Below are positions 1 to 64,000 of a stretch of 64,000 bases of DNA, in pieces. Both the position numbers and the translations under genes were made by a program. The notes under the pieces are model-generated. The model searched no databases. It saw only the letters and a list, made by a program, of their open reading frames with translations, and was not told the DNA's origin. Source of the DNA: Fluviicola sp. (GTDB lineage Bacteria > Bacteroidota > Bacteroidia > Flavobacteriales_D > Crocinitomicaceae); contig NVXU02000037.1 in the NCBI GenBank assembly GCA_002734065.2, positions 1 through 64,000 on the forward strand. Direction: 5' to 3'. Every line of letters starts with the position of its first letter. The stretch's first letter is position 1.

Positions 1-217
1 ATTTACTTTCGGTGCATGGTACAGAAACAGAGATGCATTTATTTTATCTATTGGAATTAGAACAAAGAAAGTGAAAATAGGATACAGCTATGATGTAACC
101 GTTTCTAAGCTAAACAATGGTGTTTCTGGAGGTTCTCACGAAGTTTCTTTAGGAATGACATTGAATTGTAAAACGAAACCAAAATCATTTAGAACAATCT
201 CTTGTCCATCTTTCTAA
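1..217 (+). CDS. PorP/SprF family type IX secretion membrane protein, C-terminal part
   Basis: Only the last 71 codons are inside the window; the reading frame starts at base 2 and stops with TAA at 215-217. The visible protein reads FTFGAWYRNRDAF, then KIGYSYDVTVSKL, then GSHEVSLGM. This pattern of outer-membrane beta strands, ending in an IGYSYD...SKL...GSHE segment, is characteristic of PorP/SprF proteins. These form the outer-membrane partner of the type IX secretion and gliding machinery or anchor cell-surface adhesin-like proteins in Bacteroidota. Most paralogues follow a large adhesin gene, which would lie to the left. The precise role of this copy cannot be told from its tail. Confidence 0.8.
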   Translation, partial: FTFGAWYRNRDAFILSIGIRTKKVKIGYSYDVTVSKLNNGVSGGSHEVSLGMTLNCKTKPKSFRTISCPSF

Positions 218-305
218 GACAATCAAGCTTCTTGCAGAGCTTGTAAAAAACGAAAAATCGGTTCTCTTTTCTGGTTTGAAGATCGAGAGTTCGTTTTTAT
301 TTTAT

Positions 306-338
306 ATTCACTGGGTGATTTAACGTCACCCAGTGAAT
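306..338. terminator. Hairpin between convergent genes
   Basis: A perfect 13-bp inverted repeat (306-318 and 326-338) with the 7-base loop TTTAACG lies between the ends of two converging genes. It has no long T-run on either side, so it may be a weak bidirectional terminator or an mRNA-end stabiliser. Confidence 0.55.
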
Positions 339-351
339 TATAAAGTTTTCG

Positions 352-2058
352 TCACTCTACCGTGTAAACAATCTTACCTTTTATAATGGTCGTGTTGGCA
401 AAATTATACTGATACTCCTTTGGCGCTGCCACAGGTCTTTCAAAAATAACCAAGGTAGCATCCTTTCCTTTCTCTAAAGTTCCTAATTCATTCTCTTGGA
501 ATGCTGCAAAGGCTGCCCAAATAGTCATGCCTTTGAGGCATTGCTCAAAAGTGATGCTTTCGTTGGCTAAAAAACCATTGCCTGGAATTTCCTCAGTGTT
601 TTTTCTATTTACCGCAGAATGAATGGTCGCAAAAGGGTTCGTTAGCTCTACAGGAAAGTCCGTTCCGATGGCCATCATACCAAATTGGTTCAGTAAAGAA
701 CGATACGCATACGCACCTCCCATTCGTTCTTTTCCAACTCGTGATTCTACCCAACCTTGGTCAGAAGTGGCATGTGTCGGTTGCACACTTGGAAACACTC
801 CAGCCTTTGCAAAGAGCTGAAAGTCTTTCGGGTCAACGATTTGCGCGTGCTCTATTCTCCAGCGATGGTCGGGTTTTACAGAATAAATGTCTTGGTACAA
901 TTCGAGCATTATTCTGTTGGTAGAATCTCCAATTGCGTGCGTATTCATCTGATAATTGACCTTTTCGCAGATAGTTGCAATTTCTTTCATGCGCTTCAAG
1001 GAGGTTGTTAAATAACCTTGATGTTCGTGCGAATCACTGTAAACCTCTTTCATAAATGCACCGCGAGAACCCATTGCTCCGTCTCCATAGACCTTAAAAC
1101 TTCGGATAAGCATGCTTTTATTCTGATAAATCCCTTCTTTTCTTGCAAATTCTATGTTTTTTTCTGTTGGGGAAAGCATTGCGTAAATATTCAGTGGCAA
1201 TGATTCATTCTCCATTAATTCTTCCAATAGTTCAACTTCAAAGCGTTTGAGACCTGCTTCATGGACGCCTGTAACGCCATAAGTAAACAATTCATGTTGA
1301 ACTTCTAAAATAGCTGCGTTTAATTCTTCTTTTGGGAAGTCTGGGAGAATGTCGAGGATGGGGTTCATGGCATTGTCAACGAAAACGCCGGTGGGTGCAA
1401 CAATATCAAAAGCTATACTACCAATTTGATTAGCGATGCTGGTGTTATGTTTCTTTTTAGCTTGTTGTGTAATAATATACCCTCCTTGATTCAATTCCTC
1501 ATCTTCTGCAAATTTCTTCAGCACATCTGATTTTTTAATCAAATAATCATTGGCGAGTAGCGCATGTCCGTCTATTCTGAACAAACACACAGGAATATCT
1601 GGAAAGAGTTCATTCAACCTATTATTTGTTGGCATTTCATCACCTTTCCAGCGAGATTGGTCCCAACCACGACCAATAATAAACGCCCGATTGTGTTTGC
1701 TTTGATACTTTTCTATTCTCACCAACATTTCATCGTAAGACTTACAACCCACCAAATCAACGCTCAATTTCTGTCGTGCATAGCTCATAATGTGTCCGTG
1801 TGCATCGGTAAAACCAGGGTAAACGTCTTTTCCAGCAGCATCAATGTACTTCTCCGCAGAATATTTGTTCAATATTTGCCGTTCTGACCCAACTTCAATG
1901 ATTTTTCCGTCTTTGATGGCAATTGCCTCAAATGTTTTCGCACCATCCTCCATTGTGTGAATGCTTGCGTTGTGAATCACAAGGTCGGCAGATTCTCCCT
2001 TCATGCAAGATTGGAGTAGGATGAGCGATGTAGTAATAAAAATAAATGATAGCTTCAT
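352..2058 (-). CDS. Amidohydrolase family lipoprotein (YtcJ-like)
   Basis: This is a metal-dependent hydrolase of the amidohydrolase superfamily, YtcJ/exoenzyme regulatory protein AepA-like group. The start is placed at 2058, where the protein begins MKLSFIFITTSLILLQSC, a lipoprotein signal peptide with Cys as acylation site; an in-frame start 29 codons upstream would bury this signal. The metal site begins with DAHGHIMSY (the HxH strand). Later metal-ligand segments include a Lys in the FKVYGDGAMGSRGA strand, RIEHAQI and IGTDFPVE. The protein therefore acts in the periplasm or on the outer membrane. The substrate is unknown; relatives act on cyclic amides or N-acyl compounds. A TACCTTTA box at 2073-2080 on this strand could be its -7 element. 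Confidence 0.85.
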   Translation of the reverse strand: MKLSFIFITTSLILLQSCMKGESADLVIHNASIHTMEDGAKTFEAIAIKDGKIIEVGSERQILNKYSAEKYIDAAGKDVYPGFTDAHGHIMSYARQKLSVDLVGCKSYDEMLVRIEKYQSKHNRAFIIGRGWDQSRWKGDEMPTNNRLNELFPDIPVCLFRIDGHALLANDYLIKKSDVLKKFAEDEELNQGGYIITQQAKKKHNTSIANQIGSIAFDIVAPTGVFVDNAMNPILDILPDFPKEELNAAILEVQHELFTYGVTGVHEAGLKRFEVELLEELMENESLPLNIYAMLSPTEKNIEFARKEGIYQNKSMLIRSFKVYGDGAMGSRGAFMKEVYSDSHEHQGYLTTSLKRMKEIATICEKVNYQMNTHAIGDSTNRIMLELYQDIYSVKPDHRWRIEHAQIVDPKDFQLFAKAGVFPSVQPTHATSDQGWVESRVGKERMGGAYAYRSLLNQFGMMAIGTDFPVELTNPFATIHSAVNRKNTEEIPGNGFLANESITFEQCLKGMTIWAAFAAFQENELGTLEKGKDATLVIFERPVAAPKEYQYNFANTTIIKGKIVYTVE

Positions 2059-2085
2059 AAGACGATTTTTGGTAAAGGTAGGAAA

Positions 2086-2148
2086 GATTTGGAGATTCGG
2101 ATATTCGAAGATTGATGCCCATAGTAGGTGATATTTAATCTCCAAATC
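2086..2148. repeat. Inverted repeat of an AATCTCCAAATC motif
   Basis: A perfect 12-bp inverted repeat has arms at 2086-2097 and 2137-2148. The right arm continues as a tandem-like run of the same motif to about 2156. Similar wording (AATCTCCAAATC, then CTTCCAATC) occurs at 28250-28270, so this looks like a dispersed intergenic sequence family. It lies upstream of the amidohydrolase gene. Confidence 0.6.
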
Positions 2149-2214
2149 TCCAAATTTTCACAGCTATCAACGTCAATAATCCATAATCCTAACACAATCA
2201 ACGTCAATTATCCC

Positions 2215-2222
2215 TACCTTTG
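2215..2222 (+). promoter_or_regulatory. -7 box (TACCTTTG) of the M23 peptidase gene
   Basis: TACCTTTG matches the Bacteroidota -7 consensus TAnnTTTG and ends only five bases before the ATG at 2228. Transcription should start about six bases downstream, so the mRNA would have almost no leader. No clear -33 TTG is visible at the usual distance. Confidence 0.5.
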
Positions 2223-2227
2223 TACAG

Positions 2228-3199
2228 ATGCCGAATACGAAGTATAAATACAACCCTGAAAATTTATCCTACGAGGAAGTAAAAATTTCTCCGTCTAAAA
2301 AAGTATTGCGCGTTTTGCTGTGGAGTGCTCCGAGTATTGTCTTGGGGTTAATTCTGGCAATAGTCTTTACCAACAGAATAGCTTCTCCAAAAGAGAAAAT
2401 GTTTGCCCAAGAATTGAAAACGAACGCAAAGGAATTAAAGCGAATGCAGTCAGACATTCAATTGGTTAACGAAGTTTTGGACGACATTCAAGGACGTGAT
2501 GAAGAATTGTACAGAACAGCTTTGTACGCAGAGAAATTTCCAGAAGAATTGCGAAAAATGGGAACGGGCGGCAGCGATAGGTATGCTTATTTAGACGGAA
2601 TGACCAATTCTGAATTGCTAAAATCAACGGCGACTCAAATTGACCAGTTAGAGAAAAGATTGCATGCGCAAAGTCTATCTTTTAGAGAATTACTAGAGTT
2701 GGCAAAGGAAAAAGAGAACATTCTTGCCTGCATTCCTTCTATACAACCTGTGAGAAACAAAGATTTGAAACGGAGAATAAGTGGTTTTGGTTGGAGAATT
2801 GATCCTATTTACAGAACTCGAAGAATGCACACGGGAATGGATTTTACCGCTGCTAGAGGTACAGAAGTTTACGCAACCGCAGACGGTGTGATAGAAGAAT
2901 TGGAAAAAAAACGTTGGGGTTATGGCAAAAGTATCATCATTAACCACGGTTACGGATACAAAACGCGTTATGCGCACCTCAAAGAGTTTAAAGTAAAGAA
3001 AGGACAGAAAATAAAACGAGGTGAATTAATCGGTTTGATTGGTTCTACAGGAAAATCAACAGGTCCGCATTTGCATTACGAAGTGGTTGTCAACGGTCAG
3101 AAAGTAAACCCTGTGGGCTATTATCATTCTGATTTATCTGCCGAAGAATACGAGCAGCTGCTAGAAATGAGTGAGAACTCTAATCAATCAATGGACTAA
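2228..3199 (+). CDS. M23 family peptidoglycan metallopeptidase
   Basis: This 323-residue protein has a cytoplasmic N-terminus, one transmembrane helix at about residues 28-47, a charged helical and probably coiled-coil region (50-165), and a C-terminal LytM/M23 zinc peptidase domain. The zinc ligands are visible as H201 and D205 (MHTGMDF) and H283 in the GPHLHYEV motif, with H281 as catalytic partner. Such proteins are anchored in the inner membrane and cut peptide crosslinks of peptidoglycan during growth or division. Because all the key residues are present, it is predicted to be an active endopeptidase rather than a degenerate EnvC-type activator. It appears monocistronic. Confidence 0.9.
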   Translation: MPNTKYKYNPENLSYEEVKISPSKKVLRVLLWSAPSIVLGLILAIVFTNRIASPKEKMFAQELKTNAKELKRMQSDIQLVNEVLDDIQGRDEELYRTALYAEKFPEELRKMGTGGSDRYAYLDGMTNSELLKSTATQIDQLEKRLHAQSLSFRELLELAKEKENILACIPSIQPVRNKDLKRRISGFGWRIDPIYRTRRMHTGMDFTAARGTEVYATADGVIEELEKKRWGYGKSIIINHGYGYKTRYAHLKEFKVKKGQKIKRGELIGLIGSTGKSTGPHLHYEVVVNGQKVNPVGYYHSDLSAEEYEQLLEMSENSNQSMD

Positions 3200-3200
3200 T

Positions 3201-3348
3201 CAATTAGTAATTAGCAATGTGTAATTAGTAATAGAAGATTTTTCTTCTAAGATGGTTTGTTGTTTCGAAGGAGGGTTGGCGCCTTGATTCTTTCCTAAAT
3301 TAATGTGTAATTGTCAATTACTAATTACACATTGTTAATTGTCAATTG
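3201..3348. repeat. Intergenic element with long imperfect inverted ends
   Basis: The 313-base gap between the M23 gene and dnaK holds no gene. Its left part is an element whose ends (3201-3232 and 3317-3348) pair as an imperfect 32-base inverted repeat, with a perfect 18-bp core (3215-3232 with 3317-3334). A small hairpin (AGAAGA-TTTT-TCTTCT, 3233-3248) follows the left arm. The arms are built from reiterated TAATTAG/AATTAC wording. It resembles a small non-autonomous repeat (MITE-like) or a strong mRNA-end fold. The rest of the gap carries the dnaK regulatory region. Confidence 0.6.
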
Positions 3349-3412
3349 CTAACTGACTCTGCCATTTTGACGGTCAGAAAGTCATACTATCACTACATTC
3401 TTCCCTTTTTTA

Positions 3413-3463
3413 TGACAATTTTGTCAGAATTTGAGCAAATTCTTGCTGTGGCACAAAGATTGA
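3413..3463 (+). promoter_or_regulatory. dnaK control region: palindrome plus sigma-54-like promoter
   Basis: TGACAA-TT-TTGTCA (3413-3426) is an inverted repeat that could bind a regulator. Downstream, TGGCAC at 3449-3454 followed by TTGA at 3460-3463 matches the sigma-54 -24/-12 layout. The GG (3450-3451) and the -12 dinucleotide (GA at 3462-3463; consensus GC) are exactly 10 bases apart. Transcription would start near 3475, about 38 bases before the dnaK ATG. No good TAnnTTTG box is visible here. Confidence 0.5.
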
Positions 3464-3512
3464 CTTTCCATAAACAGATTACAAATTGAAAATAAGAATT
3501 AAATAAATAGTT

Positions 3513-5423
3513 ATGGGAAAAATAATAGGAATAGATTTAGGTACAACCAATTCATGTGTCTCTGTGATGGAGGGAAATGAGCCAGTTGTTATCGAAAATT
3601 CAGAAGGAAGAAGAACAACGCCTTCTATCGTTGCTTTTGTTGAAGGTGGAGAGCGTAAGATTGGTGATCCAGCGAAAAGACAAGCGATTACGAATCCAAC
3701 AAAAACAATATACTCAATCAAGCGTTTCATGGGCTCATCTTTTGATGAAGTCTCTAAAGAAATTGCGCGCGTACCTTATAAGGTTGTAAAAGGAGACAAC
3801 AATACTCCTCGTGTCTTGATTGACGATAGAAAATACACACCGCAAGAAATTTCTGCAATGATTCTTCAAAAAATGAAGAAAACAGCAGAAGATTATTTGG
3901 GGCATGAGGTAACAGAGGCAGTTGTAACTGTCCCTGCATACTTTAACGATTCGCAAAGACAAGCAACGAAAGAAGCAGGTGAAATTGCAGGATTGACAAT
4001 CAAAAGAATTATCAATGAGCCAACAGCTGCGGCATTGGCGTATGGATTAGACAAGAAAGGAGTTGACCAAAAAATCGTGGTATTTGACTTCGGTGGTGGT
4101 ACGCACGATGTTTCTATCCTTGAATTAGGAGACGGAGTATTTGAAGTATTGTCAACAGATGGAGATACGCACTTAGGTGGAGACGATGTTGATCACATGA
4201 TCATTGATTGGTTGGCGGACGAGTTTAAAAAGGATGAAGGTCTTGATTTAAGAAAAGATCCAATGGCATTGCAGCGTTTGAAAGAAGCGGCAGAGAAAGC
4301 GAAGATTGAATTATCTTCTTCTTCTGCAACGGAAATCAACTTGCCTTACATCATGCCTGTTGACGGTGTGCCAAAGCACTTGGTGAGAACTTTGCAAAGA
4401 GCAAAATTTGAACAATTGATTTCTGATATCGTTGAAAGAACTATCGCTCCTTGTCGTTCGGCATTGAAAGCAGCAGGTTTATCAACTTCTGATATCGACG
4501 AAGTGATTTTGGTGGGTGGTTCTACAAGAATCCCAATCATTCAAGCAGCAGTGAAGAAATTCTTCGGAAAAGAAGCATCTAAAGGAGTAAATCCTGATGA
4601 GGTAGTTGCCATTGGTGCAGCGATTCAAGGTGGTGTTTTAACGGGAGAAGTGAAAGACGTTCTTTTATTAGACGTTATTCCATTGTCTTTGGGAATTGAA
4701 ACGATGGGTGGAGTATTTACCAAGTTAATTGATGCAAATACAACCATTCCAACGAAGAAGTCTGAGACTTTCTCAACCGCATCTGACAATCAACCATCTG
4801 TTGATATTCACGTGTTGCAAGGAGAAAGAGCAATGGCTGGAGACAACAAAACATTAGGTCGTTTCCAATTGACTGACATTCCACCAGCACGAAGAGGAGT
4901 TCCTCAAATTGAGGTTGTCTTTGACATCGATGCAAATGGTATCATGCAAATTTCTGCAAAGGATAAAGGAACAGGGAAGGAGCAAACAATTAAAATTGAG
5001 GCATCTTCAGGACTTTCTGACGCAGAAATAGAGAAAATGAAAGCAGAAGCAGAAGCAAATGCAGATGCAGATGAGAAGTTGAAAGCAGAGGTTGAATTAG
5101 TCAACAAAGCGGATTCATTGATTTTCCAAACGGAGCGACAAATTGAAGAGTATGGAGATAAAATTCCAGCTGACAAAAAAGGACCTATTGAAGATGCTTT
5201 AGCAGAATTGAAGAAAGAATTCGAAGCGAAAAACATGGAGAATTTGGAACCGGCAATGGAGAAATTAAACCAAGTATTCTCAGCAGCTTCTGAAGAAATG
5301 TACAACGCCGCAAACGCTGGTGGTGGAGAGCCTGGAGCAGAAGCACCAGATGCAGAAGCAAGCCCAGAAGATGAAGTAACGGACGTTGATTTTGAAGAAG
5401 TAGAGGAGAAAGAAGAGAAGTAA
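3513..5423 (+). CDS. dnaK: Molecular chaperone DnaK (Hsp70)
   Basis: This is a full-length 636-residue Hsp70. It binds exposed hydrophobic peptides and cycles between ATP and ADP forms with the help of DnaJ and GrpE in the cytoplasm. The actin-like ATPase domain covers residues 1 to about 383, with phosphate loop 1 [10 protein letters not shown] near the start, the [15 protein letters not shown] segment and the second phosphate loop [12 protein letters not shown]. The substrate-binding beta domain follows ([17 protein letters not shown]), then the helical lid and an acidic tail ending EEVEEKEEK. The His in GGGTHDV in place of the Phe found in E. coli is, from memory, usual in Bacteroidota. 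It appears to be a single-gene unit followed by a terminator. Confidence 0.98.
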
Positions 5424-5489
5424 CACTTCGACACTTCGAGAGCACTTCGGCAAGCCAGCTCAGTGTTCTCAGTGGTTTTTAAATAGACT

Positions 5490-5524
5490 AAAAAAGGGAT
5501 GACGAGAGTTGTCCTTTTTTTTTT
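5490..5524 (+). terminator. Rho-independent terminator after dnaK
   Basis: An A-run followed by GGGATGAC, a short loop GAGAGTT, then GTCC and a run of ten T forms a hairpin that ends in a U-tract. It lies about 70 bases after the dnaK stop codon. The T-run overlaps the -33 region of the next promoter. Confidence 0.8.
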
Positions 5525-5552
5525 GTTGCTTAGGTAAAAATGCTTATATTTG
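5523..5552 (+). promoter_or_regulatory. Bacteroidota promoter (TTG-N19-TATATTTG)
   Basis: TTG at 5523-5525 is followed after exactly 19 bases by TATATTTG (5545-5552), matching the Bacteroidota -33/-7 consensus. It probably drives the two genes starting at 5650 and 6119. Confidence 0.65.
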
Positions 5553-5649
5553 ATAGGCTGTCTAACTATAAATAAATCAAGATGATTGAAAGTAGGTGTA
5601 AGGCGGATATAGTGCATTAGTGAACTATATTCAATTGTTGTAACCATTG

Positions 5650-6114
5650 ATGCCCATGATGTCCCAGATTGTAATATCGCTTGCTGCATTGTTCGGATTA
5701 TTCCAATTATTTAGAATTACAGACGTTTTTTCGAAGGCTATAATATTGGCTCAAGCTTTGGCTGTTGTAATTGCTCTGTTCCCTTTTGCAATAGCTAAAA
5801 CAATTGGATTTTCCCTTTTCGGAATAATGATCTTGACTTCTGCTGTATACGTGCTTACCAGAAAGATTGAATTAACTGCGAAAGGATTGATGCTATTAAT
5901 CACCATTCCCGTTTTTTTAAGTTTCGTCTTTAAAATAAACCATTGGCCATATGCCTATGAATTTAGTTTGTTGATGTTGGTACCAATCATCGCATACTTA
6001 ATACTCATTACTCGAAAAATTAGTATTAAGAATGAAATTGGGTTTCTAACCATTATCGCTACAGAAGCATTGTTGGAGCTCTCTGTTATTGTATCATATT
6101 GGCTCAACTTATAA
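5650..6114 (+). CDS. Small integral membrane protein, unknown
   Basis: The protein has about 154 residues and is composed almost entirely of hydrophobic helices: roughly residues 8-22, 30-50, 54-68, 80-95, 100-118 and 130-150, which suggests five or six membrane spans. No catalytic motif or named family is recognised. Several ATG codons (5650, 5659, 5662) could be the start; no clear ribosome-binding site separates them. It precedes the HNH-like gene by four bases, so the two are probably co-transcribed. Confidence 0.6.
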
Positions 6115-6118
6115 TCAT

Positions 6119-6865
6119 ATGCACGGAGTTTGTAAATTATGTCTTGAAGAGAAGCCGCTAATTAAAACGTCACATATTCTTCCTGACTTTTTATTTGCTG
6201 ACCTTTTTGATGAAAAACATAAGCTCAGAGCTCTTGAAATGAAGGAACTTTTGAGCAAATCTCCCAGAATATCCAAACCATCAACTGGTGATTACGAAGG
6301 AGGAATTTTATGCAATGACTGTGATAATCAAATTATTGGGCAATATGAAACGTACGCCTCGAATGTCATTAAGAATAATCTTAGCGCTAATAAAAAAGTA
6401 GCATTTGAAAATCAAAATTTTGCAGGCACCAAGTCAATCCAAGTGCGTAACTTGAATTATAAGAAATCTAAGTTGTTTCTTACCTCATTATTATGGAGAG
6501 CCAGTATAACTAGCTTAGATCGATACAAAAACATTGAACTTGGTCCATATGGCGAACCTCTTCGATTAGAATTAATAAATGGAATCCTTTCAGAATCAAG
6601 TATTTTTCAAATAAACATTATTGAGTTTGAACAAGTTGATGAATTCACATCGTTCATTGGATTACCTGTAAAACACAAGGTCGATAACACAACATATTAT
6701 TCTATAATAATCAAAGGTTATTTGATTATTTACTTCTTAAAGGAAAATAGATTATCTAAAACAATGGCTGATTATAAATTAACGGATAGAGGTGAATTAG
6801 TGATCCCACAAATGCCACATGAACAAGTTAAAGGATTCATCTTTGGTTATGCTGGTGTTAAATAA
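6119..6865 (+). CDS. HNH-like zinc-binding protein, unknown function
   Basis: The start is placed at 6119 because the conserved part begins MHGVCKLCLEE, directly after the previous gene. The N-terminal 70 residues carry a zinc-site arrangement CKLC, then SHILP, then ILCNDCD. This is the treble-clef layout shared by HNH nucleases and many HNH-like proteins of unknown function. The remaining 175 residues hold no recognised motif. A classical HNH catalytic signature (His-Asn-His) is not convincing, so nuclease activity is uncertain. It lies downstream of a small membrane protein and is followed by 231 bases without a gene. Confidence 0.55.
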   Translation: MHGVCKLCLEEKPLIKTSHILPDFLFADLFDEKHKLRALEMKELLSKSPRISKPSTGDYEGGILCNDCDNQIIGQYETYASNVIKNNLSANKKVAFENQNFAGTKSIQVRNLNYKKSKLFLTSLLWRASITSLDRYKNIELGPYGEPLRLELINGILSESSIFQINIIEFEQVDEFTSFIGLPVKHKVDNTTYYSIIIKGYLIIYFLKENRLSKTMADYKLTDRGELVIPQMPHEQVKGFIFGYAGVK

Positions 6866-7041
6866 TACCAAAGTAAAATGGACGGTTACTAACACAACCT
6901 ATGCGATAATGCGGGGTTTGTGCTTCGAGAGATCACTTATGTGTTAACAATACTATTCCTATCTTCGAAAAAACAACCTAGGTTAATAAGCCGTACTACG
7001 CATAGCCCAGAACGTTATTTCAATTCAGATAACCTTCTAAC

Positions 7042-7073
7042 AAAAAAAAGTCCCGTTGAAAACTCAACGAGAC
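7042..7073 (-). terminator. Rho-independent terminator of the thrS-rplT operon
   Basis: On the minus strand a 10-bp stem (7064-7073 pairing with 7050-7059, one G-U) with a four-base loop GTTT is followed by eight T. It lies about 25 bases after the rplT stop codon. Confidence 0.9.
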
Positions 7074-7096
7074 CTTTGCTATAAAGAGGATGTAAT

Positions 7097-7444
7097 TTAT
7101 TTTTTGACTGCGTCACAAACTGATTTGAACGCTTCCGGGTGATTCATTGCTAAATCTGCAAGAACCTTACGGTTAAGCTCCATATCGCTTTTGTTCACCA
7201 ATCCCATGAATTGAGAATAATTCATTCCGTGTAAACGTGCACCTGCGTTAATACGCATAATCCACAATGAGCGGAAGTTTCTTTTCTTTTGTTTTCGTTC
7301 TGTGTATGCGTATAACATACCTTTCTCTACTGCATTCTTTGCAACAGTCCAGACATTTTTTCTTCTTCCAAAGTAACCTTTGGCGTGCTTCATTACGTTC
7401 TTACGACGCGCTTTTGAAGCAACATGATTGACCGATCTTGGCAT
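7097..7444 (-). CDS. rplT: 50S ribosomal protein L20
   Basis: The 115-residue basic protein begins [24 protein letters not shown] and contains [15 protein letters not shown] and [21 protein letters not shown], all diagnostic of bacterial L20. L20 binds 23S rRNA early in large-subunit assembly. It is the last gene of the thrS-infC-rpmI-rplT operon and is followed by a strong terminator. In some bacteria L20 represses its own operon by binding the leader RNA; no such site is obvious in the 108 bases between rpmI and rplT. Confidence 0.98.
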
Positions 7445-7552
7445 AATTTTTAAGTTTTTAATAAAGAGTGCAACATTGTTTCAGTTGACTTAGTTACTCG
7501 TTACTGGGTTAACATTTTTAAATAAACCTGTATGAATCCGAAACCTATCGGA

Positions 7553-7750
7553 TTACTTCATACATAATTGTTGCTTGATATTTGCTACGTCTGATTTATG
7601 AACCAGTCCAGCTTTAGTCAAGTTACGTTTCTGCTTTTTAGTCTTCTTCGTTAGAATGTGACTCTTAAAAGCGTGTTTTCTTTTGATTTTACCGCTTCCA
7701 GTTACTTTGAATCTCTTCTTAGCACTAGATTTAGTTTTCATTTTTGGCAT
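7553..7750 (-). CDS. rpmI: 50S ribosomal protein L35
   Basis: This 65-residue, very basic protein ([20 protein letters not shown], then [12 protein letters not shown]) is a canonical L35, a small component of the large ribosomal subunit. It sits between infC and rplT, the order conserved across bacteria. A 52-bp palindrome separates it from infC upstream, which may lower or adjust transcription or mRNA stability at this junction. Confidence 0.97.
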
Positions 7751-7790
7751 CTCTCTTCGTTTTTAATTTACCTCTTTATATAGCTTCTTG

Positions 7791-7842
7791 TTTTTAATTA
7801 CTGTACGGTCTAGTCGCGACTAGACCGTACAGTAATTAAAAA
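7791..7842. repeat. Perfect 52-bp palindrome between infC and rpmI
   Basis: Arms 7791-7816 and 7817-7842 are exactly complementary with no loop. The centre is TCGCGA inside the half-site GTACGGTCTAGTCG (7803-7816), flanked by A/T-rich ends that finish in five T or A. It begins at the base after the infC stop codon. A related 56-bp palindrome lies at 36544-36599. On RNA it would fold into a long hairpin followed by a U-run, that is, terminator-shaped but inside an operon. Confidence 0.95.
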
Positions 7843-8397
7843 TTATTTCTTTTTCTTAGAATTAATCATCATAATCATTCTCTTTCCTTCTAATTTCGGC
7901 ATTTGCTCAATTACTCCGTATTCTTCGAGTTCTTGTGCTAACCTTAACAAAAGAATTTCTCCCCTGTCTTTAAAAACAATTGTACGTCCTCTAAAGAATA
8001 CAAATGCCTTTACTTTATTTCCTTCTTCCAAAAACTTCTTAGCGTGAGCTAATTTGAAATCGAAATCGTGATCGTCAGTATTCGGTCCAAATCTAATTTC
8101 CTTCAAAACAACTTTCGACTGCTTTGCTTTCATTTCTTTGGCCTTTTTCTTCTGGTTGTACAAGAATTTCTTGTAATCCAAAATCTTACATACCGGCGGA
8201 TCAGCTTTAGGTGAAATTTCAACCAAATCAAGATCTAATGTGTCTGCTAGTTTAATTGCTTCAGAAGTTGTCATTACAACTGGCTCCTGTCCTTCGCGAA
8301 CTAAACGAATACTTCGTGCATAAATCTTGTCGTTAATCTTGTGTAGGGCTTGATCTTCTCTTTTTACAAACCTTCTTCTGTTACTTGGTCTTCTCAT
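7843..8397 (-). CDS. infC: Translation initiation factor IF-3
   Basis: At 184 residues this is a typical IF-3, which binds the 30S subunit, prevents premature joining of 50S and checks start-codon pairing. The N-terminal domain shows INDKIYARSIRLV and LDLVEISPKADPPVCKILDYKKFLYNQKKK; the C-terminal domain shows KEIRFGPNTDDHDFDFKLAHAKKFLEEGNKVKAFVFFRGR. The gene starts eight bases after the thrS stop codon and is second in the thrS-infC-rpmI-rplT operon. infC in several groups uses a rare start codon; here ATG is used. Confidence 0.97.
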   Translation of the reverse strand: MRRPSNRRRFVKREDQALHKINDKIYARSIRLVREGQEPVVMTTSEAIKLADTLDLDLVEISPKADPPVCKILDYKKFLYNQKKKAKEMKAKQSKVVLKEIRFGPNTDDHDFDFKLAHAKKFLEEGNKVKAFVFFRGRTIVFKDRGEILLLRLAQELEEYGVIEQMPKLEGKRMIMMINSKKKK

Positions 8398-8405
8398 TCA
8401 GTTTT

Positions 8406-10352
8406 TTAATCATTTAAAGCTAATTCCGTCTCAATCGAATCGTTAATCAGTTTGGCAAATGCTTCAACACTCATCGCACCAATGTCTCCTTTCTCGCCTC
8501 TCTGTCGGACAGAAACCTCCTTGTTTGTGGCTTCTTTCTCCCCGATAATCAGCATGAAAGGGATTTTATTCATCTCCGATTCACGTATCTTCTTGCCAAC
8601 CTTTTCATTACGATTGTCAACGAATCCGCGAATATCGTAATTATTTAGCAATTCCAAAAGGTTTTCTGCGTAATCATTGTATTTCTCACTAATTGGCAAG
8701 ATGGCAACTTGGTCAGTTGTCAACCAAAGTGGAAAATCTCCAGCGCAATGTTCGAGCAACACAGCAATGAATCTTTCCATAGATCCAAAAGGCGCACGGT
8801 GTATCATCACTGGTCTGTGCTTCTGATTGTCAGAACCTGTGTACTCTAATTCAAAACGTTCTGGTAAGTTGTAATCGACTTGAATTGTTCCCAATTGCCA
8901 TTCTCGACCCAAAGCATCTTCTACCATGAAATCTAACTTCGGTCCGTAGAATGCTGCTTCGCCGTATTCAACAAAAGTATCCAACCCTTTCTCCGCTGCT
9001 GCTTCGATGATTGCATTCTCTGCTTTGTCCCAATTTTCGTCAGAACCAATGTATTTATCTCTGTCTTCTTTATCGCGAAGAGAAATTTGCGCCTTAAAAT
9101 TCACAAAACTCAATGTTTTGAAAATATACAGCACTAAATCAATCACTTTTTTGAATTCATCCTTCACTTGGTCTTGCGTGCAGAAAATATGCGCGTCGTC
9201 TTGCGTAAATCCTCTAACGCGTGTTAAACCATGCAATTCTCCAGATTGCTCATAACGATAAACCGTTCCGAATTCTGCATAACGAATAGGCAAATCCTTG
9301 TAAGAATGAGGTCTTGCTTTATAAATTTCGCAGTGATGCGGACAATTCATAGGTTTCAGTAAAAATTCTTCGCTGTCATCAGGCGTACCAATCGGTTGGA
9401 AAGAATCTTTGCCGTATTTGGCATAATGACCTGAACAAACGTATAATTCTTTGCTGCCAATGTGCGGCGTAATTACTTGGTCGTAACCGGCTTTCTTTTG
9501 TGCTTTTTTCAAGAAATTCTCCAAGCGTTCTCTCAATGCAGCTCCTTTTGGCAACCATAATGGCAATCCTTGTCCAACTCTTTGTGAGAATGTGAAAAGG
9601 TCTAATTCTCTGCCTAATTTTCTGTGGTCACGGGCCTTTGCCAGTTCCACTTTTTCTAAATATTCATTCAATTCAGCATTCTTCGGAAAAGTAATTCCGT
9701 AAATACGCGTTAATTGTTTTCTTGTTTCGTCGCCTCTCCAATAAGCACCTGCAATGGAAGTCAATTTAATGGCTTTTATCGGTCCTGTGTGGGGGATGTG
9801 AGGTCCGCGACATAAATCAGTAAAATTTCCTTGCGTATAGAAAGTGATAGTTCCGTCTTCTAAACCGTCGAGTAATTCTAATTTGTACTCGTCGTCTTTT
9901 TCTTTGAAATAAGCAATAGCATCCGCTTTAGACATGTCTTTTCGGACATATTTACTCTTTTGCTTTGCCAATTCTTTCATTTTCTGCTCCACCTTTTCAA
10001 GATCAGCTTCTGTAATCACATAATCCATGAAATCTACGTCGTAGTAGAATCCGTTTTTAATCGGAGGGCCAATCGCTAACTTTATTCCAGGGTAGAAAAA
10101 CTCCAATGCTTCTGCCATCAAATGAGCCGATGAGTGCCACATGGTAGATTTTCCTTCTTTGTCGTTCCAGGTGAGTAATTGCAATGTTGCATCCTCATTT
10201 ATTGGGAGAATTGCATCCATTACTTCGTCGTTTACTTTAGCAGCAAGGACGTTTCTAGCAAGACCTTCGGAAATACTCATTGCAACATCCATTGCAGAAG
10301 TACCTTTCTCAACTTGCTTTACAGAACCATCTGGTAACGTTATATTGATCAT
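8406..10352 (-). CDS. thrS: Threonyl-tRNA synthetase
   Basis: This class II synthetase charges tRNA-Thr. The start is placed at 10352 ([17 protein letters not shown]): this is the usual TGS-domain start, it gives 648 residues (the normal length), and a TATCTTTG -7 box lies 21 bases upstream, inside the longer open frame. Domains in order are TGS (1-65), the editing/SAD domain with HxxxH ([13 protein letters not shown]), the catalytic core with motif 2 and the zinc Cys in [12 protein letters not shown], motif 3 [13 protein letters not shown], and the anticodon-binding domain (LPISEKY to the end). It heads the thrS-infC-rpmI-rplT operon. Confidence 0.97.
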
Positions 10353-10373
10353 TTTTGTAATAAAATTAGTGGG

Positions 10374-10381
10374 CAAAGATA
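10374..10381 (-). promoter_or_regulatory. -7 box (TATCTTTG) of thrS
   Basis: TATCTTTG on the minus strand matches TAnnTTTG and lies 21 bases upstream of the thrS ATG. It shows that the longer open frame above 10352 is not translated as part of ThrS. Confidence 0.6.
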
Positions 10382-10840
10382 GTAAATTGGGTTGATAAAA
10401 GCGAACTGTTGTAAACTTCGCTTCACTCATTTTAGACCGCTTCGCTTTTAGACTTGTTCGCAAGCGAACTCTTAGACAGATTCGTAAACTCATTTTTAGA
10501 CGAGTTGTTGGATGAATTTTCAACCTTCTCAAAGCGATTAACCCGAAAAATTTATGAATTTTTCTGACGACCAAGTACTACAACAAATTTAGGGTTTTTC
10601 AAACACCCAAATTTGAGTATTACTAAGTCGGGGTTTTCCGCATTGCCATCCCCTTAGCCACCACACATTCATACAATTCGTTGCACTCTTGTATGAATAA
10701 TGCGGTTTAAAATCGGAGCAAGTGCTGGGGTTGCTCCTTCAATGAAAAATTAAAAACCTTGTAATTAATTGATAATCAGTATATTGCGACTACTTAGTTT
10801 GCATGTCAATTTCGCAACCTCCGAGGATGCAAATTTTGAT
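10382..10840. other. Gene-free gap rich in hairpins and repeats
   Basis: About 460 bases between the thrS and comEC promoters contain no credible gene. From left to right: 10390-10510 carries degenerate tandem wording (GTCTAAAAG, GCGAAGC, TTCGCAAGCGAA). A hairpin follows at 10584-10595 with 10605-10615 (one bulge). Next is a two-part stem, 10638-10644 with 10699-10705 enclosing 10667-10675 with 10690-10698. Then comes a 7-bp hairpin at 10715-10721 with 10731-10737. The middle part is more GC-rich than the surroundings. A structured RNA is possible; no known family was recognised. Confidence 0.5.
10808..10836. repeat. Palindromic repeat, GCAACCTC type
   Basis: GCAACCTC-C-GAGGATGC (10814-10830) pairs with one mismatch and is extended on both sides by AATTT/AAATT. 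The same 17-base core without mismatch (GCAACCTC-G-GAGGTTGC) occurs at 58585-58601 inside a coding region, so this is a dispersed family with at least two copies in the window. Confidence 0.65.
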
Positions 10841-10848
10841 TATATTTG
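10841..10848 (+). promoter_or_regulatory. -7 box (TATATTTG) of comEC
   Basis: TATATTTG matches the Bacteroidota -7 consensus and ends 41 bases before the ATG at 10890. No TTG at the expected -33 distance was seen. Confidence 0.5.
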
Positions 10849-10889
10849 AATAGCATTTTTTGAACCCTTATTATCGAGCAAATCGAGCT

Positions 10890-12839
10890 ATGAATTTTTA
10901 TAAAATTCCATTTGTTTTTATTACCGTCCTAATCATTTTGGGGCTTGAATTTCAAGCGCAAATGAAATTGAACGAAATACTTGTAATAGGACTTCTGGCA
11001 TCCTCTATTTTCATCCATTTCATTTTGGAGCGCCTGAATTCTTTCAGCAAATTAAAGCCACTTTTTTTTGGAGTTACTTTTACTTTTCTAGGCATCTTTT
11101 TAATGTCAATGAGTCAGCAAAGCTCTCAAAACGGTAGTAAATTCAGTAAAACCTCTACTTTACTGGTCGAAATAGATGAAATTGCTCCTACAAATAAGGT
11201 GTGGAGAAAAGCATTGTGCACGGTCAATCAAATCATTGATTCGAATTCTGTCGTCGATTCAGAAGAGCAAATTCTTCTGTTTATTAACGCTAAAAATTTG
11301 ACTCAAGGAGATCAAATCTTGGTCAATGCTTCTGTGGAGACGATTAAAAACAAGAATAATCCTGGAGAATTTGATGCCCAACGATATTGGGAAGCGAAGA
11401 ATATCCATTTTATCGGTTTTGTGAGTTCTTTCGATTATAAATTAGTCAATCACACGGAAACTTCTTGGTTTGGAAGGCAGGTTCAAAAAACACGAAGCTA
11501 TTTGACGGCTGTTTTGGAAGAACATCTTTCGGAGAATGAATTGGCCATTGCGCAAGCGCTTATTCTTGGAAACAAAGGGATGCTTACAACTGAATTGAAA
11601 ACAAGTTTTAGCAAAGCCGGCGCAATGCACGTTCTCGCCGTTTCTGGTCTGCATGTGGGAATAGTTTTGTTCTTATTAATGTACATTTTGAAACAATTTC
11701 CGAGTGTGTTTTCAAAAAAATCGGCTCTGTTTACTTCTCTTATTGTCATCTGGATTTACGCCGGAATCACTGGTTTTTCTCCCTCCGTTTTAAGAGCAAC
11801 GATTATGTTCACAATTTTAAGTCTTGGTATTGTTCTCGGGAGAAAAGGCAATGCAATCAACGTACTTTTCTTTTCTGCCTTCTTATTAATCGTATGGAAT
11901 CCGATGATTATCTATGATTTAGGTTTTCAATTGTCCTATCTCGCAATGATTGGAATTTTCACCTTGTATCGCCCCGTGGCACAGTTGTTTTACATTAAAA
12001 ACAAGATTTTGAGAAAAATTTGGGAAGGTACAGCCGTTGGAATCGCTGCGCAATTGGTCACTTTTCCATTGACACTTTATTATTTTCATCAATTCCCAAA
12101 TTATTTTATGTTGACCAATGTGGGAATGATGGCTTTTGCAGGTCTAACATTGAGCATAGGCTTGCTTTTATTCGCCGTTAACTGGTTGGGAATTGTCGCG
12201 AATTTTGTGGGTGTCATTCTCGCATTCTGCTTGACTGCCATGCTGTTTTTTATTCAATTTATTGAGAATTTGCCTGGTTCTGTGGCAAAAGGCTTTGAAG
12301 TCAGCGCAGAACTCGTTTTAATTATGTATTGCATCATTCTTGCCTTCTTTTTGTTCAAGAGAACGCGAAAAGTGGTCCTTCCACTAGCACTTGTTTCTTT
12401 GCTGGTTTTTGCAAGTATGCAATACACACGATTTGAGAATTTAAGTACGCAAGAAGTGGTCGTTTACAATAGCAACGAGTTAATTGTCTCCATAAAAGTG
12501 CAGGATAAAATCATTTGCTTCAGAAAGGATAAAGACAAAAGCATCAAGGAAGCCAACTATTTAGTTGCCAATTACGAGAAGATAAAACCTGGAGAAATCA
12601 ATATGCAAACGCTTAAAAAGGGGCTTACAAAAGTTGATTTAGGCAATCATCGTATAGAATTGAACTATTCATTCAATGGTTTGCATCTCAATGTCGATGA
12701 TTCGACCTATTTTATCAGGACAAACCACCGAATCGTTGAGAATGATTCTGTGAGAATTATAGACATGCCGTACTTGCAAAATAACCCTGAACACATTCAA
12801 TTGGTCAATGGTGCGTTTGTTTTAAAATTAAAGCACTAA
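10890..12839 (+). CDS. ComEC/Rec2-family competence protein
   Basis: This 649-residue polytopic inner-membrane protein is predicted to form the channel for single-stranded DNA uptake. The start at ATG 10890 is preferred over a TTG ten codons earlier. Two or three N-terminal helices are followed by a soluble DUF4131-like domain (about 60-210). The competence domain then begins with LAIAQALILGNKG...AGAMHVLAVSGLHVGIVLFLL, a ComEC signature, and continues with some eight helices. After residue about 490 there is only a short beta-rich tail: the metallo-beta-lactamase-like nuclease domain found in Bacillus ComEC is absent. It probably has its own promoter. Confidence 0.9.
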   Translation: MNFYKIPFVFITVLIILGLEFQAQMKLNEILVIGLLASSIFIHFILERLNSFSKLKPLFFGVTFTFLGIFLMSMSQQSSQNGSKFSKTSTLLVEIDEIAPTNKVWRKALCTVNQIIDSNSVVDSEEQILLFINAKNLTQGDQILVNASVETIKNKNNPGEFDAQRYWEAKNIHFIGFVSSFDYKLVNHTETSWFGRQVQKTRSYLTAVLEEHLSENELAIAQALILGNKGMLTTELKTSFSKAGAMHVLAVSGLHVGIVLFLLMYILKQFPSVFSKKSALFTSLIVIWIYAGITGFSPSVLRATIMFTILSLGIVLGRKGNAINVLFFSAFLLIVWNPMIIYDLGFQLSYLAMIGIFTLYRPVAQLFYIKNKILRKIWEGTAVGIAAQLVTFPLTLYYFHQFPNYFMLTNVGMMAFAGLTLSIGLLLFAVNWLGIVANFVGVILAFCLTAMLFFIQFIENLPGSVAKGFEVSAELVLIMYCIILAFFLFKRTRKVVLPLALVSLLVFASMQYTRFENLSTQEVVVYNSNELIVSIKVQDKIICFRKDKDKSIKEANYLVANYEKIKPGEINMQTLKKGLTKVDLGNHRIELNYSFNGLHLNVDDSTYFIRTNHRIVENDSVRIIDMPYLQNNPEHIQLVNGAFVLKLKH

Positions 12840-12844
12840 CTTTG
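12816..12844 (+). promoter_or_regulatory. Promoter of def (TTTG-N17-TAACTTTG)
   Basis: TAACTTTG at 12837-12844 fits the -7 consensus and overlaps the comEC stop codon. TTTG at 12816-12819 lies 17 bases upstream, close to the usual spacing. The ATG of def is 28 bases downstream. Confidence 0.5.
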
Positions 12845-12872
12845 CAAGCAGTAATTTTGATTTAAAAAGAGA

Positions 12873-13472
12873 ATGATTTTACCAATAGTCGCATACGGAG
12901 ATGCCGTTTTAAAGAAAGAAGGGAAAGAAATTGATAAAGATTTCCCGGGCCTTCAGAAATTGATTGCAAATATGTTCGAAACGATGTATGAAGCATCGGG
13001 AGTTGGTTTGGCAGCGCCTCAAATTGGCAAATCTATCCGTTTGTTTATTGTCGATGCGAGTCCTTTTGCGGAACCTGATGAAGGCGAAGAATTGGACCCA
13101 AAAGCAGAAGGTTTAGATGGCTTTAAAAAGGTTTTCATCAATCCGATTATTGAGGAAGAAACGGGAGAAGAATGGGGTTTCAACGAAGGTTGTCTTTCTA
13201 TTCCTAAAATTCGCGAAGAAGTTTTTAGAAAAGAAACGATTGCGATTTCTTACTACAACGAAAATTGGGAATTAAAAGAAGAGACGTATGACGGTTATGC
13301 GGCAAGAATTATTCAGCACGAATACGACCACGTTGATGGCATCTTATTTACAGACCATCTTTCTCCGTTGAAAAAAAGATTGCTCAATAAGAAATTACAA
13401 AACATCTCAAAAGGTGAAATTGATGTTGATTACAGAATGAAATTTCCCGCACGAAAAAAATCAAAAAGATAA
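12873..13472 (+). CDS. def: Peptide deformylase
   Basis: The enzyme removes the formyl group from the N-terminal methionine of new proteins, using a metal ion, usually Fe2+ or Zn2+. All three diagnostic motifs are intact: GVGLAAPQIG (motif 1), EGCLSIP (motif 2, Cys metal ligand) and HEYDHVDG (motif 3, the HExxH-type pair of His ligands and catalytic Glu). The length of 199 residues is normal for the Bacteroidota form, which carries an insertion (EPDEGEELDPKAEG) between motifs 1 and 2. A lipoprotein gene follows after three bases and is probably co-transcribed. Confidence 0.97.
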   Translation: MILPIVAYGDAVLKKEGKEIDKDFPGLQKLIANMFETMYEASGVGLAAPQIGKSIRLFIVDASPFAEPDEGEELDPKAEGLDGFKKVFINPIIEEETGEEWGFNEGCLSIPKIREEVFRKETIAISYYNENWELKEETYDGYAARIIQHEYDHVDGILFTDHLSPLKKRLLNKKLQNISKGEIDVDYRMKFPARKKSKR

Positions 13473-13475
13473 GTT

Positions 13476-14009
13476 ATGAAATTATTCTCAGTTATATTTA
13501 CCTTACTAATTCTCACTGCTTGCGGTTCTAGCGACAATGGATTAAAGGATTTGAAAGTCAAAATTGAACAAAAGGAAGAGGCAATTAAGGAGTTGAGCAA
13601 AGATTTGCGTCCCAACCAGAAAATTCCTGTTTCAGAGCGAGAAGAATTGGTTGATTTACTCTTGGGATTCTACCACAGCTACCCTAAAAATGAGTTTGCA
13701 CCTGTTTCTTTGGATAAGTTGCACATGATTTATTCGGCAACAAGAGAATACCAAAAATCGGCAGATTATGGGGATACTTTGTTGAATAATTACCCAAATT
13801 ATATTAATAGAGCATTGATTCTGGAGAGTATGGCCGTTAATTACGACTTGTTCATTCAACCTCGTGACACTTCAAAAGTGAGAAAGTACAATGAAATTCT
13901 GTTGAAAGAGAATCCTGATTTTTCTCCCGAAAAAATAGAAGGCATTCAGTTTAAATTGGATAACTTAGGGTTGACAATGGAAGAATTAATTATGGAGAGA
14001 AATAAGTAA
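13476..14009 (+). CDS. Lipoprotein with helical repeats, unknown
   Basis: The 177-residue protein starts MKLFSVIFTLLILTACGSS, a lipoprotein signal peptide with Cys16 as the lipidation site. A Lys/Glu-rich coiled-coil-like stretch (residues 23-50) is followed by TPR-like helices (LLLGFYHSYP, ALILESMAVNY). It is probably anchored to the outer membrane facing the periplasm. The location just behind def suggests only shared transcription; no functional link is evident. No named family was recognised. Confidence 0.7.
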   Translation: MKLFSVIFTLLILTACGSSDNGLKDLKVKIEQKEEAIKELSKDLRPNQKIPVSEREELVDLLLGFYHSYPKNEFAPVSLDKLHMIYSATREYQKSADYGDTLLNNYPNYINRALILESMAVNYDLFIQPRDTSKVRKYNEILLKENPDFSPEKIEGIQFKLDNLGLTMEELIMERNK

Positions 14010-14062
14010 TTCACTATTTTTTTATTACCTTAGACAACAGAATTACGTAACAACTGTATAGC

Positions 14063-14692
14063 ATGAACAAATATTTCATTTTCTTTTTAAGTCTTCAATT
14101 CTTATTGTTTTCTTGTCAGAAAGATCAAGTTGACCCTGTTTACACTGATATTTTGGCAGGAGAAGCAGATACAAGCTACTCGGTTACTTTTCTGACAGCG
14201 CCTTTATCTATAAATGTTGTTTACGATGCTCAAAACCTTTATGGATATGGTATAGATTCTATTGATATCGAAGGAGATGGTAGTTATGATATACTTATTG
14301 AATTAGACCTACTAAATCCTGATAGTCTTCATTTGTTGATAGGGCAGCCAAACCCTTTTCCGAACTGTAGAATTACGACTATGAACGACTTAGAAATCGC
14401 TATTGACTCTATTCCTGTTTATGTAGGTCTTGGAACAACAGCGTACTTTAAATTTGCAGCAATGTACCAGATGAACGATGTGATTTCTATTTCTGGTACT
14501 TGGTATAAGAATTCGATGGTGAAACTGTGGCAAGAAAACCCAGCATTTCCTTCGAGTACTTTTGGTGAATGGTATTCTATTCATGCGGTTAGATACATTG
14601 CCATAAGAAAGAATGGGAAGTATGGATGGATGGAGATTGATGCTACAAATCACGAAGACCCACAGATTCTATCATTTGCTATCGAGAATTAA
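14063..14692 (+). CDS. Putative lipoprotein, unknown
   Basis: The 209-residue protein begins MNKYFIFFLSLQFLLFSCQKD, with Cys18 as a lipobox cysteine. The mature part is beta-rich and acidic. It holds an SIDIEGDGSYDILIELD segment that looks like a calcium-binding or FG-GAP-like loop, and ends with a KNGKYGWMEID motif common in Bacteroidota surface lipoproteins. It is separated by 53 bases from the preceding gene. Function unknown. Confidence 0.65.
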   Translation: MNKYFIFFLSLQFLLFSCQKDQVDPVYTDILAGEADTSYSVTFLTAPLSINVVYDAQNLYGYGIDSIDIEGDGSYDILIELDLLNPDSLHLLIGQPNPFPNCRITTMNDLEIAIDSIPVYVGLGTTAYFKFAAMYQMNDVISISGTWYKNSMVKLWQENPAFPSSTFGEWYSIHAVRYIAIRKNGKYGWMEIDATNHEDPQILSFAIEN

Positions 14693-14764
14693 TTCCCTTT
14701 GTTTTCAGGATTGGTCAGGTTGTTAACGTTGTGTTAAAAATTAGAATCATGCGGATACTTGCAT

Positions 14765-14772
14765 TATATTTG
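14765..14772 (+). promoter_or_regulatory. -7 box (TATATTTG) of the DUF1573 gene
   Basis: TATATTTG fits the Bacteroidota -7 consensus and lies 34 bases before the ATG at 14807. It also fixes the start, since an in-frame codon at 14759 would be upstream of the promoter. Confidence 0.6.
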
Positions 14773-14806
14773 CTTTAGATTAACAAAACAAATAAACAAT
14801 TACAAT

Positions 14807-15262
14807 ATGAAAAAGGTATTATTCTCACTAATGATGGTTTTTGTAGCAGCGACTACAAACAATGTTATGGCGCAAGAAGTTGCAGCTGTTCAAAAAGATG
14901 GAGCAACAATTGAATTTGCAAAAGAAGTTCACGATTACGGTACTATTGAAAACGGTGCTAACGGTCAATCGACTTTTGAATTTACAAATACAGGTACTGC
15001 GCCATTGATTATCTCTAACGCTAAAGGATCTTGTGGATGTACAGTCCCATCTTGGCCAAGAGAACCAATTGCACCAGGAGCAACTGCTGTTATCACTGTT
15101 AAGTATGACACAAAAAGACAAGGAGCAATTAATAAGTCAGTAACGATTACTTCGAATGCAGTTAATTCTCCAACGAAAGTGATTAGAATTAAAGGTAATG
15201 TTTTACCAAAACCAACTTCTGGAGCACCAGTGAACACTGCTGGAGCACCAGCAAATAAGTAA
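14807..15262 (+). CDS. DUF1573 domain secreted protein
   Basis: A signal peptide (MKKVLFSLMMVFVAATTNNVMAQ) precedes one DUF1573 domain, an immunoglobulin-like beta sandwich. Hallmarks are EVHDYGTIENGANGQSTFEFTNTGTAPLIISNAKGSCGCTVP, including the C-x-C pair, and PGATAVITVKYDTKRQG. The protein ends in a short Pro/Ala tail. DUF1573 proteins are very common in Bacteroidota and are periplasmic or surface-exposed; their role is not established. A second, more divergent DUF1573 gene follows after seven bases. Confidence 0.85.
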   Translation: MKKVLFSLMMVFVAATTNNVMAQEVAAVQKDGATIEFAKEVHDYGTIENGANGQSTFEFTNTGTAPLIISNAKGSCGCTVPSWPREPIAPGATAVITVKYDTKRQGAINKSVTITSNAVNSPTKVIRIKGNVLPKPTSGAPVNTAGAPANK

Positions 15263-15269
15263 GAGAGTA

Positions 15270-15734
15270 GTGAGTCGAGAGCAAGAGTCTGGAGTGAAGG
15301 TTAAAGTTAATCTTTTCGAAAGCTCGAATACTCTAACAATCAAAAGCTCAATATTGAAGAAGCTATACTTTGCGATCATATTTATAGCACTAAATTCCGC
15401 CCTTGGCTTTGGCCAAACGGCGGAATTTTCTGTTAATAAAGCAACACACAAGTTTGCAAAGACCTTGGAAGGAGTTGTTTTAGAACACTTTTTTCTCATA
15501 GAAAACACAGGTGATGTGCCATTGATCCTTTCTGATTACAAAGTCGCTTGTACCTGCACAAAACTCATTCTTCCTAAGAAGCCAATACTTCCAGGAGAGA
15601 CGTACAAGTTAAAATTAACCTTTGATACAAAAGGGAAGTACTATTTCCAAGATAGAATTATCTATGTGAAGGCGAATACCAAAAAAGGCACACATAAGTT
15701 GAGAATGAAGGTGAATGTGATTCCAAAGGAGTAA
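15270..15734 (+). CDS. Second DUF1573 domain protein
   Basis: This paralogue of the preceding gene has up to 154 residues. The start is uncertain: GTG at 15270 gives about 28 extra residues before a signal-like hydrophobic stretch (LKKLYFAIIFIALNSALGFGQ). A TTG just before that stretch would give a cleaner signal peptide. The domain is recognisable by THKFAKTLEGVVLEHFFLIENTGDVPLILSDYKVACTCTKL with the CxC pair, and PGETYKLKLTFDTKGK. The two probably form an operon. Confidence 0.75.
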   Translation: MSREQESGVKVKVNLFESSNTLTIKSSILKKLYFAIIFIALNSALGFGQTAEFSVNKATHKFAKTLEGVVLEHFFLIENTGDVPLILSDYKVACTCTKLILPKKPILPGETYKLKLTFDTKGKYYFQDRIIYVKANTKKGTHKLRMKVNVIPKE

Positions 15735-15777
15735 ATTAGCTTTCCATGAGTATCCATTGAATCATTGACTCCTTACA

Positions 15778-16572
15778 TCACAGAATTACAACCGTCTCTC
15801 GAGAATTTCCGTAAGCAGAAAAGTAACCGAGTGCACCATTGTCCCAAATAGCAATTGGGTTTGATGGCGCGGCAGTTGCTTGTCCTGCACCAGCTATTGT
15901 TTGAATCTCAGAGTAGTATTTGAATATTTTCTCATCAATGGAACGCAATTCTATATCTATGGTGTCACCAATAACGAACAAAGAGTCAATAAATAAAGGT
16001 CGAGACACAGAATTACCGTCTGTTAAACGATCGTCTCCAAGAATGAAGTCAGTGACTTTGCTTCTTTCGTACCCGTTTTTAGAAATCACAGCGATGTAAA
16101 AATTACTCACTCCGATTGGGTCATCGTAATTTTGGTAACAGAAGTAGCCTTCTCCCAAGCCAAAAAAACCAGGTGAATATTCATAAGTGATTGGTTTTAA
16201 TGTAACGATGTTTGATAGTTTACTCGTTGTATTGTATATTTCTCCGTCATGTAAAACAGTCATTCGGTAACTTGTATTAAATGCAGGAATGTAATTTGCT
16301 AAAATATAATCTCCACTGCCTATGCCTGTGAGTGGAGTTACAACACCGTTCGCATCAGTGATTGTTACAGTTGCACCATTTAGTGACGAGGTAGAAATTG
16401 GTTCAAAGTAACTGGTTGTTAACGATAACCTTAACCTCACAGTACTATCTTCAGCTGTGTAGTTGGCTTCTATAACAATTTTTGGATTGGTCTCATTTAA
16501 GTCAACGTCAATGACTTTTTGACAAGAAACGCTAAGGGCAATGACGGTTAAAATATAGAACAATGTTTTCAT
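15778..16572 (-). CDS. DUF4249 family lipoprotein
   Basis: The 264-residue protein starts with the lipoprotein signal MKTLFYILTVIALSVSC and continues QKVIDVDLNETNPKIVIEA, the typical opening of DUF4249. These beta-rich proteins are usually encoded directly after a TonB-dependent receptor and are assumed to be its surface-exposed partner. That arrangement is seen here: the receptor gene ends one base before this gene starts. Substrate unknown. Confidence 0.85.
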   Translation of the reverse strand: MKTLFYILTVIALSVSCQKVIDVDLNETNPKIVIEANYTAEDSTVRLRLSLTTSYFEPISTSSLNGATVTITDANGVVTPLTGIGSGDYILANYIPAFNTSYRMTVLHDGEIYNTTSKLSNIVTLKPITYEYSPGFFGLGEGYFCYQNYDDPIGVSNFYIAVISKNGYERSKVTDFILGDDRLTDGNSVSRPLFIDSLFVIGDTIDIELRSIDEKIFKYYSEIQTIAGAGQATAAPSNPIAIWDNGALGYFSAYGNSRETVVIL

Positions 16573-16573
16573 C

Positions 16574-18895
16574 TTATTTTAATTTAAAGTTATAGGTAAT
16601 AGAAGGAATCAATTTGAACAATGTTGTTTGAACAGCCTGCGTTTTTGTTGGGTCATCAGGATCTTCTTCAAATGTTATCGTGTAAGCATTTTCACGTGCA
16701 TACAAGTTGTAAATTGAAATATTGAGGTTATGTTCAAATTTCTTTCGGTCTTTCATGTACCAAGTTAATCCTAAATCCATCCGATGATAGTCAGGCATTC
16801 TGTAACCGTTTCTTTCTGTGTAGTAAGGAATAAATGTTCCATTCACTTCATATTTTCCTGATGGGAAAGTAATAGCATCTCCTGTATAGTAAACCCAGGT
16901 TCCAGATAAGACCAAGGCTTTATTGATTCGGTACATCATTACAATAGAAATATCGTGTATTCTGTCTTGTCTTGCAGAGAATTCTTTTCCGTCATTAATG
17001 TCAGCAAATGTTCTCAACGAGCGAGAAAGTGTGTAGCTTAACCAGCCTGTAAATTTTCCTTTCTTTTTTTCTAAAAGGAATTCAAACCCGTAAGCACGCC
17101 CCGTTCCATAAACAAGTTCTCCCTCTACTTGGTCGTTAAGAATTAATTCAGCTCCATTTCTGTAGTCAATTTGATTGGCAAGTGCTTTGTAATAAACTTC
17201 TCCAGAAATTTGGTAAACATTCTTTTTTAGGTTCTGGTAATAACCCAGTGCTACTTGATCAGCAATTTGAGGCTTGACATTGCTCGAGCTTGGAACCCAG
17301 TTGTCCGTAGGGTTAGAGGAAGTGGAGTTAGATAGTTGGTGCAAGTATTGGTAGTTACGATTGTAACTTGCTTTTATGGAATTTTTTTCTGAAATAATGT
17401 AACTAGCAGAAAAACGAGGTTCTAATCCTTGGTAATATTTAATAGACTCCCATGCGTTATAGTTTTTAGACCCAATTTCATTTCCATCAGTATCAAACTG
17501 GTAATCTGTTCCATCTCCCATATAGTTAAAGCCAGAATACCGAAGACCATACATGACATTAAATCGAGTGCCAATCTTCATTTCGTTTTGGATGTATGCT
17601 CCTAATTCTAATGCATATCTTGATTGCAAAACAATCTCATTGAAGGATTCATTATTTCCAGTTAATGCACCTGGTTTAAAGGTGTGGTGAATTGCATTGA
17701 CGCCGAACTTCAAAGTGTTGTTATTGTTTAGGTAATAAGTGAAATCTTGCTTAACATTCCAGTCTTTAATTGAAGACCGAATACCAAAAGCATCGTCTCC
17801 GTTACCTATGCTAAATTCATAATCGAAAGTACTTCGAATTACAGTTGTGTTAGAGAAGAATTTGTCATTGATAAGATGATTCCACCTTAAAGTTCCTGTT
17901 GCGTTTCCCCAGGAGAAACCAAAATCCTCTCCCAGTTGAAACTTGTCACGACCAAAATATCCTGACAAAAATATCCTGTCTTTTTTCGATATTCTGTAAT
18001 TAGCTTTAGCATTGAGGTCATAAAAAAACAGTTGCACATCTTTTAGGTCGTCTTTTCTCGACAATTTTAAAAATAAATCGGCATAACTTCTTCTTCCAGA
18101 AATAATGAAAGAACCTTTGTCTTTTACGATAGGTGCTTCTAATGTAAGTCGAGAGGATATTAAACCTAAACCTCCAGATGCGCCAAACTTTTTATTGTTA
18201 CCATCTCGCATTTTTACATCAACAACAGAGGATGCTCTTCCTCCATATTCTGCTGGTATTCCAGATTTGTACAAAGAAACATCTTTGATAGCATCAGAGT
18301 TAAAGACAGAAAAAAAACCAAGAAGATGCGAGGCATTGTAAACGGGCGCCTCGTCTAAAAGTATAAGGTTCTGATCTGCGCCGCCGCCACGGACAAAAAA
18401 ACCTGAGTTTCCCTCACCAGCAGTCTTAACACCTGGCGTGAGTTGCAAAGTTTTCATGATGTCTTTTTCTCCAAAAAGAACAGGTATTGTTTCGATGCTT
18501 TTCGGGTCAAATTTAGTCACATTCATTCCAGAAGAAGTAATATTATCATTCTCTTTCTCTGCACTGACCTTCATTTCTTCAATTTGCAACACATCTTTTG
18601 GAAGCATTAATTCAATGTCTTTTCTGATGTCATTAACGAGGTTGATTTTTATCTCTTGCGTTTGAAATCCTGTTGAGCGGTAGATGAAAGTGTATTCTCC
18701 AGAATCTAAGGTCAAAGAATAAAAGCCATACGCATTTGTTGTAGTTCCTACATTGTCTAATTCTTTCACTTTGATTACTGCACCAAACATATCCTCGCCA
18801 TTTGTTGCGTCTTTCATGGTGCCACTAACCGTATATTTTTGAGCATGGCTACAAAAAGAAAAAAATAGAAGAGAAAATACCAAAATGAATCTCAT
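16574..18895 (-). CDS. TonB-dependent outer-membrane receptor with carboxypeptidase-like N-domain
   Basis: This is a 773-residue outer-membrane transporter. A signal peptide (MRFILVFSLLFFSFCSHAQ) is followed by a CarboxypepD_reg-like beta-sandwich (YTVSGTMKDATNGEDMFGAVI, 23-110), the plug domain (about 125-230, with PGVKTAGEGNSGFFVRGGGADQNLILLDEAPVYNASHLLG) and a 22-strand barrel to the C-terminus. It imports an unknown ligand using TonB/ExbBD energy. With the following DUF4249 lipoprotein it forms a receptor/lipoprotein pair. It has no recognisable regulator next to it. Confidence 0.93.
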   Translation of the reverse strand: MRFILVFSLLFFSFCSHAQKYTVSGTMKDATNGEDMFGAVIKVKELDNVGTTTNAYGFYSLTLDSGEYTFIYRSTGFQTQEIKINLVNDIRKDIELMLPKDVLQIEEMKVSAEKENDNITSSGMNVTKFDPKSIETIPVLFGEKDIMKTLQLTPGVKTAGEGNSGFFVRGGGADQNLILLDEAPVYNASHLLGFFSVFNSDAIKDVSLYKSGIPAEYGGRASSVVDVKMRDGNNKKFGASGGLGLISSRLTLEAPIVKDKGSFIISGRRSYADLFLKLSRKDDLKDVQLFFYDLNAKANYRISKKDRIFLSGYFGRDKFQLGEDFGFSWGNATGTLRWNHLINDKFFSNTTVIRSTFDYEFSIGNGDDAFGIRSSIKDWNVKQDFTYYLNNNNTLKFGVNAIHHTFKPGALTGNNESFNEIVLQSRYALELGAYIQNEMKIGTRFNVMYGLRYSGFNYMGDGTDYQFDTDGNEIGSKNYNAWESIKYYQGLEPRFSASYIISEKNSIKASYNRNYQYLHQLSNSTSSNPTDNWVPSSSNVKPQIADQVALGYYQNLKKNVYQISGEVYYKALANQIDYRNGAELILNDQVEGELVYGTGRAYGFEFLLEKKKGKFTGWLSYTLSRSLRTFADINDGKEFSARQDRIHDISIVMMYRINKALVLSGTWVYYTGDAITFPSGKYEVNGTFIPYYTERNGYRMPDYHRMDLGLTWYMKDRKKFEHNLNISIYNLYARENAYTITFEEDPDDPTKTQAVQTTLFKLIPSITYNFKLK

Positions 18896-19009
18896 AGAAT
18901 TGATTTTATCATGTGAAAGTAAAGGAATTTAAGACTTTAAGAAAATTTTCTTGATAAGAGGTTGAAAAGGCATTAGGAATGGATGAGAATTGAATGAAAA
19001 AACCTTTGT

Positions 19010-19930
19010 CTAACCCTCAATTACACTTTTTAACGAGTTGAGTAAGTTCTTCTCAAAATCTTCAATAATCATCTTGCTCCAAAATTTCCCATAGAATGAT
19101 AAATTAGAGTGAATTTTGAATTGTGTGTTCAACCTCAGTTTTGTCTTATTCTCTCCAATGCTTGTTAATTCGTAAGAAATACTCTTAAATTCGATAGACT
19201 GACTTTCAAGTACGTGTCTTAGTGTTGGACTATTATTCAATTCTGACTCGCTAATATTTATAGAGAAAACCAACTTTTTATACTCGATATTTTGAACTAC
19301 AGATTCATTTAGAACAATTCCATTCTCAAAATAACCTAAGCGAATATTAGATTTTGCATCGTAAGTTGACTTTATAGGTCGTGGAACATCGAAATAGTGG
19401 ATAAGTCCATTGTATTTCTCTTTTGATAAATCTGGAACTTCTAGTAAGTTGGACCAAACCTCTTGTTTGCTTGCTAAAATTTCAATTTCATTGCTTATGA
19501 ATAATTCTTGTTGATTCTTCGGGAATTGTTGCTCAATACTTCCTAAAATTATTGGTAATAAGAAGATGGGCAATACATTTTTGTTTATTCCTTTATCATC
19601 CTTTTTTAAAAAATGTCTTAGAAGTATACTCATAAAGATTGAGAGAAAAATATAAGGAATTCCAATTATTGCGAAGCAAATTAAATCTTCCCAGCGACTG
19701 ATGACGGCAATTATTAGGAATAACAAGACAGATATTAAAGGAAATAGAATTGTCTTCACTCGGCTTTGCAGAAAGGATTCTTGCTTCAAATAGAAGGGTA
19801 TGAAACCGACTAACATTGGTGTTACAATGAGGTAGGAGTAAGAATTGATGTCTAGAATAGCATTTTCAGCTAAAAACCGAACGACTATGGCATAAAGAAC
19901 TGATATAAGAATTCCTAAATATTGTTTCAT
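19010..19930 (-). CDS. Membrane protein with C-terminal SRPBCC-like domain
   Basis: The N-terminal half (residues 1-135) is four or five membrane helices. From about residue 143 a soluble domain begins with ISNEIEILASKQEVWSNLLEVPDLSKEKY, which resembles the first strand and helices of SRPBCC/START-like ligand-binding folds, and ends with an amphipathic helix (DFEKNLLNSLKSVIEG). It lies 18 bases after the dar-operon ketosynthase, on the same strand, and is probably the last gene of that operon. By inference it could bind a lipidic or polyketide intermediate at the membrane; homology-based evidence is modest. Confidence 0.55.
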   Translation of the reverse strand: MKQYLGILISVLYAIVVRFLAENAILDINSYSYLIVTPMLVGFIPFYLKQESFLQSRVKTILFPLISVLLFLIIAVISRWEDLICFAIIGIPYIFLSIFMSILLRHFLKKDDKGINKNVLPIFLLPIILGSIEQQFPKNQQELFISNEIEILASKQEVWSNLLEVPDLSKEKYNGLIHYFDVPRPIKSTYDAKSNIRLGYFENGIVLNESVVQNIEYKKLVFSINISESELNNSPTLRHVLESQSIEFKSISYELTSIGENKTKLRLNTQFKIHSNLSFYGKFWSKMIIEDFEKNLLNSLKSVIEG

Positions 19931-19948
19931 TAGGACTAAGATAGGAAT

Positions 19949-21136
19949 TTAAACTTTCTCAACTGCCTTTAGCACCAAACTTGTGCAATTCCCACCGAAA
20001 CCGAAGGAGTTGGACATTATCGTTTTAATAGTTGCCTTCTCAATTTTAGAAATAGGGGCAACTCCTATGGGGGTTTCACAATTCAAACTTGGATAAAGTT
20101 CTGATTCATTCATAGATAAGATACTGAGTATGGATTCGATGGCTCCAGAAGCAGCTAATGTATGACCTGTGTAAGATTTTGTAGAGTTAAAAGGGGGTGT
20201 TTTCTCAAAAACTGAACTGAAAGCAAACAATTCTGTTTCGTCATTGTTGACTGTGCCTGTACCATGTGCATTGATGTAATCAATTTCAGATGGATTGATT
20301 TTGGCAATTTTTAGAGCTCGTTGCATTGCTAATTTGGGTCCATTTGCTTCTGGAGATGTGGCAGAAGGATGATGTGCGTCGTTGGCATTGCCGTAACCAG
20401 TAATTTCAGCATATTTTTTCTTTCCTTTGCATACGGATTCGGCTTCTAAAACAAGATAACCGGCACCTTCTCCTAAATTCAATCCTTTTCTGTCAATATC
20501 AAAGGGGCGACATGGTTCGTCGGTGAGAATCATAAGAGAATTGAACCCGTTAACGGTAAATTTTGCCAGCGCATCACTTCCTCCAACAATCACACGGTTT
20601 AAGCGACCTGATTTTATCAATCGGGCACCAAACATTATTGCGTTTGCGGAAGATGAGCAAGCTGTGTTTATAGAAGATGTAATTCCCTTAATACCCAGCT
20701 TTTTTGCAACTCTATGGACGTGTTCTCCACTTCCAAATGAATGCACGAATTCTGAGGGCTCCCCAGTAAGATTCGTGTCTGAATAGAGTTCATCGGCATG
20801 CGTCATTCCTTCCACGGTACTCGAAGAGATAAAGCCCGTTTCAAAGGATTGAATTTCGTTGCTATTTAATTTCGCATCTGCAACTGACTCTAATACAGCA
20901 ACATAGGAAAGCAACGTTGTTCGTGTTAATCCTGATTCAGAAGTCGAATCAGTTAATTTTATTAATTCAGCATTGCTCTTTTTAACTTCTCCAAAGAGAA
21001 TTGAAGAGGTGTAGTTGGATTGCAAGAATTCTGCTTTGGCGATACCCGTTTTTGTATTCTTAAGAGAACGAAGATTTTCAGCAACATTGTTTCCAATAGC
21101 CGAAATTAACCCCATTCCCGTGACGAATACTTTCAT
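19949..21136 (-). CDS. Beta-ketoacyl-ACP synthase II-like (dar operon)
   Basis: This is a 395-residue KAS-II/FabF-type condensing enzyme with the full Cys-His-His triad: C160 (SINTACSSS), H291 (NAHGTGT) and H325 (YTGHTLAASG). It extends ACP-bound acyl chains with malonyl-ACP. The ACP gene directly upstream (gap 40 bases) is its likely partner. Both are paralogous to the ACP/KS pair at 35350-36854 in the aryl polyene operon. Here it probably builds the alkyl chain or beta-keto acid used by DarB. Known flexirubin clusters carry comparable KS genes. Confidence 0.9.
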   Translation of the reverse strand: MKVFVTGMGLISAIGNNVAENLRSLKNTKTGIAKAEFLQSNYTSSILFGEVKKSNAELIKLTDSTSESGLTRTTLLSYVAVLESVADAKLNSNEIQSFETGFISSSTVEGMTHADELYSDTNLTGEPSEFVHSFGSGEHVHRVAKKLGIKGITSSINTACSSSANAIMFGARLIKSGRLNRVIVGGSDALAKFTVNGFNSLMILTDEPCRPFDIDRKGLNLGEGAGYLVLEAESVCKGKKKYAEITGYGNANDAHHPSATSPEANGPKLAMQRALKIAKINPSEIDYINAHGTGTVNNDETELFAFSSVFEKTPPFNSTKSYTGHTLAASGAIESILSILSMNESELYPSLNCETPIGVAPISKIEKATIKTIMSNSFGFGGNCTSLVLKAVEKV

Positions 21137-21176
21137 AACAGCAAGAGTTTTGAATAAACAGCAAAAGTTGTGAGCC

Positions 21177-21461
21177 TCAAGACTCTTGCTCTTTACTCAT
21201 TCTATTCTCACTTATAAAATCAACAATCGTGTTAATATCAATTAAAATTTTTCGTCCCTCAGTCGGGTTGTTAATCTTAATTTGATATTCTCTTTCGAGT
21301 AAAACAATGAGTTCTACAGAATCGATAGAGTCGAGTCCTAACTCAGGGCCGAACAATTCTTCATCGTCTTTGATGTCTTCAGGTTTTAACTCTAAAAGAT
21401 TCAAATACTCTATGATGTGTTTTTTTAATTCTAGACTTAATTCTTCTCTGGTTTGGCTCAT
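21177..21461 (-). CDS. Acyl carrier protein (dar operon)
   Basis: The 94-residue protein starts at ATG 21461 (MSQTREELSLELKKHIIEYLNL); longer frames would overlap the upstream permease gene. The phosphopantetheine attachment serine lies in ELGLDSIDSVELIVLLE. It is a clear paralogue of the ACP at 36603-36854: both share an LxPxDIKDD...LFG...LGLDSID...IVLLE..Y.IKI..P.EG pattern. It carries the growing chain for the ketosynthase that follows. It begins two bases after the ABC permease stop. Confidence 0.93.
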   Translation of the reverse strand: MSQTREELSLELKKHIIEYLNLLELKPEDIKDDEELFGPELGLDSIDSVELIVLLEREYQIKINNPTEGRKILIDINTIVDFISENRMSKEQES

Positions 21462-21463
21462 TA

Positions 21464-22744
21464 TTAGATGAAATTTTGAATTTTTAGCTTCAGATAAATC
21501 AACATCTGACATGCGAAGATAAATAATATTAGGAAAATGACGCTCGGAAGGAGTAAATTCCATTCTCCATCTCTTAAAAAGAGGGTGTAATAACCTTCCA
21601 AACACCAATGTAGCGGTGAAATTTTTCCAATTGTTTGCAAATATGCTGGCATTACAAAAGACGGAACCCAAATTCCACCAATTGCTGCGAAAATAATGAT
21701 AGTTATAGCTCCAAATCCACTGGCTTGTTCAACTGTTTTTGAATACGTTCCGACCAACATAGCAAAACTAATGGCAGAAAAAGCGGATAGAATAGAAATC
21801 ACAAGGAGTCCTAGAAGGTTTGATGGCATTGACAAAGAGGGGAGAGCAAGTAAAGGAAATAGAAATTTTCCGAGAATGAAGATGATTGCCAATTGACTCA
21901 AAGCAACGATGAGATAAATAAAAACTTTACTGAGTAATACCAAAGAAAATGAGGAAGGAATGGTTTGCAGTCGCACAAAACTGCCACTCAATCTTTCTTT
22001 AACAATATTACCGCCGAGAGAAATAACCATAAAAAACATGGCGAAAATAGACCATGCAGGTACATTATGTTGTGTAGAATTCGGAATGGTTTCATTACTC
22101 GAATTACTTGCTGCTATTTGCTTAATTTCTATGCGGTTACTTGATAATTCATGTTCTAGATTGGAAGGGACTTCATCGTAGCCCATTTCTTCGTAAAGGC
22201 TTTCAATCATTAAACGATTTTCGAGAGAACCAAGTAGAGAATAGATAGAATTAGCGATAGAATGTCTAAAATTCTCTTGCAAAATTGGGTCGTAATACAT
22301 GTTTAGCGGAGAAGAATGTCGTTCCGTTTTACTTGCAGTATCAGCGTCTATTACTCCTAATTCTTCGAGCATTCCCCGACTGATGCCTCTTGCTTTTTCC
22401 TTCAGTTCGGAAGTGAATCCTCTTGGAATTTCAAAGGCAAGTAATTGATTGTCAGCTACTAAAGTAGCTTTAATTTTTTCTTTGCCTAAATTTTTGTTCT
22501 CCGTAATTCTAAAGGAACCTGTCTTTTGGAGAATAGAAATCAAACTGTCACCGAGCTCTCCATTGTCCTTATTGACAACCAAAATTTCGATATTATTCTC
22601 GTTGACTAGCTTAAAAGTGCTGTCTTGAACGATGGTAATGACGAAGACCAAAAAAATAGGCATCAAATACATCAAAAGCAAACCAACTTTGTCGCTTACA
22701 AGGAGTAAAAACTCTTTCTTTATGCTGGCTGTAAGTTTACCCAT
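21464..22744 (-). CDS. ABC-2 type transporter permease
   Basis: This permease of about 426 residues has one N-terminal helix (LLLMYLMPIFLVFVITIV), a large periplasmic loop (about 45-225) and five C-terminal helices including SGSFVRLQTIPSSF and IGGIWVPSFVMPAYLQ, the DrrB/YhhJ-type ABC-2 layout. ATG at 22744 overlaps the ATPase stop (TGATG), so the two are translationally coupled. Such transporters export lipids, drugs or pigments. Within the dar operon it probably moves the resorcinol or the finished flexirubin from the inner membrane; this is inferred from context. Confidence 0.9.
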   Translation of the reverse strand: MGKLTASIKKEFLLLVSDKVGLLLMYLMPIFLVFVITIVQDSTFKLVNENNIEILVVNKDNGELGDSLISILQKTGSFRITENKNLGKEKIKATLVADNQLLAFEIPRGFTSELKEKARGISRGMLEELGVIDADTASKTERHSSPLNMYYDPILQENFRHSIANSIYSLLGSLENRLMIESLYEEMGYDEVPSNLEHELSSNRIEIKQIAASNSSNETIPNSTQHNVPAWSIFAMFFMVISLGGNIVKERLSGSFVRLQTIPSSFSLVLLSKVFIYLIVALSQLAIIFILGKFLFPLLALPSLSMPSNLLGLLVISILSAFSAISFAMLVGTYSKTVEQASGFGAITIIIFAAIGGIWVPSFVMPAYLQTIGKISPLHWCLEGYYTLFLRDGEWNLLLPSVIFLILFIFACQMLIYLKLKIQNFI

Positions 22745-23487
22745 CAATCTCGGTATTCTATGCCAGTTAACTTTAAGAATAGACGTTCTAAACTTGTTTC
22801 ATGATTTTTTGAAAGCAGATTCTCCAAAGAATCACAATCAATTAAATTTCCTTGATCTATCAATGCTATTCTGTTGCAAAATTCTTGCGCTTCATTCAAA
22901 TGGTGGGATGTATAGACAATCGTTGTGCCATTTTTATTGAGTTCTTCCAAGTAGGCAATAATCGCATTCTTACTTTGCACATCAACGCCAACAGTTGGTT
23001 CATCTAAAAAGAGCAAGTCAGGATCGTTGATTATACCGATTGCTAGGTTCACTCGGCGCTTCATTCCACCAGAGAATTTGGTGATTTTCTTGTGAATTAC
23101 ATGTTTTAAACCAAGAACGGATAGAAGTTTTTCAATTTTAGTTTGTAATTCATCCTTAGGAATAGCGTACAATGAACCGAAGTACATCAAATTTTGATAA
23201 GGTGTCAATTCCTCGTAGAAAGAGAAATCTTGAGGTACATAACCAATAGAATAAAGCATTGATTTTAAGTTGATCGATTCTCCATTTTTATGATAGAGAA
23301 TTTCACCTTCTGAAGAATTGATAATTCCACAGATAATGGAGATTAAGGTCGTTTTTCCAGCGCCATTAGGTCCGAAAATTCCTATTTTGTCTCCTTTATG
23401 AATAGAAAAAGAGATATTATTCAGACTTTTTTCTGTGGCCCCTTTATAGGTCTTTGAAATGTTATTTATTTCAATAACCGACTTCAT
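22744..23487 (-). CDS. ABC transporter ATP-binding protein
   Basis: The 247-residue ATPase carries Walker A GPNGAGKTT (residues 39-47), the Q-loop (YVPQDFSFYEEL), the signature KFSGGMKRR, Walker B LLFLDEPTVGVD and the switch His in VYTSHHLNEAQE. It powers the ABC-2 permease encoded next. The gene starts one base inside the stop codon of the BtrH-like gene (TAATG), which supports a single polycistronic dar transcript. Confidence 0.93.
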   Translation of the reverse strand: MKSVIEINNISKTYKGATEKSLNNISFSIHKGDKIGIFGPNGAGKTTLISIICGIINSSEGEILYHKNGESINLKSMLYSIGYVPQDFSFYEELTPYQNLMYFGSLYAIPKDELQTKIEKLLSVLGLKHVIHKKITKFSGGMKRRVNLAIGIINDPDLLFLDEPTVGVDVQSKNAIIAYLEELNKNGTTIVYTSHHLNEAQEFCNRIALIDQGNLIDCDSLENLLSKNHETSLERLFLKLTGIEYRD

Positions 23488-24506
23488 TAATACTTCAGTT
23501 TTAGTGCTTTCAAATCTTGAAAAGCTTCTTTTTCCAGAGCAGAAATTTCTTTTAGAATGTTGGCAGAATCTTCAAAATCTTTTTGCGAAGTTATTCTTCC
23601 TTTGTAAATTCCTGCCATCTGCAAAGCGCTGTCTCTCCATAGGTCACCCGATTTGGTGAGTTGCTCTGATATTTTTATCAGTCGATCATCTTGCAGTTTA
23701 TCTGCTGCTTGTTCTAAAAATGCAGCGTACAGAAAGCGAAATCCGCCACCTCCAGTACCAATTTCTTCTTGCATGCGTACAATTTGCCCTAAGAATAAAC
23801 CTGCTTTTTTTTCTCCGTGTTTTGAACGCCATTTGGTAATTTGTCCAGCGGTAAATTTAATTCCTCTTGCTCCAGCACGAACAGACGGAATTTGAATCAT
23901 CATTCGAACATTACTTTTAATTCCTTTGACAATTGCTTTTCGCAATAATTCATCGGAAATTTCTCCAACTTTCTCAGGATAATAAATATGCCCTTTCGGT
24001 GCAAATGGACCTTTTGCAAAGCGTACTTTCTCTAATTCAGCTTCCGTTAAAGTTGTTGTAACCTCCATTATCGGATCACTGATGAGGTATTTACCATCTT
24101 CTTTGCCGTAAATAATAAGGTTGTGCGCATTGAAATGAAAACGGTAAGATTTTGGAAAATACATCAAGTGAAAAACACCTACTTGGCAGCCAACGGGTTG
24201 ACCTGCATTAATTTTATCGTCCAAAAATGATTGTGCATTCTCCGTTGATTTAAAGCGCTTATGCACCACATCAATGTCCAATGACTTGCAGGTTCGCTTA
24301 AAAATTTGCCCGGGCATTGATCGAAAAGAAATGGCTGGACCTTTGTTTATTTTTAAAAACGGAACATGAATGTAAAAAAGACCCGCTCCAATACCAAAAG
24401 CGAGAGGTTCGGTAAAGAAATCCAAGCCTTTCATCTTTAGAAGGTTGACTGTTACGCCATTCTCACAGTGAGCTGTTTGTATATGATTGAATTCTTCTGC
24501 TGTCAT
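23487..24506 (-). CDS. BtrH-like acyltransferase/peptidase-fold protein
   Basis: The 339-residue protein begins with a BtrH N-terminal-type domain, named after the butirosin acyltransferase BtrH, a cysteine-protease-like fold that transfers an acyl group from an ACP to an acceptor. Candidate catalytic residues are C14 (AHCENG), H128 (RFHFNAHNLIIYG) and D144 (LISDP). The C-terminal part (from about 190) is helical. A gene of this type is commonly found between the ABC transporter and darB in flexirubin clusters. By inference it may transfer an ACP-bound aryl polyene or alkyl acyl chain, for example to form the ester of flexirubin. Confidence 0.75.
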   Translation of the reverse strand: MTAEEFNHIQTAHCENGVTVNLLKMKGLDFFTEPLAFGIGAGLFYIHVPFLKINKGPAISFRSMPGQIFKRTCKSLDIDVVHKRFKSTENAQSFLDDKINAGQPVGCQVGVFHLMYFPKSYRFHFNAHNLIIYGKEDGKYLISDPIMEVTTTLTEAELEKVRFAKGPFAPKGHIYYPEKVGEISDELLRKAIVKGIKSNVRMMIQIPSVRAGARGIKFTAGQITKWRSKHGEKKAGLFLGQIVRMQEEIGTGGGGFRFLYAAFLEQAADKLQDDRLIKISEQLTKSGDLWRDSALQMAGIYKGRITSQKDFEDSANILKEISALEKEAFQDLKALKLKY

Positions 24507-24898
24507 TTGAATTCCGTTAATTGATTGACCGTAATATCGAAAGCTTTGGCATATTTTTCCAGTTTTGAAGGACTTAATTTGGCAAATACTTTGGGTTTTA
24601 AATGTCGTTTAATTTGCCAAGACCAGAAACCGGTATAACCAGCAAGAACAGGCATGTCCATTACTTGCAATTCCATGTAGTACTTGATAGGACTGACTTT
24701 CCCGTTGAGCACTGATTCTTTTGTTTGCGCAACAACTCTTTCGATTTCTTCCCAAGCATTGTCGAGTGCAGCCTGTTTTGCTTCCCAACCAGTGCTTAAA
24801 CCTTTCTCGTATTTACCGTCTTTATTTTTAACGTAACAAACCTCTCGCGTAAAGTTTTCAAGATCTCCTTTATCTTGCGGAAGTTCGTCTTTTTTCAT
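24503..24898 (-). CDS. Conserved protein of flexirubin clusters, unknown
   Basis: This 131-residue protein without signal peptide or membrane helix contains GLSTGWEAKQAALDNAWEEIERV and SPIKYYMELQVMDMPVLAGYTGFWSWQIKRHLKP and ends with a short helical region. It overlaps the BtrH-like start (ATGA) and follows darB by one base, so it is tightly coupled to both. It may be an accessory subunit of the DarA/DarB or BtrH reaction. I recall similar genes at this place in flavobacterial flexirubin clusters but know of no assigned function. Confidence 0.6.
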   Translation of the reverse strand: MKKDELPQDKGDLENFTREVCYVKNKDGKYEKGLSTGWEAKQAALDNAWEEIERVVAQTKESVLNGKVSPIKYYMELQVMDMPVLAGYTGFWSWQIKRHLKPKVFAKLSPSKLEKYAKAFDITVNQLTEFK

Positions 24899-24899
24899 C

Positions 24900-26039
24900 T
24901 TAGCAAACGGTTAGCATGCTAAATACGTATGAAAATCGTCCACTTTCTGGTACGGCAAGAATAATTTTGTCTCCAAGCTTTAATTTGCCACTGTTGAATA
25001 ATTCATCCACCATCAAATAGATTGAACCGGCACCGACATTTCCTTTATCTTTTAGATTGGTGAACCATTTTTCTTTGGGAATATGATACCCTTCTTGGTC
25101 CAGTGTTTCAGCAATACGAGATTCAAAGTAATAACTCGACATGTGCGGCAGAAAATGAGTGATATCTTCGGATACAATGTTTTTTTGTGTCATTATTTGA
25201 GAAAACTTTCGGAACCCCATACCAACGATGTTGGAACCTAATAATTTTACATCTTGCTTGATGCTAAAAATAGATTTGTCGCTTATTTCTTCAGAATTGA
25301 AGTTCATGAAACTTTTAATAGTCCCGTCTTCGTTCTTATCGCACCCCATGTACATACATGTTTCCAATTCATTTGCGAAAGAAACCGCTTCTATCCAATC
25401 AATTCGCATTGAGAGTCCGTTTGGGTTCTTTTCGGGTTGCAGCATGAAAGCACCAGCACCGTCAGATAACATCCAACGTAAAAAATCTTTATCGAAAGAA
25501 AGATTTGCATTCTCTTCTAACTCTCTGATTTTTGAGACTTCTATTTCGAAGTGGTCTGCATGCAGAATCCTTGATAACCGCTCAGAACCAGTGCAAACAG
25601 CCTTCTTTTTTTCACCTGTTTTCAAGGAGAGATAAGCATATTTTAAAGCGTGCATCCCAGAACAGCAAATCCCAGCTGAAGAGGTCACTTCGATGTTATT
25701 TGTTTCTGGCAACAATCCGTGAACCATTACTGCATGCGAAGGCATCATTTGATCTGGAACAGAAGTGCCACAAGTCAGTAGGTCAATTTCTTTCAATTCT
25801 TCCGCAGAATTCATTAGATTTCTAACGGCCAACGAAGTCAGCTCAGCATTACTGTGTGTTGCCTTGCCATTTTTATCGAGTGCATAATAGCGATTCTCAA
25901 TGCCGTTGTTGCGAAGAACAATTCTACGTGATTTTGATGCACGTTCACCAATTTGACCTAAATAGCTCTCCATTTCATCATTTGAAATAGCGTCATTGGG
26001 TAAAAAATTGGATGTTCTTGTAATGTAAACTTCTGACAT
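24900..26039 (-). CDS. darB: DarB, KAS III-like dialkylresorcinol ketosynthase
   Basis: The 379-residue thiolase-fold enzyme has a KAS III-type triad: C126 (within SSAGICCSGMHALKYA; C125 is adjacent), H299 (HFLPHMSSYYF) and N334 (DKGNVGAGSIYL). In dialkylresorcinol biosynthesis DarB couples a beta-ketoacyl thioester with an enoyl-ACP to give a cyclic dione that DarA aromatises. Position directly after darA and before the BtrH-like gene matches known flexirubin clusters. A promoter (26062-26094) lies in the 90-base gap upstream, so it can be transcribed separately from darA. Confidence 0.9.
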   Translation of the reverse strand: MSEVYITRTSNFLPNDAISNDEMESYLGQIGERASKSRRIVLRNNGIENRYYALDKNGKATHSNAELTSLAVRNLMNSAEELKEIDLLTCGTSVPDQMMPSHAVMVHGLLPETNNIEVTSSAGICCSGMHALKYAYLSLKTGEKKKAVCTGSERLSRILHADHFEIEVSKIRELEENANLSFDKDFLRWMLSDGAGAFMLQPEKNPNGLSMRIDWIEAVSFANELETCMYMGCDKNEDGTIKSFMNFNSEEISDKSIFSIKQDVKLLGSNIVGMGFRKFSQIMTQKNIVSEDITHFLPHMSSYYFESRIAETLDQEGYHIPKEKWFTNLKDKGNVGAGSIYLMVDELFNSGKLKLGDKIILAVPESGRFSYVFSMLTVC

Positions 26040-26061
26040 TTTCGATTAAAAATTAGTGGCG

Positions 26062-26094
26062 TAAAAGTACTTATTTCTATGCTGATTAACCAAA
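26062..26094 (-). promoter_or_regulatory. Promoter of the darB operon
   Basis: On the minus strand TTTG (26091-26094) is followed after 21 bases by TACTTTTA (26062-26069), close to the TTTG-N19-21-TAnnTTTG consensus. The darB ATG is 22 bases downstream. Confidence 0.5.
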
Positions 26095-26129
26095 GAAAGG
26101 GTAAGTATTTTAAGAGTTTTACATCGGGT

Positions 26130-27041
26130 TTAATCTGTTTCTATTCCAATGTATAGAAAATGCTTGATTTGTCGCTTAATTTTCTTTCCCAAAAAGGGTC
26201 TAAGCAGTAGGGTATAGAGGAAAAGCAAAATTGGCGCTACAAAAAATAATGCAAAATTCAGGTAGTAACGAAAGAATGAAATCCAAAAAGAGCGTTTTTT
26301 CCCTTGTGCTTCTTTCTTTTTGATGAGTTTAGCCCAAATATTGAATATTTTCTTCGCTTTATTCTCAATGAACAGAATGTTAACGTTGATTTTAGTGCCT
26401 TTTTTTTCGATTATTTGTTTTTGCAAGTCTTTAAAATCATTTTTCTGTATTGATTCGTTGAGAATCGCTCCGAAAAAAGATGCACCTTTGATATCTTCAT
26501 CAGAAATACCAGGCAATGGGAAAACGCCCCATTTTTTGGTCTTTTTTCCAGTCATCATCCAGTGAACGATACTCACAGCACTCAGCTGATTCGGTGCTCT
26601 ATCTGTCAAAGCAAGGTTTGCAATCATTTCTCCGCCGGCATCATGTATGTGTTTTACAACGCTAGTTTGAGAATTTAACCACATATTTCTTGCGCCAATA
26701 ACAGTCATTACTTTAGTCCCATTTACTCTTTTCTTAAAACTTTCTAATTGCAACAAAGAGGAAGTCGGCATTGATGGAGAAAGAAACCAAGGTTGATAAC
26801 CAAGAATAATTAAGTCATATTTTTCTTCTTTAAAGTGAATTTCTTTCAAAGAAATTGCTTCTTCCAGAACCGTTTCGGGCATTATATTGTAAAAACCATC
26901 AACCTTCCACGGAAATGCGAAAGATTGTTGAGCTTCTATTTTTATTCTGTCAATTTCACAATTCTTGATAGAGGAGAGGAAGTTGGACAGAATATCATCG
27001 AGTTGCCCGGATTGAGAATAGTTGATGGAGAGAATTTTCAT
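26130..27041 (-). CDS. darA: DarA, dialkylresorcinol condensing enzyme/aromatase
   Basis: The start at 27041 gives MKILSINYSQSGQLDDIL, a flavodoxin-like opening with the phosphate-binding SxSGQL loop. Further flavodoxin elements are LIILGYQPWFLSPSMP and VIGARNMW. The C-terminus carries a hydrophobic membrane helix (YYLNFALFFVAPILLFLYTLLLRPF), so the 303-residue protein is membrane-attached. DarA acts with DarB to form the aromatic resorcinol ring. Its ATG overlaps the HepT stop codon (TAATG), so its translation appears coupled to a toxin gene. Confidence 0.88.
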   Translation of the reverse strand: MKILSINYSQSGQLDDILSNFLSSIKNCEIDRIKIEAQQSFAFPWKVDGFYNIMPETVLEEAISLKEIHFKEEKYDLIILGYQPWFLSPSMPTSSLLQLESFKKRVNGTKVMTVIGARNMWLNSQTSVVKHIHDAGGEMIANLALTDRAPNQLSAVSIVHWMMTGKKTKKWGVFPLPGISDEDIKGASFFGAILNESIQKNDFKDLQKQIIEKKGTKINVNILFIENKAKKIFNIWAKLIKKKEAQGKKRSFWISFFRYYLNFALFFVAPILLFLYTLLLRPFLGKKIKRQIKHFLYIGIETD

Positions 27042-27388
27042 TACTTTTCCGTTAATAGTGCTTGAATTTGTGTCTTCAGTCTTGGAAGGTGATTGATTAG
27101 AATTGCCCAAATATTCTCATCAGAAATGTTGTCGTACGAATGAATAATCTGATTTCTTAAACCAATAATATTTTTTGCGTCGTCAATTTTAAGCAAAAAT
27201 GATTCATCTTGTTTAATAATTCTATTGACCGCTTCACCAATTATTTCGAGTTCCCTTTCAATTGCCCTCTTTAGCATGTTATTTTTTTTGTGCTCGCTAA
27301 AAATTTTTTGCTTATTGTCAAAGAAAGAATCAACTTCTTCGATTGCGGTATTAATGTCAAATAACCACTTGAGAATTCGTTCATCCAT
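27041..27388 (-). CDS. HepT-like ribonuclease toxin (DUF86)
   Basis: This 115-residue helical protein of the HEPN/DUF86 family has the catalytic Rx4H motif RNQIIHSY near its C-terminus. HepT is an RNase toxin neutralised by the MntA nucleotidyltransferase, which AMPylates it. The partner is encoded just upstream with an 8-base overlap. The gene's stop overlaps the darA start. All key residues are present, so the module should be active. Confidence 0.9.
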   Translation of the reverse strand: MDERILKWLFDINTAIEEVDSFFDNKQKIFSEHKKNNMLKRAIERELEIIGEAVNRIIKQDESFLLKIDDAKNIIGLRNQIIHSYDNISDENIWAILINHLPRLKTQIQALLTEK

Positions 27389-27680
27389 AAATCAATTCTT
27401 TACTTTTATTGATAGAATTAACAAGGTAGGGGTTAGAAAGAGTTTGCTCTTCCAATAAATCTACCTTCCTATTAAAAAGTTTTTGTAGGCTGCTCTTGAA
27501 AGCCGTATAGTTTAAAAAATAATTAGCAGGATTGATTTTATTGAATTTTACAAGTAAATCAACATCACTTTCTTTGGTCATTTCTCCCGTTGCGGCCGAA
27601 CCGAATAAACTGAGTGATTGAACCTTGTATTTTTCACAAAGAGCAATGATTTGTATTCTATGGATATCGATAAATGACAT
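27381..27680 (-). CDS. MntA-like nucleotidyltransferase antitoxin
   Basis: The 99-residue minimal nucleotidyltransferase has the signature GSx10DxD exactly (GSAATGEMTKESDVD). It is the antitoxin of the HepT/MntA module and inactivates HepT by transferring AMP to the tyrosine next to the catalytic His. A TATATTTG box lies four bases before the ATG, suggesting a leaderless transcript that would run through hepT into darA. Confidence 0.9.
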   Translation of the reverse strand: MSFIDIHRIQIIALCEKYKVQSLSLFGSAATGEMTKESDVDLLVKFNKINPANYFLNYTAFKSSLQKLFNRKVDLLEEQTLSNPYLVNSINKSKELIYG

Positions 27681-27684
27681 AAGA

Positions 27685-27692
27685 CAAATATA
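27685..27692 (-). promoter_or_regulatory. -7 box (TATATTTG) of the mntA-hepT-darA unit
   Basis: TATATTTG on the minus strand ends four bases upstream of the mntA ATG, the same near-leaderless spacing as at 2215 and 60184. Confidence 0.5.
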
Positions 27693-27712
27693 GCGAAAAA
27701 TAAGTTGAAAAG

Positions 27713-28171
27713 CTATAAACTAAGATGCTTTGATTCCTTCGCATATCTTTTCACAGCCCTGCTAGCCACATTACTCAATGAAGCAAAGTGCAATTTCACA
27801 AAACCTGCATCGGATTCAATTTTAGTGTTGTATTTTAAAATTTTCGGGCAATTTTCTTGAACTGCTAACCTTAAAAAGCGATAAGTTGCATTCTTTGCTT
27901 GCTGTGCAATCGCATTTTCCAATAAGGTTTTCCCTTCTTTAAAAATAGCGATTTTTTCTTTCGGTGTCTTCATGAATTGTGCTTTTTTCATAATCATTGC
28001 TCCCAAAAAAGCATCTTTATCCGTTGAGGGCTCTTCTGTTCTTAGTGAATTAATTTGCGCTTCAATCTTAACCAATGAATTGGATTCAAACACAGAAAAA
28101 TAGTTCGTTCTATCAATATGAGCTGTACTATTAAAGGCAATGAGTAAGAAAAGTATGCTTATGAATTTCAT
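27713..28171 (-). CDS. Secreted protein of the flexirubin region, unknown
   Basis: The start at 28171 gives a short signal peptide (MKFISILFLLIAFNSTAH). The mature 135 residues are helical and contain LGAMIMKKAQFMKTPKEKIAIFKEGKTLLENAIAQQAKNATYRFLRLAVQENCPKILKYN, a TPR-like pattern. It is 32 bases upstream of the antitoxin gene on the same strand. I recall similar proteins near darA in other flavobacteria; no role is known. Confidence 0.6.
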   Translation of the reverse strand: MKFISILFLLIAFNSTAHIDRTNYFSVFESNSLVKIEAQINSLRTEEPSTDKDAFLGAMIMKKAQFMKTPKEKIAIFKEGKTLLENAIAQQAKNATYRFLRLAVQENCPKILKYNTKIESDAGFVKLHFASLSNVASRAVKRYAKESKHLSL

Positions 28172-28236
28172 GTTGTGTTTTAGTTTCTTTACAAACATAC
28201 AATGATTTTGCCAATCTTCAAATTTTCAAATAATTA

Positions 28237-28317
28237 GACTATCGATATCAATCTCCAAATCTTCCAATCCCCCCCCAAAAAATTCCAAATTTTGGTCATT
28301 GAGCTTGTCGAAATGCC
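28237..28317. repeat. Dispersed intergenic motifs before the GT2 gene
   Basis: The intergenic stretch holds AATCTCCAAATC followed by CTTCCAATC (compare 2137-2156), a run of eight C, and the motif GGTCATTGAGCTTGTCGAAA (28294-28313). The reverse complement of that last motif (CTTCGACAAGCTCAATGACC type) recurs in altered form after dnaK (about 5441-5470). These are typical small dispersed repeats of Bacteroidota genomes. Confidence 0.45.
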
Positions 28318-28362
28318 AAATCCCATAAATTCTCCTATTTTTACAGTCTCTAAAAAACAAGC

Positions 28363-29511
28363 ATGCTTTCCAAAATAAAAGGCTGTATAATCGTACCGAC
28401 GTACAACAATGAAAAGACCATCAAAGATGTGCTTGAAAGAATCATAGGGGTCGTCGGAAGTGCTGTTGTCATTGTCGTTGATGATGGTTGCAAAGATTCT
28501 ACACCTGAAATTTTGGCATCCTTTGGAGAACGAATAACGCTTGTAAAAAACGAAGTCAACATTGGAAAGGGAATGGCACTTCGAAAAGGTTTTCGCAAGG
28601 CGATTGAGTTGGGGTTTGAAAATGCAATCACCATTGATTCTGATGGGCAGCATTTCCCAGAAGATATTCCATTGCTTGTTGCAGAGGCAGAAGAAAATCC
28701 TGGTGCATTGATTATGGGGTCCCGAAACATGGAGCAAGAAAGTGTTCCAGGGAAAAGTTCATTTGGTAACAAGTTCTCTAACTTCTGGTTCAAATTGGAA
28801 ACGTGGATTTCATTGCCTGACACTCAAACAGGTTTTCGTTTGTACCCACTTTCTCCAATGAAGAAGATGAAATTCTTCACCAAGAAATTTGAGTTTGAAA
28901 TAGAAGTGATTGTTAGGTTGGCATGGAGAAACGTGAAATTTGTTCCTGTGAAAGTCCGTGTTTTGTACGATATGGATGAGCGTGTTTCGCATTTTCGACC
29001 AGCCAGAGATTTTTTTAGAATCAGTGTTTTGAATTCTGTGCTTGTGCTTGGTGCATTGTTTTATTACTATCCCAAGAAATTATTCTCAATGGATACCTTG
29101 CGACTAATTAAGCACGAAGCGATAAAACCTGAAGAAACGAACCTTCGTAAAGCATCGTCGATTAGTTTTGGTGTTTTTATGGGCATCTTCCCGCTATGGG
29201 GTTTCCAATTATTAATCGGCATTCCTCTTGCGGTCATGATGAAGTTAAACAAAGTCTTATTCATCACTGCTGCAAATATTTCCATTCCTCCAATGATTCC
29301 ATTGATTGTGTACGGAAGTTTACTCGTTGGACAGTTTTTCGTTGCTGGAGAAGTCGATGGTTCTGCAATTTTTAATTATTCTCTCGATGATATAAAAACC
29401 AACGTGACGCAATACTTCATCGGTGCTGTATTGCTTTCTGTTTTCGCATTTGTGGCGGTTTTTAGTGCAAGTTTTATTCTTTTGAAGGTTTTTCGAAAGG
29501 AACCAAAGTAA
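28363..29511 (+). CDS. Family 2 glycosyltransferase fused to a DUF2062 membrane domain
   Basis: This is a 382-residue two-part protein. Residues 1-235 form a GT2 domain like dolichyl-phosphate sugar synthases (CIIVPTYNNEKTIKDVL, VVDDGCKDSTPEIL and the DxD region IDSDGQHFPEDIP). From about residue 250 a DUF2062 membrane domain follows (ISFGVFMGIFPLWGFQLLIGIPLAVMMKLN, then two to three helices). The GT2 probably moves a sugar or polyprenyl-phosphate sugar at the inner membrane. GT2 genes with DUF2062 occur in flexirubin clusters, so it may glycosylate a lipid carrier of the pigment; this is inference. Confidence 0.8.
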   Translation: MLSKIKGCIIVPTYNNEKTIKDVLERIIGVVGSAVVIVVDDGCKDSTPEILASFGERITLVKNEVNIGKGMALRKGFRKAIELGFENAITIDSDGQHFPEDIPLLVAEAEENPGALIMGSRNMEQESVPGKSSFGNKFSNFWFKLETWISLPDTQTGFRLYPLSPMKKMKFFTKKFEFEIEVIVRLAWRNVKFVPVKVRVLYDMDERVSHFRPARDFFRISVLNSVLVLGALFYYYPKKLFSMDTLRLIKHEAIKPEETNLRKASSISFGVFMGIFPLWGFQLLIGIPLAVMMKLNKVLFITAANISIPPMIPLIVYGSLLVGQFFVAGEVDGSAIFNYSLDDIKTNVTQYFIGAVLLSVFAFVAVFSASFILLKVFRKEPK

Positions 29512-29592
29512 TCGTAAAAGTTCAATTTTTTATGCAAGACTGACTTATTGACATAGTATTCACTTTGGCTTGATATTCGACTAGTTGAAAGA

Positions 29593-31329
29593 ATGGATAA
29601 AAACAAAGTTTCTATTAGCTGGGCATTAAAAGAATATGCTTGGCCTCGGAAGAATATTATTTTTTTAGGTCTCCTTCTAATTGTAGTTAAGAGTCTGTCA
29701 GGACTCGTAATGCCCTTTATTACTAAAGAATTAGTGGACGATGTTTTTCCAGAGAAAAATTTAGATAAGTTATATACTTTACTGATTTACCTATTTTCAG
29801 CGATTACTATTCAAGCAATTACTTCATTTACACTAACAAGAATATTGAGCGTTGAGGCACAAAAATTGATTTCAGAATTGAGAGCAAAAGTGCAACGAAA
29901 ATTATTAAAGTTGCCAATTAGTTTTTTTGACAATAATAAATCTGGGGCATTGGTTTCTAGAGTAATGACCGACGTTGAAGGGGTAAGAAATCTTGTTGGA
30001 ACAGGATTGGTGCAATTAATAGGAGGTTCGTTAACTTCCATTCTTGCCTTGGTATTATTGATAAAATTAAATGCAATGATGACATTGGTAGTTTTAGTTC
30101 CAGTTGCTATTTTTGCTATCGTAATGCTTAAAGCATTTAAATATATTCGTCCAATTTTTAAGAATAGAGGAAAAATCAATGCAGAAGTGACAGGTCGTTT
30201 AACAGAGACCCTTAATGGAGTTCGAGTTATTAAAGGCTTCAATGCTGAAAAGCAGGAAAGCCGTGTTTTTGAGAAAGGCGTCGATCGATTGTATCAAAAC
30301 GTAAAAAAGAGCCTGACAGCTACGGCATTAATTACAAGTTCTTCGACATTTCTGGTAGGAATTGCCTCAGCTGGAATTATGGGGCTTGGGGGGTATTATG
30401 TTATGAACGATAACATGACGACAGGAGAATTTTTTCAGTTTATATTTTTATTAGGACTGCTTGTTGCGCCCATCATTCAAATGAGTAATATCGGAAGTCA
30501 ATTAACAGAAGCATTGGCAGGGCTAGATAGAACTCAAGAATTGATGATGATGACAGAAGAAGATAATTCGGAAGTTAGAACGGTTATCCTCGATAAGATT
30601 GTAGGAGATGTAATTTTTGATGATGTCTCTTTTAGTTATGAAGAAAGCAAAGAAGTTTTACATAATGTCTCATTTAGTGCTCCTTCTGGGAGTGTAACAG
30701 CCTTGGTCGGATCTTCTGGTTCTGGAAAATCAACAATCGCAGGGTTGGCTGCAACCTTTTTGAATCCAAGTAAAGGTCATGTAACAATGGATGGTATAGA
30801 TTTGGCAACAGTAAACTTGAGTAGTTATCGAAGTTTATTAGGAGTTGTTTTACAAGATGATTTCTTGTATGAAGGTACAATCAAAGAGAATATTTTATTT
30901 CCTCGCCCAAATGCGAGTGAGGAAGAGCTAAAGTTGGCGGTTAAAGGAGCTTATGTAGATGAATTTACAGATAGGTTTGATGAAGGTTTAGAAACAGTTA
31001 TTGGCGAGCGAGGTGTGAAACTATCTGGTGGGCAAAAGCAACGAATTTCAATAGCTCGAGCGTTGTTAGCAGATCCAAAAATAATTATTTTAGATGAAGC
31101 AACTTCCAATTTAGATACAGAAAGTGAAGCATTTATTCAAAAAAGTTTATACTCCTTGATGAAGAATAGAACGACTTTTGTGATTGCCCATCGATTGAGT
31201 ACAATTCAACAAGCTGATCAAATTTTGGTTGTTGAAAATGGAGAAATTGTTGAGAGAGGTAAGCATGATGAATTATTAGCAAGGAAAGGACGATATTTCG
31301 AATTGTTCACTTACCAGAGCAGAATTTAA
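29593..31329 (+). CDS. MsbA-like ABC exporter
   Basis: This 578-residue half-transporter has six membrane helices fused to an ATPase. The membrane domain covers 1-320. The ATPase shows Walker A GSSGSGKST, Q-loop VVLQDDFLYEG, signature KLSGGQKQR, Walker B IIILDEATSNLD and the switch His in VIAHRLSTI. It works as a homodimer and exports lipid-like molecules. It lies between the GT2-DUF2062 and methyltransferase genes, which suggests that it flips a pigment-related or glycolipid intermediate. Confidence 0.9.
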   Translation: MDKNKVSISWALKEYAWPRKNIIFLGLLLIVVKSLSGLVMPFITKELVDDVFPEKNLDKLYTLLIYLFSAITIQAITSFTLTRILSVEAQKLISELRAKVQRKLLKLPISFFDNNKSGALVSRVMTDVEGVRNLVGTGLVQLIGGSLTSILALVLLIKLNAMMTLVVLVPVAIFAIVMLKAFKYIRPIFKNRGKINAEVTGRLTETLNGVRVIKGFNAEKQESRVFEKGVDRLYQNVKKSLTATALITSSSTFLVGIASAGIMGLGGYYVMNDNMTTGEFFQFIFLLGLLVAPIIQMSNIGSQLTEALAGLDRTQELMMMTEEDNSEVRTVILDKIVGDVIFDDVSFSYEESKEVLHNVSFSAPSGSVTALVGSSGSGKSTIAGLAATFLNPSKGHVTMDGIDLATVNLSSYRSLLGVVLQDDFLYEGTIKENILFPRPNASEEELKLAVKGAYVDEFTDRFDEGLETVIGERGVKLSGGQKQRISIARALLADPKIIILDEATSNLDTESEAFIQKSLYSLMKNRTTFVIAHRLSTIQQADQILVVENGEIVERGKHDELLARKGRYFELFTYQSRI

Positions 31330-31341
31330 CTTGTTCATACG

Positions 31342-32049
31342 ATGAGTGTTGAAGAGTCAAAACAACCTTGGCCAACGAAGGACGCGATGGAGCAAGTCTA
31401 TACCAATCATCTTTGGGGAGGAAAGGAATACGATTTTTACTCTGGAGAAGGTTCGTACGTTCCTGAGATTGTAAATCCGTACATTGATGTTTTGACTTCC
31501 TTTCTAACTTCTTTTGAAAGACCTCTCGTCGTTTGCGATTTAGGTTGCGGAGATTTTAATGTCGGTCAAGAATTAGTTAAATACACACAGAAATACATTG
31601 CGGTTGATATTGTTGCGGATTTAATCGAATACAACAAAACAAGATTCAAAGCGGAAAATTTAGAATTTCACTGTTTGGATATTGCAAAAGATGATTTGCC
31701 AGTTGCTGATTGTGCAATTGTGAGGCAAGTTCTGCAGCATTTATCGAATTCCGAAATTCAAAGCATCATTGGTAAGCTGTCAGATTATAAATACGTCATT
31801 TTAACGGAGCATCTGCCAGAAGAAGATTTTGTTCCTAACGCTGATATCATTTCAGGACAAGGAACGAGGTTGAAAAAGGGGAGTGGAGTTCTGTTGCTGG
31901 AAGCACCGTTTAATTTAAAGGTGAAAAATGAGAAAGAATTATTGTCTGTGAATGTGGATGATGGTAGAATAGTGACGGTGTTTTACGAGGTGAAACTTGA
32001 TGCAATTCAACCTCTTGTGAGAATACTAAAACAGGAAAGAGGAGGATGA
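31342..32049 (+). CDS. Class I SAM-dependent methyltransferase
   Basis: The 235-residue protein has methyltransferase motif I as VCDLGCGDFNVGQELV, an acidic loop binding the ribose (IAVDIVADLIEY) and CLDIAKDDLPVADCAIVRQVLQHL for motifs II/III. It starts 12 bases after the ABC exporter stop and is probably co-transcribed. The substrate is unknown. In the pigment context it could methylate the aromatic ring or chain, adding to the methyltransferases at 44091 and in the fused protein at 47051. Confidence 0.82.
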   Translation: MSVEESKQPWPTKDAMEQVYTNHLWGGKEYDFYSGEGSYVPEIVNPYIDVLTSFLTSFERPLVVCDLGCGDFNVGQELVKYTQKYIAVDIVADLIEYNKTRFKAENLEFHCLDIAKDDLPVADCAIVRQVLQHLSNSEIQSIIGKLSDYKYVILTEHLPEEDFVPNADIISGQGTRLKKGSGVLLLEAPFNLKVKNEKELLSVNVDDGRIVTVFYEVKLDAIQPLVRILKQERGG

Positions 32050-32058
32050 TGAGAGTTT

Positions 32059-32544
32059 TCATGGGCTTTTTTGTAAATTTTGCAAGTCAGATTTATCGTC
32101 ATCTAATTCCATGAAATGTTTAAGTAAAAAACGAGAATCTTCTATGGGGGCATTTTTGCTAATTGCAAGAGTAATATTCTTACCATTAATTACGATAGAT
32201 TTGACAAGATATTCTTCATGATTATTATGATTTAACTTTCCTTCGACTATATAATATTCGTACTCTGGTCTATCTGTTTTTGCGTATAGAATTATTTGCT
32301 TAAAGACAGGCTTATTTTTTTGGTTAATTTCATTGAAATCCGACTCCGTGTAAGCAAATCTAAAATCGCCATAGGTCAATGACTCGAATGGTAGCTTCCT
32401 GTTCGATATTGCTATGTACCCATCTTTTGATGAAGTAATATTGCTAACTGATAGAGAGCTAAAAGTTTTACAGGAAGTAAAAGTACCAACCAAAACTATC
32501 ACAAAAAGTATTTTTTTTACCATAAACTCCTCAAACAACTTCAT
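32059..32544 (-). CDS. Putative lipoprotein at the end of the aryl polyene operon
   Basis: Up to 161 residues with signal peptide VKKILFVIVLVGTFTSC and a lipobox Cys. Two starts are possible: 32544, whose ATG overlaps the dehydratase stop (ATGA), or 32523, which gives a standard signal peptide. The mature part is beta-rich (PEYEYYIVEGKLNHNNHEEYLVKSIVI). It is the last gene of the long minus-strand operon. An outer-membrane role alongside LolA is plausible, but no family was recognised. Confidence 0.55.
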   Translation of the reverse strand: MKLFEEFMVKKILFVIVLVGTFTSCKTFSSLSVSNITSSKDGYIAISNRKLPFESLTYGDFRFAYTESDFNEINQKNKPVFKQIILYAKTDRPEYEYYIVEGKLNHNNHEEYLVKSIVINGKNITLAISKNAPIEDSRFLLKHFMELDDDKSDLQNLQKSP

Positions 32545-32909
32545 TTATAAACCCCCACCATCTTCAAATAATTCACCTCCTCATCCTTAATGACTGCGCT
32601 AACCCTCCTACTTTCTGAATCTTCCACATCAGAAAACTTCAATTCTACCGTCACATCCGCATTATCTTCAGGATTCAATACTGCCAAAAACTTGCAACTT
32701 GGCATCGCTTCCATTTCTACATCTTTTTGCAAATGCTTAGCAATCAGTTCTTTTACAATATCCATTTGAGCAACGCCTGGAGTTACAGGATTGCCCAGAA
32801 AATGTCCTTTAAAAATCGGATGCTCTTTATTGATGTGAATGCTGAAAGTAACAGCATCTTCATTCTGTTCTTCTGAATTAATTCTGTAAAAGTCTGTTTT
32901 TCCTAACAT
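32541..32909 (-). CDS. FabZ/FabA-like 3-hydroxyacyl-ACP dehydratase
   Basis: The 122-residue hotdog-fold protein has H36 in HPIFKGHFLGNPVTPGVAQMDIVKEL, the conserved GHFxxxPxxPG motif of FabZ/FabA dehydratases. D50 stands at the place of the catalytic acid. It would remove water from the 3-hydroxyacyl-ACP formed by FabG, giving the polyene double bonds. It overlaps both neighbours by one or four bases. A second dehydratase-like protein is at 38957. Confidence 0.82.
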   Translation of the reverse strand: MLGKTDFYRINSEEQNEDAVTFSIHINKEHPIFKGHFLGNPVTPGVAQMDIVKELIAKHLQKDVEMEAMPSCKFLAVLNPEDNADVTVELKFSDVEDSESRRVSAVIKDEEVNYLKMVGVYK

Positions 32910-33532
32910 TAGAATTTTGTAAAAATGGTATTCGGAATGTCTTTGTCAAAGACAATATTAGTGAATTTATAGATGATTTTATCTTCTTCCGTCTCTTTTA
33001 GAGCTAATTGAGTCAGAGAAATCAGCTTTTTGTCAAAAATCATTTCTATCGAAGAGATGTATTTCGACATACGCGAACTTTTTGGTTTTAAAACCAATTT
33101 GTAGTTCTTTGTATTTTCATAGTAACTAATTGAGAATTCTTTTTCATTCAAAAAATCTCCATTGAATAATTGCAACATTAATCCTTGTACTTTCTTAACA
33201 ATTCTGTTAGAAGTGGAGCTGGTGTTTTCTTTGCCATTCTCCATCATGCGTACTTTCTTGCCGTCAATGAGGATGATTTGTTTCTTAGGAGAAAGGTGCT
33301 CCCAACGAATTTTGTTTTCTTTCTCATAGTGCATTTTTCCAGATGCTTTTTTTGCAGAATTAAACATGCTCGAATGAATTTCTTCGGTGAAATCACCTGA
33401 AATTGAGTTTGTTTTCTTCGCTTTTGCATTAATTAACTGCTTGCATTTCGCCAAATCCTTCACCTTAGAATAGGACTGAGCATTCGCTCCAAACGAGACG
33501 AATAAAAGTGCGAAAAATAAAATTTTAACCAT
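32909..33532 (-). CDS. LolA-like outer-membrane lipoprotein carrier
   Basis: The 207-residue periplasmic protein has a signal peptide (MVKILFFALLFVSFGANAQ) and a LolA/LolB fold pattern: ISGDFTEEIHSSMFNSAKKASGKMHYEKENKIRWEHLSPKKQIILIDGKKV, then NGDFLNEKEFSISYYEN. LolA-type proteins carry hydrophobic molecules across the periplasm; copies in aryl polyene and flexirubin clusters probably shuttle the pigment. It overlaps the deacetylase gene by eight bases. Confidence 0.85.
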   Translation of the reverse strand: MVKILFFALLFVSFGANAQSYSKVKDLAKCKQLINAKAKKTNSISGDFTEEIHSSMFNSAKKASGKMHYEKENKIRWEHLSPKKQIILIDGKKVRMMENGKENTSSTSNRIVKKVQGLMLQLFNGDFLNEKEFSISYYENTKNYKLVLKPKSSRMSKYISSIEMIFDKKLISLTQLALKETEEDKIIYKFTNIVFDKDIPNTIFTKF

Positions 33533-34286
33533 TTTGTAATTTCTTTATATCTATACTTGAAGCAAATAATATACCATTCGCTTTTGATTCTTGAATGTAG
33601 TCTTTTAAAACGGTTGTTGAGATGTCTAAATTATCGTGCAACAATACAATGTCACTCGCTTTTGTTTTGCTAATTAAGCGTTTTCTTAATTTATTTACGT
33701 CTTTGTTTATGGTGTCGTAACTCCTTAGTGACCAGCCGATTGAATGAAGGTTCATTTCTTTCAGTGCTCGTGCAAAATTAGGATTGGTATATCCAATAGG
33801 AGCTCTGAAAATAGGTATTCTTCTGCCTGTTAATTTCGTTAATGTTGCTTGTGATTTTGTCAATTCTTCTATCAGTTTTGCTGTAGAAAATAGGGCCATC
33901 ATGTTATTGTGCGTGTAAGTATGGTCTCCTATAAGGTGTCCTTCAGAAAGAATTCTCGCAATAATTTCAGGATGCTTTTCTGCTTTCTGCCCGATGACAA
34001 AAAAGATGGATTTTGCATTTTCTTCACGTAGAATATCTAAAATTTTGGGTGTGTTTACAGGGTCAGGTCCATCATCGAAAGTGAGTAAAACTTCTTTATT
34101 TTTTAGACGAATTAGTGATGGTAGAAAGTAATTCATTTTTAAAAAAAGAACTCCAAGCGTTAGTGTTACCAGAAAGGTTAGTGTGATAAAAATTAGAACG
34201 GGTAAAAAATAAATGGAGTCCAATAAAAGTACACATGTTAAAGTGATGAGTAGAGCATAAATCAATATGTTAATTCGATGCTTCAT
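33525..34286 (-). CDS. Polysaccharide deacetylase (NodB-like), membrane-anchored
   Basis: A 253-residue protein with two N-terminal helices (about 7-24 and 28-48) and a NodB domain. The catalytic base and metal Asp are D71-D72 in LLTFDDGPDPVNTP, and the metal His pair is H122 and H126 in GDHTYTHNNM. It removes N- or O-acetyl groups from a sugar facing the periplasm. A carbohydrate enzyme inside a pigment operon suggests a sugar-containing carrier or head group; see also the GT2 gene at 28363. It overlaps the CLF-like gene (ATGA). Confidence 0.85.
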   Translation of the reverse strand: MKHRINILIYALLITLTCVLLLDSIYFLPVLIFITLTFLVTLTLGVLFLKMNYFLPSLIRLKNKEVLLTFDDGPDPVNTPKILDILREENAKSIFFVIGQKAEKHPEIIARILSEGHLIGDHTYTHNNMMALFSTAKLIEELTKSQATLTKLTGRRIPIFRAPIGYTNPNFARALKEMNLHSIGWSLRSYDTINKDVNKLRKRLISKTKASDIVLLHDNLDISTTVLKDYIQESKANGILFASSIDIKKLQNG

Positions 34287-35194
34287 CCTTTTTTAACCAA
34301 AATTAAGCCCAATTTTCCTTTGCACAGATTATTGACAATTAATGCGGTTTCAGCATCATTATTCTTTAAGAAATCATGAGCAATATGGGTGGCAAAGGCA
34401 GAAGACGAGTAGTGTAATCCAGTGATTTTTAAATAGTTAATTGACTCTATTTTGGAGGTTGTGTTTTTTACCACGTCACCAGAAGTCAAAATTAAATCAA
34501 CCATTTCGCAGTTTTCTTTGGCGAGGAATTGTGCTATTTCATTTTCTAAATTGATAGAATTAAAGTTGGTTGCGACAGCTTGAATTCCAATCTTATTTTT
34601 TGACTTTTCTCCAGAAATAGCAAAGAAAGAAGCGCCTGATGCCAAGGGATAGCCATTTGGAATTAAACTTGGTTGAACTTTTTCTAAGAAGTCGATTTTT
34701 TCTTCGGCTGCACCGACCAAAACGTTCTTTTTTCCATCTTTAATGCATAGAAAAGCATCAATCATCGACACCTCGAAAGATAGACTATTTTGTGTATGCG
34801 TCATGTTGTAAGCGTGATTGTTCAAGCCTAAAGAAATTTGCCCACCAATTGTATTGTGCGTGGATTGAATAAATGCGGTAGGAGAGAGGAAGTCACTTGT
34901 TGACGTGATGAAAGTATTCAGGAATTTCTCAGTGTCCTTCAGGCAACCCAGCGCAGTTCCAACAACAATCGCATCGAAATTTTTGTCAAGAAAGTTTTTG
35001 CATTCCATCGCGCAAGTCAAGCCCATTCGTAAAATTGGACTAAGACGTCGCAGTGAATTTCTCGGAATAAATTCTTTGTAATCAGGTGCTACAACATCAA
35101 TTTCTTTGTCAAATTCTCGCAAAGATGCGTAAACGTCTTCGTTCCGAAATGAATCTTGATTGGTAATGGATGATATGGTGTGGATGTAGTACAT
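34283..35194 (-). CDS. Chain-length-factor-like ketosynthase homologue without catalytic Cys
   Basis: The 303-residue thiolase-fold protein resembles the chain length factor of type II PKS and ApeC of aryl polyene clusters. The nucleophile region reads MTHTQNSLSFE, with Q135 where the active ketosynthases have Cys, preceded by SPTAFIQSTHNTIGGQISLGL. The His-containing KS loops are also missing. It probably pairs with one of the catalytic KS proteins to set polyene length. It begins a new sub-operon after a 155-base gap with repeats. Confidence 0.78.
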   Translation of the reverse strand: MYYIHTISSITNQDSFRNEDVYASLREFDKEIDVVAPDYKEFIPRNSLRRLSPILRMGLTCAMECKNFLDKNFDAIVVGTALGCLKDTEKFLNTFITSTSDFLSPTAFIQSTHNTIGGQISLGLNNHAYNMTHTQNSLSFEVSMIDAFLCIKDGKKNVLVGAAEEKIDFLEKVQPSLIPNGYPLASGASFFAISGEKSKNKIGIQAVATNFNSINLENEIAQFLAKENCEMVDLILTSGDVVKNTTSKIESINYLKITGLHYSSSAFATHIAHDFLKNNDAETALIVNNLCKGKLGLILVKKG

Positions 35195-35225
35195 ATTTGT
35201 GTAAAAGTAGTGAAAATAGTGGTTT

Positions 35226-35332
35226 AAGACGAAAGATTTTAAGACACTTCAGCTAGTTCAGCGCATCGCCGCTTCGCTCAAAGACAAGAGACACGTTTTT
35301 TTTCAACAACCGAGTCTTTTGTCTTTCGTCTA
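35226..35332. repeat. Inverted AGACGAAAGA repeats before the CLF gene
   Basis: AGACGAAAGA (35227-35236) and its complement (35322-35331) form an inverted repeat extended by flanking TTTTAAGAC/GTCTTTTG wording. The wording GTCTTTTGTCTTTCGTCTAA resembles the degenerate repeats at 10390-10510. A TACTTTTA box just before the CLF-like ATG (35202-35209, minus) may be a promoter. Confidence 0.45.
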
Positions 35333-35349
35333 AAAGTCTTTTATCTAAT

Positions 35350-36528
35350 CTAATCCACCCTACTCAAAATCACCGTCGAATTATTACCCCCAAAACCAAA
35401 AGAATTAGAAAGAACATGCTTCACGGTTTTTCCTTCTTCGAACGAAAGTTGTGGTGTTAATTGCGTTTCTTCAATGACATTTGAGAAGTTCAAATTAGGT
35501 AAAAGCAATCCCTTGTTAATTGCAAGAATTGCGAAAACAGCCTCAATTCCACCAGATGCGGCTAAAGTATGTCCTGTAAATGCTTTGGTAGAACTAAACG
35601 GTGGAATTGCCTCCTTAAAAATGGATTTTATCGCCTGTGATTCTGATAAATCATTGTTGGGGGTTGCTGTTCCGTGCGCATTGATGTAGTCAATATCCGA
35701 CGGCTTCAATCCTGCGACATTTAACGCTTCTACCATTGATAATTGCGCCCCTTGACCGTCGGGTGAAGATGCCGTTTGGTGAAAAGCATCAGAAGCATTG
35801 CTCCATCCAGAAAGCAGAGCCACAGGACGTTTATTGCTAATCGAAAGTGATTTTTCTGACTCCAAAACGAGGAATCCTGCGCCTTCTCCGAGGTTCAATC
35901 CTTTGCGAGAATTGTCAAACGGTTTGCACCAGTCGGCATCGAAAATCATCAGTGATTTGAAACCAGAAATGGTGAATAAAGTCAAACTGTCTGTTCCTCC
36001 AACGACAACTCGGTCGAGCATCCCTGAACGAATCATTCTTGCGCCCATCATTAATGCGTTGGCAGCCGAAGAACAAGCCGTTGAAATGGTATTGATAAAG
36101 TCAGTGATTCCTAATTCTTCGGCAATTTGCTCACTACTCACCCCGCTTGAATGATGCTTGTAATTCTCAGGGTTATGCTTCTCACCGTTGAGATAATTGC
36201 GGTATTCTTGTTCAGAAATATCCATACCGCCAACCGATGTTCCAGAGATTAATCCTGTTTTTATTTCATCAGAAAGTAAATGTCCTTCAAAGGCTTGTTT
36301 TGCCGCAACCATTCCGAGCAATGCTGTTCGAGAACCTTCAGTTGAAAGTTTGAATCGTTCCTTTAATTCATCATTGGATAGTGCAATTTCTCCGACTTTA
36401 TACGCCTTAGTTTCTTCTTTTTCACCTGTATTAATGCCTGTACGCTCGTTGCGAAGTGCATCCAACGTTTCCTCTTCTCCCACGCCAATGGCAGAGATTA
36501 ATCCGTAACCTGTGACGTATATTTTCAT
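35350..36528 (-). CDS. Beta-ketoacyl-ACP synthase II-like (aryl polyene operon)
   Basis: The 392-residue FabF-type enzyme has triad C152 (STACSSAANAL), H285 (NAHGTATPNND) and H320 (FTGHTLAASGG). It is the closest paralogue of the dar-operon KS at 19949; both begin MKxxVTGxGLISAIG and both follow a paralogous ACP gene. It would elongate the polyene together with the CLF-like protein encoded next. A 56-bp perfect palindrome separates it from its ACP gene. Confidence 0.9.
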   Translation of the reverse strand: MKIYVTGYGLISAIGVGEEETLDALRNERTGINTGEKEETKAYKVGEIALSNDELKERFKLSTEGSRTALLGMVAAKQAFEGHLLSDEIKTGLISGTSVGGMDISEQEYRNYLNGEKHNPENYKHHSSGVSSEQIAEELGITDFINTISTACSSAANALMMGARMIRSGMLDRVVVGGTDSLTLFTISGFKSLMIFDADWCKPFDNSRKGLNLGEGAGFLVLESEKSLSISNKRPVALLSGWSNASDAFHQTASSPDGQGAQLSMVEALNVAGLKPSDIDYINAHGTATPNNDLSESQAIKSIFKEAIPPFSSTKAFTGHTLAASGGIEAVFAILAINKGLLLPNLNFSNVIEETQLTPQLSFEEGKTVKHVLSNSFGFGGNNSTVILSRVD

Positions 36529-36543
36529 CTTTGAATTTTTTGA

Positions 36544-36599
36544 TTTTTTATTATTAGGTACGGGCAGGTCGCGACCTGCCCGTACCTAATAATAAAAAA
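36544..36599. repeat. Perfect 56-bp palindrome between ACP and KS genes
   Basis: Arms 36544-36571 and 36572-36599 are exactly complementary, again with TCGCGA at the centre. The half-site GTACGGGCAGGTCG (36558-36571) matches the palindrome at 7791-7842 in 11 of 14 positions. The differences are mirrored in the opposite arm, so both remain perfect. It starts three bases after the ACP stop codon and is bordered by T/A runs, giving terminator-like RNA folds. Confidence 0.95.
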
Positions 36600-36602
36600 A
36601 AC

Positions 36603-36854
36603 TTATTTATTCTTCTCAATATACGCCGCCAACGAGTTCACAGATTGAAAAATATCTTTTCCTTCACTTGGATCAGCAATTTTGATTCCGTAATTCTGCT
36701 CAAGCAAAACGATGAACTCTAGTGCGTCAATAGAATCTAGTCCTAATCCTTCTCCGAAAAGAGGCGCGTCATCTTTAATGTCAGCAGGTGTTAAATCTTC
36801 TAGATTCAATTGCTCAATGATTTGTTCTTTTAGCGTTTGTTTTAAATCACTCAT
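36603..36854 (-). CDS. Acyl carrier protein (aryl polyene operon)
   Basis: An 83-residue ACP with the phosphopantetheine serine in GEGLGLDSIDALEFIVLLE. It is closely related to the ACP at 21177 and belongs with the KS encoded after the palindrome. It probably carries the growing aryl polyene chain. It begins two bases after the stop of the half-KS gene. Confidence 0.93.
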   Translation of the reverse strand: MSDLKQTLKEQIIEQLNLEDLTPADIKDDAPLFGEGLGLDSIDALEFIVLLEQNYGIKIADPSEGKDIFQSVNSLAAYIEKNK

Positions 36855-36856
36855 AA

Positions 36857-37450
36857 TTATTGATTGTATAATTTTGTTAGTTCTTCTTTTAATGATTCTG
36901 TGTTGTCAATTGTGTCTTTTTCTATCAGAAAGAGAAAACACTCTTCCTTTCCATCGAATGAATTAACCCATCCACAAAGACAAGCTTTTGCTCCTTTGCT
37001 AAAATAGAAGTTAATTTGCTCTAAAAAGAATTCTGCGTCAAATTTTTCTTCTATAAAAAAGCAATTTTCTCCGTACCATTTGTTGCGTATCGCTAATTCT
37101 CCCGTAAGAATGTTAGGCAATGTGTACACAAATAAGGAAGGACTTGGGCTACCTTTTACTTCATAACTGTGAATGTATTTGAGGTCGGTGTCTTGACTAG
37201 AACTGCTGTTAGCGAAAATCAATGCCATCTCGCTATCTCCATATTCATAAGGGTTTGGTGAGTTTGCAAGAATTTCTACAGAAAGAAACGCCATTTTTGC
37301 CAAAGCATCCATCTTATGGAATTTTGGATAATCAATGGCAAGTCTTGTGTAGATTTCTCTCTTCCAAGTTTCTTCAGAAAGAGTAAATTTTAATTCTCCA
37401 TTTAAGAAAACGCCGTCTTTTGATATTTTACAATTCCCAATCAGTTTCAT
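36857..37450 (-). CDS. Half-ketosynthase-like protein, probably non-catalytic
   Basis: About 197 residues, starting at ATG 37450, which overlaps the preceding KS stop (ATGA). The segment PSPSLFVYTLPNILTGELAIRNKWYGENCFF aligns in pattern with the KS/CLF stretch PTAFIQSTHNTIGGQISLGLNN of the gene at 34283. No Cys-His-His triad follows and the protein has only about half the usual KS length. It is probably an accessory subunit that caps a ketosynthase. Comparable short KS-like proteins occur in other flexirubin clusters, as I recall. Confidence 0.55.
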   Translation of the reverse strand: MKLIGNCKISKDGVFLNGELKFTLSEETWKREIYTRLAIDYPKFHKMDALAKMAFLSVEILANSPNPYEYGDSEMALIFANSSSSQDTDLKYIHSYEVKGSPSPSLFVYTLPNILTGELAIRNKWYGENCFFIEEKFDAEFFLEQINFYFSKGAKACLCGWVNSFDGKEECFLFLIEKDTIDNTESLKEELTKLYNQ

Positions 37451-38535
37451 AGACACTTTTTAAGAATTAATGATGCGTTTCCTCCGCCAAAACCAGAGGC
37501 CGTTTTTAGAATGGTCGTAACTTCTTGTTGTTTGTTCTCCCGCAAAACATTAATGGCCCTTGTCGTCCCAGTTTCTTTAAAACCAACAGATTTTAACAAG
37601 GTGCTATTCTCCATCATTTTCATCGTCGCAATGACTTCAATGAGTCCAGCGGCTCCTAAAGTATGCCCAAAATAACCTTTCAAACTGTTCAATGGAGTTG
37701 CAATTAATCCTGATCTATCAAAAGCAATGCTTTCCATTTCGTCATTGTAATTAGTACCCGTTCCGTGCGCAGAAATGAAGTCAATACCTGCTGCCTTTAT
37801 TTTCGCCCTTTGCATTGTCAAGTTGATAGAACGAAACAAACCTTCGCCCGTTCTCGATGGACCTGAAATGTGATTGGCATCATTAGAAGATGAGCCTCCG
37901 AGGTATTCTACATGAAATTGCTCGTTGATTTTTTCCTTGCTCAAAATCACAACTCCTGCAGCTTCTCCAATGCAGATTCCTTTTCGATTTTTGTCAAACG
38001 GTTGGCTCGGTTCGTTGCTCAACGCAAAAAGGGACTGAAAACCGTAAATAATAAAGTCTGTCAATGCGTCAATGCCAATTACGACTACTTTTTTAAAGTC
38101 AGAATGTTGCAAATAATCAGCAGCTGTATTGATGGCAATTACTCCAGAAATACAAGCGTTGGAAATGATGACAATTTTATTTTTTAAGGATAATTCTTCT
38201 TTCAAAATACTTCGCGTAGAAGCAAAAGTGTCTTTTGGCAAGGCTTCAATGTCAGCTTTTGTAGAGCTGATAATCAGCAATGTGTTTTCGTCGGAGAATA
38301 ATTCCGAACCATGCGAACTAATTAAGTTCTTGCAAGTTCTTTGCAGCAATTCTTTGTAACGATTTTTTGCGGGGAGAGAATTAATCTTCCCCAAAGGCCA
38401 ATTCTCTTGATTGAAGCCAGAATTTTCTGCAAAATCAACGCCTGATTGCTCTTTTAGCATAGCATCAAAGTTTTCTTCTACAGAATTTCCAAGAGGAGTA
38501 ATCATGGTTCCGTATGTCATGAAAATTGGACTCAT
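37447..38535 (-). CDS. Beta-ketoacyl-ACP synthase (divergent, aryl polyene operon)
   Basis: The 362-residue condensing enzyme has an intact triad: C128 (IISNACISG), H257 (SAHGTGTNYND) and H291 (YFGHTLGAAGL). It is shorter and more divergent than the other KS proteins in the N-terminal half. Its start overlaps the thioesterase stop (ATGA). Together with the half-KS encoded just downstream it could form a heterodimer, analogous to KS-CLF pairs; this is inferred only from the overlap and fold. Confidence 0.85.
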   Translation of the reverse strand: MSPIFMTYGTMITPLGNSVEENFDAMLKEQSGVDFAENSGFNQENWPLGKINSLPAKNRYKELLQRTCKNLISSHGSELFSDENTLLIISSTKADIEALPKDTFASTRSILKEELSLKNKIVIISNACISGVIAINTAADYLQHSDFKKVVVIGIDALTDFIIYGFQSLFALSNEPSQPFDKNRKGICIGEAAGVVILSKEKINEQFHVEYLGGSSSNDANHISGPSRTGEGLFRSINLTMQRAKIKAAGIDFISAHGTGTNYNDEMESIAFDRSGLIATPLNSLKGYFGHTLGAAGLIEVIATMKMMENSTLLKSVGFKETGTTRAINVLRENKQQEVTTILKTASGFGGGNASLILKKCL

Positions 38536-38960
38536 TCTTCTTCCCAGTTTTGTTCATTCTCCCAATCAATGATGAATTGTGGTTTGATTAAGGCTAGTGA
38601 ATTGTCTTTCACACCCAAGAATACCTGTGTAGTAGAACCTGTTGCCGCAATTTTTCCAGTCGCAAGATTGGTAACTACGTATTTAAAAACGATTTTTGAT
38701 GCTTGATGAAATTCCAGGGTCGCTTTGACCAACACTTTTTGTCCATAATAAACGGATGCTTTGTGGTTGATGTCTGATTTGACAATGGGTGTATAAAAAC
38801 CTTCGCCATATACATCTAAGTATTCTAAGCCATGCTCTGCCCCAAATTTTTCACGTGCATCTTCGAAGAATTTTAGATAATTTCCGTGCCAGACAACGCC
38901 CATTGCATCTGTCTCGCTAAAACGAACAGCAATTTCTATGGATGATTCTAATATTTTCAC
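38532..38960 (-). CDS. 4HBT-type acyl thioesterase
   Basis: The hotdog thioesterase carries the 4HBT motif VRFSETDAMGVVWHGNYLKFFEDARE, with the catalytic Asp in ETDAMG. The likely start is the GTG at 38960, which overlaps the dehydratase stop (GTGA) and gives 142 residues, the family's usual length; a TTG eight codons upstream is the alternative. In aryl polyene clusters a thioesterase is thought to release or edit acyl-ACP intermediates. Confidence 0.83.
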   Translation of the reverse strand: MKILESSIEIAVRFSETDAMGVVWHGNYLKFFEDAREKFGAEHGLEYLDVYGEGFYTPIVKSDINHKASVYYGQKVLVKATLEFHQASKIVFKYVVTNLATGKIAATGSTTQVFLGVKDNSLALIKPQFIIDWENEQNWEEE

Positions 38961-39373
38961 GCTAACACAATTTTCATTTGGCAATCCAGTAATTTTAATC
39001 CATTTTCAAGGACAGTACCTTGAATTAAATGAATGTTTCCGAAGGTATTCAAAATTTCTACTTCTGTGTTCAATTTTGCACCTAATTTTGGCAAAGAGTG
39101 TACTTTTAACTTCGTTATTGCTCCAATAAAGCCGATTTTAGGTTCTCCATCTTCTTCCAAACTGCCCAAATAACCGAATCCTGCGGCACAAGTTTGCGCA
39201 ATATTCTCGGTTAAGGCAGATTCAGATAGTTCTTTGTCTAAAAAGATGTTAGAATCAATGACCTCGAAGGTAGAATGGAATTCTTTTTCATTGGCAGACA
39301 GCAATTCGTCAATCATAATGAATGGTTCTCTCTGTGGAATGAAATTCTTAATATTTTCTTTATTTGCCAGCAT
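38957..39373 (-). CDS. ApeP-like hotdog dehydratase
   Basis: The 138-residue protein begins IKNFIPQREPFIMIDELLSA, like the opening of FabZ/ApeP dehydratases. It has LTENIAQTCAAGFGYLG with E56 at the catalytic acid position. The GHFxxxxxxPG stretch with the usual His is replaced by SNIFLDKELSESAL, a feature I associate with ApeP-type aryl polyene dehydratases. It probably dehydrates polyene intermediates or serves as partner of another dehydratase. It overlaps both neighbours. Confidence 0.7.
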   Translation of the reverse strand: MLANKENIKNFIPQREPFIMIDELLSANEKEFHSTFEVIDSNIFLDKELSESALTENIAQTCAAGFGYLGSLEEDGEPKIGFIGAITKLKVHSLPKLGAKLNTEVEILNTFGNIHLIQGTVLENGLKLLDCQMKIVLA

Positions 39374-40235
39374 AATAGTTGTAAAAATTGAACCATTGCG
39401 TTGGGTATTTCCTAACCATTGATTCTAAATGAGTAACATATTTTTGTGCAATTTCTTCTGGAGATTTTGTCTCCGTTAGAGGGTCTGTTGCATACAATTC
39501 ATAGTGAAATTTGGATGCTTTCGCTGCATAAACAAAGGTAACAGGTGCTTTAAACTTATGCGCCATGATAAAAGGACCCAGTGGAAACTCTGCCTTTGCA
39601 TCGAGAAAATCGAATTCGATATTTTTGCCAATATCACTCACTCTATCTGCGTGTATCGCAATAAATTCGTTTCTTTTTAAAGCTCTATGCATCAATATTA
39701 GATGCGATAAGTCATCTTTGATGGGAATGATATTGTATTTCTGTCCTCCCGTTTGTGTTTTCAAGAAGTCTTTGATTTTCTCAACTTCTGCATCCAACAT
39801 GACGATATTAATGGTGCTTGTGATTCTTTCTCGGATAAGGTTGCCGGCATTCTCCCAATTTCCAACGTGACCAGAAATGAGGATTCCTCCTTTGTTGTCA
39901 TCGTTCATTTTTCGCAACACTTTTTCATTGTTAAATCGGTGCGTGAATGATTTTCGCTTTGAGGTGTGCATGGCAATTCTGTCGATTAAGGTTTGCCCGA
40001 AGTTGTAGAAGTTTTTAAACGCTAATTTTTTGGCTTCTTTTTTTGTCTTTCCCATTCCTACGGTGTAGAATTGGAGTAGTCCATTGCGTTGCTTTTTTGC
40101 AAATAGAATGAAATAGAAGGAAACAAAGTAGCAGAAGAAATAGGAAACCTTTAAACCAAAAAATCGGATGCAAAAAACGAAGAATTTGTATCCGAGTAAG
40201 GAGCCTTTGGTTTTACCATCCCATTTTTTTTCCAT
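39360..40235 (-). CDS. LpxL/HtrB-like lipid acyltransferase
   Basis: The 291-residue member of the lysophospholipid/lipid A acyltransferase family has one N-terminal hydrophobic region (15-46) and the catalytic Hx4E motif as H123-E128 in ILISGHVGNWENAG. It transfers an acyl chain to a lipid or glycolipid at the inner membrane. Acyltransferases of this type are regular members of aryl polyene clusters. The 3' end overlaps the dehydratase gene by 14 bases. Confidence 0.85.
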   Translation of the reverse strand: MEKKWDGKTKGSLLGYKFFVFCIRFFGLKVSYFFCYFVSFYFILFAKKQRNGLLQFYTVGMGKTKKEAKKLAFKNFYNFGQTLIDRIAMHTSKRKSFTHRFNNEKVLRKMNDDNKGGILISGHVGNWENAGNLIRERITSTINIVMLDAEVEKIKDFLKTQTGGQKYNIIPIKDDLSHLILMHRALKRNEFIAIHADRVSDIGKNIEFDFLDAKAEFPLGPFIMAHKFKAPVTFVYAAKASKFHYELYATDPLTETKSPEEIAQKYVTHLESMVRKYPTQWFNFYNYYAGK

Positions 40236-40250
40236 TAGGTAAATGGCGTA

Positions 40251-40493
40251 TTACGCTAATTTTCGTTCTACAAGGTCGTAAAAATCGTTGAAAGTATCGA
40301 TCTTTTTGAAGTCGTCAGATGTTGGTTTAAAATTCAGATTTTCTTCAATGACAACAACTAAATCTACGTAATCTAAACTGTCTAAATCCAGCGTTTTCTG
40401 TAGATTATTATTCGCAGTTATTTTTTCACTGTTTACTTCAAATTCTTCCGATAAAAATCGCTTTGTTGTTGTTATAATTTCTTCTCTTGTCAT
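40251..40493 (-). CDS. Acyl carrier protein, second type
   Basis: An 80-residue ACP starting at ATG 40493; the TTG four codons upstream is less likely. The attachment serine is in LDLDSLDYVDLVVVIEENL. It differs clearly from the paralogous ACPs at 21177 and 36603 and lies between the FabF-like KS and the acyltransferase, so it probably serves the first condensation or the acyl transfer. Confidence 0.9.
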   Translation of the reverse strand: MTREEIITTTKRFLSEEFEVNSEKITANNNLQKTLDLDSLDYVDLVVVIEENLNFKPTSDDFKKIDTFNDFYDLVERKLA

Positions 40494-40514
40494 GCTCTTT
40501 ATCAAATAGGACTG

Positions 40515-41738
40515 TTATTTTACGAATTTTTTTACAATTAACGAAGAATTTGTTCCACCAAATCCAAAAGAGTTGGAAAGGAAGGTGTCAATTTTCTTCT
40601 CGGTATATTCTGGTACGACGTTGATTTTTTGTGAATCTTCGTCTGGATTTTCAAAGTTAATATTCGGCGCAACGAAGTCATTCTGCATCATTAGCAAAGA
40701 ATAAGCGACTTCACTAGCACCTGCCATCCAACATTCGTGGCCCGTCATACTTTTTGTAGAACTTACGGGAACGTCCGAACCTAAAATAGAATGAATTGCT
40801 TGTGCTTCCATTGAATCTCCAACGGGAGTAGAGGTTGCGTGTGCGTTCACATAATCAATGGTCTCGGCTGCAATGTTTGCTTGGTCTAATGACATCTTTA
40901 ATGAGCGGTATTGACCATCAAAATTAGGATTAGAAATATGATCACCATTCGATGAAAAACCATAGCCTAAAATTTCGCCTAAAATTGGGGCACCTCTTTT
41001 CTCTGCAGATTCTAGGGATTCAATAATCAATGTTGCAGCACCTCCGGATGGAATTAAGCCATCTCTGTCTTTGTCAAATGGTCGGGAAGCTTTCCCTGGA
41101 GCATCATGTCCTACAGAAAATGCACCTAAACCATCGAAGCTTGCCATTGCATAGACATTGATCTCTTGTGCTCCTCCGCAAACGACACGTTCTTGCAAAC
41201 CTTGCTTGATTAAAAGATAACCCATTCCGATAGAGTGAGAACCCGACGCACAAGCTGCGCTTAAAGTAATATTGATGCCTTTCAGTTTGTAAATCGTCGA
41301 AAGACTCATGTTCACGGTGCAATTCATATTCTGAAAAATGTCTCCGCTGCCAATTAAGGTTGTGTCTCCCCGTTCTCTAAGCTTATCAATGGTGTTAATA
41401 ACTGCGCCGGCAGTGCTATCATTTCCGAAGATAATTCCCGTTTCGTTCTTTTCTAAGAAGTCAACGTCCAATTTAGCTTGTTCCATTGCCTCCATGGTTG
41501 ACATGTAGGCAAACATTGCAGGCTGATGCATTCCAAGTCGTTGCCTTCTCGATAAAAAAGGTTTCAAATTTGGATCTTCGACCATTCCTGTTAGGCAAGA
41601 ACGATAACCGATTTCTTCGCGCGCCTTGTCATAGACGATACCACTTTTTCCTTTTCTCAAAGAATCAAGAACAGCCTCTTTACCAACTCCTATCGAAGAA
41701 TAAAGACCAATACCCGTGATGACAACTCTTCTGTTCAT
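40515..41738 (-). CDS. FabF/ApeR-like beta-ketoacyl-ACP synthase
   Basis: A full 407-residue KAS I/II with triad C163 (LSAACASGSHS), H300 (VNAHATSTPVGD) and H334 (MTGHECWMAGA). It directly follows fabG with no intervening base. A KS next to FabG, ACP and the ammonia-lyase is the standard core of aryl polyene clusters. By analogy it starts or continues elongation from the coumaroyl primer. Confidence 0.92.
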   Translation of the reverse strand: MNRRVVITGIGLYSSIGVGKEAVLDSLRKGKSGIVYDKAREEIGYRSCLTGMVEDPNLKPFLSRRQRLGMHQPAMFAYMSTMEAMEQAKLDVDFLEKNETGIIFGNDSTAGAVINTIDKLRERGDTTLIGSGDIFQNMNCTVNMSLSTIYKLKGINITLSAACASGSHSIGMGYLLIKQGLQERVVCGGAQEINVYAMASFDGLGAFSVGHDAPGKASRPFDKDRDGLIPSGGAATLIIESLESAEKRGAPILGEILGYGFSSNGDHISNPNFDGQYRSLKMSLDQANIAAETIDYVNAHATSTPVGDSMEAQAIHSILGSDVPVSSTKSMTGHECWMAGASEVAYSLLMMQNDFVAPNINFENPDEDSQKINVVPEYTEKKIDTFLSNSFGFGGTNSSLIVKKFVK

Positions 41739-42470
41739 TTATGCGTAAATACCTCCGTTGATATTAATAACTTCTCCTGTGATGTATGCTGCTTTGTCTG
41801 AAGCCAAGAAACTCACCAAATTGGCAACCTCCTCGGGCAAGCCAAAACGATTTGCAGGCACCATTTTTTTTAATTCTTCTTCGTTTAACTCACTGGTCAT
41901 GTCTGAAGCAATAAAACCAGGCGCAACTGCATTCACGGTAATTTTTCTTTTCGCTATTTCTTGAGAAAGTGCTTTCGTTGAGGCAATCATTGCTCCTTTT
42001 GCTGCAGAATAATTAGTCTGACCAGGAACGCCTTTTAATCCTGAAAGAGAAGCAATGTTAATGATTCTCCCAGAACGATTTCTTAGCATTTTTTTAATGA
42101 TTGCTTGGGTGCAATTGTACATCCCTTTCACAGAAACATTCATCACTCTGTCCCAATCATCTTCCGTTACCCAAGGAAATAAATTATCCTTTGTAATTCC
42201 AGCATTGTTGACCAAAACCTCAACATGACTGTCAGGATTGTCATTTTGCCATTTCTCCATTGCTGGAGCTACTACTGAAGAATCTTCGACGTTGAATTGC
42301 ATTAATTCTGCCGTTCCACCGTTTTCTTCAATCATTTTTTTCGTCTCATTGGCCGCATCAACATTGGATGAGAAATTAATGAGAATATGAAGATTCAAAT
42401 CCTTTGCTAATTGCACAGCGATAGCTCTACCAATACCTCTAGATGACCCTGTAACTAATGCACACTTCAT
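41739..42470 (-). CDS. FabG-like 3-oxoacyl-ACP reductase
   Basis: This 243-residue short-chain dehydrogenase has the NADPH-binding TGSSRGIGRA near the start, NNAG, and the catalytic Ser-Tyr-Lys as INIASLSGLKG and YSAAKGAM. It reduces beta-ketoacyl-ACP to the 3-hydroxy form in each polyene cycle. It overlaps the ammonia-lyase stop by four bases (ATGA). Confidence 0.92.
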   Translation of the reverse strand: MKCALVTGSSRGIGRAIAVQLAKDLNLHILINFSSNVDAANETKKMIEENGGTAELMQFNVEDSSVVAPAMEKWQNDNPDSHVEVLVNNAGITKDNLFPWVTEDDWDRVMNVSVKGMYNCTQAIIKKMLRNRSGRIINIASLSGLKGVPGQTNYSAAKGAMIASTKALSQEIAKRKITVNAVAPGFIASDMTSELNEEELKKMVPANRFGLPEEVANLVSFLASDKAAYITGEVININGGIYA

Positions 42471-43996
42471 AATTCGATTAAATTTGCACGTAACAAATCT
42501 GTTACATTTTTAATATTTTCTGATTGCGGTACATCTTCAATGACTGCAGGTGCAACACTCCTAATTAGGTCGTAAATTTTCTTTGTTTTAGTAGATAACC
42601 TTTCTTTTTCTTCTTTTGGTAACAAATCAACTGCTTGACAAACAGCCATCATGTGAATGGCCATTACTTGAAATCCATTATCGATGACACTCTTTGCAAT
42701 GATCGCACTATTTGTTCCCATACTGACAATATCTTGGTTATCGTTATTGTTCGGGATACTGTGTACATACATTGAGTTAGAAAGTGTTTGACTTTCGGCT
42801 GTTGTAGATGTTGCAGTAAATTGCATTCCTTGAATCCCAAAGTTGAATCCTAATTTTTTCATGTTTAAGAATGCTGGAAATTTACCGTTCAACTTAGCAT
42901 TCATTAAGAAATTTAACTGTCGCTCTGCCAACATTGTTAGTCGCGTAATGACAATTTTAATCTTGTCCATTTCCAAAGAAACGTAATCACCATGGAAATT
43001 CCCTCCGTGAAATACATTTTGTTCTTCAACACTTACGATAGGATTGTCATTGGTAGAATTCAATTCATTCTCAATCACCTCTTGCGCGAAATTCAATGTT
43101 TCGAGAACAGGTCCTAAAATTTGCGGTACGCAACGGATAGAATAGTATTCTTGAATCTTCTTTTTGAACTCAGAGCGATTCATTTCGTCGTTGTCTTTGA
43201 ATAATTCTTCTCTTTTTCGAATTAAACCACTGTCAGCTAAAAAAGAACGCATATTTGAGGCGATTTCTTGTTGACCGGGATGCCTTTTGACATTATTGAG
43301 CCCTGAAGAGAAGGAATCATCAAATGCTTCCATCACTTCATTGATGATAGAAGAGGATGCAATGGACCAATTTAACAATCGTTTTGCGTAAATAATATTG
43401 ATAGAACCGATTCCTGTCATGCAAGAAGTTCCATTCATTAATCCAAGCCCATCTCGAAGTTTAACATCAAGAGGTTCCATGTTTAATTCTTTTAAGACAT
43501 CTGCAGTGTCTCTGCGTTCTCCGTTATAGAAAACATGACCTTCTCCGATAAGATTAAGTGCCAAATGAGCTAGTTGAACTAAATCACCACTTGCTCCAAC
43601 GCCACCGTGCATAAAAATTTCGGGAGTTATTCTGTTGTTTAAAAACTGGACTAATTTTTCAATCACTCCCATGCTAATTCCAGAATTGGCTTGTAGAAAG
43701 TTGTTGATTCTTGCAATCAGAACCGCACGTGCATATTCTTCCTCTAAAACATTACCTGTTCCTGTCGAGTGACTGCGAATGAGGTTGTATTGTAGTTGGT
43801 TAAGGTCTTTATCATCAATTTTGAATTGAGCCATTGGTCCAAATCCTGTATTGATGCCATATATGATTTTATCACTGGAGAATTCTTCCAAAAAATGAAA
43901 AGACGCACTGATTTTATTGGTCAATTGCTCATTGACTTTGAACTCCTTAAACTGGAGAGCATATTTCTCAAGATCCGATAAGTTAATTTGATTCAT
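42467..43996 (-). CDS. Tyrosine ammonia-lyase (HAL/PAL family)
   Basis: The 509-residue MIO enzyme starts at 43996 (MNQINLSDLE). The cofactor is formed autocatalytically from Ala135-Ser136-Gly137 in GGVGASGDLVQLAHLAL, and the catalytic Tyr is Y46 (IIYGINTGFG). The selectivity loop reads RSHSTGTG (S75-H76). In flexirubin clusters this family deaminates tyrosine to 4-coumarate, the polyene starter. S-H at this loop also occurs in histidine lyases, so substrate choice rests mainly on cluster context. Confidence 0.88.
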   Translation of the reverse strand: MNQINLSDLEKYALQFKEFKVNEQLTNKISASFHFLEEFSSDKIIYGINTGFGPMAQFKIDDKDLNQLQYNLIRSHSTGTGNVLEEEYARAVLIARINNFLQANSGISMGVIEKLVQFLNNRITPEIFMHGGVGASGDLVQLAHLALNLIGEGHVFYNGERRDTADVLKELNMEPLDVKLRDGLGLMNGTSCMTGIGSINIIYAKRLLNWSIASSSIINEVMEAFDDSFSSGLNNVKRHPGQQEIASNMRSFLADSGLIRKREELFKDNDEMNRSEFKKKIQEYYSIRCVPQILGPVLETLNFAQEVIENELNSTNDNPIVSVEEQNVFHGGNFHGDYVSLEMDKIKIVITRLTMLAERQLNFLMNAKLNGKFPAFLNMKKLGFNFGIQGMQFTATSTTAESQTLSNSMYVHSIPNNNDNQDIVSMGTNSAIIAKSVIDNGFQVMAIHMMAVCQAVDLLPKEEKERLSTKTKKIYDLIRSVAPAVIEDVPQSENIKNVTDLLRANLIEL

Positions 43997-44090
43997 ATTT
44001 GGTTTGTGTCTTATTCTAGTCAATTTTAATTTTGGTCAAGTTTGCGAAAGTACCAAATATTCTTGTTTTTTATAATATTTTCAGACAGCA

Positions 44091-45140
44091 TTACTTCAAT
44101 TTTATTTCTAAAATAGTGTGAAAGCTGTTATTGTGAAGGTGATGTTCGTCAATACACTCAAATCCTGCCTTGCCAACAATATATTTCATAGCAGAAGAAG
44201 AGTACATTTTGCTATTTCCATTTGCTAATGCGGTGAAATACAATGAAGTTGCCACTAAACTATGTGTTGCTGCAGGGAATCGTTGATTATCAATAAAAGT
44301 TTCCATGATAAAGATTCGTGCATCTGGCTTCATGTTCTTTTTAATCTTCAATAGAATTTGCTCAATTTCTTCTTCGGAAAAGCAATCTAAAAATTGACTC
44401 ATCCAATAAACATCTGCTCCTGCTGGTATTTCAGAAGAACTGTCAAGCATGTCTATTTCTTGAAATTCAACACGGTCTTTTATTTCATCAATTTTTCCAA
44501 TATTCTCTTTAGCGACATTTAATTGCACGGGTAAGTCGAACAGCTTCATTCTCACGTTTTCATCGTGCTTTGTTGCCGCAATACACCATTTCCCAGTATT
44601 TCCTCCGATATCGAAGATTTGCTTGGGTTTATATTTAAAAATTACTTTCAATGCATCATCAAAAGAATTATCAGAATAGAAATGGTCAAAATCAAACCAA
44701 GATTTTTTCATTGGCTCAGGCAAGATGGATAATCCTTGATAAATAGTTTCCCAGTCACCTAATGTTTTTAATCCTTCTGCTTTACCATTGACAATTGATT
44801 CTTTCAAGTGAAATAATCCTCTGTAACAGACGTCGTGAGTAAAGTACAAATTAACACGTGTCATTTCGTCACGAAGAATGAAATAACCAATTTTAGTTGT
44901 TTTGTAAACATCTTCTTCGGTTTGCTCCACAATATCAGCAGAAGCTGCCATTTCTAGGAGTACTCGGACTCCGTATTCAGAAACTTCTGTTTTTTTTGCA
45001 ATAGCCTTAATGGACATCGGTCCTCTATTTTCGACCATTGCCTCAAGGATGTTTAATTCCAAAAGACAATAAGCCGTTTCAAAAACAAAAGGACTAAATG
45101 CTAATTTATGAGCTTCGTGAAGTGCATCGATGGCTTTCAT
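44091..45140 (-). CDS. O-methyltransferase-type SAM methyltransferase
   Basis: The 349-residue protein resembles the multi-domain O-methyltransferases of natural-product clusters. The N-terminal 100 residues form a winged-helix dimerisation region (GPMSIKAIAKKTEVSEYGVRVLLEMAASADIV). The C-terminal Rossmann domain binds SAM (IFDIGGNTGKWCIAA, KLFDLPVQL). It probably methylates the ring or a ring hydroxyl of the aryl group. It is the first gene of the long minus-strand operon, behind a promoter with inverted repeats. Confidence 0.85.
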   Translation of the reverse strand: MKAIDALHEAHKLAFSPFVFETAYCLLELNILEAMVENRGPMSIKAIAKKTEVSEYGVRVLLEMAASADIVEQTEEDVYKTTKIGYFILRDEMTRVNLYFTHDVCYRGLFHLKESIVNGKAEGLKTLGDWETIYQGLSILPEPMKKSWFDFDHFYSDNSFDDALKVIFKYKPKQIFDIGGNTGKWCIAATKHDENVRMKLFDLPVQLNVAKENIGKIDEIKDRVEFQEIDMLDSSSEIPAGADVYWMSQFLDCFSEEEIEQILLKIKKNMKPDARIFIMETFIDNQRFPAATHSLVATSLYFTALANGNSKMYSSSAMKYIVGKAGFECIDEHHLHNNSFHTILEIKLK

Positions 45141-45169
45141 TAAGATGAAAAGTTAATTATTGCTTATAT

Positions 45170-45200
45170 TATTTCACAAAAATATTATAATAGTGAAATA
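45170..45200 (-). promoter_or_regulatory. Promoter with flanking inverted repeat of the aryl polyene operon
   Basis: TATTTTTG (45177-45184, minus) fits the -7 consensus 36 bases upstream of the methyltransferase ATG. It lies between two 8-bp inverted arms, TATTTCAC (45170-45177) and GTGAAATA (45193-45200), a geometry expected for a repressor or activator site overlapping the promoter. Confidence 0.5.
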
Positions 45201-45209
45201 GATGATTGT

Positions 45210-45245
45210 AAAAATGCCCCAACTTTCATTTAAGCTGGAGCATTT
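45210..45245 (-). terminator. Rho-independent terminator of the 540-residue protein gene
   Basis: On the minus strand AAATGCTCCAGCTT pairs with AAGTTGGGGCATTT over 14 bp with a six-base loop, followed by T residues. It lies 20-60 bases after the stop at 45266 and just upstream of the next promoter. Confidence 0.88.
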
Positions 45246-45265
45246 GTAAATTTTTCTATCGAAAA

Positions 45266-46888
45266 TTAATCATTCAATGTAATTTTGAGCATTACATCTT
45301 CTTTTTTCTTCTTGTAGCATTCTACGGCAAATTCACCTTCAGCGGTTTCAATGATTCTCCCCGTATTGAACTGATACAAGGCTACTCCTTTAGCATCTCT
45401 TGTGTCAAGAATAGATACCTTTTCAACCTTACCCGATTCTTTCTCTATTTTGAATCCAGTCAAAAAGCCACCTTTTCCATCTTGATGGGTCTTAGGGTAT
45501 TTGTTGAGTGGTAATTCAATGTTTTTAACATTGTCCAAGAATAGAACATAGTGATAATTTTTTTGAGAAAGCACATAATATCCCATTCCTCCGCGTCCGG
45601 CGCTACCTCTTTGATTTTTTGGTAACTTGACCATCCATAGCAACTCATTCTCTTTGTCAATATGAGTGGCCAAGATTTCTTGATAATAATAAGTATAAGT
45701 TGTTTGACCTGTTTTAGGATTGTGATGCGAAACAACATAGTATCTTTCACCGTACAGTGTAATTGAACCGTCTTCTTCATAAACGATTTCTCTTAGCACC
45801 ATATTTGGCATGGAGTAGTCTTTCTCTCCTGATTTCTTTTCCATTTTACTTTGTGCACGATCAGATTTGTACAATTTCATTACATCTACTGGGATTTCGT
45901 AACTCAACTTATCTATCAAATCTCCTGAGTCATCGAGCTTGTAAATAAAAACTCCATCAGTTCCACTTCTTGCACGATTACCGTAGTAACCAGCAATGAC
46001 AATTCCACCATCTTTACCTTCGTAAAAGTTGATGTTCTTGATAAATTTGTCTTCGAGTTCTATTTTGGTTGAACTAAGATCTTGATCGTCCGCGCTAACT
46101 CTAATTAATTCTAAATCATAGTTTAGTTTCCCTTTGACAATTTTCTTAGCCGTTTCAGTTCTATAAACCTCTGCAAGAATGTATGTATTACCTTTTTCAT
46201 CAATGGTATAACCGACGTTGTTCATTTTTTTCTCGGTATAAGGCATCGTTATTTTCTTGGACCATACTTCTTCAAGATTTTTTCCATAGACGTGCATACC
46301 AATTATGTCTTTACTCTTTGAATCATTTTTCGTTTTTGGCTTCATTCTATACTGGACAATAAACCTTTCTTCCGAGTAAGATTGATCGAAGTTGAATTTC
46401 CCTCCACGAGCGCCAGCAGTTATTCCGAACATTCCTCCAAATCCAGTAATTCCAAAACCGCCGGTTACTTTTCCTTTTACTTTTATTAAAAGCCTTTCTT
46501 TACCTGCCCAATTTGCTTTGTCAAAGTCAATTTCTCTAACAAATAATTGCTCAGTTTCGTTGGCTTTATCCCATCTTGAGAAGAAGAAATAATATTGACC
46601 AGCAAATTCTAAATAAGATTCGGGTGTAAATCCTTCACCCTTTTCTACTGTGTTGTGCTTACTTTCGTTAAGCTTGGCTCCTGAAAATTTTTGGAAATGA
46701 AATTTTCCTCTTCCATATTTTACAGCGAGAATTTCTCCGTCTCTACTAAAATAAGATTTCATACCATCAACAACTCTGTATGGAGTACTGACTGAATAAC
46801 TAAACTCTTTAGATAGTTTAACTTCTTGGGCAGTAGAATTAAAATTGAACAGCGCAATGAATAATGTTGTTAGTAATAAATGTTTCAT
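45266..46888 (-). CDS. Large secreted protein, unknown
   Basis: This 540-residue protein has a signal peptide (MKHLLLTTLFIALFNFNSTAQ), a Gly-rich segment near residues 140-165 (GGFGITGFGGMFGITAGARGG), and a beta-propeller-like body with repeated strands such as GYTIDEKGNTYILAEVY and EDGSITLYGERYYVV. No catalytic motif is seen. It has its own terminator and a likely promoter (TTG-N19-TATTTTGC near 46916-46945), so it is a separate unit inserted between two pigment operons. Confidence 0.7.
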   Translation of the reverse strand: MKHLLLTTLFIALFNFNSTAQEVKLSKEFSYSVSTPYRVVDGMKSYFSRDGEILAVKYGRGKFHFQKFSGAKLNESKHNTVEKGEGFTPESYLEFAGQYYFFFSRWDKANETEQLFVREIDFDKANWAGKERLLIKVKGKVTGGFGITGFGGMFGITAGARGGKFNFDQSYSEERFIVQYRMKPKTKNDSKSKDIIGMHVYGKNLEEVWSKKITMPYTEKKMNNVGYTIDEKGNTYILAEVYRTETAKKIVKGKLNYDLELIRVSADDQDLSSTKIELEDKFIKNINFYEGKDGGIVIAGYYGNRARSGTDGVFIYKLDDSGDLIDKLSYEIPVDVMKLYKSDRAQSKMEKKSGEKDYSMPNMVLREIVYEEDGSITLYGERYYVVSHHNPKTGQTTYTYYYQEILATHIDKENELLWMVKLPKNQRGSAGRGGMGYYVLSQKNYHYVLFLDNVKNIELPLNKYPKTHQDGKGGFLTGFKIEKESGKVEKVSILDTRDAKGVALYQFNTGRIIETAEGEFAVECYKKKKEDVMLKITLND

Positions 46889-46994
46889 TTTGTTTCTTTT
46901 TTAGTTAATGAACCGCAAAATAGCGATTTTTTCTTGTTTTGCAATCATTTTGAGATTACAAAATCTAAGCCACAGATTATTCACTTGTTTTTTC

Positions 46995-47002
46995 TACTTT
47001 TG
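46995..47002 (+). promoter_or_regulatory. -7 box (TACTTTTG) of the fused exporter operon
   Basis: TACTTTTG matches the -7 consensus and places the transcript start near 47008. Translation of the exporter must therefore begin downstream, which argues against the open frame that extends back to 46880. Confidence 0.45.
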
Positions 47003-47050
47003 AAGCAATTATTAATTCTTATCTTATCCTTTATTATTTTCAGTAAACCA

Positions 47051-50000
47051 TTGGGCAAAATTTTCGCAAATATCGTTTCTTTCTTCAACAAAAATCTATT
47101 GTTGTATTTGTCTGTACTCATTAGTGTGATCTTATTTATGTATTACGGAGTTTCGCGACTTCAATTGGACGAAAACATCTATTCCATCTTTCCAAAAGGA
47201 GAAGAATTTAAAAAATTCAACAAAGTTCTGAAAGAAAATAACCTGAACAAACAAATTATTTTTTCTATTGATGCAGGTGTTGATGATGATTTACTTGAAG
47301 AACGCTTGGATTCCGTTGCTCGAATTGTCATCAATAATTCTGATGGGTTAATTAAAGGATTTGAAATTTTCAGAGAAGATCAGCAAGAAACGGTACTGAA
47401 TTATTTTTATACGTCACTTCCAGGTTTACTATCTGAAAAAGACTATCGAAGAATAGAGCAGAAAATCAAAAAAGACTCGATTGAACAGTCAATTGACGTC
47501 GTTTATGATAAGATGACGTCTCCAAATGCATTCTTTATGCGGAAAATTTTCGCAAAAGACCCTCTTGGCTTAGCTTGGGAGAAGTTGCAGTCACTAAAAC
47601 CTCAGGAAGATTCAAACGCAATGCTTGTAGAGGATGGGATTTTATTCTCGGGAAATAAAAAACGAGCACTTTTTACGGCAGTTTTAAACTTTGAACTCGA
47701 AGACAACCGCAAAAATGAACAGTTGAACCTTCGACTCAAAGATTTGAAGGAAGAAATCAATGCCAATACAGATATCGGCTTTGATTATTTCGGAACTTTT
47801 CAAATTTCGTATGAGAATTCTAGACAAGTAAAAGAAGACACGTTTCTCACGATGATTATTAGCATAGTGTTGATTCTCTTGCTTCTCATTTTCTATTACC
47901 GCAGCTTGTTGACACCGATTTATTTCGTTCTCCCCGCCATCTTCTCGGGATTTTGTGGATTGGGGCTTGTCGGCTTTATTCAACCTGAAATTTCAGCAAT
48001 TTCGATTGCAACGTCTGCTATTTTAATGGGAATTGTGCTCGATTATTCTTTTCACTTTTTCACGCATTACAACGATTCAAAAAACCTGATTGCCACGATA
48101 AAATCATTGTCTTTTCCGATGTTGGTGGGTAGTTTTACAACCGTTGCGGCATTCTCTGCGTTGATTTTCACGGACTCTGTTGTTTTGCAGAATTTTGGAC
48201 TAATTGCGCTTTGCACTTTATCTTCTGCGGTATTGTTTACTTTGCTACTACTCCCCACTTTTTTGTTTGCGACAGGCTACAAGCCAAAAGGAGAAAGGGC
48301 TTCAAGGAGTCGGGTGATTATTCCAAAATGGTTTGCCCGTGTGTCAATATGGTTCATCCTTATCCTCTCGGTGATTTTCTTTTACAATGCAAACGACTTC
48401 CAATTTGATGCTGATTTAAACAATCTAAGCTACCACCCAGACGAATTGGCGGAGAAAGAGGAAGTGTTCACAGGAATTAATCCAAGAACGGAAAAGAAAC
48501 TGCATTTGTTTGTTTCTGGAACAACCAAAGAGGAGGCAGAGGCAAAGAATTTTGAACTGTATCAGCAACTTTCTCACTACAAGAAAAAAGAGGGATTGGA
48601 AGAAATTATTTCTGTTGCACCTTATGCAATTCCATCTGAGGTGAAAGAAAAAGGTTTTGAGCGTTGGTTAAGCTTTTGGGAGAAAAATGGACAAGCAACA
48701 ACGAATAAAATAAATGCAAAAGCCGCGGAGTTAGACTTCTCTTCTTCCGCTTTTAGCCCTTTTGAAGCATGGATTAACCAGTCAAAATCGACAATAACCA
48801 AAAAGGAAGAGAAAGAAATTCAAGCGCAATTAGGCTTGTATAAATTGGTTTACTCTTCAGGTGATAATTGGAACATTATAACGAGTGTTGTCGTCAAAAA
48901 AGAACAATTAGCGGACTTCAAAGCGCAATTGGCAACAAATTCTGACGTCTATATTTTTGACATCGCAGAAATGGCAAACGCATTGATGGTGTCTGTGCAA
49001 AACGATTTCAATTACTTACTTATTTTCTCTTCTTTACTCGTTTTCTTTTCGCTACTTGTTATTTATGGGAGAATAGAATTGGCGCTCTTTGCGTTCTTGC
49101 CTATGCTCATCAGTTGGATTTGGATTCTCGGTATTGCAGCACTTTTTGACATCCAATTTAATTTCGTGAATATTATCGTTGCCACCTTCATTTTTGGCTT
49201 GGGGGACGATTTTTCTATCTTCGTAACAGACGGTTTGCTGCAGAAGTATAAAACAAAATCGAATGTATTGAAGTCGTTCAAATCTGCGATTATTCTTTCT
49301 GGAATTACAACCATCATTGGAACCGGTGCACTCTATTTCTCGAAGCATCCTGCCATTCATTCTATCGCAATAATCAGTGTTGTGGGAATTGCTTGTATTT
49401 TGGTAGTAACCTTGGTGGTGCAACCTGCAATTTTTAAGTTATTCATTACCAATAGAACGAATAAAAAACGATCACCGGCTACTTTTTTAGGCTTATTAAT
49501 AAGCATTATATTTTTCATCTATTTTTTCATAGGTAGTATTCTGTTATCTCTATTATTACTCCTTCTTATTCCTTTCCCAATTACAAAAAAGAAAAAACAG
49601 AAGTTTTTGAACTATTTAGTATCAAAATTAGCTGGTTCAGTTATTAATTTTGGTTTTCACGTAAAAAAGAGAATGCTAAATGAAGAGCGATTAGACTTCT
49701 CAAAACCGTCCATTATTGTTGCCAATCATTCTTCATTCTTAGACATTCTTTTAATGATTATGATGAATCCTAAAGTAATCATTATGGTTAAAAAATGGGT
49801 GTATTATTCTCCCGTTTTTGGTCTTTTTATTCGCTACGCAGGATACCCCTATGTTGCAGAAGGCACTGAGTATAATCTTGAATTGATGCGTGAGAAAATC
49901 AATGATGGCTATTCTATTATGGTTTTCCCAGAAGGTACACGAACCACTGATGGAGAAATAAAACGCTTTCACAAAGGAGCATTCTATTTGGCGCAAGAAT

Positions 50001-50893
50001 TAAACATAGACATTCAGCCCATTGTTATTCATGGCGCTTATTATATCAACCCAAAGAATGATTTCATTATAAAATCGGGCACGTTGACCTTGGATATCAT
50101 GGAGAGAATCACTCCAGAAGATGCAATTTATCAACAACGCTTTGGGTTGTTTGCAAAATCAGTACTTACCAAGATGCGTGAGCAACAAAAAGAGACCAAA
50201 TTGCAAATAGAGGATGCAAAATACTTGAGCAATCGTGTGCAATACAATTATTTGTATAAAGGTCCAGCGATGGAATGGTATGTGAGAATAAAATGGAAAT
50301 TTGAGCAAAAAAACTTCGATTTTTATGATTATTTGATAGGCAATAGAAGCAAAATCTATGATGTGGGTTGTGGATTGGGGTATTTGAGCTACTTCTTGCA
50401 TTACCGCAATTCTGAAAGAGAAATAACTGGCGTAGATTACGATGAAGATAAAATCATTTTTGCAAGTAATGGCTACGATAAAACGGAAAATTTACAATTC
50501 TTGGCCAGTGATGCAAGAGATTTTGAAATTAAAAATGCAGATGTGGTTTTTTACAACGATGTCTTGCATTACATGACCTTGGCGCAGCAATTTGAGGTAC
50601 TTAACAAAACAGTGGATAATCTCAACGAAGATGGAATTATTCTCATTCGAGACGGAATTATCAATCTTTCTGACAGGCACGGAACGACACAGAAAACGGA
50701 AAAATTTTCTACCTCTATTTTTGGGTTTAATAAAACTACTGAGCCTTTAAGCTTCTTTTCTTCCGAAGATATTTTTAAATTCGCAAAGGAGCGAAATTTG
50801 ACATGTGAAATGAAGGAGCAATCCAAGAAAACATCCAACGTCCTATTTATTCTCCGAAAAACCAAAAATGAAGGAAACAAATCTGCAATATGA
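47051..50893 (+). CDS. Fused MMPL exporter / lysophospholipid acyltransferase / SAM methyltransferase
   Basis: About 1,280 residues. The start is uncertain: TTG at 47051, just before the first membrane helix (LLLYLSVLISVILFMYYG), is preferred. The open frame extends to 46880, but that part is antisense to another gene's start and upstream of the -7 box. Part 1 is an RND/MMPL transporter: two blocks of five or six helices (TFLTMIISIVLILLLLIFYYRS; FNFVNIIVATFIFGLGDDFSIFVTDG) separated by periplasmic loops. Part 2 is a PlsC domain with Hx4D (VANHSSFLD) and FPEGTR. Part 3 is a methyltransferase (YDVGCGLGYLSYFLHYR). It probably exports and modifies the pigment. Confidence 0.88.
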   Translation: MGKIFANIVSFFNKNLLLYLSVLISVILFMYYGVSRLQLDENIYSIFPKGEEFKKFNKVLKENNLNKQIIFSIDAGVDDDLLEERLDSVARIVINNSDGLIKGFEIFREDQQETVLNYFYTSLPGLLSEKDYRRIEQKIKKDSIEQSIDVVYDKMTSPNAFFMRKIFAKDPLGLAWEKLQSLKPQEDSNAMLVEDGILFSGNKKRALFTAVLNFELEDNRKNEQLNLRLKDLKEEINANTDIGFDYFGTFQISYENSRQVKEDTFLTMIISIVLILLLLIFYYRSLLTPIYFVLPAIFSGFCGLGLVGFIQPEISAISIATSAILMGIVLDYSFHFFTHYNDSKNLIATIKSLSFPMLVGSFTTVAAFSALIFTDSVVLQNFGLIALCTLSSAVLFTLLLLPTFLFATGYKPKGERASRSRVIIPKWFARVSIWFILILSVIFFYNANDFQFDADLNNLSYHPDELAEKEEVFTGINPRTEKKLHLFVSGTTKEEAEAKNFELYQQLSHYKKKEGLEEIISVAPYAIPSEVKEKGFERWLSFWEKNGQATTNKINAKAAELDFSSSAFSPFEAWINQSKSTITKKEEKEIQAQLGLYKLVYSSGDNWNIITSVVVKKEQLADFKAQLATNSDVYIFDIAEMANALMVSVQNDFNYLLIFSSLLVFFSLLVIYGRIELALFAFLPMLISWIWILGIAALFDIQFNFVNIIVATFIFGLGDDFSIFVTDGLLQKYKTKSNVLKSFKSAIILSGITTIIGTGALYFSKHPAIHSIAIISVVGIACILVVTLVVQPAIFKLFITNRTNKKRSPATFLGLLISIIFFIYFFIGSILLSLLLLLLIPFPITKKKKQKFLNYLVSKLAGSVINFGFHVKKRMLNEERLDFSKPSIIVANHSSFLDILLMIMMNPKVIIMVKKWVYYSPVFGLFIRYAGYPYVAEGTEYNLELMREKINDGYSIMVFPEGTRTTDGEIKRFHKGAFYLAQELNIDIQPIVIHGAYYINPKNDFIIKSGTLTLDIMERITPEDAIYQQRFGLFAKSVLTKMREQQKETKLQIEDAKYLSNRVQYNYLYKGPAMEWYVRIKWKFEQKNFDFYDYLIGNRSKIYDVGCGLGYLSYFLHYRNSEREITGVDYDEDKIIFASNGYDKTENLQFLASDARDFEIKNADVVFYNDVLHYMTLAQQFEVLNKTVDNLNEDGIILIRDGIINLSDRHGTTQKTEKFSTSIFGFNKTTEPLSFFSSEDIFKFAKERNLTCEMKEQSKKTSNVLFILRKTKNEGNKSAI

Positions 50894-52397
50894 TTTTATA
50901 GTTGTCGGTAGTGGTATCGGCGGATTGGTTTCTGCCGTTCTATTAGCGATGGAAGGCCGTTCTGTTTTGGTGCTGGAAAAAAATCACCAAGTTGGCGGTT
51001 CTTTACAGGTTTTTAGTCGCGATAAAGTCATTTTTGACACAGGTGTGCATTACATCGGTTCTTTGGACGAAGGTGAAACTTTGCATTCTATTTTCAAATA
51101 CCTGGGTATTCTAAAGGACTTAAAATTGAAACGTCTAGACGACGATTGCTTTGACATGATTCGCCTGGCTGATGGCTCAACCTTTAAGCACGGACAAGGT
51201 TATGACAATTTCAAGAAAGGTTTATTAGAAAAATTTCCAAAAGAAGAACTAGGCATTGATTTATTCTTGGAGAAAATACAAGCTATCTGTAAAGAATTCC
51301 CCTTGTATAATTTAGAAGTCGAGGAAGGATTTTCATACATAGACAAACCCGATTTGATGTCGCAAAGTGCCTTTGAATTTGTAAAAAGCATCACCGATGA
51401 TAAAAAACTGCAATCCGTTTTATTGGGCAATGGTTTACTCTACGCAGGAGAAGTTAAAACAACTCCATTGTACGTTCTTGCATTGATTGTGAACAGTTAT
51501 TTGAAAGGAAGTTACAGGATGGAGAATGGAGGTTCTCAGATTGCGAAATTGCTAACCAAACGACTTCATTCTCTCGGTGGCCGAGTGCTTAAACACCAAG
51601 AGGTTGTGGGCGCAGATTATGAACATGGAAGAATTGTTTCTGTGAGCACGAAAGCTGGAGATAAATTCTTTGCCTCCCAATTTATTTCAAATATGCATCC
51701 CCGACAAACTGTAGAAGTATTTGGCAAAGAGAACTTTAGGCCTGCCTACAGGACCCGGCTAAAGAAGTTAGAGAATACGGTATCCTCCTTTATGTTGTAT
51801 CTTTCTTTTCACGAAAATTCTTTCCCATATTTGAATTATAACATGTATTCTTACACACAAGATGCCGTTTGGGACACAGTGGAGTATGACGAAAATCATT
51901 GGCCACAAGCCTTATTTATTTGTACCTCTGCGGTAAAGAATCAAGGAGAATTTGCAGATTCTATGTCCGTTATGGCGTACATGGATTTCAAAGAGGTTGA
52001 GCAATGGAATTCTACCTTTAATACCGTTGCAGAATCATCCGAAAGGGGAGAGGAGTATGCAAAATTTAAAAGAGAGAAAGAAGAACAAATGATTAATCGA
52101 TTGGAAGAAATTTTCCCGGATATTCGAAAATCAATAAAAGGGATTTATTGTTCTACGCCCTTGACTTATAAAGATTATATAGGAACGGAAGACGGTTCAT
52201 TGTATGGAATAAAGAAGGATTACAACAACATCATGCATTCGAAGATTAACTCGAAGACAAGGGTATTAAATTTGTTCTTAACGGGACAGAATTTGGTTTT
52301 TCACGGTGTTTTAGGGGCAACGATTGGTGCTTTGGTAAATAGTTTTAACTTTATAGATGATCGTTATTTGATTGATAAAATAAACAATTTGAAATGA
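50868..52397 (+). CDS. FAD-dependent oxidoreductase, phytoene desaturase-like
   Basis: The 509-residue flavoprotein opens with the dinucleotide-binding motif VVGSGIGGLVSAVLLAMEGRSVLVLEKNHQVGGSLQ and has FDTGVHYIG and, near the C-terminus, FLTGQNLVFHGVLGATIGAL. These are typical of the CrtI/amine-oxidase group (carotenoid desaturases and isomerases). It may act on the polyene chain or resorcinol side chain. It overlaps the exporter gene by 26 bases and the next gene by four, so all three are coupled. Confidence 0.85.
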   Translation: MKETNLQYDFIVVGSGIGGLVSAVLLAMEGRSVLVLEKNHQVGGSLQVFSRDKVIFDTGVHYIGSLDEGETLHSIFKYLGILKDLKLKRLDDDCFDMIRLADGSTFKHGQGYDNFKKGLLEKFPKEELGIDLFLEKIQAICKEFPLYNLEVEEGFSYIDKPDLMSQSAFEFVKSITDDKKLQSVLLGNGLLYAGEVKTTPLYVLALIVNSYLKGSYRMENGGSQIAKLLTKRLHSLGGRVLKHQEVVGADYEHGRIVSVSTKAGDKFFASQFISNMHPRQTVEVFGKENFRPAYRTRLKKLENTVSSFMLYLSFHENSFPYLNYNMYSYTQDAVWDTVEYDENHWPQALFICTSAVKNQGEFADSMSVMAYMDFKEVEQWNSTFNTVAESSERGEEYAKFKREKEEQMINRLEEIFPDIRKSIKGIYCSTPLTYKDYIGTEDGSLYGIKKDYNNIMHSKINSKTRVLNLFLTGQNLVFHGVLGATIGALVNSFNFIDDRYLIDKINNLK

Positions 52398-53617
52398 AAA
52401 AGGTGGATGTAGTAATTATTGGTGCAGGTCCTTCAGGTTCTGTCGCAGCAGCAAGGTTGTTGCAAGATGATTTATCAGTTTTAATTATCGAGAAGTTAGA
52501 GTTTCCACGCTTCGTTATTGGAGAAAGTTTACTGCCTCAGTGCATGGATTTCTTAGAAAAAGTGGACTTACTTGATTGCATTGTCAAAAAGAATTTTCAA
52601 GTGAAGAATGGTGTTTCTTTTTATCACGAAGATAAAATTTGTGATTTTCTATTCAATGACAACTTTTCAGGTGGTTGGGACTATACTTACCAAGTAAAAC
52701 GTGCCGATTTTGATCATGCTTTGATTAAAGAAGTGGAGAAGAAGGGAGCAATAGTTCACTTTAACGCAGAAGTGACAGATGTAAAAACGAGCGCTGCAGA
52801 GCAGGTTGTGACTTACATTGATTCTGAAGAACAAGAGCAAATAGTTGCTTGCAGATTTGTAATGGATGCAAGCGGCTACGGTCGAGTGCTTCCGAGGTTG
52901 TTTAATTTAAACACTCCTGCAACATCAATTCCGAGAGGGGCAATATTCTCCCACGTAAAAGACGATAAAAGAACAGAAAAGGCAGGAGCAAACATTTTTG
53001 TCAATGCGTTTAACAACAATACTGCATGGATTTGGTCCATTCCTTTTTCTGACGGTACAGCCTCAGTTGGTGTTGTTGGAGAAAATGCATTTGTATCCTC
53101 TATTTCGGAGAATGACGGGGCAGAATTTAAAAAGTTGGTCCAAACTTTCCCCGGGCTCAATGACAGGTACAGAGAAACAGACTTTCTCTTTGAACCCAAA
53201 ACGATTTTAGGATATTCCATTGCTGTAAAACAGTTGCACGGAGAAGGATTTGTTCTTTGTGGCAACAGTACTGAGTTTTTAGACCCTATTTTTAGTTCTG
53301 GAGTGATGTTCGCCTTAAAAACAGGTTATTCTGCAGCAGATTTAGTGGCAAAACAACTCGCAGGAGACTCCGTGGACTGGACAACTGATTACGATGAGGT
53401 TGTGCTGCATGGCGTGGAAGTTTTTCGTTCATACGTTGAAGCATGGTACAGCGGTGATTTACACACTATTTTCTTTGTAAAAGGAGGAAGTCCCGAATTT
53501 AAAAAGCAAATTTGTTCTGTTTTAGCGGGATATGTGTGGGATATGAGTAATCCTTTTGTAAAGAAACATAAGACGGTGTTGGGGACCTTGGCGAAAGTGA
53601 TAAATATGGAGCGTTAG
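52394..53617 (+). CDS. FAD-dependent monooxygenase/halogenase-like protein
   Basis: The 407-residue protein has GAGPSG (residues 10-15) for FAD binding, FVIGESLLPQ, and a WxWxIP motif (W212-I-W-S-I-P217) followed by SVGVV. WxWxIP is the hallmark used to separate flavin-dependent halogenases from plain monooxygenases, though some non-halogenating relatives keep it. In a flexirubin cluster it could chlorinate or hydroxylate the aromatic ring. Chlorinated flexirubins are known, which fits, but the reaction cannot be decided from sequence. Confidence 0.8.
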   Translation: MKKVDVVIIGAGPSGSVAAARLLQDDLSVLIIEKLEFPRFVIGESLLPQCMDFLEKVDLLDCIVKKNFQVKNGVSFYHEDKICDFLFNDNFSGGWDYTYQVKRADFDHALIKEVEKKGAIVHFNAEVTDVKTSAAEQVVTYIDSEEQEQIVACRFVMDASGYGRVLPRLFNLNTPATSIPRGAIFSHVKDDKRTEKAGANIFVNAFNNNTAWIWSIPFSDGTASVGVVGENAFVSSISENDGAEFKKLVQTFPGLNDRYRETDFLFEPKTILGYSIAVKQLHGEGFVLCGNSTEFLDPIFSSGVMFALKTGYSAADLVAKQLAGDSVDWTTDYDEVVLHGVEVFRSYVEAWYSGDLHTIFFVKGGSPEFKKQICSVLAGYVWDMSNPFVKKHKTVLGTLAKVINMER

Positions 53618-53707
53618 AGCTTTGGATTTAAGATATTGTTTGATTAAAGTAACAATCATCTTAATCTGCGTTTAGATAATTAAACACTGTAATAAATCAT
53701 AAAGAAA

Positions 53708-54718
53708 ATGAAATTTATATTCATTGTACTTATCAGTTGCATATTCATTTTTGTTGGGTACTCACAAAATAATGCTAAGTGGCAAGACACCTTGTTTCAT
53801 GATAATGGCCATTTATCTTCAATACGAACAATGTCACTAATCAATGGGGATTCTGTTGAAAATGGACTAGTCGTTGATTTCAACTTTGAAGGACAAAAAA
53901 TTCGCGAGAGTAACTTTATACCTGGAAGTTCTGTCCCTTGTTATGATTGCTATGACATGGCTTCAGGAGAATGGGTCCAATACCACACATCGAAATTAAA
54001 ATATCATTCGATTCAAGTGGGTAAAATGACCACTTATTATCCCAATGGACAAATCAGGTCCACAGGAAATATATTGGGAGTCCATGAGTATCAGGGATAT
54101 GATTGTGTAACAGATTCAGCATTTTTTTCAACCCTCTGCTCCGTAATGATAGCTCAATCTACAATTTTAGATGGTATATGGAATTATTATTGTGAAGACG
54201 CTAAACTGATAAAAGAAGAAGAATATTTAAAAGGAAATTTGATAAGAACTAGAAAGATTGACTATACCAGTAAGTGCAATGATAACTTCAATGAGTTTCG
54301 AGGTGTAATTTATGAGAACAAGAAAACGACTCATAATGATTACCAAATAAAGCTTAGAGAATCATCAACTTTGATCAATAATTATTACAAGCTAACCAAA
54401 GATTCAATAGTTGTTCGGAAAGAGCTTTTAGATGGAGCGACTATGATATTTTTAAAGAAATTAAATGAGATTGAAAAACAAAAACTGTTACTAAAAATAA
54501 ATGCAATTAAAGTCACTGAATTAGTCAATGATTATGTAAATAATACTGCAACGAATTCTGATTTAGAGTTTGACTGGAGTATTATAATCGGAATGGATGA
54601 AAAGAAAATTCACATTTATAAGGTCAAAGTTGATGTTTTGTTCAATGTTGTAACTTATTTGAATGAAATTCTACCAGAAGAATTTGAATGCGGTTATGAT
54701 GAACTGTATATAGAATAA
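53708..54718 (+). CDS. Secreted protein with MORN-like repeat, unknown
   Basis: A 336-residue protein with a signal peptide (MKFIFIVLISCIFIFVGYSQ). It contains repeats of the kind found in Bacteroidota MORN-like proteins (TTYYPNGQIRSTGNI) and three Cys residues in CYDCYD/SLCSV segments. It is not a typical flexirubin gene and lies between the pigment oxidoreductases and a toxin-antitoxin pair, so it may have been inserted here. Function unknown. Confidence 0.65.
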   Translation: MKFIFIVLISCIFIFVGYSQNNAKWQDTLFHDNGHLSSIRTMSLINGDSVENGLVVDFNFEGQKIRESNFIPGSSVPCYDCYDMASGEWVQYHTSKLKYHSIQVGKMTTYYPNGQIRSTGNILGVHEYQGYDCVTDSAFFSTLCSVMIAQSTILDGIWNYYCEDAKLIKEEEYLKGNLIRTRKIDYTSKCNDNFNEFRGVIYENKKTTHNDYQIKLRESSTLINNYYKLTKDSIVVRKELLDGATMIFLKKLNEIEKQKLLLKINAIKVTELVNDYVNNTATNSDLEFDWSIIIGMDEKKIHIYKVKVDVLFNVVTYLNEILPEEFECGYDELYIE

Positions 54719-54801
54719 AACATCAAATACGTAAAGAATTATTCTAAAAAGTAGTATATTGACTAAAATTGATATCTTCGTTAAAGATAATAATAGAAAA
54801 A

Positions 54802-54975
54802 ATGGTAGCTATATTAAAACAAGGAGCAACAAAGGAATACATCCAAAATTTGCTAGATAAGATTTATAAAGAAGTTCGCACAAATGGTGTGGATACAAAA
54901 AAATATTGCGGAAAAATAAACCTAAAAATGGATGCTTTAGACATCCAAAAAGGCATGCGAGATGAGTGGAGATAA
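54802..54975 (+). CDS. Putative VapB-like antitoxin
   Basis: The start at ATG 54802 gives a 57-residue protein (MVAILKQGATKEYIQNLLDKIYKE...DALDIQKGMRDEW). Its small size, position and 14-base overlap with a PIN-domain gene make it the likely antitoxin of that toxin. No clear DNA-binding fold is visible, so assignment is by context. Confidence 0.7.
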   Translation: MVAILKQGATKEYIQNLLDKIYKEVRTNGVDTKKYCGKINLKMDALDIQKGMRDEWR

Positions 54976-55333
54976 GTTATTTTTAGACACGAACATCATT
55001 CTCTACTTACTTAGTGGGGATGAAACATTGGCAACGTTTCTGGATAAAAAGCAGTTGTATATTTCATTGATTACAGAACTTGAACTCTTGGGGTTTGGTG
55101 GTATCACAGAAAAAGAAGAAAACGTAATCAAAGACTTTTTGTCACAATGCAAAGTAATTGCCATAAATGGAAAAGTAAAGGAAGAAACAATTCGTATCAG
55201 AAAAACTTACAAGACAAAACTCCCTGACAGTATTATCATTGCAACAGCACTTTATTTAGACCTACCTTTAATTACTTCAGATATTGATTTTAAAAAAGTA
55301 GATGAACTTTCGCTTATTCATTATATTAAATAG
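54962..55333 (+). CDS. VapC-like PIN-domain ribonuclease toxin
   Basis: A 123-residue PIN domain with all four acidic residues: Asp in FLDTNIIL, Glu in TELELLG, Asp in LPDSIIIATAL and Asp in LITSDIDF. PIN toxins cleave tRNA or rRNA using Mg2+. It is encoded right after its putative antitoxin and ends seven bases before the converging ligase gene. Confidence 0.88.
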   Translation: MSGDKLFLDTNIILYLLSGDETLATFLDKKQLYISLITELELLGFGGITEKEENVIKDFLSQCKVIAINGKVKEETIRIRKTYKTKLPDSIIIATALYLDLPLITSDIDFKKVDELSLIHYIK

Positions 55334-55340
55334 CCTTTTT

Positions 55341-56603
55341 TCACATAAACTTAATCTTCTCCGGTTTCCTCATGTGTTTCTTATACACCAATCCTCTCAA
55401 TTTATTCGCTTCCATGAATTGAAACTGAGGCAAAACTCTTAACTTCTCGCGACATCTATCTTTGATAGTATCCAATTCGGAATGTGTTTTGAATTTATCC
55501 TCTAAAAGAACAATAATTTCATCGTTGCCCAATTCATTTTTCTGAACAAGAACTTTGTAGCAAGAAATTGCTTCGAACTCTTCGAGTGCGTCAAAAATAG
55601 CCTTGGGATACAAAGTTGTTCCCTTGAATTTTATCATTTGATTTTTACGTCCGATGATTGGTCCTAAACGAGGAGTTTGTTTTCCACAAGAACATTCGTC
55701 TCGGTAAATTTTGGCAATATCTCCTGTTTTGTAACGAATTAGTGGTGTTCCCTCAACGCCGAGTGTCGTCACTACGATTTCTCCCGATTCTCCATGCAAA
55801 GCTTCGTTTCCATCCTCTTTGATGACCTCCAAAAATAGTAAGTCGTCGTTTAAGTGACAACCATTTTGCGCGGTGCATTCCGAAAAAGCAGCTCCCATTT
55901 CTGTAGATGCGTAAGTCGAAAAAATTTTGACATTCCAGTTGTCAGTGATTCTCTTGCCAAGAATATTATAGCTTAAATCATCGCTACGAATTGGTTCCCC
56001 TATACAAACAATAGATTGAACACTTGAGTTTTCAAAATCAATGTTGTTCTCTTTTGCGTAGTCAATTAAGGTCACAATAAACGAAGGAACGGCAATTAAA
56101 ACGCTTGGTTCGTAATTGAGAATGGCCTCCCATTGCATTTTGGGTGCTCCAGGTCCCAATCGAATAATTCCTGCGTTGAGTTCTTGCACGCCCAAAAAAT
56201 AGGCGATTCCCGCCATGAATTGTTTGTCGATGGTTGTGAGTAGTTGAAATAAATCATCAGAATTATGCCCCATCATCGAGAGTGAATCCTTTTCATTCTT
56301 AGCTAATCGTTGCAAATCATTTTTGGTCAAAAAAAGTGAAATAGGCGAGCCAGTTGTGCCTGAAGTTGTCACATATTCGGCAATTTTTGTTTTCGGAACA
56401 GCGCAAAACTTTTGATTGTACGCGCTTAAATCTTCTTTGCTCGTAAAGCGTAATTTTTTGTAATCTTCTATGGAGAATGATGCATCAACCGAGTTTAATT
56501 TGTCTTTGTAAAACGGAGAATTCTCAACGGAATAATTAATAATTTCCACCAATGATTTCAATTGTTCTTCAGTGCAAAAAGTAGGATTCATCAGCGTTCT
56601 CAT
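55341..56603 (-). CDS. PaaK-like adenylate-forming CoA/ACP ligase
   Basis: The 420-residue member of the ANL superfamily, phenylacetate-CoA ligase branch, has the P-loop YVTTSGTTGSP, the A5-type FSTYASTEMGAAFSEC, the DLA-like RYKTGDIAKI and a C-terminal lobe. In a flexirubin cluster it is the natural candidate for activating 4-coumarate (or an acyl acid) for loading onto an ACP. Start at 56603 overlaps the C45 gene stop (ATGA), so the two enzymes are made together. Confidence 0.85.
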   Translation of the reverse strand: MRTLMNPTFCTEEQLKSLVEIINYSVENSPFYKDKLNSVDASFSIEDYKKLRFTSKEDLSAYNQKFCAVPKTKIAEYVTTSGTTGSPISLFLTKNDLQRLAKNEKDSLSMMGHNSDDLFQLLTTIDKQFMAGIAYFLGVQELNAGIIRLGPGAPKMQWEAILNYEPSVLIAVPSFIVTLIDYAKENNIDFENSSVQSIVCIGEPIRSDDLSYNILGKRITDNWNVKIFSTYASTEMGAAFSECTAQNGCHLNDDLLFLEVIKEDGNEALHGESGEIVVTTLGVEGTPLIRYKTGDIAKIYRDECSCGKQTPRLGPIIGRKNQMIKFKGTTLYPKAIFDALEEFEAISCYKVLVQKNELGNDEIIVLLEDKFKTHSELDTIKDRCREKLRVLPQFQFMEANKLRGLVYKKHMRKPEKIKFM

Positions 56604-58279
56604 TCTTCACATTCTTTAATTAATTCTTCTAATTCTTTCTCAATAGCCAAAGATGCAACTTTCTTTGTCAATGCAATTTCAAAGTACTTTTTGGCTTGTT
56701 TTTTCTGCCCTTTTTTTAAGTAGTATTTTCCGACAACCTCGTAGGTTACGAAAGATTCACTGTTGGTGTTAATGAATGAATCTACCTGACTATCAGTTAA
56801 TTCCAAACTTTTCCCAAACATTAAAAAATCAGCAATATTATTTTTGCTCTTTTTGAACGCTTTGAATTTTTCGTAGTTTTTTGAGTTGACAAAATCATCT
56901 TCTGGAATACTTTTTGGAGAATGAATGGTCTTCGTTTCAAATATTCTCTGCAAGTCGTAGCCCTTGTATTCTCCCAATTGATAATCATTAGTAGAAGCAT
57001 AAAAAACGACAGCATCTGGAAGAATAACGACACTGTGATGCGCAATTAATTGGTTCACCGCACGAGGATTCCCCATGCCGAGCGTATCTCCATTGATGCC
57101 TTTTTGAGAGCGTAAAATGGTAGTGGCATTTTGCAAAGTCAGGGAATCTTTCATTGCCAGCATGGTCTTTACTTTGGCGTATCGGTAGCGCGAATCACTT
57201 TCCATGATGTTGTTAATGTTTTCCTGGTCCATTAAGAATGTTTGCGATTGATAATGATTGGCGCAGATCAGTTCGTCTGTTCCAGGGTCATAAATCCCCA
57301 TTTTAGTTGGTGATTTCTCAATAAGTACCGCTTTGCCGTCTATTTTAGAGGCAACTAGTATCGTTTCTGAGACAAAAGTTTCTCGTTTTCTTGCAATGGC
57401 AATCGCCTCATCTATGGTCGATGCGTATTGCAAAATTTCTCTTGCGAGTAAAGAAATTGGTGTCTTCGATGAGGTAGGCAAATCTGATTTCGACGCATTA
57501 ATGGTCACGCTTAACCCTTTGACATTCAGTCCAGAAGCGACACCTGTGAAACCTGCCCAAGAATAGGATACAAACGCATGGCCTTTGTCTGGTTTCAGAA
57601 AGAGGATGATTTTTTCTTCTGCAAAATCGTCGCCAACGTAGAAGTCGAAATTGCGACCGATCATTAATTTTCCATCGGAAGATTTGCGTCCTTTCAGTGC
57701 GAAAGAGGTGCAACCGACCATGCTGTAATCATTCAATGCGTGACCGATGTCGTGCGCTGCGTGATAGTTAAGAATTCTTCCGTATTTCGTAGAAATGTAA
57801 TTGTAATCATCGGAGAATGCCTTGGAAATTCCGTAAATTTCTTGTTGATTCTCTAGTTGAATATTCTCCGGCAAGTCTTTGTTGAAGAATCCTATCATCA
57901 ATTGCAAAACTCTTTGCCAACCTTTACTCGGAACCATTTTGTCAATCTGTCCAACGAATATTTTTTCTTGTTTTTGAACGAGTTCTTTTGCCAATTCTCC
58001 GTAAATCAATCCTCTTTCGTAGGGCGCTCCTTCTATGTACATCTCCCAGATACCTTGTTCATTCTTTTTGAGCCAATTATCGCCCAAGACGTAATGATTT
58101 TCGCCTACTTTCTCTCGTTGAGCAATAGAAATATCCGAAACTTCTGGCGGATTGATTTTAGAAACGAGTAATACATATAGTATGAATGCAAAAAGCAGTC
58201 CGAAAATTAATTCGGTCATAATTAACGACCCTTTAAGGATAAAAAGTCCAGTTTTTTTAAATGCTTTTGAGATGCTCAT
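56600..58279 (-). CDS. C45-type autoproteolytic acyltransferase/hydrolase
   Basis: The 559-residue Ntn-hydrolase-type enzyme has an N-terminal membrane helix (17-40) and the putative nucleophile C190 in SMVGCTSFALKG, which would be exposed by self-cleavage. It is followed by LMIGRNFDF. The C-terminal part (470 on) has a TPR-like helix pair. Family members are acyl-coenzyme A:6-aminopenicillanate acyltransferase-like. Encoded upstream of and overlapping the PaaK-like ligase, it may use the activated acid as donor, for example to form the flexirubin ester at the periplasmic face. This is an inference. Confidence 0.8.
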   Translation of the reverse strand: MSISKAFKKTGLFILKGSLIMTELIFGLLFAFILYVLLVSKINPPEVSDISIAQREKVGENHYVLGDNWLKKNEQGIWEMYIEGAPYERGLIYGELAKELVQKQEKIFVGQIDKMVPSKGWQRVLQLMIGFFNKDLPENIQLENQQEIYGISKAFSDDYNYISTKYGRILNYHAAHDIGHALNDYSMVGCTSFALKGRKSSDGKLMIGRNFDFYVGDDFAEEKIILFLKPDKGHAFVSYSWAGFTGVASGLNVKGLSVTINASKSDLPTSSKTPISLLAREILQYASTIDEAIAIARKRETFVSETILVASKIDGKAVLIEKSPTKMGIYDPGTDELICANHYQSQTFLMDQENINNIMESDSRYRYAKVKTMLAMKDSLTLQNATTILRSQKGINGDTLGMGNPRAVNQLIAHHSVVILPDAVVFYASTNDYQLGEYKGYDLQRIFETKTIHSPKSIPEDDFVNSKNYEKFKAFKKSKNNIADFLMFGKSLELTDSQVDSFINTNSESFVTYEVVGKYYLKKGQKKQAKKYFEIALTKKVASLAIEKELEELIKECEE

Positions 58280-58354
58280 TGTTGCTGCACAAAGTTAATC
58301 AAAGAAAATGAACTTTTTAGTACTCCGATTAAAATCTACTTTCATAAGATTATT

Positions 58355-58362
58355 TACCTTTG
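58355..58362 (+). promoter_or_regulatory. -7 box (TACCTTTG) of the phosphopantetheinyl transferase gene
   Basis: TACCTTTG fits the -7 consensus and ends 19 bases before the TTG start at 58382, supporting that unusual start codon. Confidence 0.5.
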
Positions 58363-58381
58363 GTATTCTTTAACAATCGTT

Positions 58382-58945
58382 TTGCATTCATACAAGAAAA
58401 TACACGAATTTTATTCAGAGAACTCTGATTCTAAGGTTCTTTTGGTGGAAGACTTGACCGAAATGGAATTAAAATCAGGGTCAAAGCAAGAATATCAACG
58501 AGCTTTTGTAAAACATTGCTTGAGTGAGTATTTAGGTGAAGAAATTACGGTTTTTCACAAAGAATCTGGCGCACCTTTTATAACGCAACCTCGGAGGTTG
58601 CAGATTTCTATTTCTCATTCTAAAAACCTATTTTCAATACAAATATCTAAAAACCAACTAGTTGGAGTCGATGTTCAGGGTTTTAAAAAAGACCTCATGA
58701 AGAGCAAAGAATATTTTGCTAATGAAAAAGAGTTAGGGGATATCGAATTAACTGAATTAAATTTGCATTTAATTTGGTCTGCAAAAGAGGCAATTTATAA
58801 GTTGCTAGAAGGGGATATCGACCAATACAAAGAAGGAATTACGGTTAAGAAAATTTCCGACAAAGAAATATGGGTTGAAGTAAATGCTAAGACTTACAAG
58901 TGTGGTTATTTAGCAACGAATGAATACGTTTTGGTTTACAGTTAA
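58382..58945 (+). CDS. 4'-Phosphopantetheinyl transferase (Sfp-type)
   Basis: The 187-residue protein starts with TTG. It transfers phosphopantetheine from CoA to the serine of ACPs. Mg/CoA-binding residues are D97 in LVGVDVQ and W132-S-A-K135-E136-A in WSAKEAIYK; the SISHS motif is at residues 76-80. It probably activates the three ACPs of this cluster. The loop between GAPFI and SISHS is encoded by a perfect palindrome (58585-58601), which looks like an inserted repeat. Its end overlaps the converging STAS-like gene by four bases. Confidence 0.9.
   Translation: MHSYKKIHEFYSENSDSKVLLVEDLTEMELKSGSKQEYQRAFVKHCLSEYLGEEITVFHKESGAPFITQPRRLQISISHSKNLFSIQISKNQLVGVDVQGFKKDLMKSKEYFANEKELGDIELTELNLHLIWSAKEAIYKLLEGDIDQYKEGITVKKISDKEIWVEVNAKTYKCGYLATNEYVLVYS
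58585..58601. repeat. GCAACCTC palindrome inside the phosphopantetheinyl transferase gene
   Basis: GCAACCTC-G-GAGGTTGC is a perfect 8-bp inverted repeat around one base, encoding residues of TQPRRLQ. The same core, with one mismatch, is intergenic at 10814-10830. Its in-frame position between conserved motifs suggests a palindromic element that inserted into a coding region without breaking it. Confidence 0.7.
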
Positions 58946-59334
58946 GCTTCTCTTTTCAACCATTCAACCCCTGCTTCTATAGTTCTAAACTCTTTAAATG
59001 GACTATCAATAGGTCTGTTTTTGTAATAAAAATTGACCATTATTTTTTGGGCCAAATTTTTTGTAATCAAAGCCCTAGATTCTACATTGATTTTACTTTC
59101 GTAATCATGTGCGTATAATTTCGCCTCTTTGCTTACGGTTACAAATTCTCCAGCCTCCACGATTAGCGGAATGGGACCATCTTTGAGTTTTTTTAAACTA
59201 ACAAGAATGTTATCCAATGTGTCTTTTGTGATATCCGTATTATCATGGATAAACAAATGAACTATTCCGTCCTGTCTTAAGGTGGCGGTTATCTCATTAG
59301 TAACAATTTGCTCTTGAAATTCAACTTCCTGCAT
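58942..59334 (-). CDS. SpoIIAA/STAS-like protein
   Basis: A 130-residue cytoplasmic protein with alternating strands and helices (GIVHLFIHDNTDITKDTLDNILVSLKKLKDGPIPLIVEAGEFVTVSKEAKLYAHDYE, then FYYKNRPIDSPFKEFRTIEAGVEWLKRE). This is the pattern of the STAS/SpoIIAA-like domains of unknown function common in Bacteroidota. No phosphoacceptor motif is clear. It converges on the phosphopantetheinyl transferase gene with a four-base overlap. Confidence 0.6.
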   Translation of the reverse strand: MQEVEFQEQIVTNEITATLRQDGIVHLFIHDNTDITKDTLDNILVSLKKLKDGPIPLIVEAGEFVTVSKEAKLYAHDYESKINVESRALITKNLAQKIMVNFYYKNRPIDSPFKEFRTIEAGVEWLKREA

Positions 59335-59384
59335 TTGTAGTGTGTTAGTTTTTACTAAGTTACAAAAAAACTATGACATAGAAT

Positions 59385-59813
59385 CTATTTAGTTATGACA
59401 AAATCAACTCTTCGGTTCACATGCGCATCTTCATCCGTTTTTTCCGGAAAAGCCAGTGGTTTTGTATCACTGTAACCTTCATAAGCGATTCGATTTTTTG
59501 GAACTCCCAACTCTATGAGTAATTTATAGGCTTTACACGCTCTTTTTTTACTAATTTTCATTGCAGGTCCGCAGCATACATGTCCTCGAACGAGTAAAGT
59601 CCATTGCGGGTTTTTCTCCATCAATTCGACTAAATAACCGATAACATATTGATAGTTGGGGTCAACATGGATGGATTCTCCAAAATATTTGATATCAAAT
59701 TCGTAGAGAAACTGTGTAGAATCGAACACTTCTGGAATATGTTCACTCGATTTTTTCTGTGCATGAACACTAACAAGCAAGAAGGTGCTAACTATGATGA
59801 AAAATAACCGCAT
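59385..59813 (-). CDS. OmpA-family peptidoglycan-binding protein
   Basis: A 142-residue protein with a signal peptide (MRLFFIIVSTFLLVSVHAQ) and a single OmpA/MotB C-terminal domain: WTLLVRGHVCCGPAMKISKKRACKAYKLLIELGVPKNRIAYEGYSDTKPL, then VNRRVDFVI. The Asp/Arg pair that holds peptidoglycan is present in NRRVDF. The CC pair after GHV is unusual. It probably sits in the periplasm attached to the cell wall. It follows the GlsB-like gene by eleven bases. Confidence 0.85.
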   Translation of the reverse strand: MRLFFIIVSTFLLVSVHAQKKSSEHIPEVFDSTQFLYEFDIKYFGESIHVDPNYQYVIGYLVELMEKNPQWTLLVRGHVCCGPAMKISKKRACKAYKLLIELGVPKNRIAYEGYSDTKPLAFPEKTDEDAHVNRRVDFVITK

Positions 59814-59824
59814 AGATTAATAGA

Positions 59825-60076
59825 TTATTTTTTTTTCTTAGTGATAATACGCCAGAGATAGATCAGTAGAATCGCGCCAATAACTGCAGTCAATATAGTT
59901 CCAACCCAAGATGAACTTGTTTCAATATTAAAAAAATCGAGTAACCGTTTCCCTAAATAACCACCCGTTATTCCGAGCAAAATATTGATGAAAGCTCCAG
60001 TAGCCTTACTTTTCATTATCTTACCAGCTATCCAACCAGCAATGGCTCCTATCAATACGGCAACAAGTATTTCCAT
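59825..60076 (-). CDS. GlsB/YeaQ/YmgE-family stress membrane protein
   Basis: An 83-residue protein with three short helices and the family motif GAIAGWIAGKIMKSKATGAFINILLGITGGYLGKRLL, the transglycosylase-associated type. Such small proteins are induced by general or acid stress in many bacteria; their molecular role is unclear. It is probably co-transcribed with the OmpA-like gene. Confidence 0.88.
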   Translation of the reverse strand: MEILVAVLIGAIAGWIAGKIMKSKATGAFINILLGITGGYLGKRLLDFFNIETSSSWVGTILTAVIGAILLIYLWRIITKKKK

Positions 60077-60183
60077 AATTGAATCTAAAAGTTCAATAGC
60101 AATATAGTAAGAATAATTACAAGGAACATTTCTAAAGCCTAAATTAATTTTTTAGATAAGATTTATTTGGCTTGAATATTGAT

Positions 60184-60191
60184 TATATTTG
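60184..60191 (+). promoter_or_regulatory. -7 box (TATATTTG) of the secreted-protein gene
   Basis: TATATTTG ends four bases before the ATG at 60196, which implies a leaderless or nearly leaderless mRNA, as for the genes at 2228 and 27680. Confidence 0.5.
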
Positions 60192-60195
60192 ACAC

Positions 60196-61275
60196 ATGAG
60201 ATTATTTGTCTATTTATTGGTCTTTTTTGCTCCATTTGCTATTTCGGCGCAAAATGTTGTTCCCATGCTTGATTTTAACTATTTCTTCAAGAATTTTAAA
60301 GACGGTTTTTTTCAGCAAATAGAAATTCAACGAATAGAAGAATTTAAAGCAGGTGATAATTTAGTCGCTTATGTTGATTTTAGAGGGAATCTTATTGTCT
60401 ATGATGGAGTCAAAAAGATGAGTCTGGCTAATTTGCAGGTGGAGTATCAAGTTTCAGACAGGTTAATGACCTGGAAAATTGGGAACACGCTCAATATGTG
60501 GGACAATGGGCAAACAAAAACGCTTTCTTTTACAAATAGAAACTATTGGGTAAAGGACAACATTATCGTCTTTGACGACATGCAATACAATTCTGTTAAC
60601 GTCTATTACAACGGGACCATTACGACTCTTTATACCTCTGTCGGAGATGTTGATCCACCTGATTTTATTGGAGAGAACATCATTGCATATAGAGATAATG
60701 GCAATTTCAATAAAGTTTTTTGGAAGGGGAGAGTCTATGACCTAGAAGTATGGCACAATCCGTTTGATTACCAAGCAGGAACAGATATTCTATGCTTCAA
60801 TGATCCAATGTCTGGAACTTTTGCTGTTTTTGAGAACGGACAATTTCTTGACGTAGAAGAATTTCACGTTGGCAAATATAGAGCAGGCAGAGGATTTATT
60901 CTTTATGAGAATAGAAACAATGATTTGATGTATTATTCTCAAGGAATTCGAAAGCAGTTAACCAATTACGGCGCCGACTGGTGGCAAGTAGTTGATGATG
61001 TTGCTGTGTGGACAGAAAACGGATTTGCCTATGCCTTGGTAGAAGGAGTAAAATATGACCTCGCAAATTATATTCCTGAGGAAATAATATTGAAAAATGA
61101 TGTCATTGCTTTCCGAAACATTATGGGAGGCGTTAGCGCACTGGTAAATGGAAAAGTAGTTGAATTGACAACGCAAATAAAATCGACATTTTCAATTTAT
61201 GGAAGTTCTGTATTGATTGAGCTGTTTAATAGATCCTATATTGTTTATTCTAACGGTAGAAAGTATTCTTTATAG
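60196..61275 (+). CDS. Secreted beta-propeller-like protein, unknown
   Basis: A 359-residue protein with a signal peptide (MRLFVYLLVFFAPFAISAQ). Repeated strand pairs end in YDG/YNG/FENG type turns (NLIVYDGVKKM, VNVYYNGTITT, FAVFENGQFL), which suggests a five- to seven-bladed propeller. No enzyme motif is present. It precedes the TPR histidine kinase by three bases; it may be a periplasmic sensor partner of that kinase. This is inference from operon structure. Confidence 0.65.
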   Translation: MRLFVYLLVFFAPFAISAQNVVPMLDFNYFFKNFKDGFFQQIEIQRIEEFKAGDNLVAYVDFRGNLIVYDGVKKMSLANLQVEYQVSDRLMTWKIGNTLNMWDNGQTKTLSFTNRNYWVKDNIIVFDDMQYNSVNVYYNGTITTLYTSVGDVDPPDFIGENIIAYRDNGNFNKVFWKGRVYDLEVWHNPFDYQAGTDILCFNDPMSGTFAVFENGQFLDVEEFHVGKYRAGRGFILYENRNNDLMYYSQGIRKQLTNYGADWWQVVDDVAVWTENGFAYALVEGVKYDLANYIPEEIILKNDVIAFRNIMGGVSALVNGKVVELTTQIKSTFSIYGSSVLIELFNRSYIVYSNGRKYSL

Positions 61276-61278
61276 AGA

Positions 61279-63285
61279 ATGAAGAAGAATTACTCAATAC
61301 TTGTAGTTGCTTTATTCCTTAGCCTCTTCTCATATTCTCAGAATTTAGACTCCTTGCTTTCAGTATGGGGAGATTCTAACAATCAAGATTCCACACGCGT
61401 TAAAGCTTTGCACGATGTTGCTTGGAAGCTTGCTTTTAAAAACCCAGATTCATCCATTGTGCTCGCGAACCTTGAACTTGATTTTAATATTAAAATAAAC
61501 AAAGAGGTTAATAATATTGGGACTTATAACGTTTTAGGTGTTGCGTCAATCATTGATGGGGAATACATAAACGCACTTGATTATTTTGAAAAGGCAATAA
61601 AAAGAGCAAACATAGAATTAAAGAGCAAGGATGCTGAAACTGTCGAGGAGGCGAAAAAAGGTTTGGCTCAAACATATATCAATAGAGGTATTTTGTATAA
61701 AAATCAAGGTGATTATGCAAAGGCATTGACAAATCAATTGAAAAGTGTTGCCATTTGGGAAGAACTCAAAGAAGAACAAAAAGTAGCCATCGCTTATGGG
61801 AATATTGGTGTAATTTATAGAAATTTAAAAGAGTATGATAAGTCTATGAGTTATCATCTCAAAGGTATTGAGATTAAAAAACGATCAATAGACTCCAACA
61901 AACTTGCAGTTGACTATTCTAATTTAGGGACTTTATACAAGACTATAGGGAAACTTGATAGTGCAATGATTTTCTTGCAAAAAAGTTTAGCATTTGAATT
62001 AAAATCAGATAATAAAAAAGGATTGGCTAATTCTTATGGAGCAATTGGAAATTTATACAGAAAGATGAACGATTTACCCAATGCCATTAAATACCAAAAG
62101 AAAGGATTGGAAATTGACAAGCAAACATCTCAGAACAAGTCAACAGCAAACTCTTATGTGAACCTTGGAGAATCCTACCTTACACTAAAACAATACGGGA
62201 CATCCATCGATTATTTGAACAAAGCATTAGAGCTGTCTTCAAAAATAGGAGCATTAAAAGAACAAAAATACGCTCGGAGGTATTTAGCAGACGTTTATGA
62301 AGCGAAAGGTGACTTCAAAAAAGCAATGGTCAATTATAAAGAATTCATTGTGCTGAGAGATTCATTGATTAATGAAAATACGCACAGAGAAGTTACTCGT
62401 GCCGAAATCAGGTCTGAATTTAACCGAAAAGAATATGCAGATAGCTTGAACAGACAGCATAAAAAAGAAATTAGAATCAGTGAGCAGAGTAAAAAGGACG
62501 AATTGAAAGAGGTAGAAATTAAGCAACAAAAGTATTATTCGACCCTTGCCCTTATTGGGGCAATTATTCTTGCGATTATGTTAGTTATTGTTGTTTTTCA
62601 AGTCTTAAAACACAAAAAGAGCAATGTTATTTTAAATATTCAGAAAAAGAAAATTGAAAAAAGTGACAAAGAAAAAGAAGTATTGATTCGAGAAATACAT
62701 CACCGTGTTAAGAATAATTTGCAAATAATTTCGAGCCTACTGAAGGCAGAGCAGAGAAAATCAAGCAGCGAAGATGTGAAGAGCGCATTGACTTATGGTC
62801 GACAAAGAATTGAAGCGATTTCTTTTGTGCATGAAAAACTCTACTTACAGACAGATTTAGCCAATGTCGATTTAGAAGACTATTTATTAGATTTAGCAGA
62901 GAATTTGTTAACTTCATACGATAAGACGAATCAAATTGAATTGAACATTCATTCTAGGGTCAGAAATTTAGATGCGGATGTTGCGGTTAACTTGGGCTTA
63001 TTGACGGCAGAATTAATTACGAACTCCATTAAGCATGGTTTTTCAGAAAGTTCGGAAGGTTTTATAATTGAAACTAGCTTGAAAAAAGAAGAAGACTATA
63101 TTCTTTTTAAATATGCAGATAATGGCAAAGAGATAGTAGATATGTCGAAGATGGGAAATTCCGATAGTTTTGGCATTAAACTTGTTCTTTCTATTGTAAA
63201 GAAGATGAATGGAGAGATAATTAGTGATACTTCAAAAGGAGGATTTAGTCTTGTGTTTAAATTTAAATCAAACAGAAATGAGTAA
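61279..63285 (+). CDS. TPR-containing sensor histidine kinase (HisKA_2 type)
   Basis: This 668-residue protein has a signal peptide and a periplasmic TPR region (about 60-365, motifs such as GIYRNLKEYDKSMSYHLKGIEI). A helical linker follows, then a membrane helix (about 416-440: STLALIGAIILAIMLVIVVFQVL) and a HisKA_2 domain with the phosphoacceptor in LIREIHHRVKNNLQIISSLL (H474/H475). Last comes the HATPase_c domain (N box AELITNSIKHGF, G boxes YADNGKE and DSFGIKLVLSIV). It passes phosphate to the LytTR regulator encoded with an 8-base overlap. The ligand is unknown. Confidence 0.9.
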   Translation: MKKNYSILVVALFLSLFSYSQNLDSLLSVWGDSNNQDSTRVKALHDVAWKLAFKNPDSSIVLANLELDFNIKINKEVNNIGTYNVLGVASIIDGEYINALDYFEKAIKRANIELKSKDAETVEEAKKGLAQTYINRGILYKNQGDYAKALTNQLKSVAIWEELKEEQKVAIAYGNIGVIYRNLKEYDKSMSYHLKGIEIKKRSIDSNKLAVDYSNLGTLYKTIGKLDSAMIFLQKSLAFELKSDNKKGLANSYGAIGNLYRKMNDLPNAIKYQKKGLEIDKQTSQNKSTANSYVNLGESYLTLKQYGTSIDYLNKALELSSKIGALKEQKYARRYLADVYEAKGDFKKAMVNYKEFIVLRDSLINENTHREVTRAEIRSEFNRKEYADSLNRQHKKEIRISEQSKKDELKEVEIKQQKYYSTLALIGAIILAIMLVIVVFQVLKHKKSNVILNIQKKKIEKSDKEKEVLIREIHHRVKNNLQIISSLLKAEQRKSSSEDVKSALTYGRQRIEAISFVHEKLYLQTDLANVDLEDYLLDLAENLLTSYDKTNQIELNIHSRVRNLDADVAVNLGLLTAELITNSIKHGFSESSEGFIIETSLKKEEDYILFKYADNGKEIVDMSKMGNSDSFGIKLVLSIVKKMNGEIISDTSKGGFSLVFKFKSNRNE

Positions 63286-64000
63286 AGCGACTGTTGTCAT
63301 AGTAGAAGATGAATTTATAATTTCAGAAGACCTCGCGGCAACTCTTGAAGAGAATGATTATTCGGTCAAAGGAATAGCGGAGAACGTAGATGAATTTCTC
63401 GTTCTTATGAAAGATAATGATGTAGATTTAGTATTGTTAGACATTAATCTTAATCAAGCAGTTGATGGGGTGCAAATTGCGCACATTATTAATTCAAAAT
63501 TTAACATTCCATTCATTTTTGTAACGGCATTTACAGACCCTCCAACTATTGAAAAAGTAAAACACACCAATCCTTACGGTTATGTTTCCAAGCCATACAA
63601 CGATATCGACTTGATGATTACTATAGAACTTGCTTTGAGCAAGTTTAGATCTATTGACAAACCTTTGAGTAATAATAGTGAAAGAACCAACCCTAAGACA
63701 ATTTTTATTAAAACTCGCAAAGGACTAGAAAAAATTAACATTGATGATATTCGATGGATAGAGGCCTATGACTATTATTCTTACATCCGAATGCAAAACG
63801 ATAAAATTCTAGCCACTGTTACTCTTAAAGAATTGGAAAAAAAAGTAGAAAACACTTCATTCGTTAAGATACATCGAAAGTATTCTATTAATTTCAATCA
63901 CATTGAAAAAATCATTGGCAACCAAGTTGAAATTGCTGGAGAACTCATCCCTGTCGGTCGTAGCCATAAAGAAGAGTTGGCCAAGATGCTCAATCTATTG
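63278..64000 (+). CDS. LytTR-family response regulator, 3' end cut by window
   Basis: The first 241 codons are visible. The receiver domain (1-120) has the phosphoacceptor D55 in VLLDINLNQ, the Thr in FVTAF and the Lys in VSKPY. A LytTR DNA-binding domain starts near residue 140 (IFIKTRKGLEKINIDDIRWIEAYDYYSYI, then FVKIHRKYSINFNHIEKI). It is the cognate regulator of the TPR kinase upstream, with which it overlaps by eight bases. The visible length suggests only a few residues are missing. Confidence 0.9.
   Translation, partial: MSKATVVIVEDEFIISEDLAATLEENDYSVKGIAENVDEFLVLMKDNDVDLVLLDINLNQAVDGVQIAHIINSKFNIPFIFVTAFTDPPTIEKVKHTNPYGYVSKPYNDIDLMITIELALSKFRSIDKPLSNNSERTNPKTIFIKTRKGLEKINIDDIRWIEAYDYYSYIRMQNDKILATVTLKELEKKVENTSFVKIHRKYSINFNHIEKIIGNQVEIAGELIPVGRSHKEELAKMLNLL

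Follow-up and report, generated by a model that had tools for sequence, protein, structure and literature searches.

DarH, a BtrH-like acyltransferase, as the likelier ester-forming enzyme of a Fluviicola flexirubin locus, and a C45 proenzyme predicted to act in the envelope

Flexirubin-type pigments, which are yellow to orange, are a standard taxonomic marker for Bacteroidota. In the literature searched, which was that of one library, no enzyme proven to join the two halves of these pigments was found. In Chitinophaga pinensis, FlxY (Cpin_1877) is a 4-coumarate-CoA ligase in vitro and stands at the start of the pathway, with a kcat/KM for 4-coumarate of 52977 M-1 s-1, 121-fold above that for cinnamate; it accepts 4-coumarate, cinnamate, and four similar acids, and refuses other carboxylic acids (PMC3992019). 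The same 2014 paper proposed that FlxW, described as ligase-like, joins the polyene and the dialkylresorcinol (DAR), and reported that heterologous darA and darB of C. pinensis produced DAR (PMC3992019).

A related pigment is the arcuflavin of Azoarcus sp. BH72, for which a polyene-DAR ester has been proposed from MS (PMC3949708). Like flexirubin, it joins an aryl polyene to DAR, and its dar genes stand with an ABC transporter and with darE, which encodes a BtrH-like protein; unlike flexirubin, its starter is 3-hydroxybenzoate, and no C45 protein is named among its 35 listed genes, a published table (not the whole genome) in which a few genes carry no domain note (PMC3949708). The aryl polyene (APE) cluster of Escherichia coli (ApeD, ApeJ, ApeL, ApeM, ApeN) shares with the locus studied here a LolA-like protein, an RND exporter, and acyltransferases, proposed as the means by which a polyene lipid reaches the outer membrane; it differs in that its published gene table holds neither DAR genes nor a C45 protein (PMC8253772).

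The window analysed here is a stretch of 64,000 nucleotides from Fluviicola sp. (contig NVXU02000037.1), which contains a dar operon and, further along, a C45 gene overlapping a ligase gene:

21464..22747, minus strand: permease of the dar-operon ABC transporter (Pfam ABC2_membrane_3)
22744..23487, minus strand: ATPase of the same transporter (Pfam ABC_tran)
23487..24506, minus strand: DarH, BtrH-like acyltransferase (Cys14, His128, Asp144; NCBIfam NF053550), the favoured ester synthase
24503..24898, minus strand: DarG, a small conserved gene that accompanies DarH (NF053545, 189.8 bits, cut-off 170)
24900..26039, minus strand: DarB, dialkylresorcinol ketosynthase (NF053539, 617.9 bits, cut-off 550)
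26130..27110, minus strand: presumably DarA, a name that we assign by position in the dar operon
55341..56603, minus strand: FlxY, PaaK-like AMP-forming ligase (420 aa, ATG start; NCBIfam NF053551)
56600..58279, minus strand: C45 N-terminal-nucleophile (Ntn) proenzyme, anchored, with a TPR-like C-terminal part (559 aa, ATG start; NF040521)
56600..56603, minus strand: ATGA in which the stop of C45 overlaps the start of FlxY

The reading that we favour, with a probability of about 0.6, is that FlxY starts the polyene, DarH makes the ester from polyenoyl-ACP, and C45 works in the envelope, where it processes a polyene lipid. For the ester step, DarH is ranked above C45, and C45 above the lipid-type acyltransferases of the cluster; DarH is the more likely enzyme by its distribution, the conservation of its active site, and its fold.

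DarH reaches 453.2 bits against the NF053550 cut-off of 300 and holds both the BtrH_N and the DUF4872 domains of Pfam. It adjoins DarG, DarB, and the ABC transporter, in agreement with the first-pass annotation, which had placed a BtrH-like gene in the dar operon. Its Cys14, His128, and Asp144 are invariant in alignments of 8 and of 30 homologues, and the motif AHCE is found in 53 of 53 ORFs and NAHN in 52 of 53, a count that covers 53 of the best 80 of 569 loci. Within the same best 80 of 569 relatives, DarG is present in 79 DarH loci and a homologue of the putative DarA, sought within the fetched stretches, in 67. In the window itself, the protein in the DarA position shows no NCBIfam match at 1e-8 and no Pfam match at 1e-5, while DarG has no Pfam match and a single marginal match in the PDB (4mud_A, E 0.013).

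The structural model of DarH (pLDDT 90.6) superimposes on CtaG (Z 24.4), chain D of AziU2-U3 (Z 23.3), and CcbD (Z 21.5), with 295-304 of its 339 residues aligned; a PDB search by sequence gave only three weak matches (E 0.067-0.26), all to the sc-apCC-4 series, by name designed coiled coils. DarH thus resembles BtrH, CcbD, CtaG, and AziU3, enzymes of cysteine-protease fold, in its BtrH_N and DUF4872 domains and in a nearly full-length fold (Z 21-24), and the order and spacing of its Cys, His, and Asp are those of C11, H128, and D144 of CtaG, as given in PDB titles. CtaG presumably also uses a carrier protein. Such use has been described in papers for BtrH, and CcbD hands on a carrier-protein-bound acyl group by a ping-pong mechanism (PMC12945683). 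DarH would differ from these proteins in making a phenol ester with a polyene, which is an extrapolation, as the product of CcbD is an amide and the substrate of BtrH an aminoglycoside.

Since darA and darB give DAR in the heterologous host, DarH would act later. Cys14 would take the finished polyenoyl group from the ACP as a thioester in the cytoplasm, and His128 and Asp144 would aid the attack of the dialkylresorcinol phenol on this thioester; export of the ester may then fall to the dar-operon ABC transporter.

The distribution of these genes was followed in phylum and class samples that were drawn automatically, and in a sample of DarH loci (the best 80 of 569 relatives, 50 of which were searched, isolates and longer loci first). 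Two genome sets partly overlap (G310/G495 and G313/G589 share identical C45 coordinates), so their counts are not summed; only part of the first-look candidates was scored, at most 4 for C45 in FlxY-positive phylum genomes, 12 for co-occurrence with the exporter (a limit that applied in many genomes), and 3 for one further search. Because many of the genomes are MAGs or drafts, single absences are weak, those in genome G118 (one contig) and genome G324 (a chromosome record) being stronger. FlxY is above its cut-off in 25 of the 296 phylum genomes, and DarH is present in 23 of these 25; in the other two (G118 and G238) no DAR operon was seen. G238 carries a lone DarB. In one control genome, that of Bacteroides ihuae, FlxY is above the cut-off and DarH has no match. 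DarA and DarB were found without DarH in G467, where they lie on a contig of 5.5 kb in an assembly of 360 contigs.

The C45 protein scores 219.2 bits against NF040521 (C45_proenzyme, cut-off 85) and 69.4 bits against Pfam AAT (cut-off 23.2). The nucleophile Cys190 and the single membrane anchor proposed for it by the first-pass annotation were both confirmed: Gly189-Cys190, the cleavage and nucleophile site, is unchanged across 26 aligned homologues, and one N-terminal hydrophobic stretch is present. An Ntn fold is recognized by Foldseek, although from a weak model (pLDDT 65.6), with the acyltransferase IPNAT (2x1c, E 1.5e-10) as the best match, followed by NAAA (2.4e-9). In profile comparisons, a match to the NAAA beta subunit starts about at the nucleophile, and TPR matches lie at the C-terminus. 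C45 is therefore similar to IPNAT, NAAA, and acid ceramidase, all Ntn enzymes with a cysteine nucleophile, in its Gly-Cys site, its weakly modelled fold, and its profile match; it differs from them in the membrane or lipid anchor, the TPR-like C-terminus, and the tie to a polyene export module.

Distinct C45 proteins carry at their N-terminus either an anchor (23) or a lipobox (18), together 41 of 41 according to hydropathy and a lipobox pattern. The figure of 18 comes from a looser pattern (16 with a stricter one), the lipobox forms belong to two families (f5 and f6), and the set leaves out seven second copies of genes already counted and one locus with an internal stop (L013). Since all 41 N-termini show one of these two features, the active site of C45 is probably extracytoplasmic, a location away from CoA and ACP. 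C45 is predicted to be an extracytoplasmic acyl hydrolase or transacylase, which would cleave itself at Gly189|Cys190 and would act on a polyene-bearing lipid supplied by an envelope and export module that includes the MMPL exporter, LolA, GT2, and the deacetylase. The genes of this module, and others of the cluster, are the following:

28363..29511, plus strand: GT2 glycosyltransferase, envelope module (Pfam Glycos_transf_2, 73.6 bits)
32909..33532, minus strand: LolA-like periplasmic carrier (Pfam LolA, 65.8 bits)
33525..34286, minus strand: polysaccharide deacetylase, envelope module (Pfam Polysacc_deac_1, 116 bits)
39360..40235, minus strand: lipid A-type acyltransferase, envelope module (Pfam Lip_A_acyltrans, 82.6 bits)
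42467..44023, minus strand: aromatic amino acid lyase, named FlxA/TAL from its cluster position and published work (Pfam Lyase_aromatic, 536.6 bits)
46880..50893, plus strand: exporter of MMPL/RND type with fused acyltransferase and methyltransferase domains (Pfam MMPL, Acyltransferase, Methyltransf)
50868..52397, plus strand: CrtI/CrtD-like FAD oxidoreductase, often beside C45 in relatives
58382..58945, plus strand: phosphopantetheinyl-transferase-like protein, divergent from C45 (Pfam ACPS, 24.8 bits, just below the cut-off of 25)

The tie to this module is seen in the 50 genomes searched from the best 80 of 569 relatives, where C45 and the MMPL exporter are both present in 36 and both missing in 13, C45 occurs alone in one, and the exporter alone in none (Fisher 3.9e-11, for genomes that are not independent). 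This co-occurrence is consistent with an amidase role for C45, in which it would trim either the polyene lipid or the head group of that lipid in the manner of NAAA or acid ceramidase, and so is the fact that, up to E 1, the PDB sequence matches of its catalytic domain are solely to these two enzymes (NAAA 6dy3_B, E 9.2e-4; acid ceramidase 5u7z_B, E 0.12; 6mhm_B, E 0.15; 5u81_A, E 0.51). Its top structural match, IPNAT, is however an acyltransferase, and the fold cannot separate a hydrolase from a transferase. An amidase role, which is compatible with DarH as the synthase, is the strongest of the alternatives, although we would put it at somewhat below even odds.

C45 has also to be considered as the ester synthase itself, which would transfer the polyene, in the periplasm or at the outer membrane, from an exported lipid to DAR that the dar ABC transporter has carried out. 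By gene order in some relatives it may correspond to FlxW, which was termed ligase-like in the 2014 paper (PMC3992019). The acyltransferase IPNAT as best Foldseek match is in favour of such an activity, and so is the presence of a close C45 in 37 of the 50 DarH-positive genomes (from the best 80 of 569), from which it follows that C45 could still touch the ester in most flexirubin makers. On the other hand, C45 does not follow the DAR genes in either direction. It is retained in five genomes without DarB (at E 1e-20), one of them the single-contig G118, which therefore presumably have no resorcinol to esterify. Conversely, no close C45 was found in 13 of the 50 DarH-positive genomes, 12 of which have FlxY above the cut-off, nor in the phylum genome G099, which has both FlxY and DarH. 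Of the 25 FlxY-positive phylum genomes, 24 have a close C45; weak matches in 11 further genomes (E 3.3e-13 to 6.6e-4) are taken for paralogues. Neither C45 nor the exporter was found in Mucilaginibacter straminoryzae, M. agri, M. myungsuensis, and Chitinophagaceae bacterium DXS, all of which have the DAR genes, DarH, and FlxY. In the chromosome record of G324, a compact cluster combines DarA, DarB, DarG, DarH, the polyene genes, the lyase, and FlxY, with no match to C45, the exporter, LolA, GT2, the deacetylase, or the lipid A-type acyltransferase; the Azoarcus clusters name no C45 either. A narrow literature search found no paper on flexirubin in the Mucilaginibacter species that lack C45. 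We consider C45 as ester synthase to be unlikely, although it might use DAR where this is present and another acceptor where it is absent.

Less likely still is that the ester is formed by one of the lipid-type acyltransferases of the cluster, either the exporter's fused domain or the product of the lipid A-type gene at 39360..40235. The fused domain was prompted as a candidate by G118, which lacks DAR genes and whose exporter (an 812-aa frame with matches up to residue 862) comes without the fused acyltransferase and methyltransferase; it was set aside because four other DAR-less genomes (G516, G531, G597, and G676) keep the fused form. Moreover, the exporter is missing from 14 of the 50 DarH-positive genomes (from the best 80 of 569), and the G324 cluster matches neither candidate.

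Regarding the ligase, FlxY of the window (545.3 bits) exceeds the curated cut-off of 520 of the equivalog NF053551, and the phenylacetate-CoA ligase 4r1l is a PDB relative (E 2.7e-43). It shares equivalog and pathway with C. pinensis FlxY, the activity being known for the latter enzyme alone, and is predicted to be a 4-coumarate-CoA ligase catalyzing the first activation step of the polyene. In the cytoplasm, FlxY would activate 4-coumarate as polyene synthesis begins, and it would have no role in the ester. In G324, a gene for an alpha/beta-hydrolase lies close to flxY.

The overlap of C45 and FlxY described in the first-pass annotation is real (shared bases 56600-56603), and because of it both genes are probably co-transcribed; a scan of 55200-58500 gave 11 promoter-like and 4 terminator-like sites, compared with 9.2 and 2.4 in shuffles. 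Their adjacency recurs in several relatives (e.g., L031, L044, L045, L132-L136, and Dyadobacter loci), so the layout is not mere chance, whereas in others (G269, G017, and G012) they lie apart. The idea that they are coupled, with FlxY making the CoA ester of the finished polyene acid and C45 passing the polyene to DAR, draws on this overlap and adjacency, but it is highly improbable and was discarded on distribution and topology, as C. pinensis FlxY took only 4-coumarate, cinnamate, and four similar acids (PMC3992019), a probably extracytoplasmic C45 could not reach cytoplasmic CoA esters, and the genes come apart among genomes. C45 and FlxY are therefore neighbours, but probably not a reaction pair.

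The first-pass annotation had offered the C45-ligase pair, the BtrH-like enzyme, or both in sequence as makers of the ester, and had allowed that a ligase activating only coumarate would speak against its proposal, a situation to which C. pinensis FlxY comes close (PMC3992019). The pair finds no support, given also that the genes separate and that C45 is kept without DarB; the BtrH-like enzyme is supported as the likelier candidate, and action in sequence could still hold, as C45 could move the polyene within the envelope, either downstream of DarH or along a parallel route.

In a more far-reaching version, which we regard as doubtful, DarH would be, to our knowledge, the first of the carrier-protein-dependent BtrH/CcbD/CtaG fold group to acylate a phenol oxygen, closing the ester step of flexirubin and arcuflavin, and C45 would be an extracytoplasmic transacylase or amidase belonging to a polyene-lipid export module of Bacteroidota, one that may occur with or without DAR. 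The comparison yields a ranking of the ester enzymes together with genomes that have one gene but not the other, which makes the question testable. If this far-reaching version is true, flexirubin loci would comprise two pathways that can be separated, one to the ester in the cytoplasm and one for a lipid in the envelope, served by one shared polyene synthase.

Three genes of the window bear on which enzyme esterifies the aryl polyene acid with the dialkylresorcinol (DAR) in flexirubin:

56600..58279, minus strand: C45, a membrane-anchored Ntn proenzyme of 559 aa (NCBIfam C45_proenzyme, 219.2 bits against a cut-off of 85)
55341..56603, minus strand: FlxY, a PaaK-like ligase of 420 aa (NCBIfam equivalog FlxY, 545.3 bits against a cut-off of 520)
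23487..24506, - strand: DarH, the BtrH-like protein of the dar operon (NCBIfam DarH, 453.2 bits against a cut-off of 300)

The ATGA overlap between C45 and the ligase, reported in the first-pass annotation, was borne out, both genes lying on the minus strand with C45 first. The large flexirubin cluster of the window includes an aromatic amino acid lyase, ketosynthases, a ketoreductase and dehydratase-like genes, together with LolA, a deacetylase, a GT2, the DAR ketosynthase DarB, DarG, DarH and the dar ABC transporter, and its MMPL exporter is a fusion with an acyltransferase and a methyltransferase. Within this cluster, a HepT-like ORF (27041..27388, -) and an MntA-like nucleotidyltransferase ORF (27381..27680, -), by family a type VII toxin-antitoxin pair in which the MntA-like member scores under its NCBIfam cut-off, adjoin DarA (named by position). 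A PIN-domain ORF (54962..55333, +), its start overlapped by a 68-aa ORF, adjoins flxY, and the two (54769..55333, +) are a possible toxin-antitoxin pair; the description of the Azoarcus dar cluster likewise lists PilT-domain and prevent-host-death genes (PMC3949708).

DarH is the candidate that we prefer as flexirubin ester synthase, with a probability of roughly 0.65. Heterologous expression of darA and darB from C. pinensis yields DAR (PMC3992019), as do the Azoarcus DAR proteins in E. coli (PMC3949708), so that DarH is probably dispensable for DAR itself. MS fragments of the Azoarcus pigment show DAR and polyene, an ester linkage being proposed, and free DAR went undetected; the 35 genes listed there include the BtrH-like darE, and no C45 is named among them, a few carrying no domain note (PMC3949708). 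Cys14, His128 and Asp144 of DarH are conserved in 30/30 aligned sequences, and its model (pLDDT 90.6) matches CtaG (Z 24.4, 295 residues), a chain of the AziU2-U3 complex that is AziU3 by length (Z 23.3), and CcbD (Z 21.5). For CtaG, the variants deposited in the PDB carry C11, H128 and D144 in their titles, the same order of Cys, His and Asp along the chain as in DarH. The cysteine of CcbD, in a Cys-His-Glu triad, accepts a carrier-protein-bound acyl group and transfers it to an amine (PMC12945683), and BtrH is described as an ACP:aminoglycoside acyltransferase (PMC10318531).

From 569 DarH relatives the best 80 were kept, every one assigned to Bacteroidota in its record title; their fetched flanks contain DarG, the small DarH partner, at 79 loci, DarB at 76 and DarA at 67. 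The window DarG (24503..24898, -) has no Pfam match and a marginal PDB profile match to 4mud (E 0.013), a phenylacetate-degradation-related protein. A genome-wide search in 50 of these 80 genomes revealed a close C45 in 37 and none in 13, one of which holds a weak match (3.6e-6). The exporter was found in 36/50, with 12 first-look candidates scored, out of more, in many of the genomes; it was absent from all 13 genomes without a close C45 and from one C45-carrying MAG, G315 (C45 versus exporter, Fisher 3.9e-11, related genomes treated as independent). FlxY scored over its cut-off in 48 of the 50, including 12 of the 13 without a close C45; it is divided between two contigs in genome G321 and was not found in G334. 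Four Mucilaginibacter isolates and one chromosome record are among those 13; another Mucilaginibacter (G327) carries both C45 and the exporter, so that a single lineage effect does not account for the whole pattern. In G174 (stretch L013) C45 is interrupted by one in-frame TGA, and in G329 (G329:C20:5316-6942) it matches as two separate pieces.

The chromosome record of Chitinophagaceae bacterium DXS (G324) holds DarA, DarB, DarG, DarH, the ABC transporter, polyene genes, the lyase and FlxY inside about 27 kb. Across the 60 kb fetched, at E 1e-4, there was no match to the window C45, exporter, LolA, deacetylase, GT2, lipid A-type acyltransferase or FAD enzyme. Four ORFs unmatched to the window cluster gave Pfam hits to a glycoside hydrolase, an IS200-like transposase, ACPS and an alpha/beta hydrolase, the last near flxY. 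The transposase gene, with repeat-looking stretches beside it (by eye), lies inside the compact cluster (L143 14895..17000).

In the phylum sample, FlxY exceeded its cut-off in 25/296 genomes. A close C45 (E below 1e-128) accompanies it in 24; in G099 there is just a weak match (1.7e-5). DarH was over cut-off in 23 of the 25 (not in G238 or G118) and DarB in 22, falling below it in G017 (518.7 bits) and G238 (498.9 bits, isolated within 19 kb) and to background level in G118. All 24 C45-carrying genomes have the MMPL exporter, which was not found in G099, where the match is to the acyltransferase part alone. Of 14 control genomes, none had DarH over cut-off and one, Bacteroides ihuae, had FlxY, so FlxY alone is no proof of flexirubin; a DarB-family match there passes E 1e-20 yet stays below the cut-off, and no DarH match was seen.

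C45 also occurs apart from the DAR genes. In the class sample of 396 genomes, 70 carry it, and among the 57 of these outside the phylum sample 52 have DarH and 5 lack it. Five of the seven DarH-less C45 genomes (G118, G516, G531, G597 and G676), each belonging to a different family, gave no DarB match at E 1e-20; the others carry a lone DarB (G238) or, on one contig of 5.5 kb, DarA plus DarB (G467). The fetched stretches of G118, G238, G531 and G597 contain polyene genes, the lyase among them, while those of G516 and G676 hold FlxY, the exporter and C45, the lyase not being seen there. In DAR-less G118 (L033 14075..17375) the exporter, at 812 aa, lacks both fused domains, acyltransferase and methyltransferase, and is separated from C45 by an ORF of 291 aa.

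An N-terminal transmembrane segment after net positive charge is found in 23/41 distinct C45 proteins, and a lipobox in 18 (16 by a stricter pattern), all in families f5 and f6, which may reflect a single evolutionary change. Judged from sequence, either feature would give C45 an extracytoplasmic catalytic domain, in a compartment where thioesters of CoA or ACP are not to be expected. Gly189-Cys190 is invariant (26/26 aligned). Against PDB sequences, the catalytic domain matches NAAA (E 9.2e-4) and, weakly, acid ceramidase, and the C-terminus TPR proteins; the model (pLDDT 65.6) matches IPNAT best, then NAAA and acid ceramidase. C45 would thus probably hydrolyse or transfer acyl groups on a polyene lipid that has been exported, and we lean slightly towards an envelope lipid acyl enzyme. 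A polyene lipid has been proposed as cargo of ApeM, ApeL and ApeN in E. coli (PMC8253772), the F. johnsoniae flexirubin locus contains LolA2/LolB2 (PMC11885536), and a study of marine Flavobacteriia places this acyltransferase alongside the synthesis and transport of polyene, separate from darA and darB (PMC5932025).

Regarding the ligase, purified C. pinensis FlxY produces 4-coumaroyl-CoA with a kcat/KM of 52977 M-1 s-1, 121-fold higher for 4-coumarate than for cinnamate, takes four more similar acids and rejects other carboxylic acids (PMC3992019), an activity that puts it at the pathway start; FlxA activity has also been demonstrated in C. pinensis by others. The same work proposes a "ligase-like enzyme (FlxW)" as the joiner of polyene and DAR, with FlxS as dehydratase, FlxV as possible reductase, and a glycosyltransferase and exporter somewhere in FlxP-U (PMC3992019). 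The gene order is GT2, exporter, FAD enzyme, C45, AcpS, FlxY in G253 and G531, and a dehydratase-like gene precedes GT2 in G238 and G118; other relatives differ. An AcpS-type phosphopantetheinyl transferase gene lies between C45 and FlxY in stretches L044 (3882..4256) and L134 (11373..11750), unlike the window, where the PPTase-like gene adjoining C45 is divergent. Set against the published naming, this order, pieced together from different genomes, C. pinensis not among them, makes it quite likely that FlxW is C45. If so, C45 as the ester enzyme would already have been published as a suggestion.
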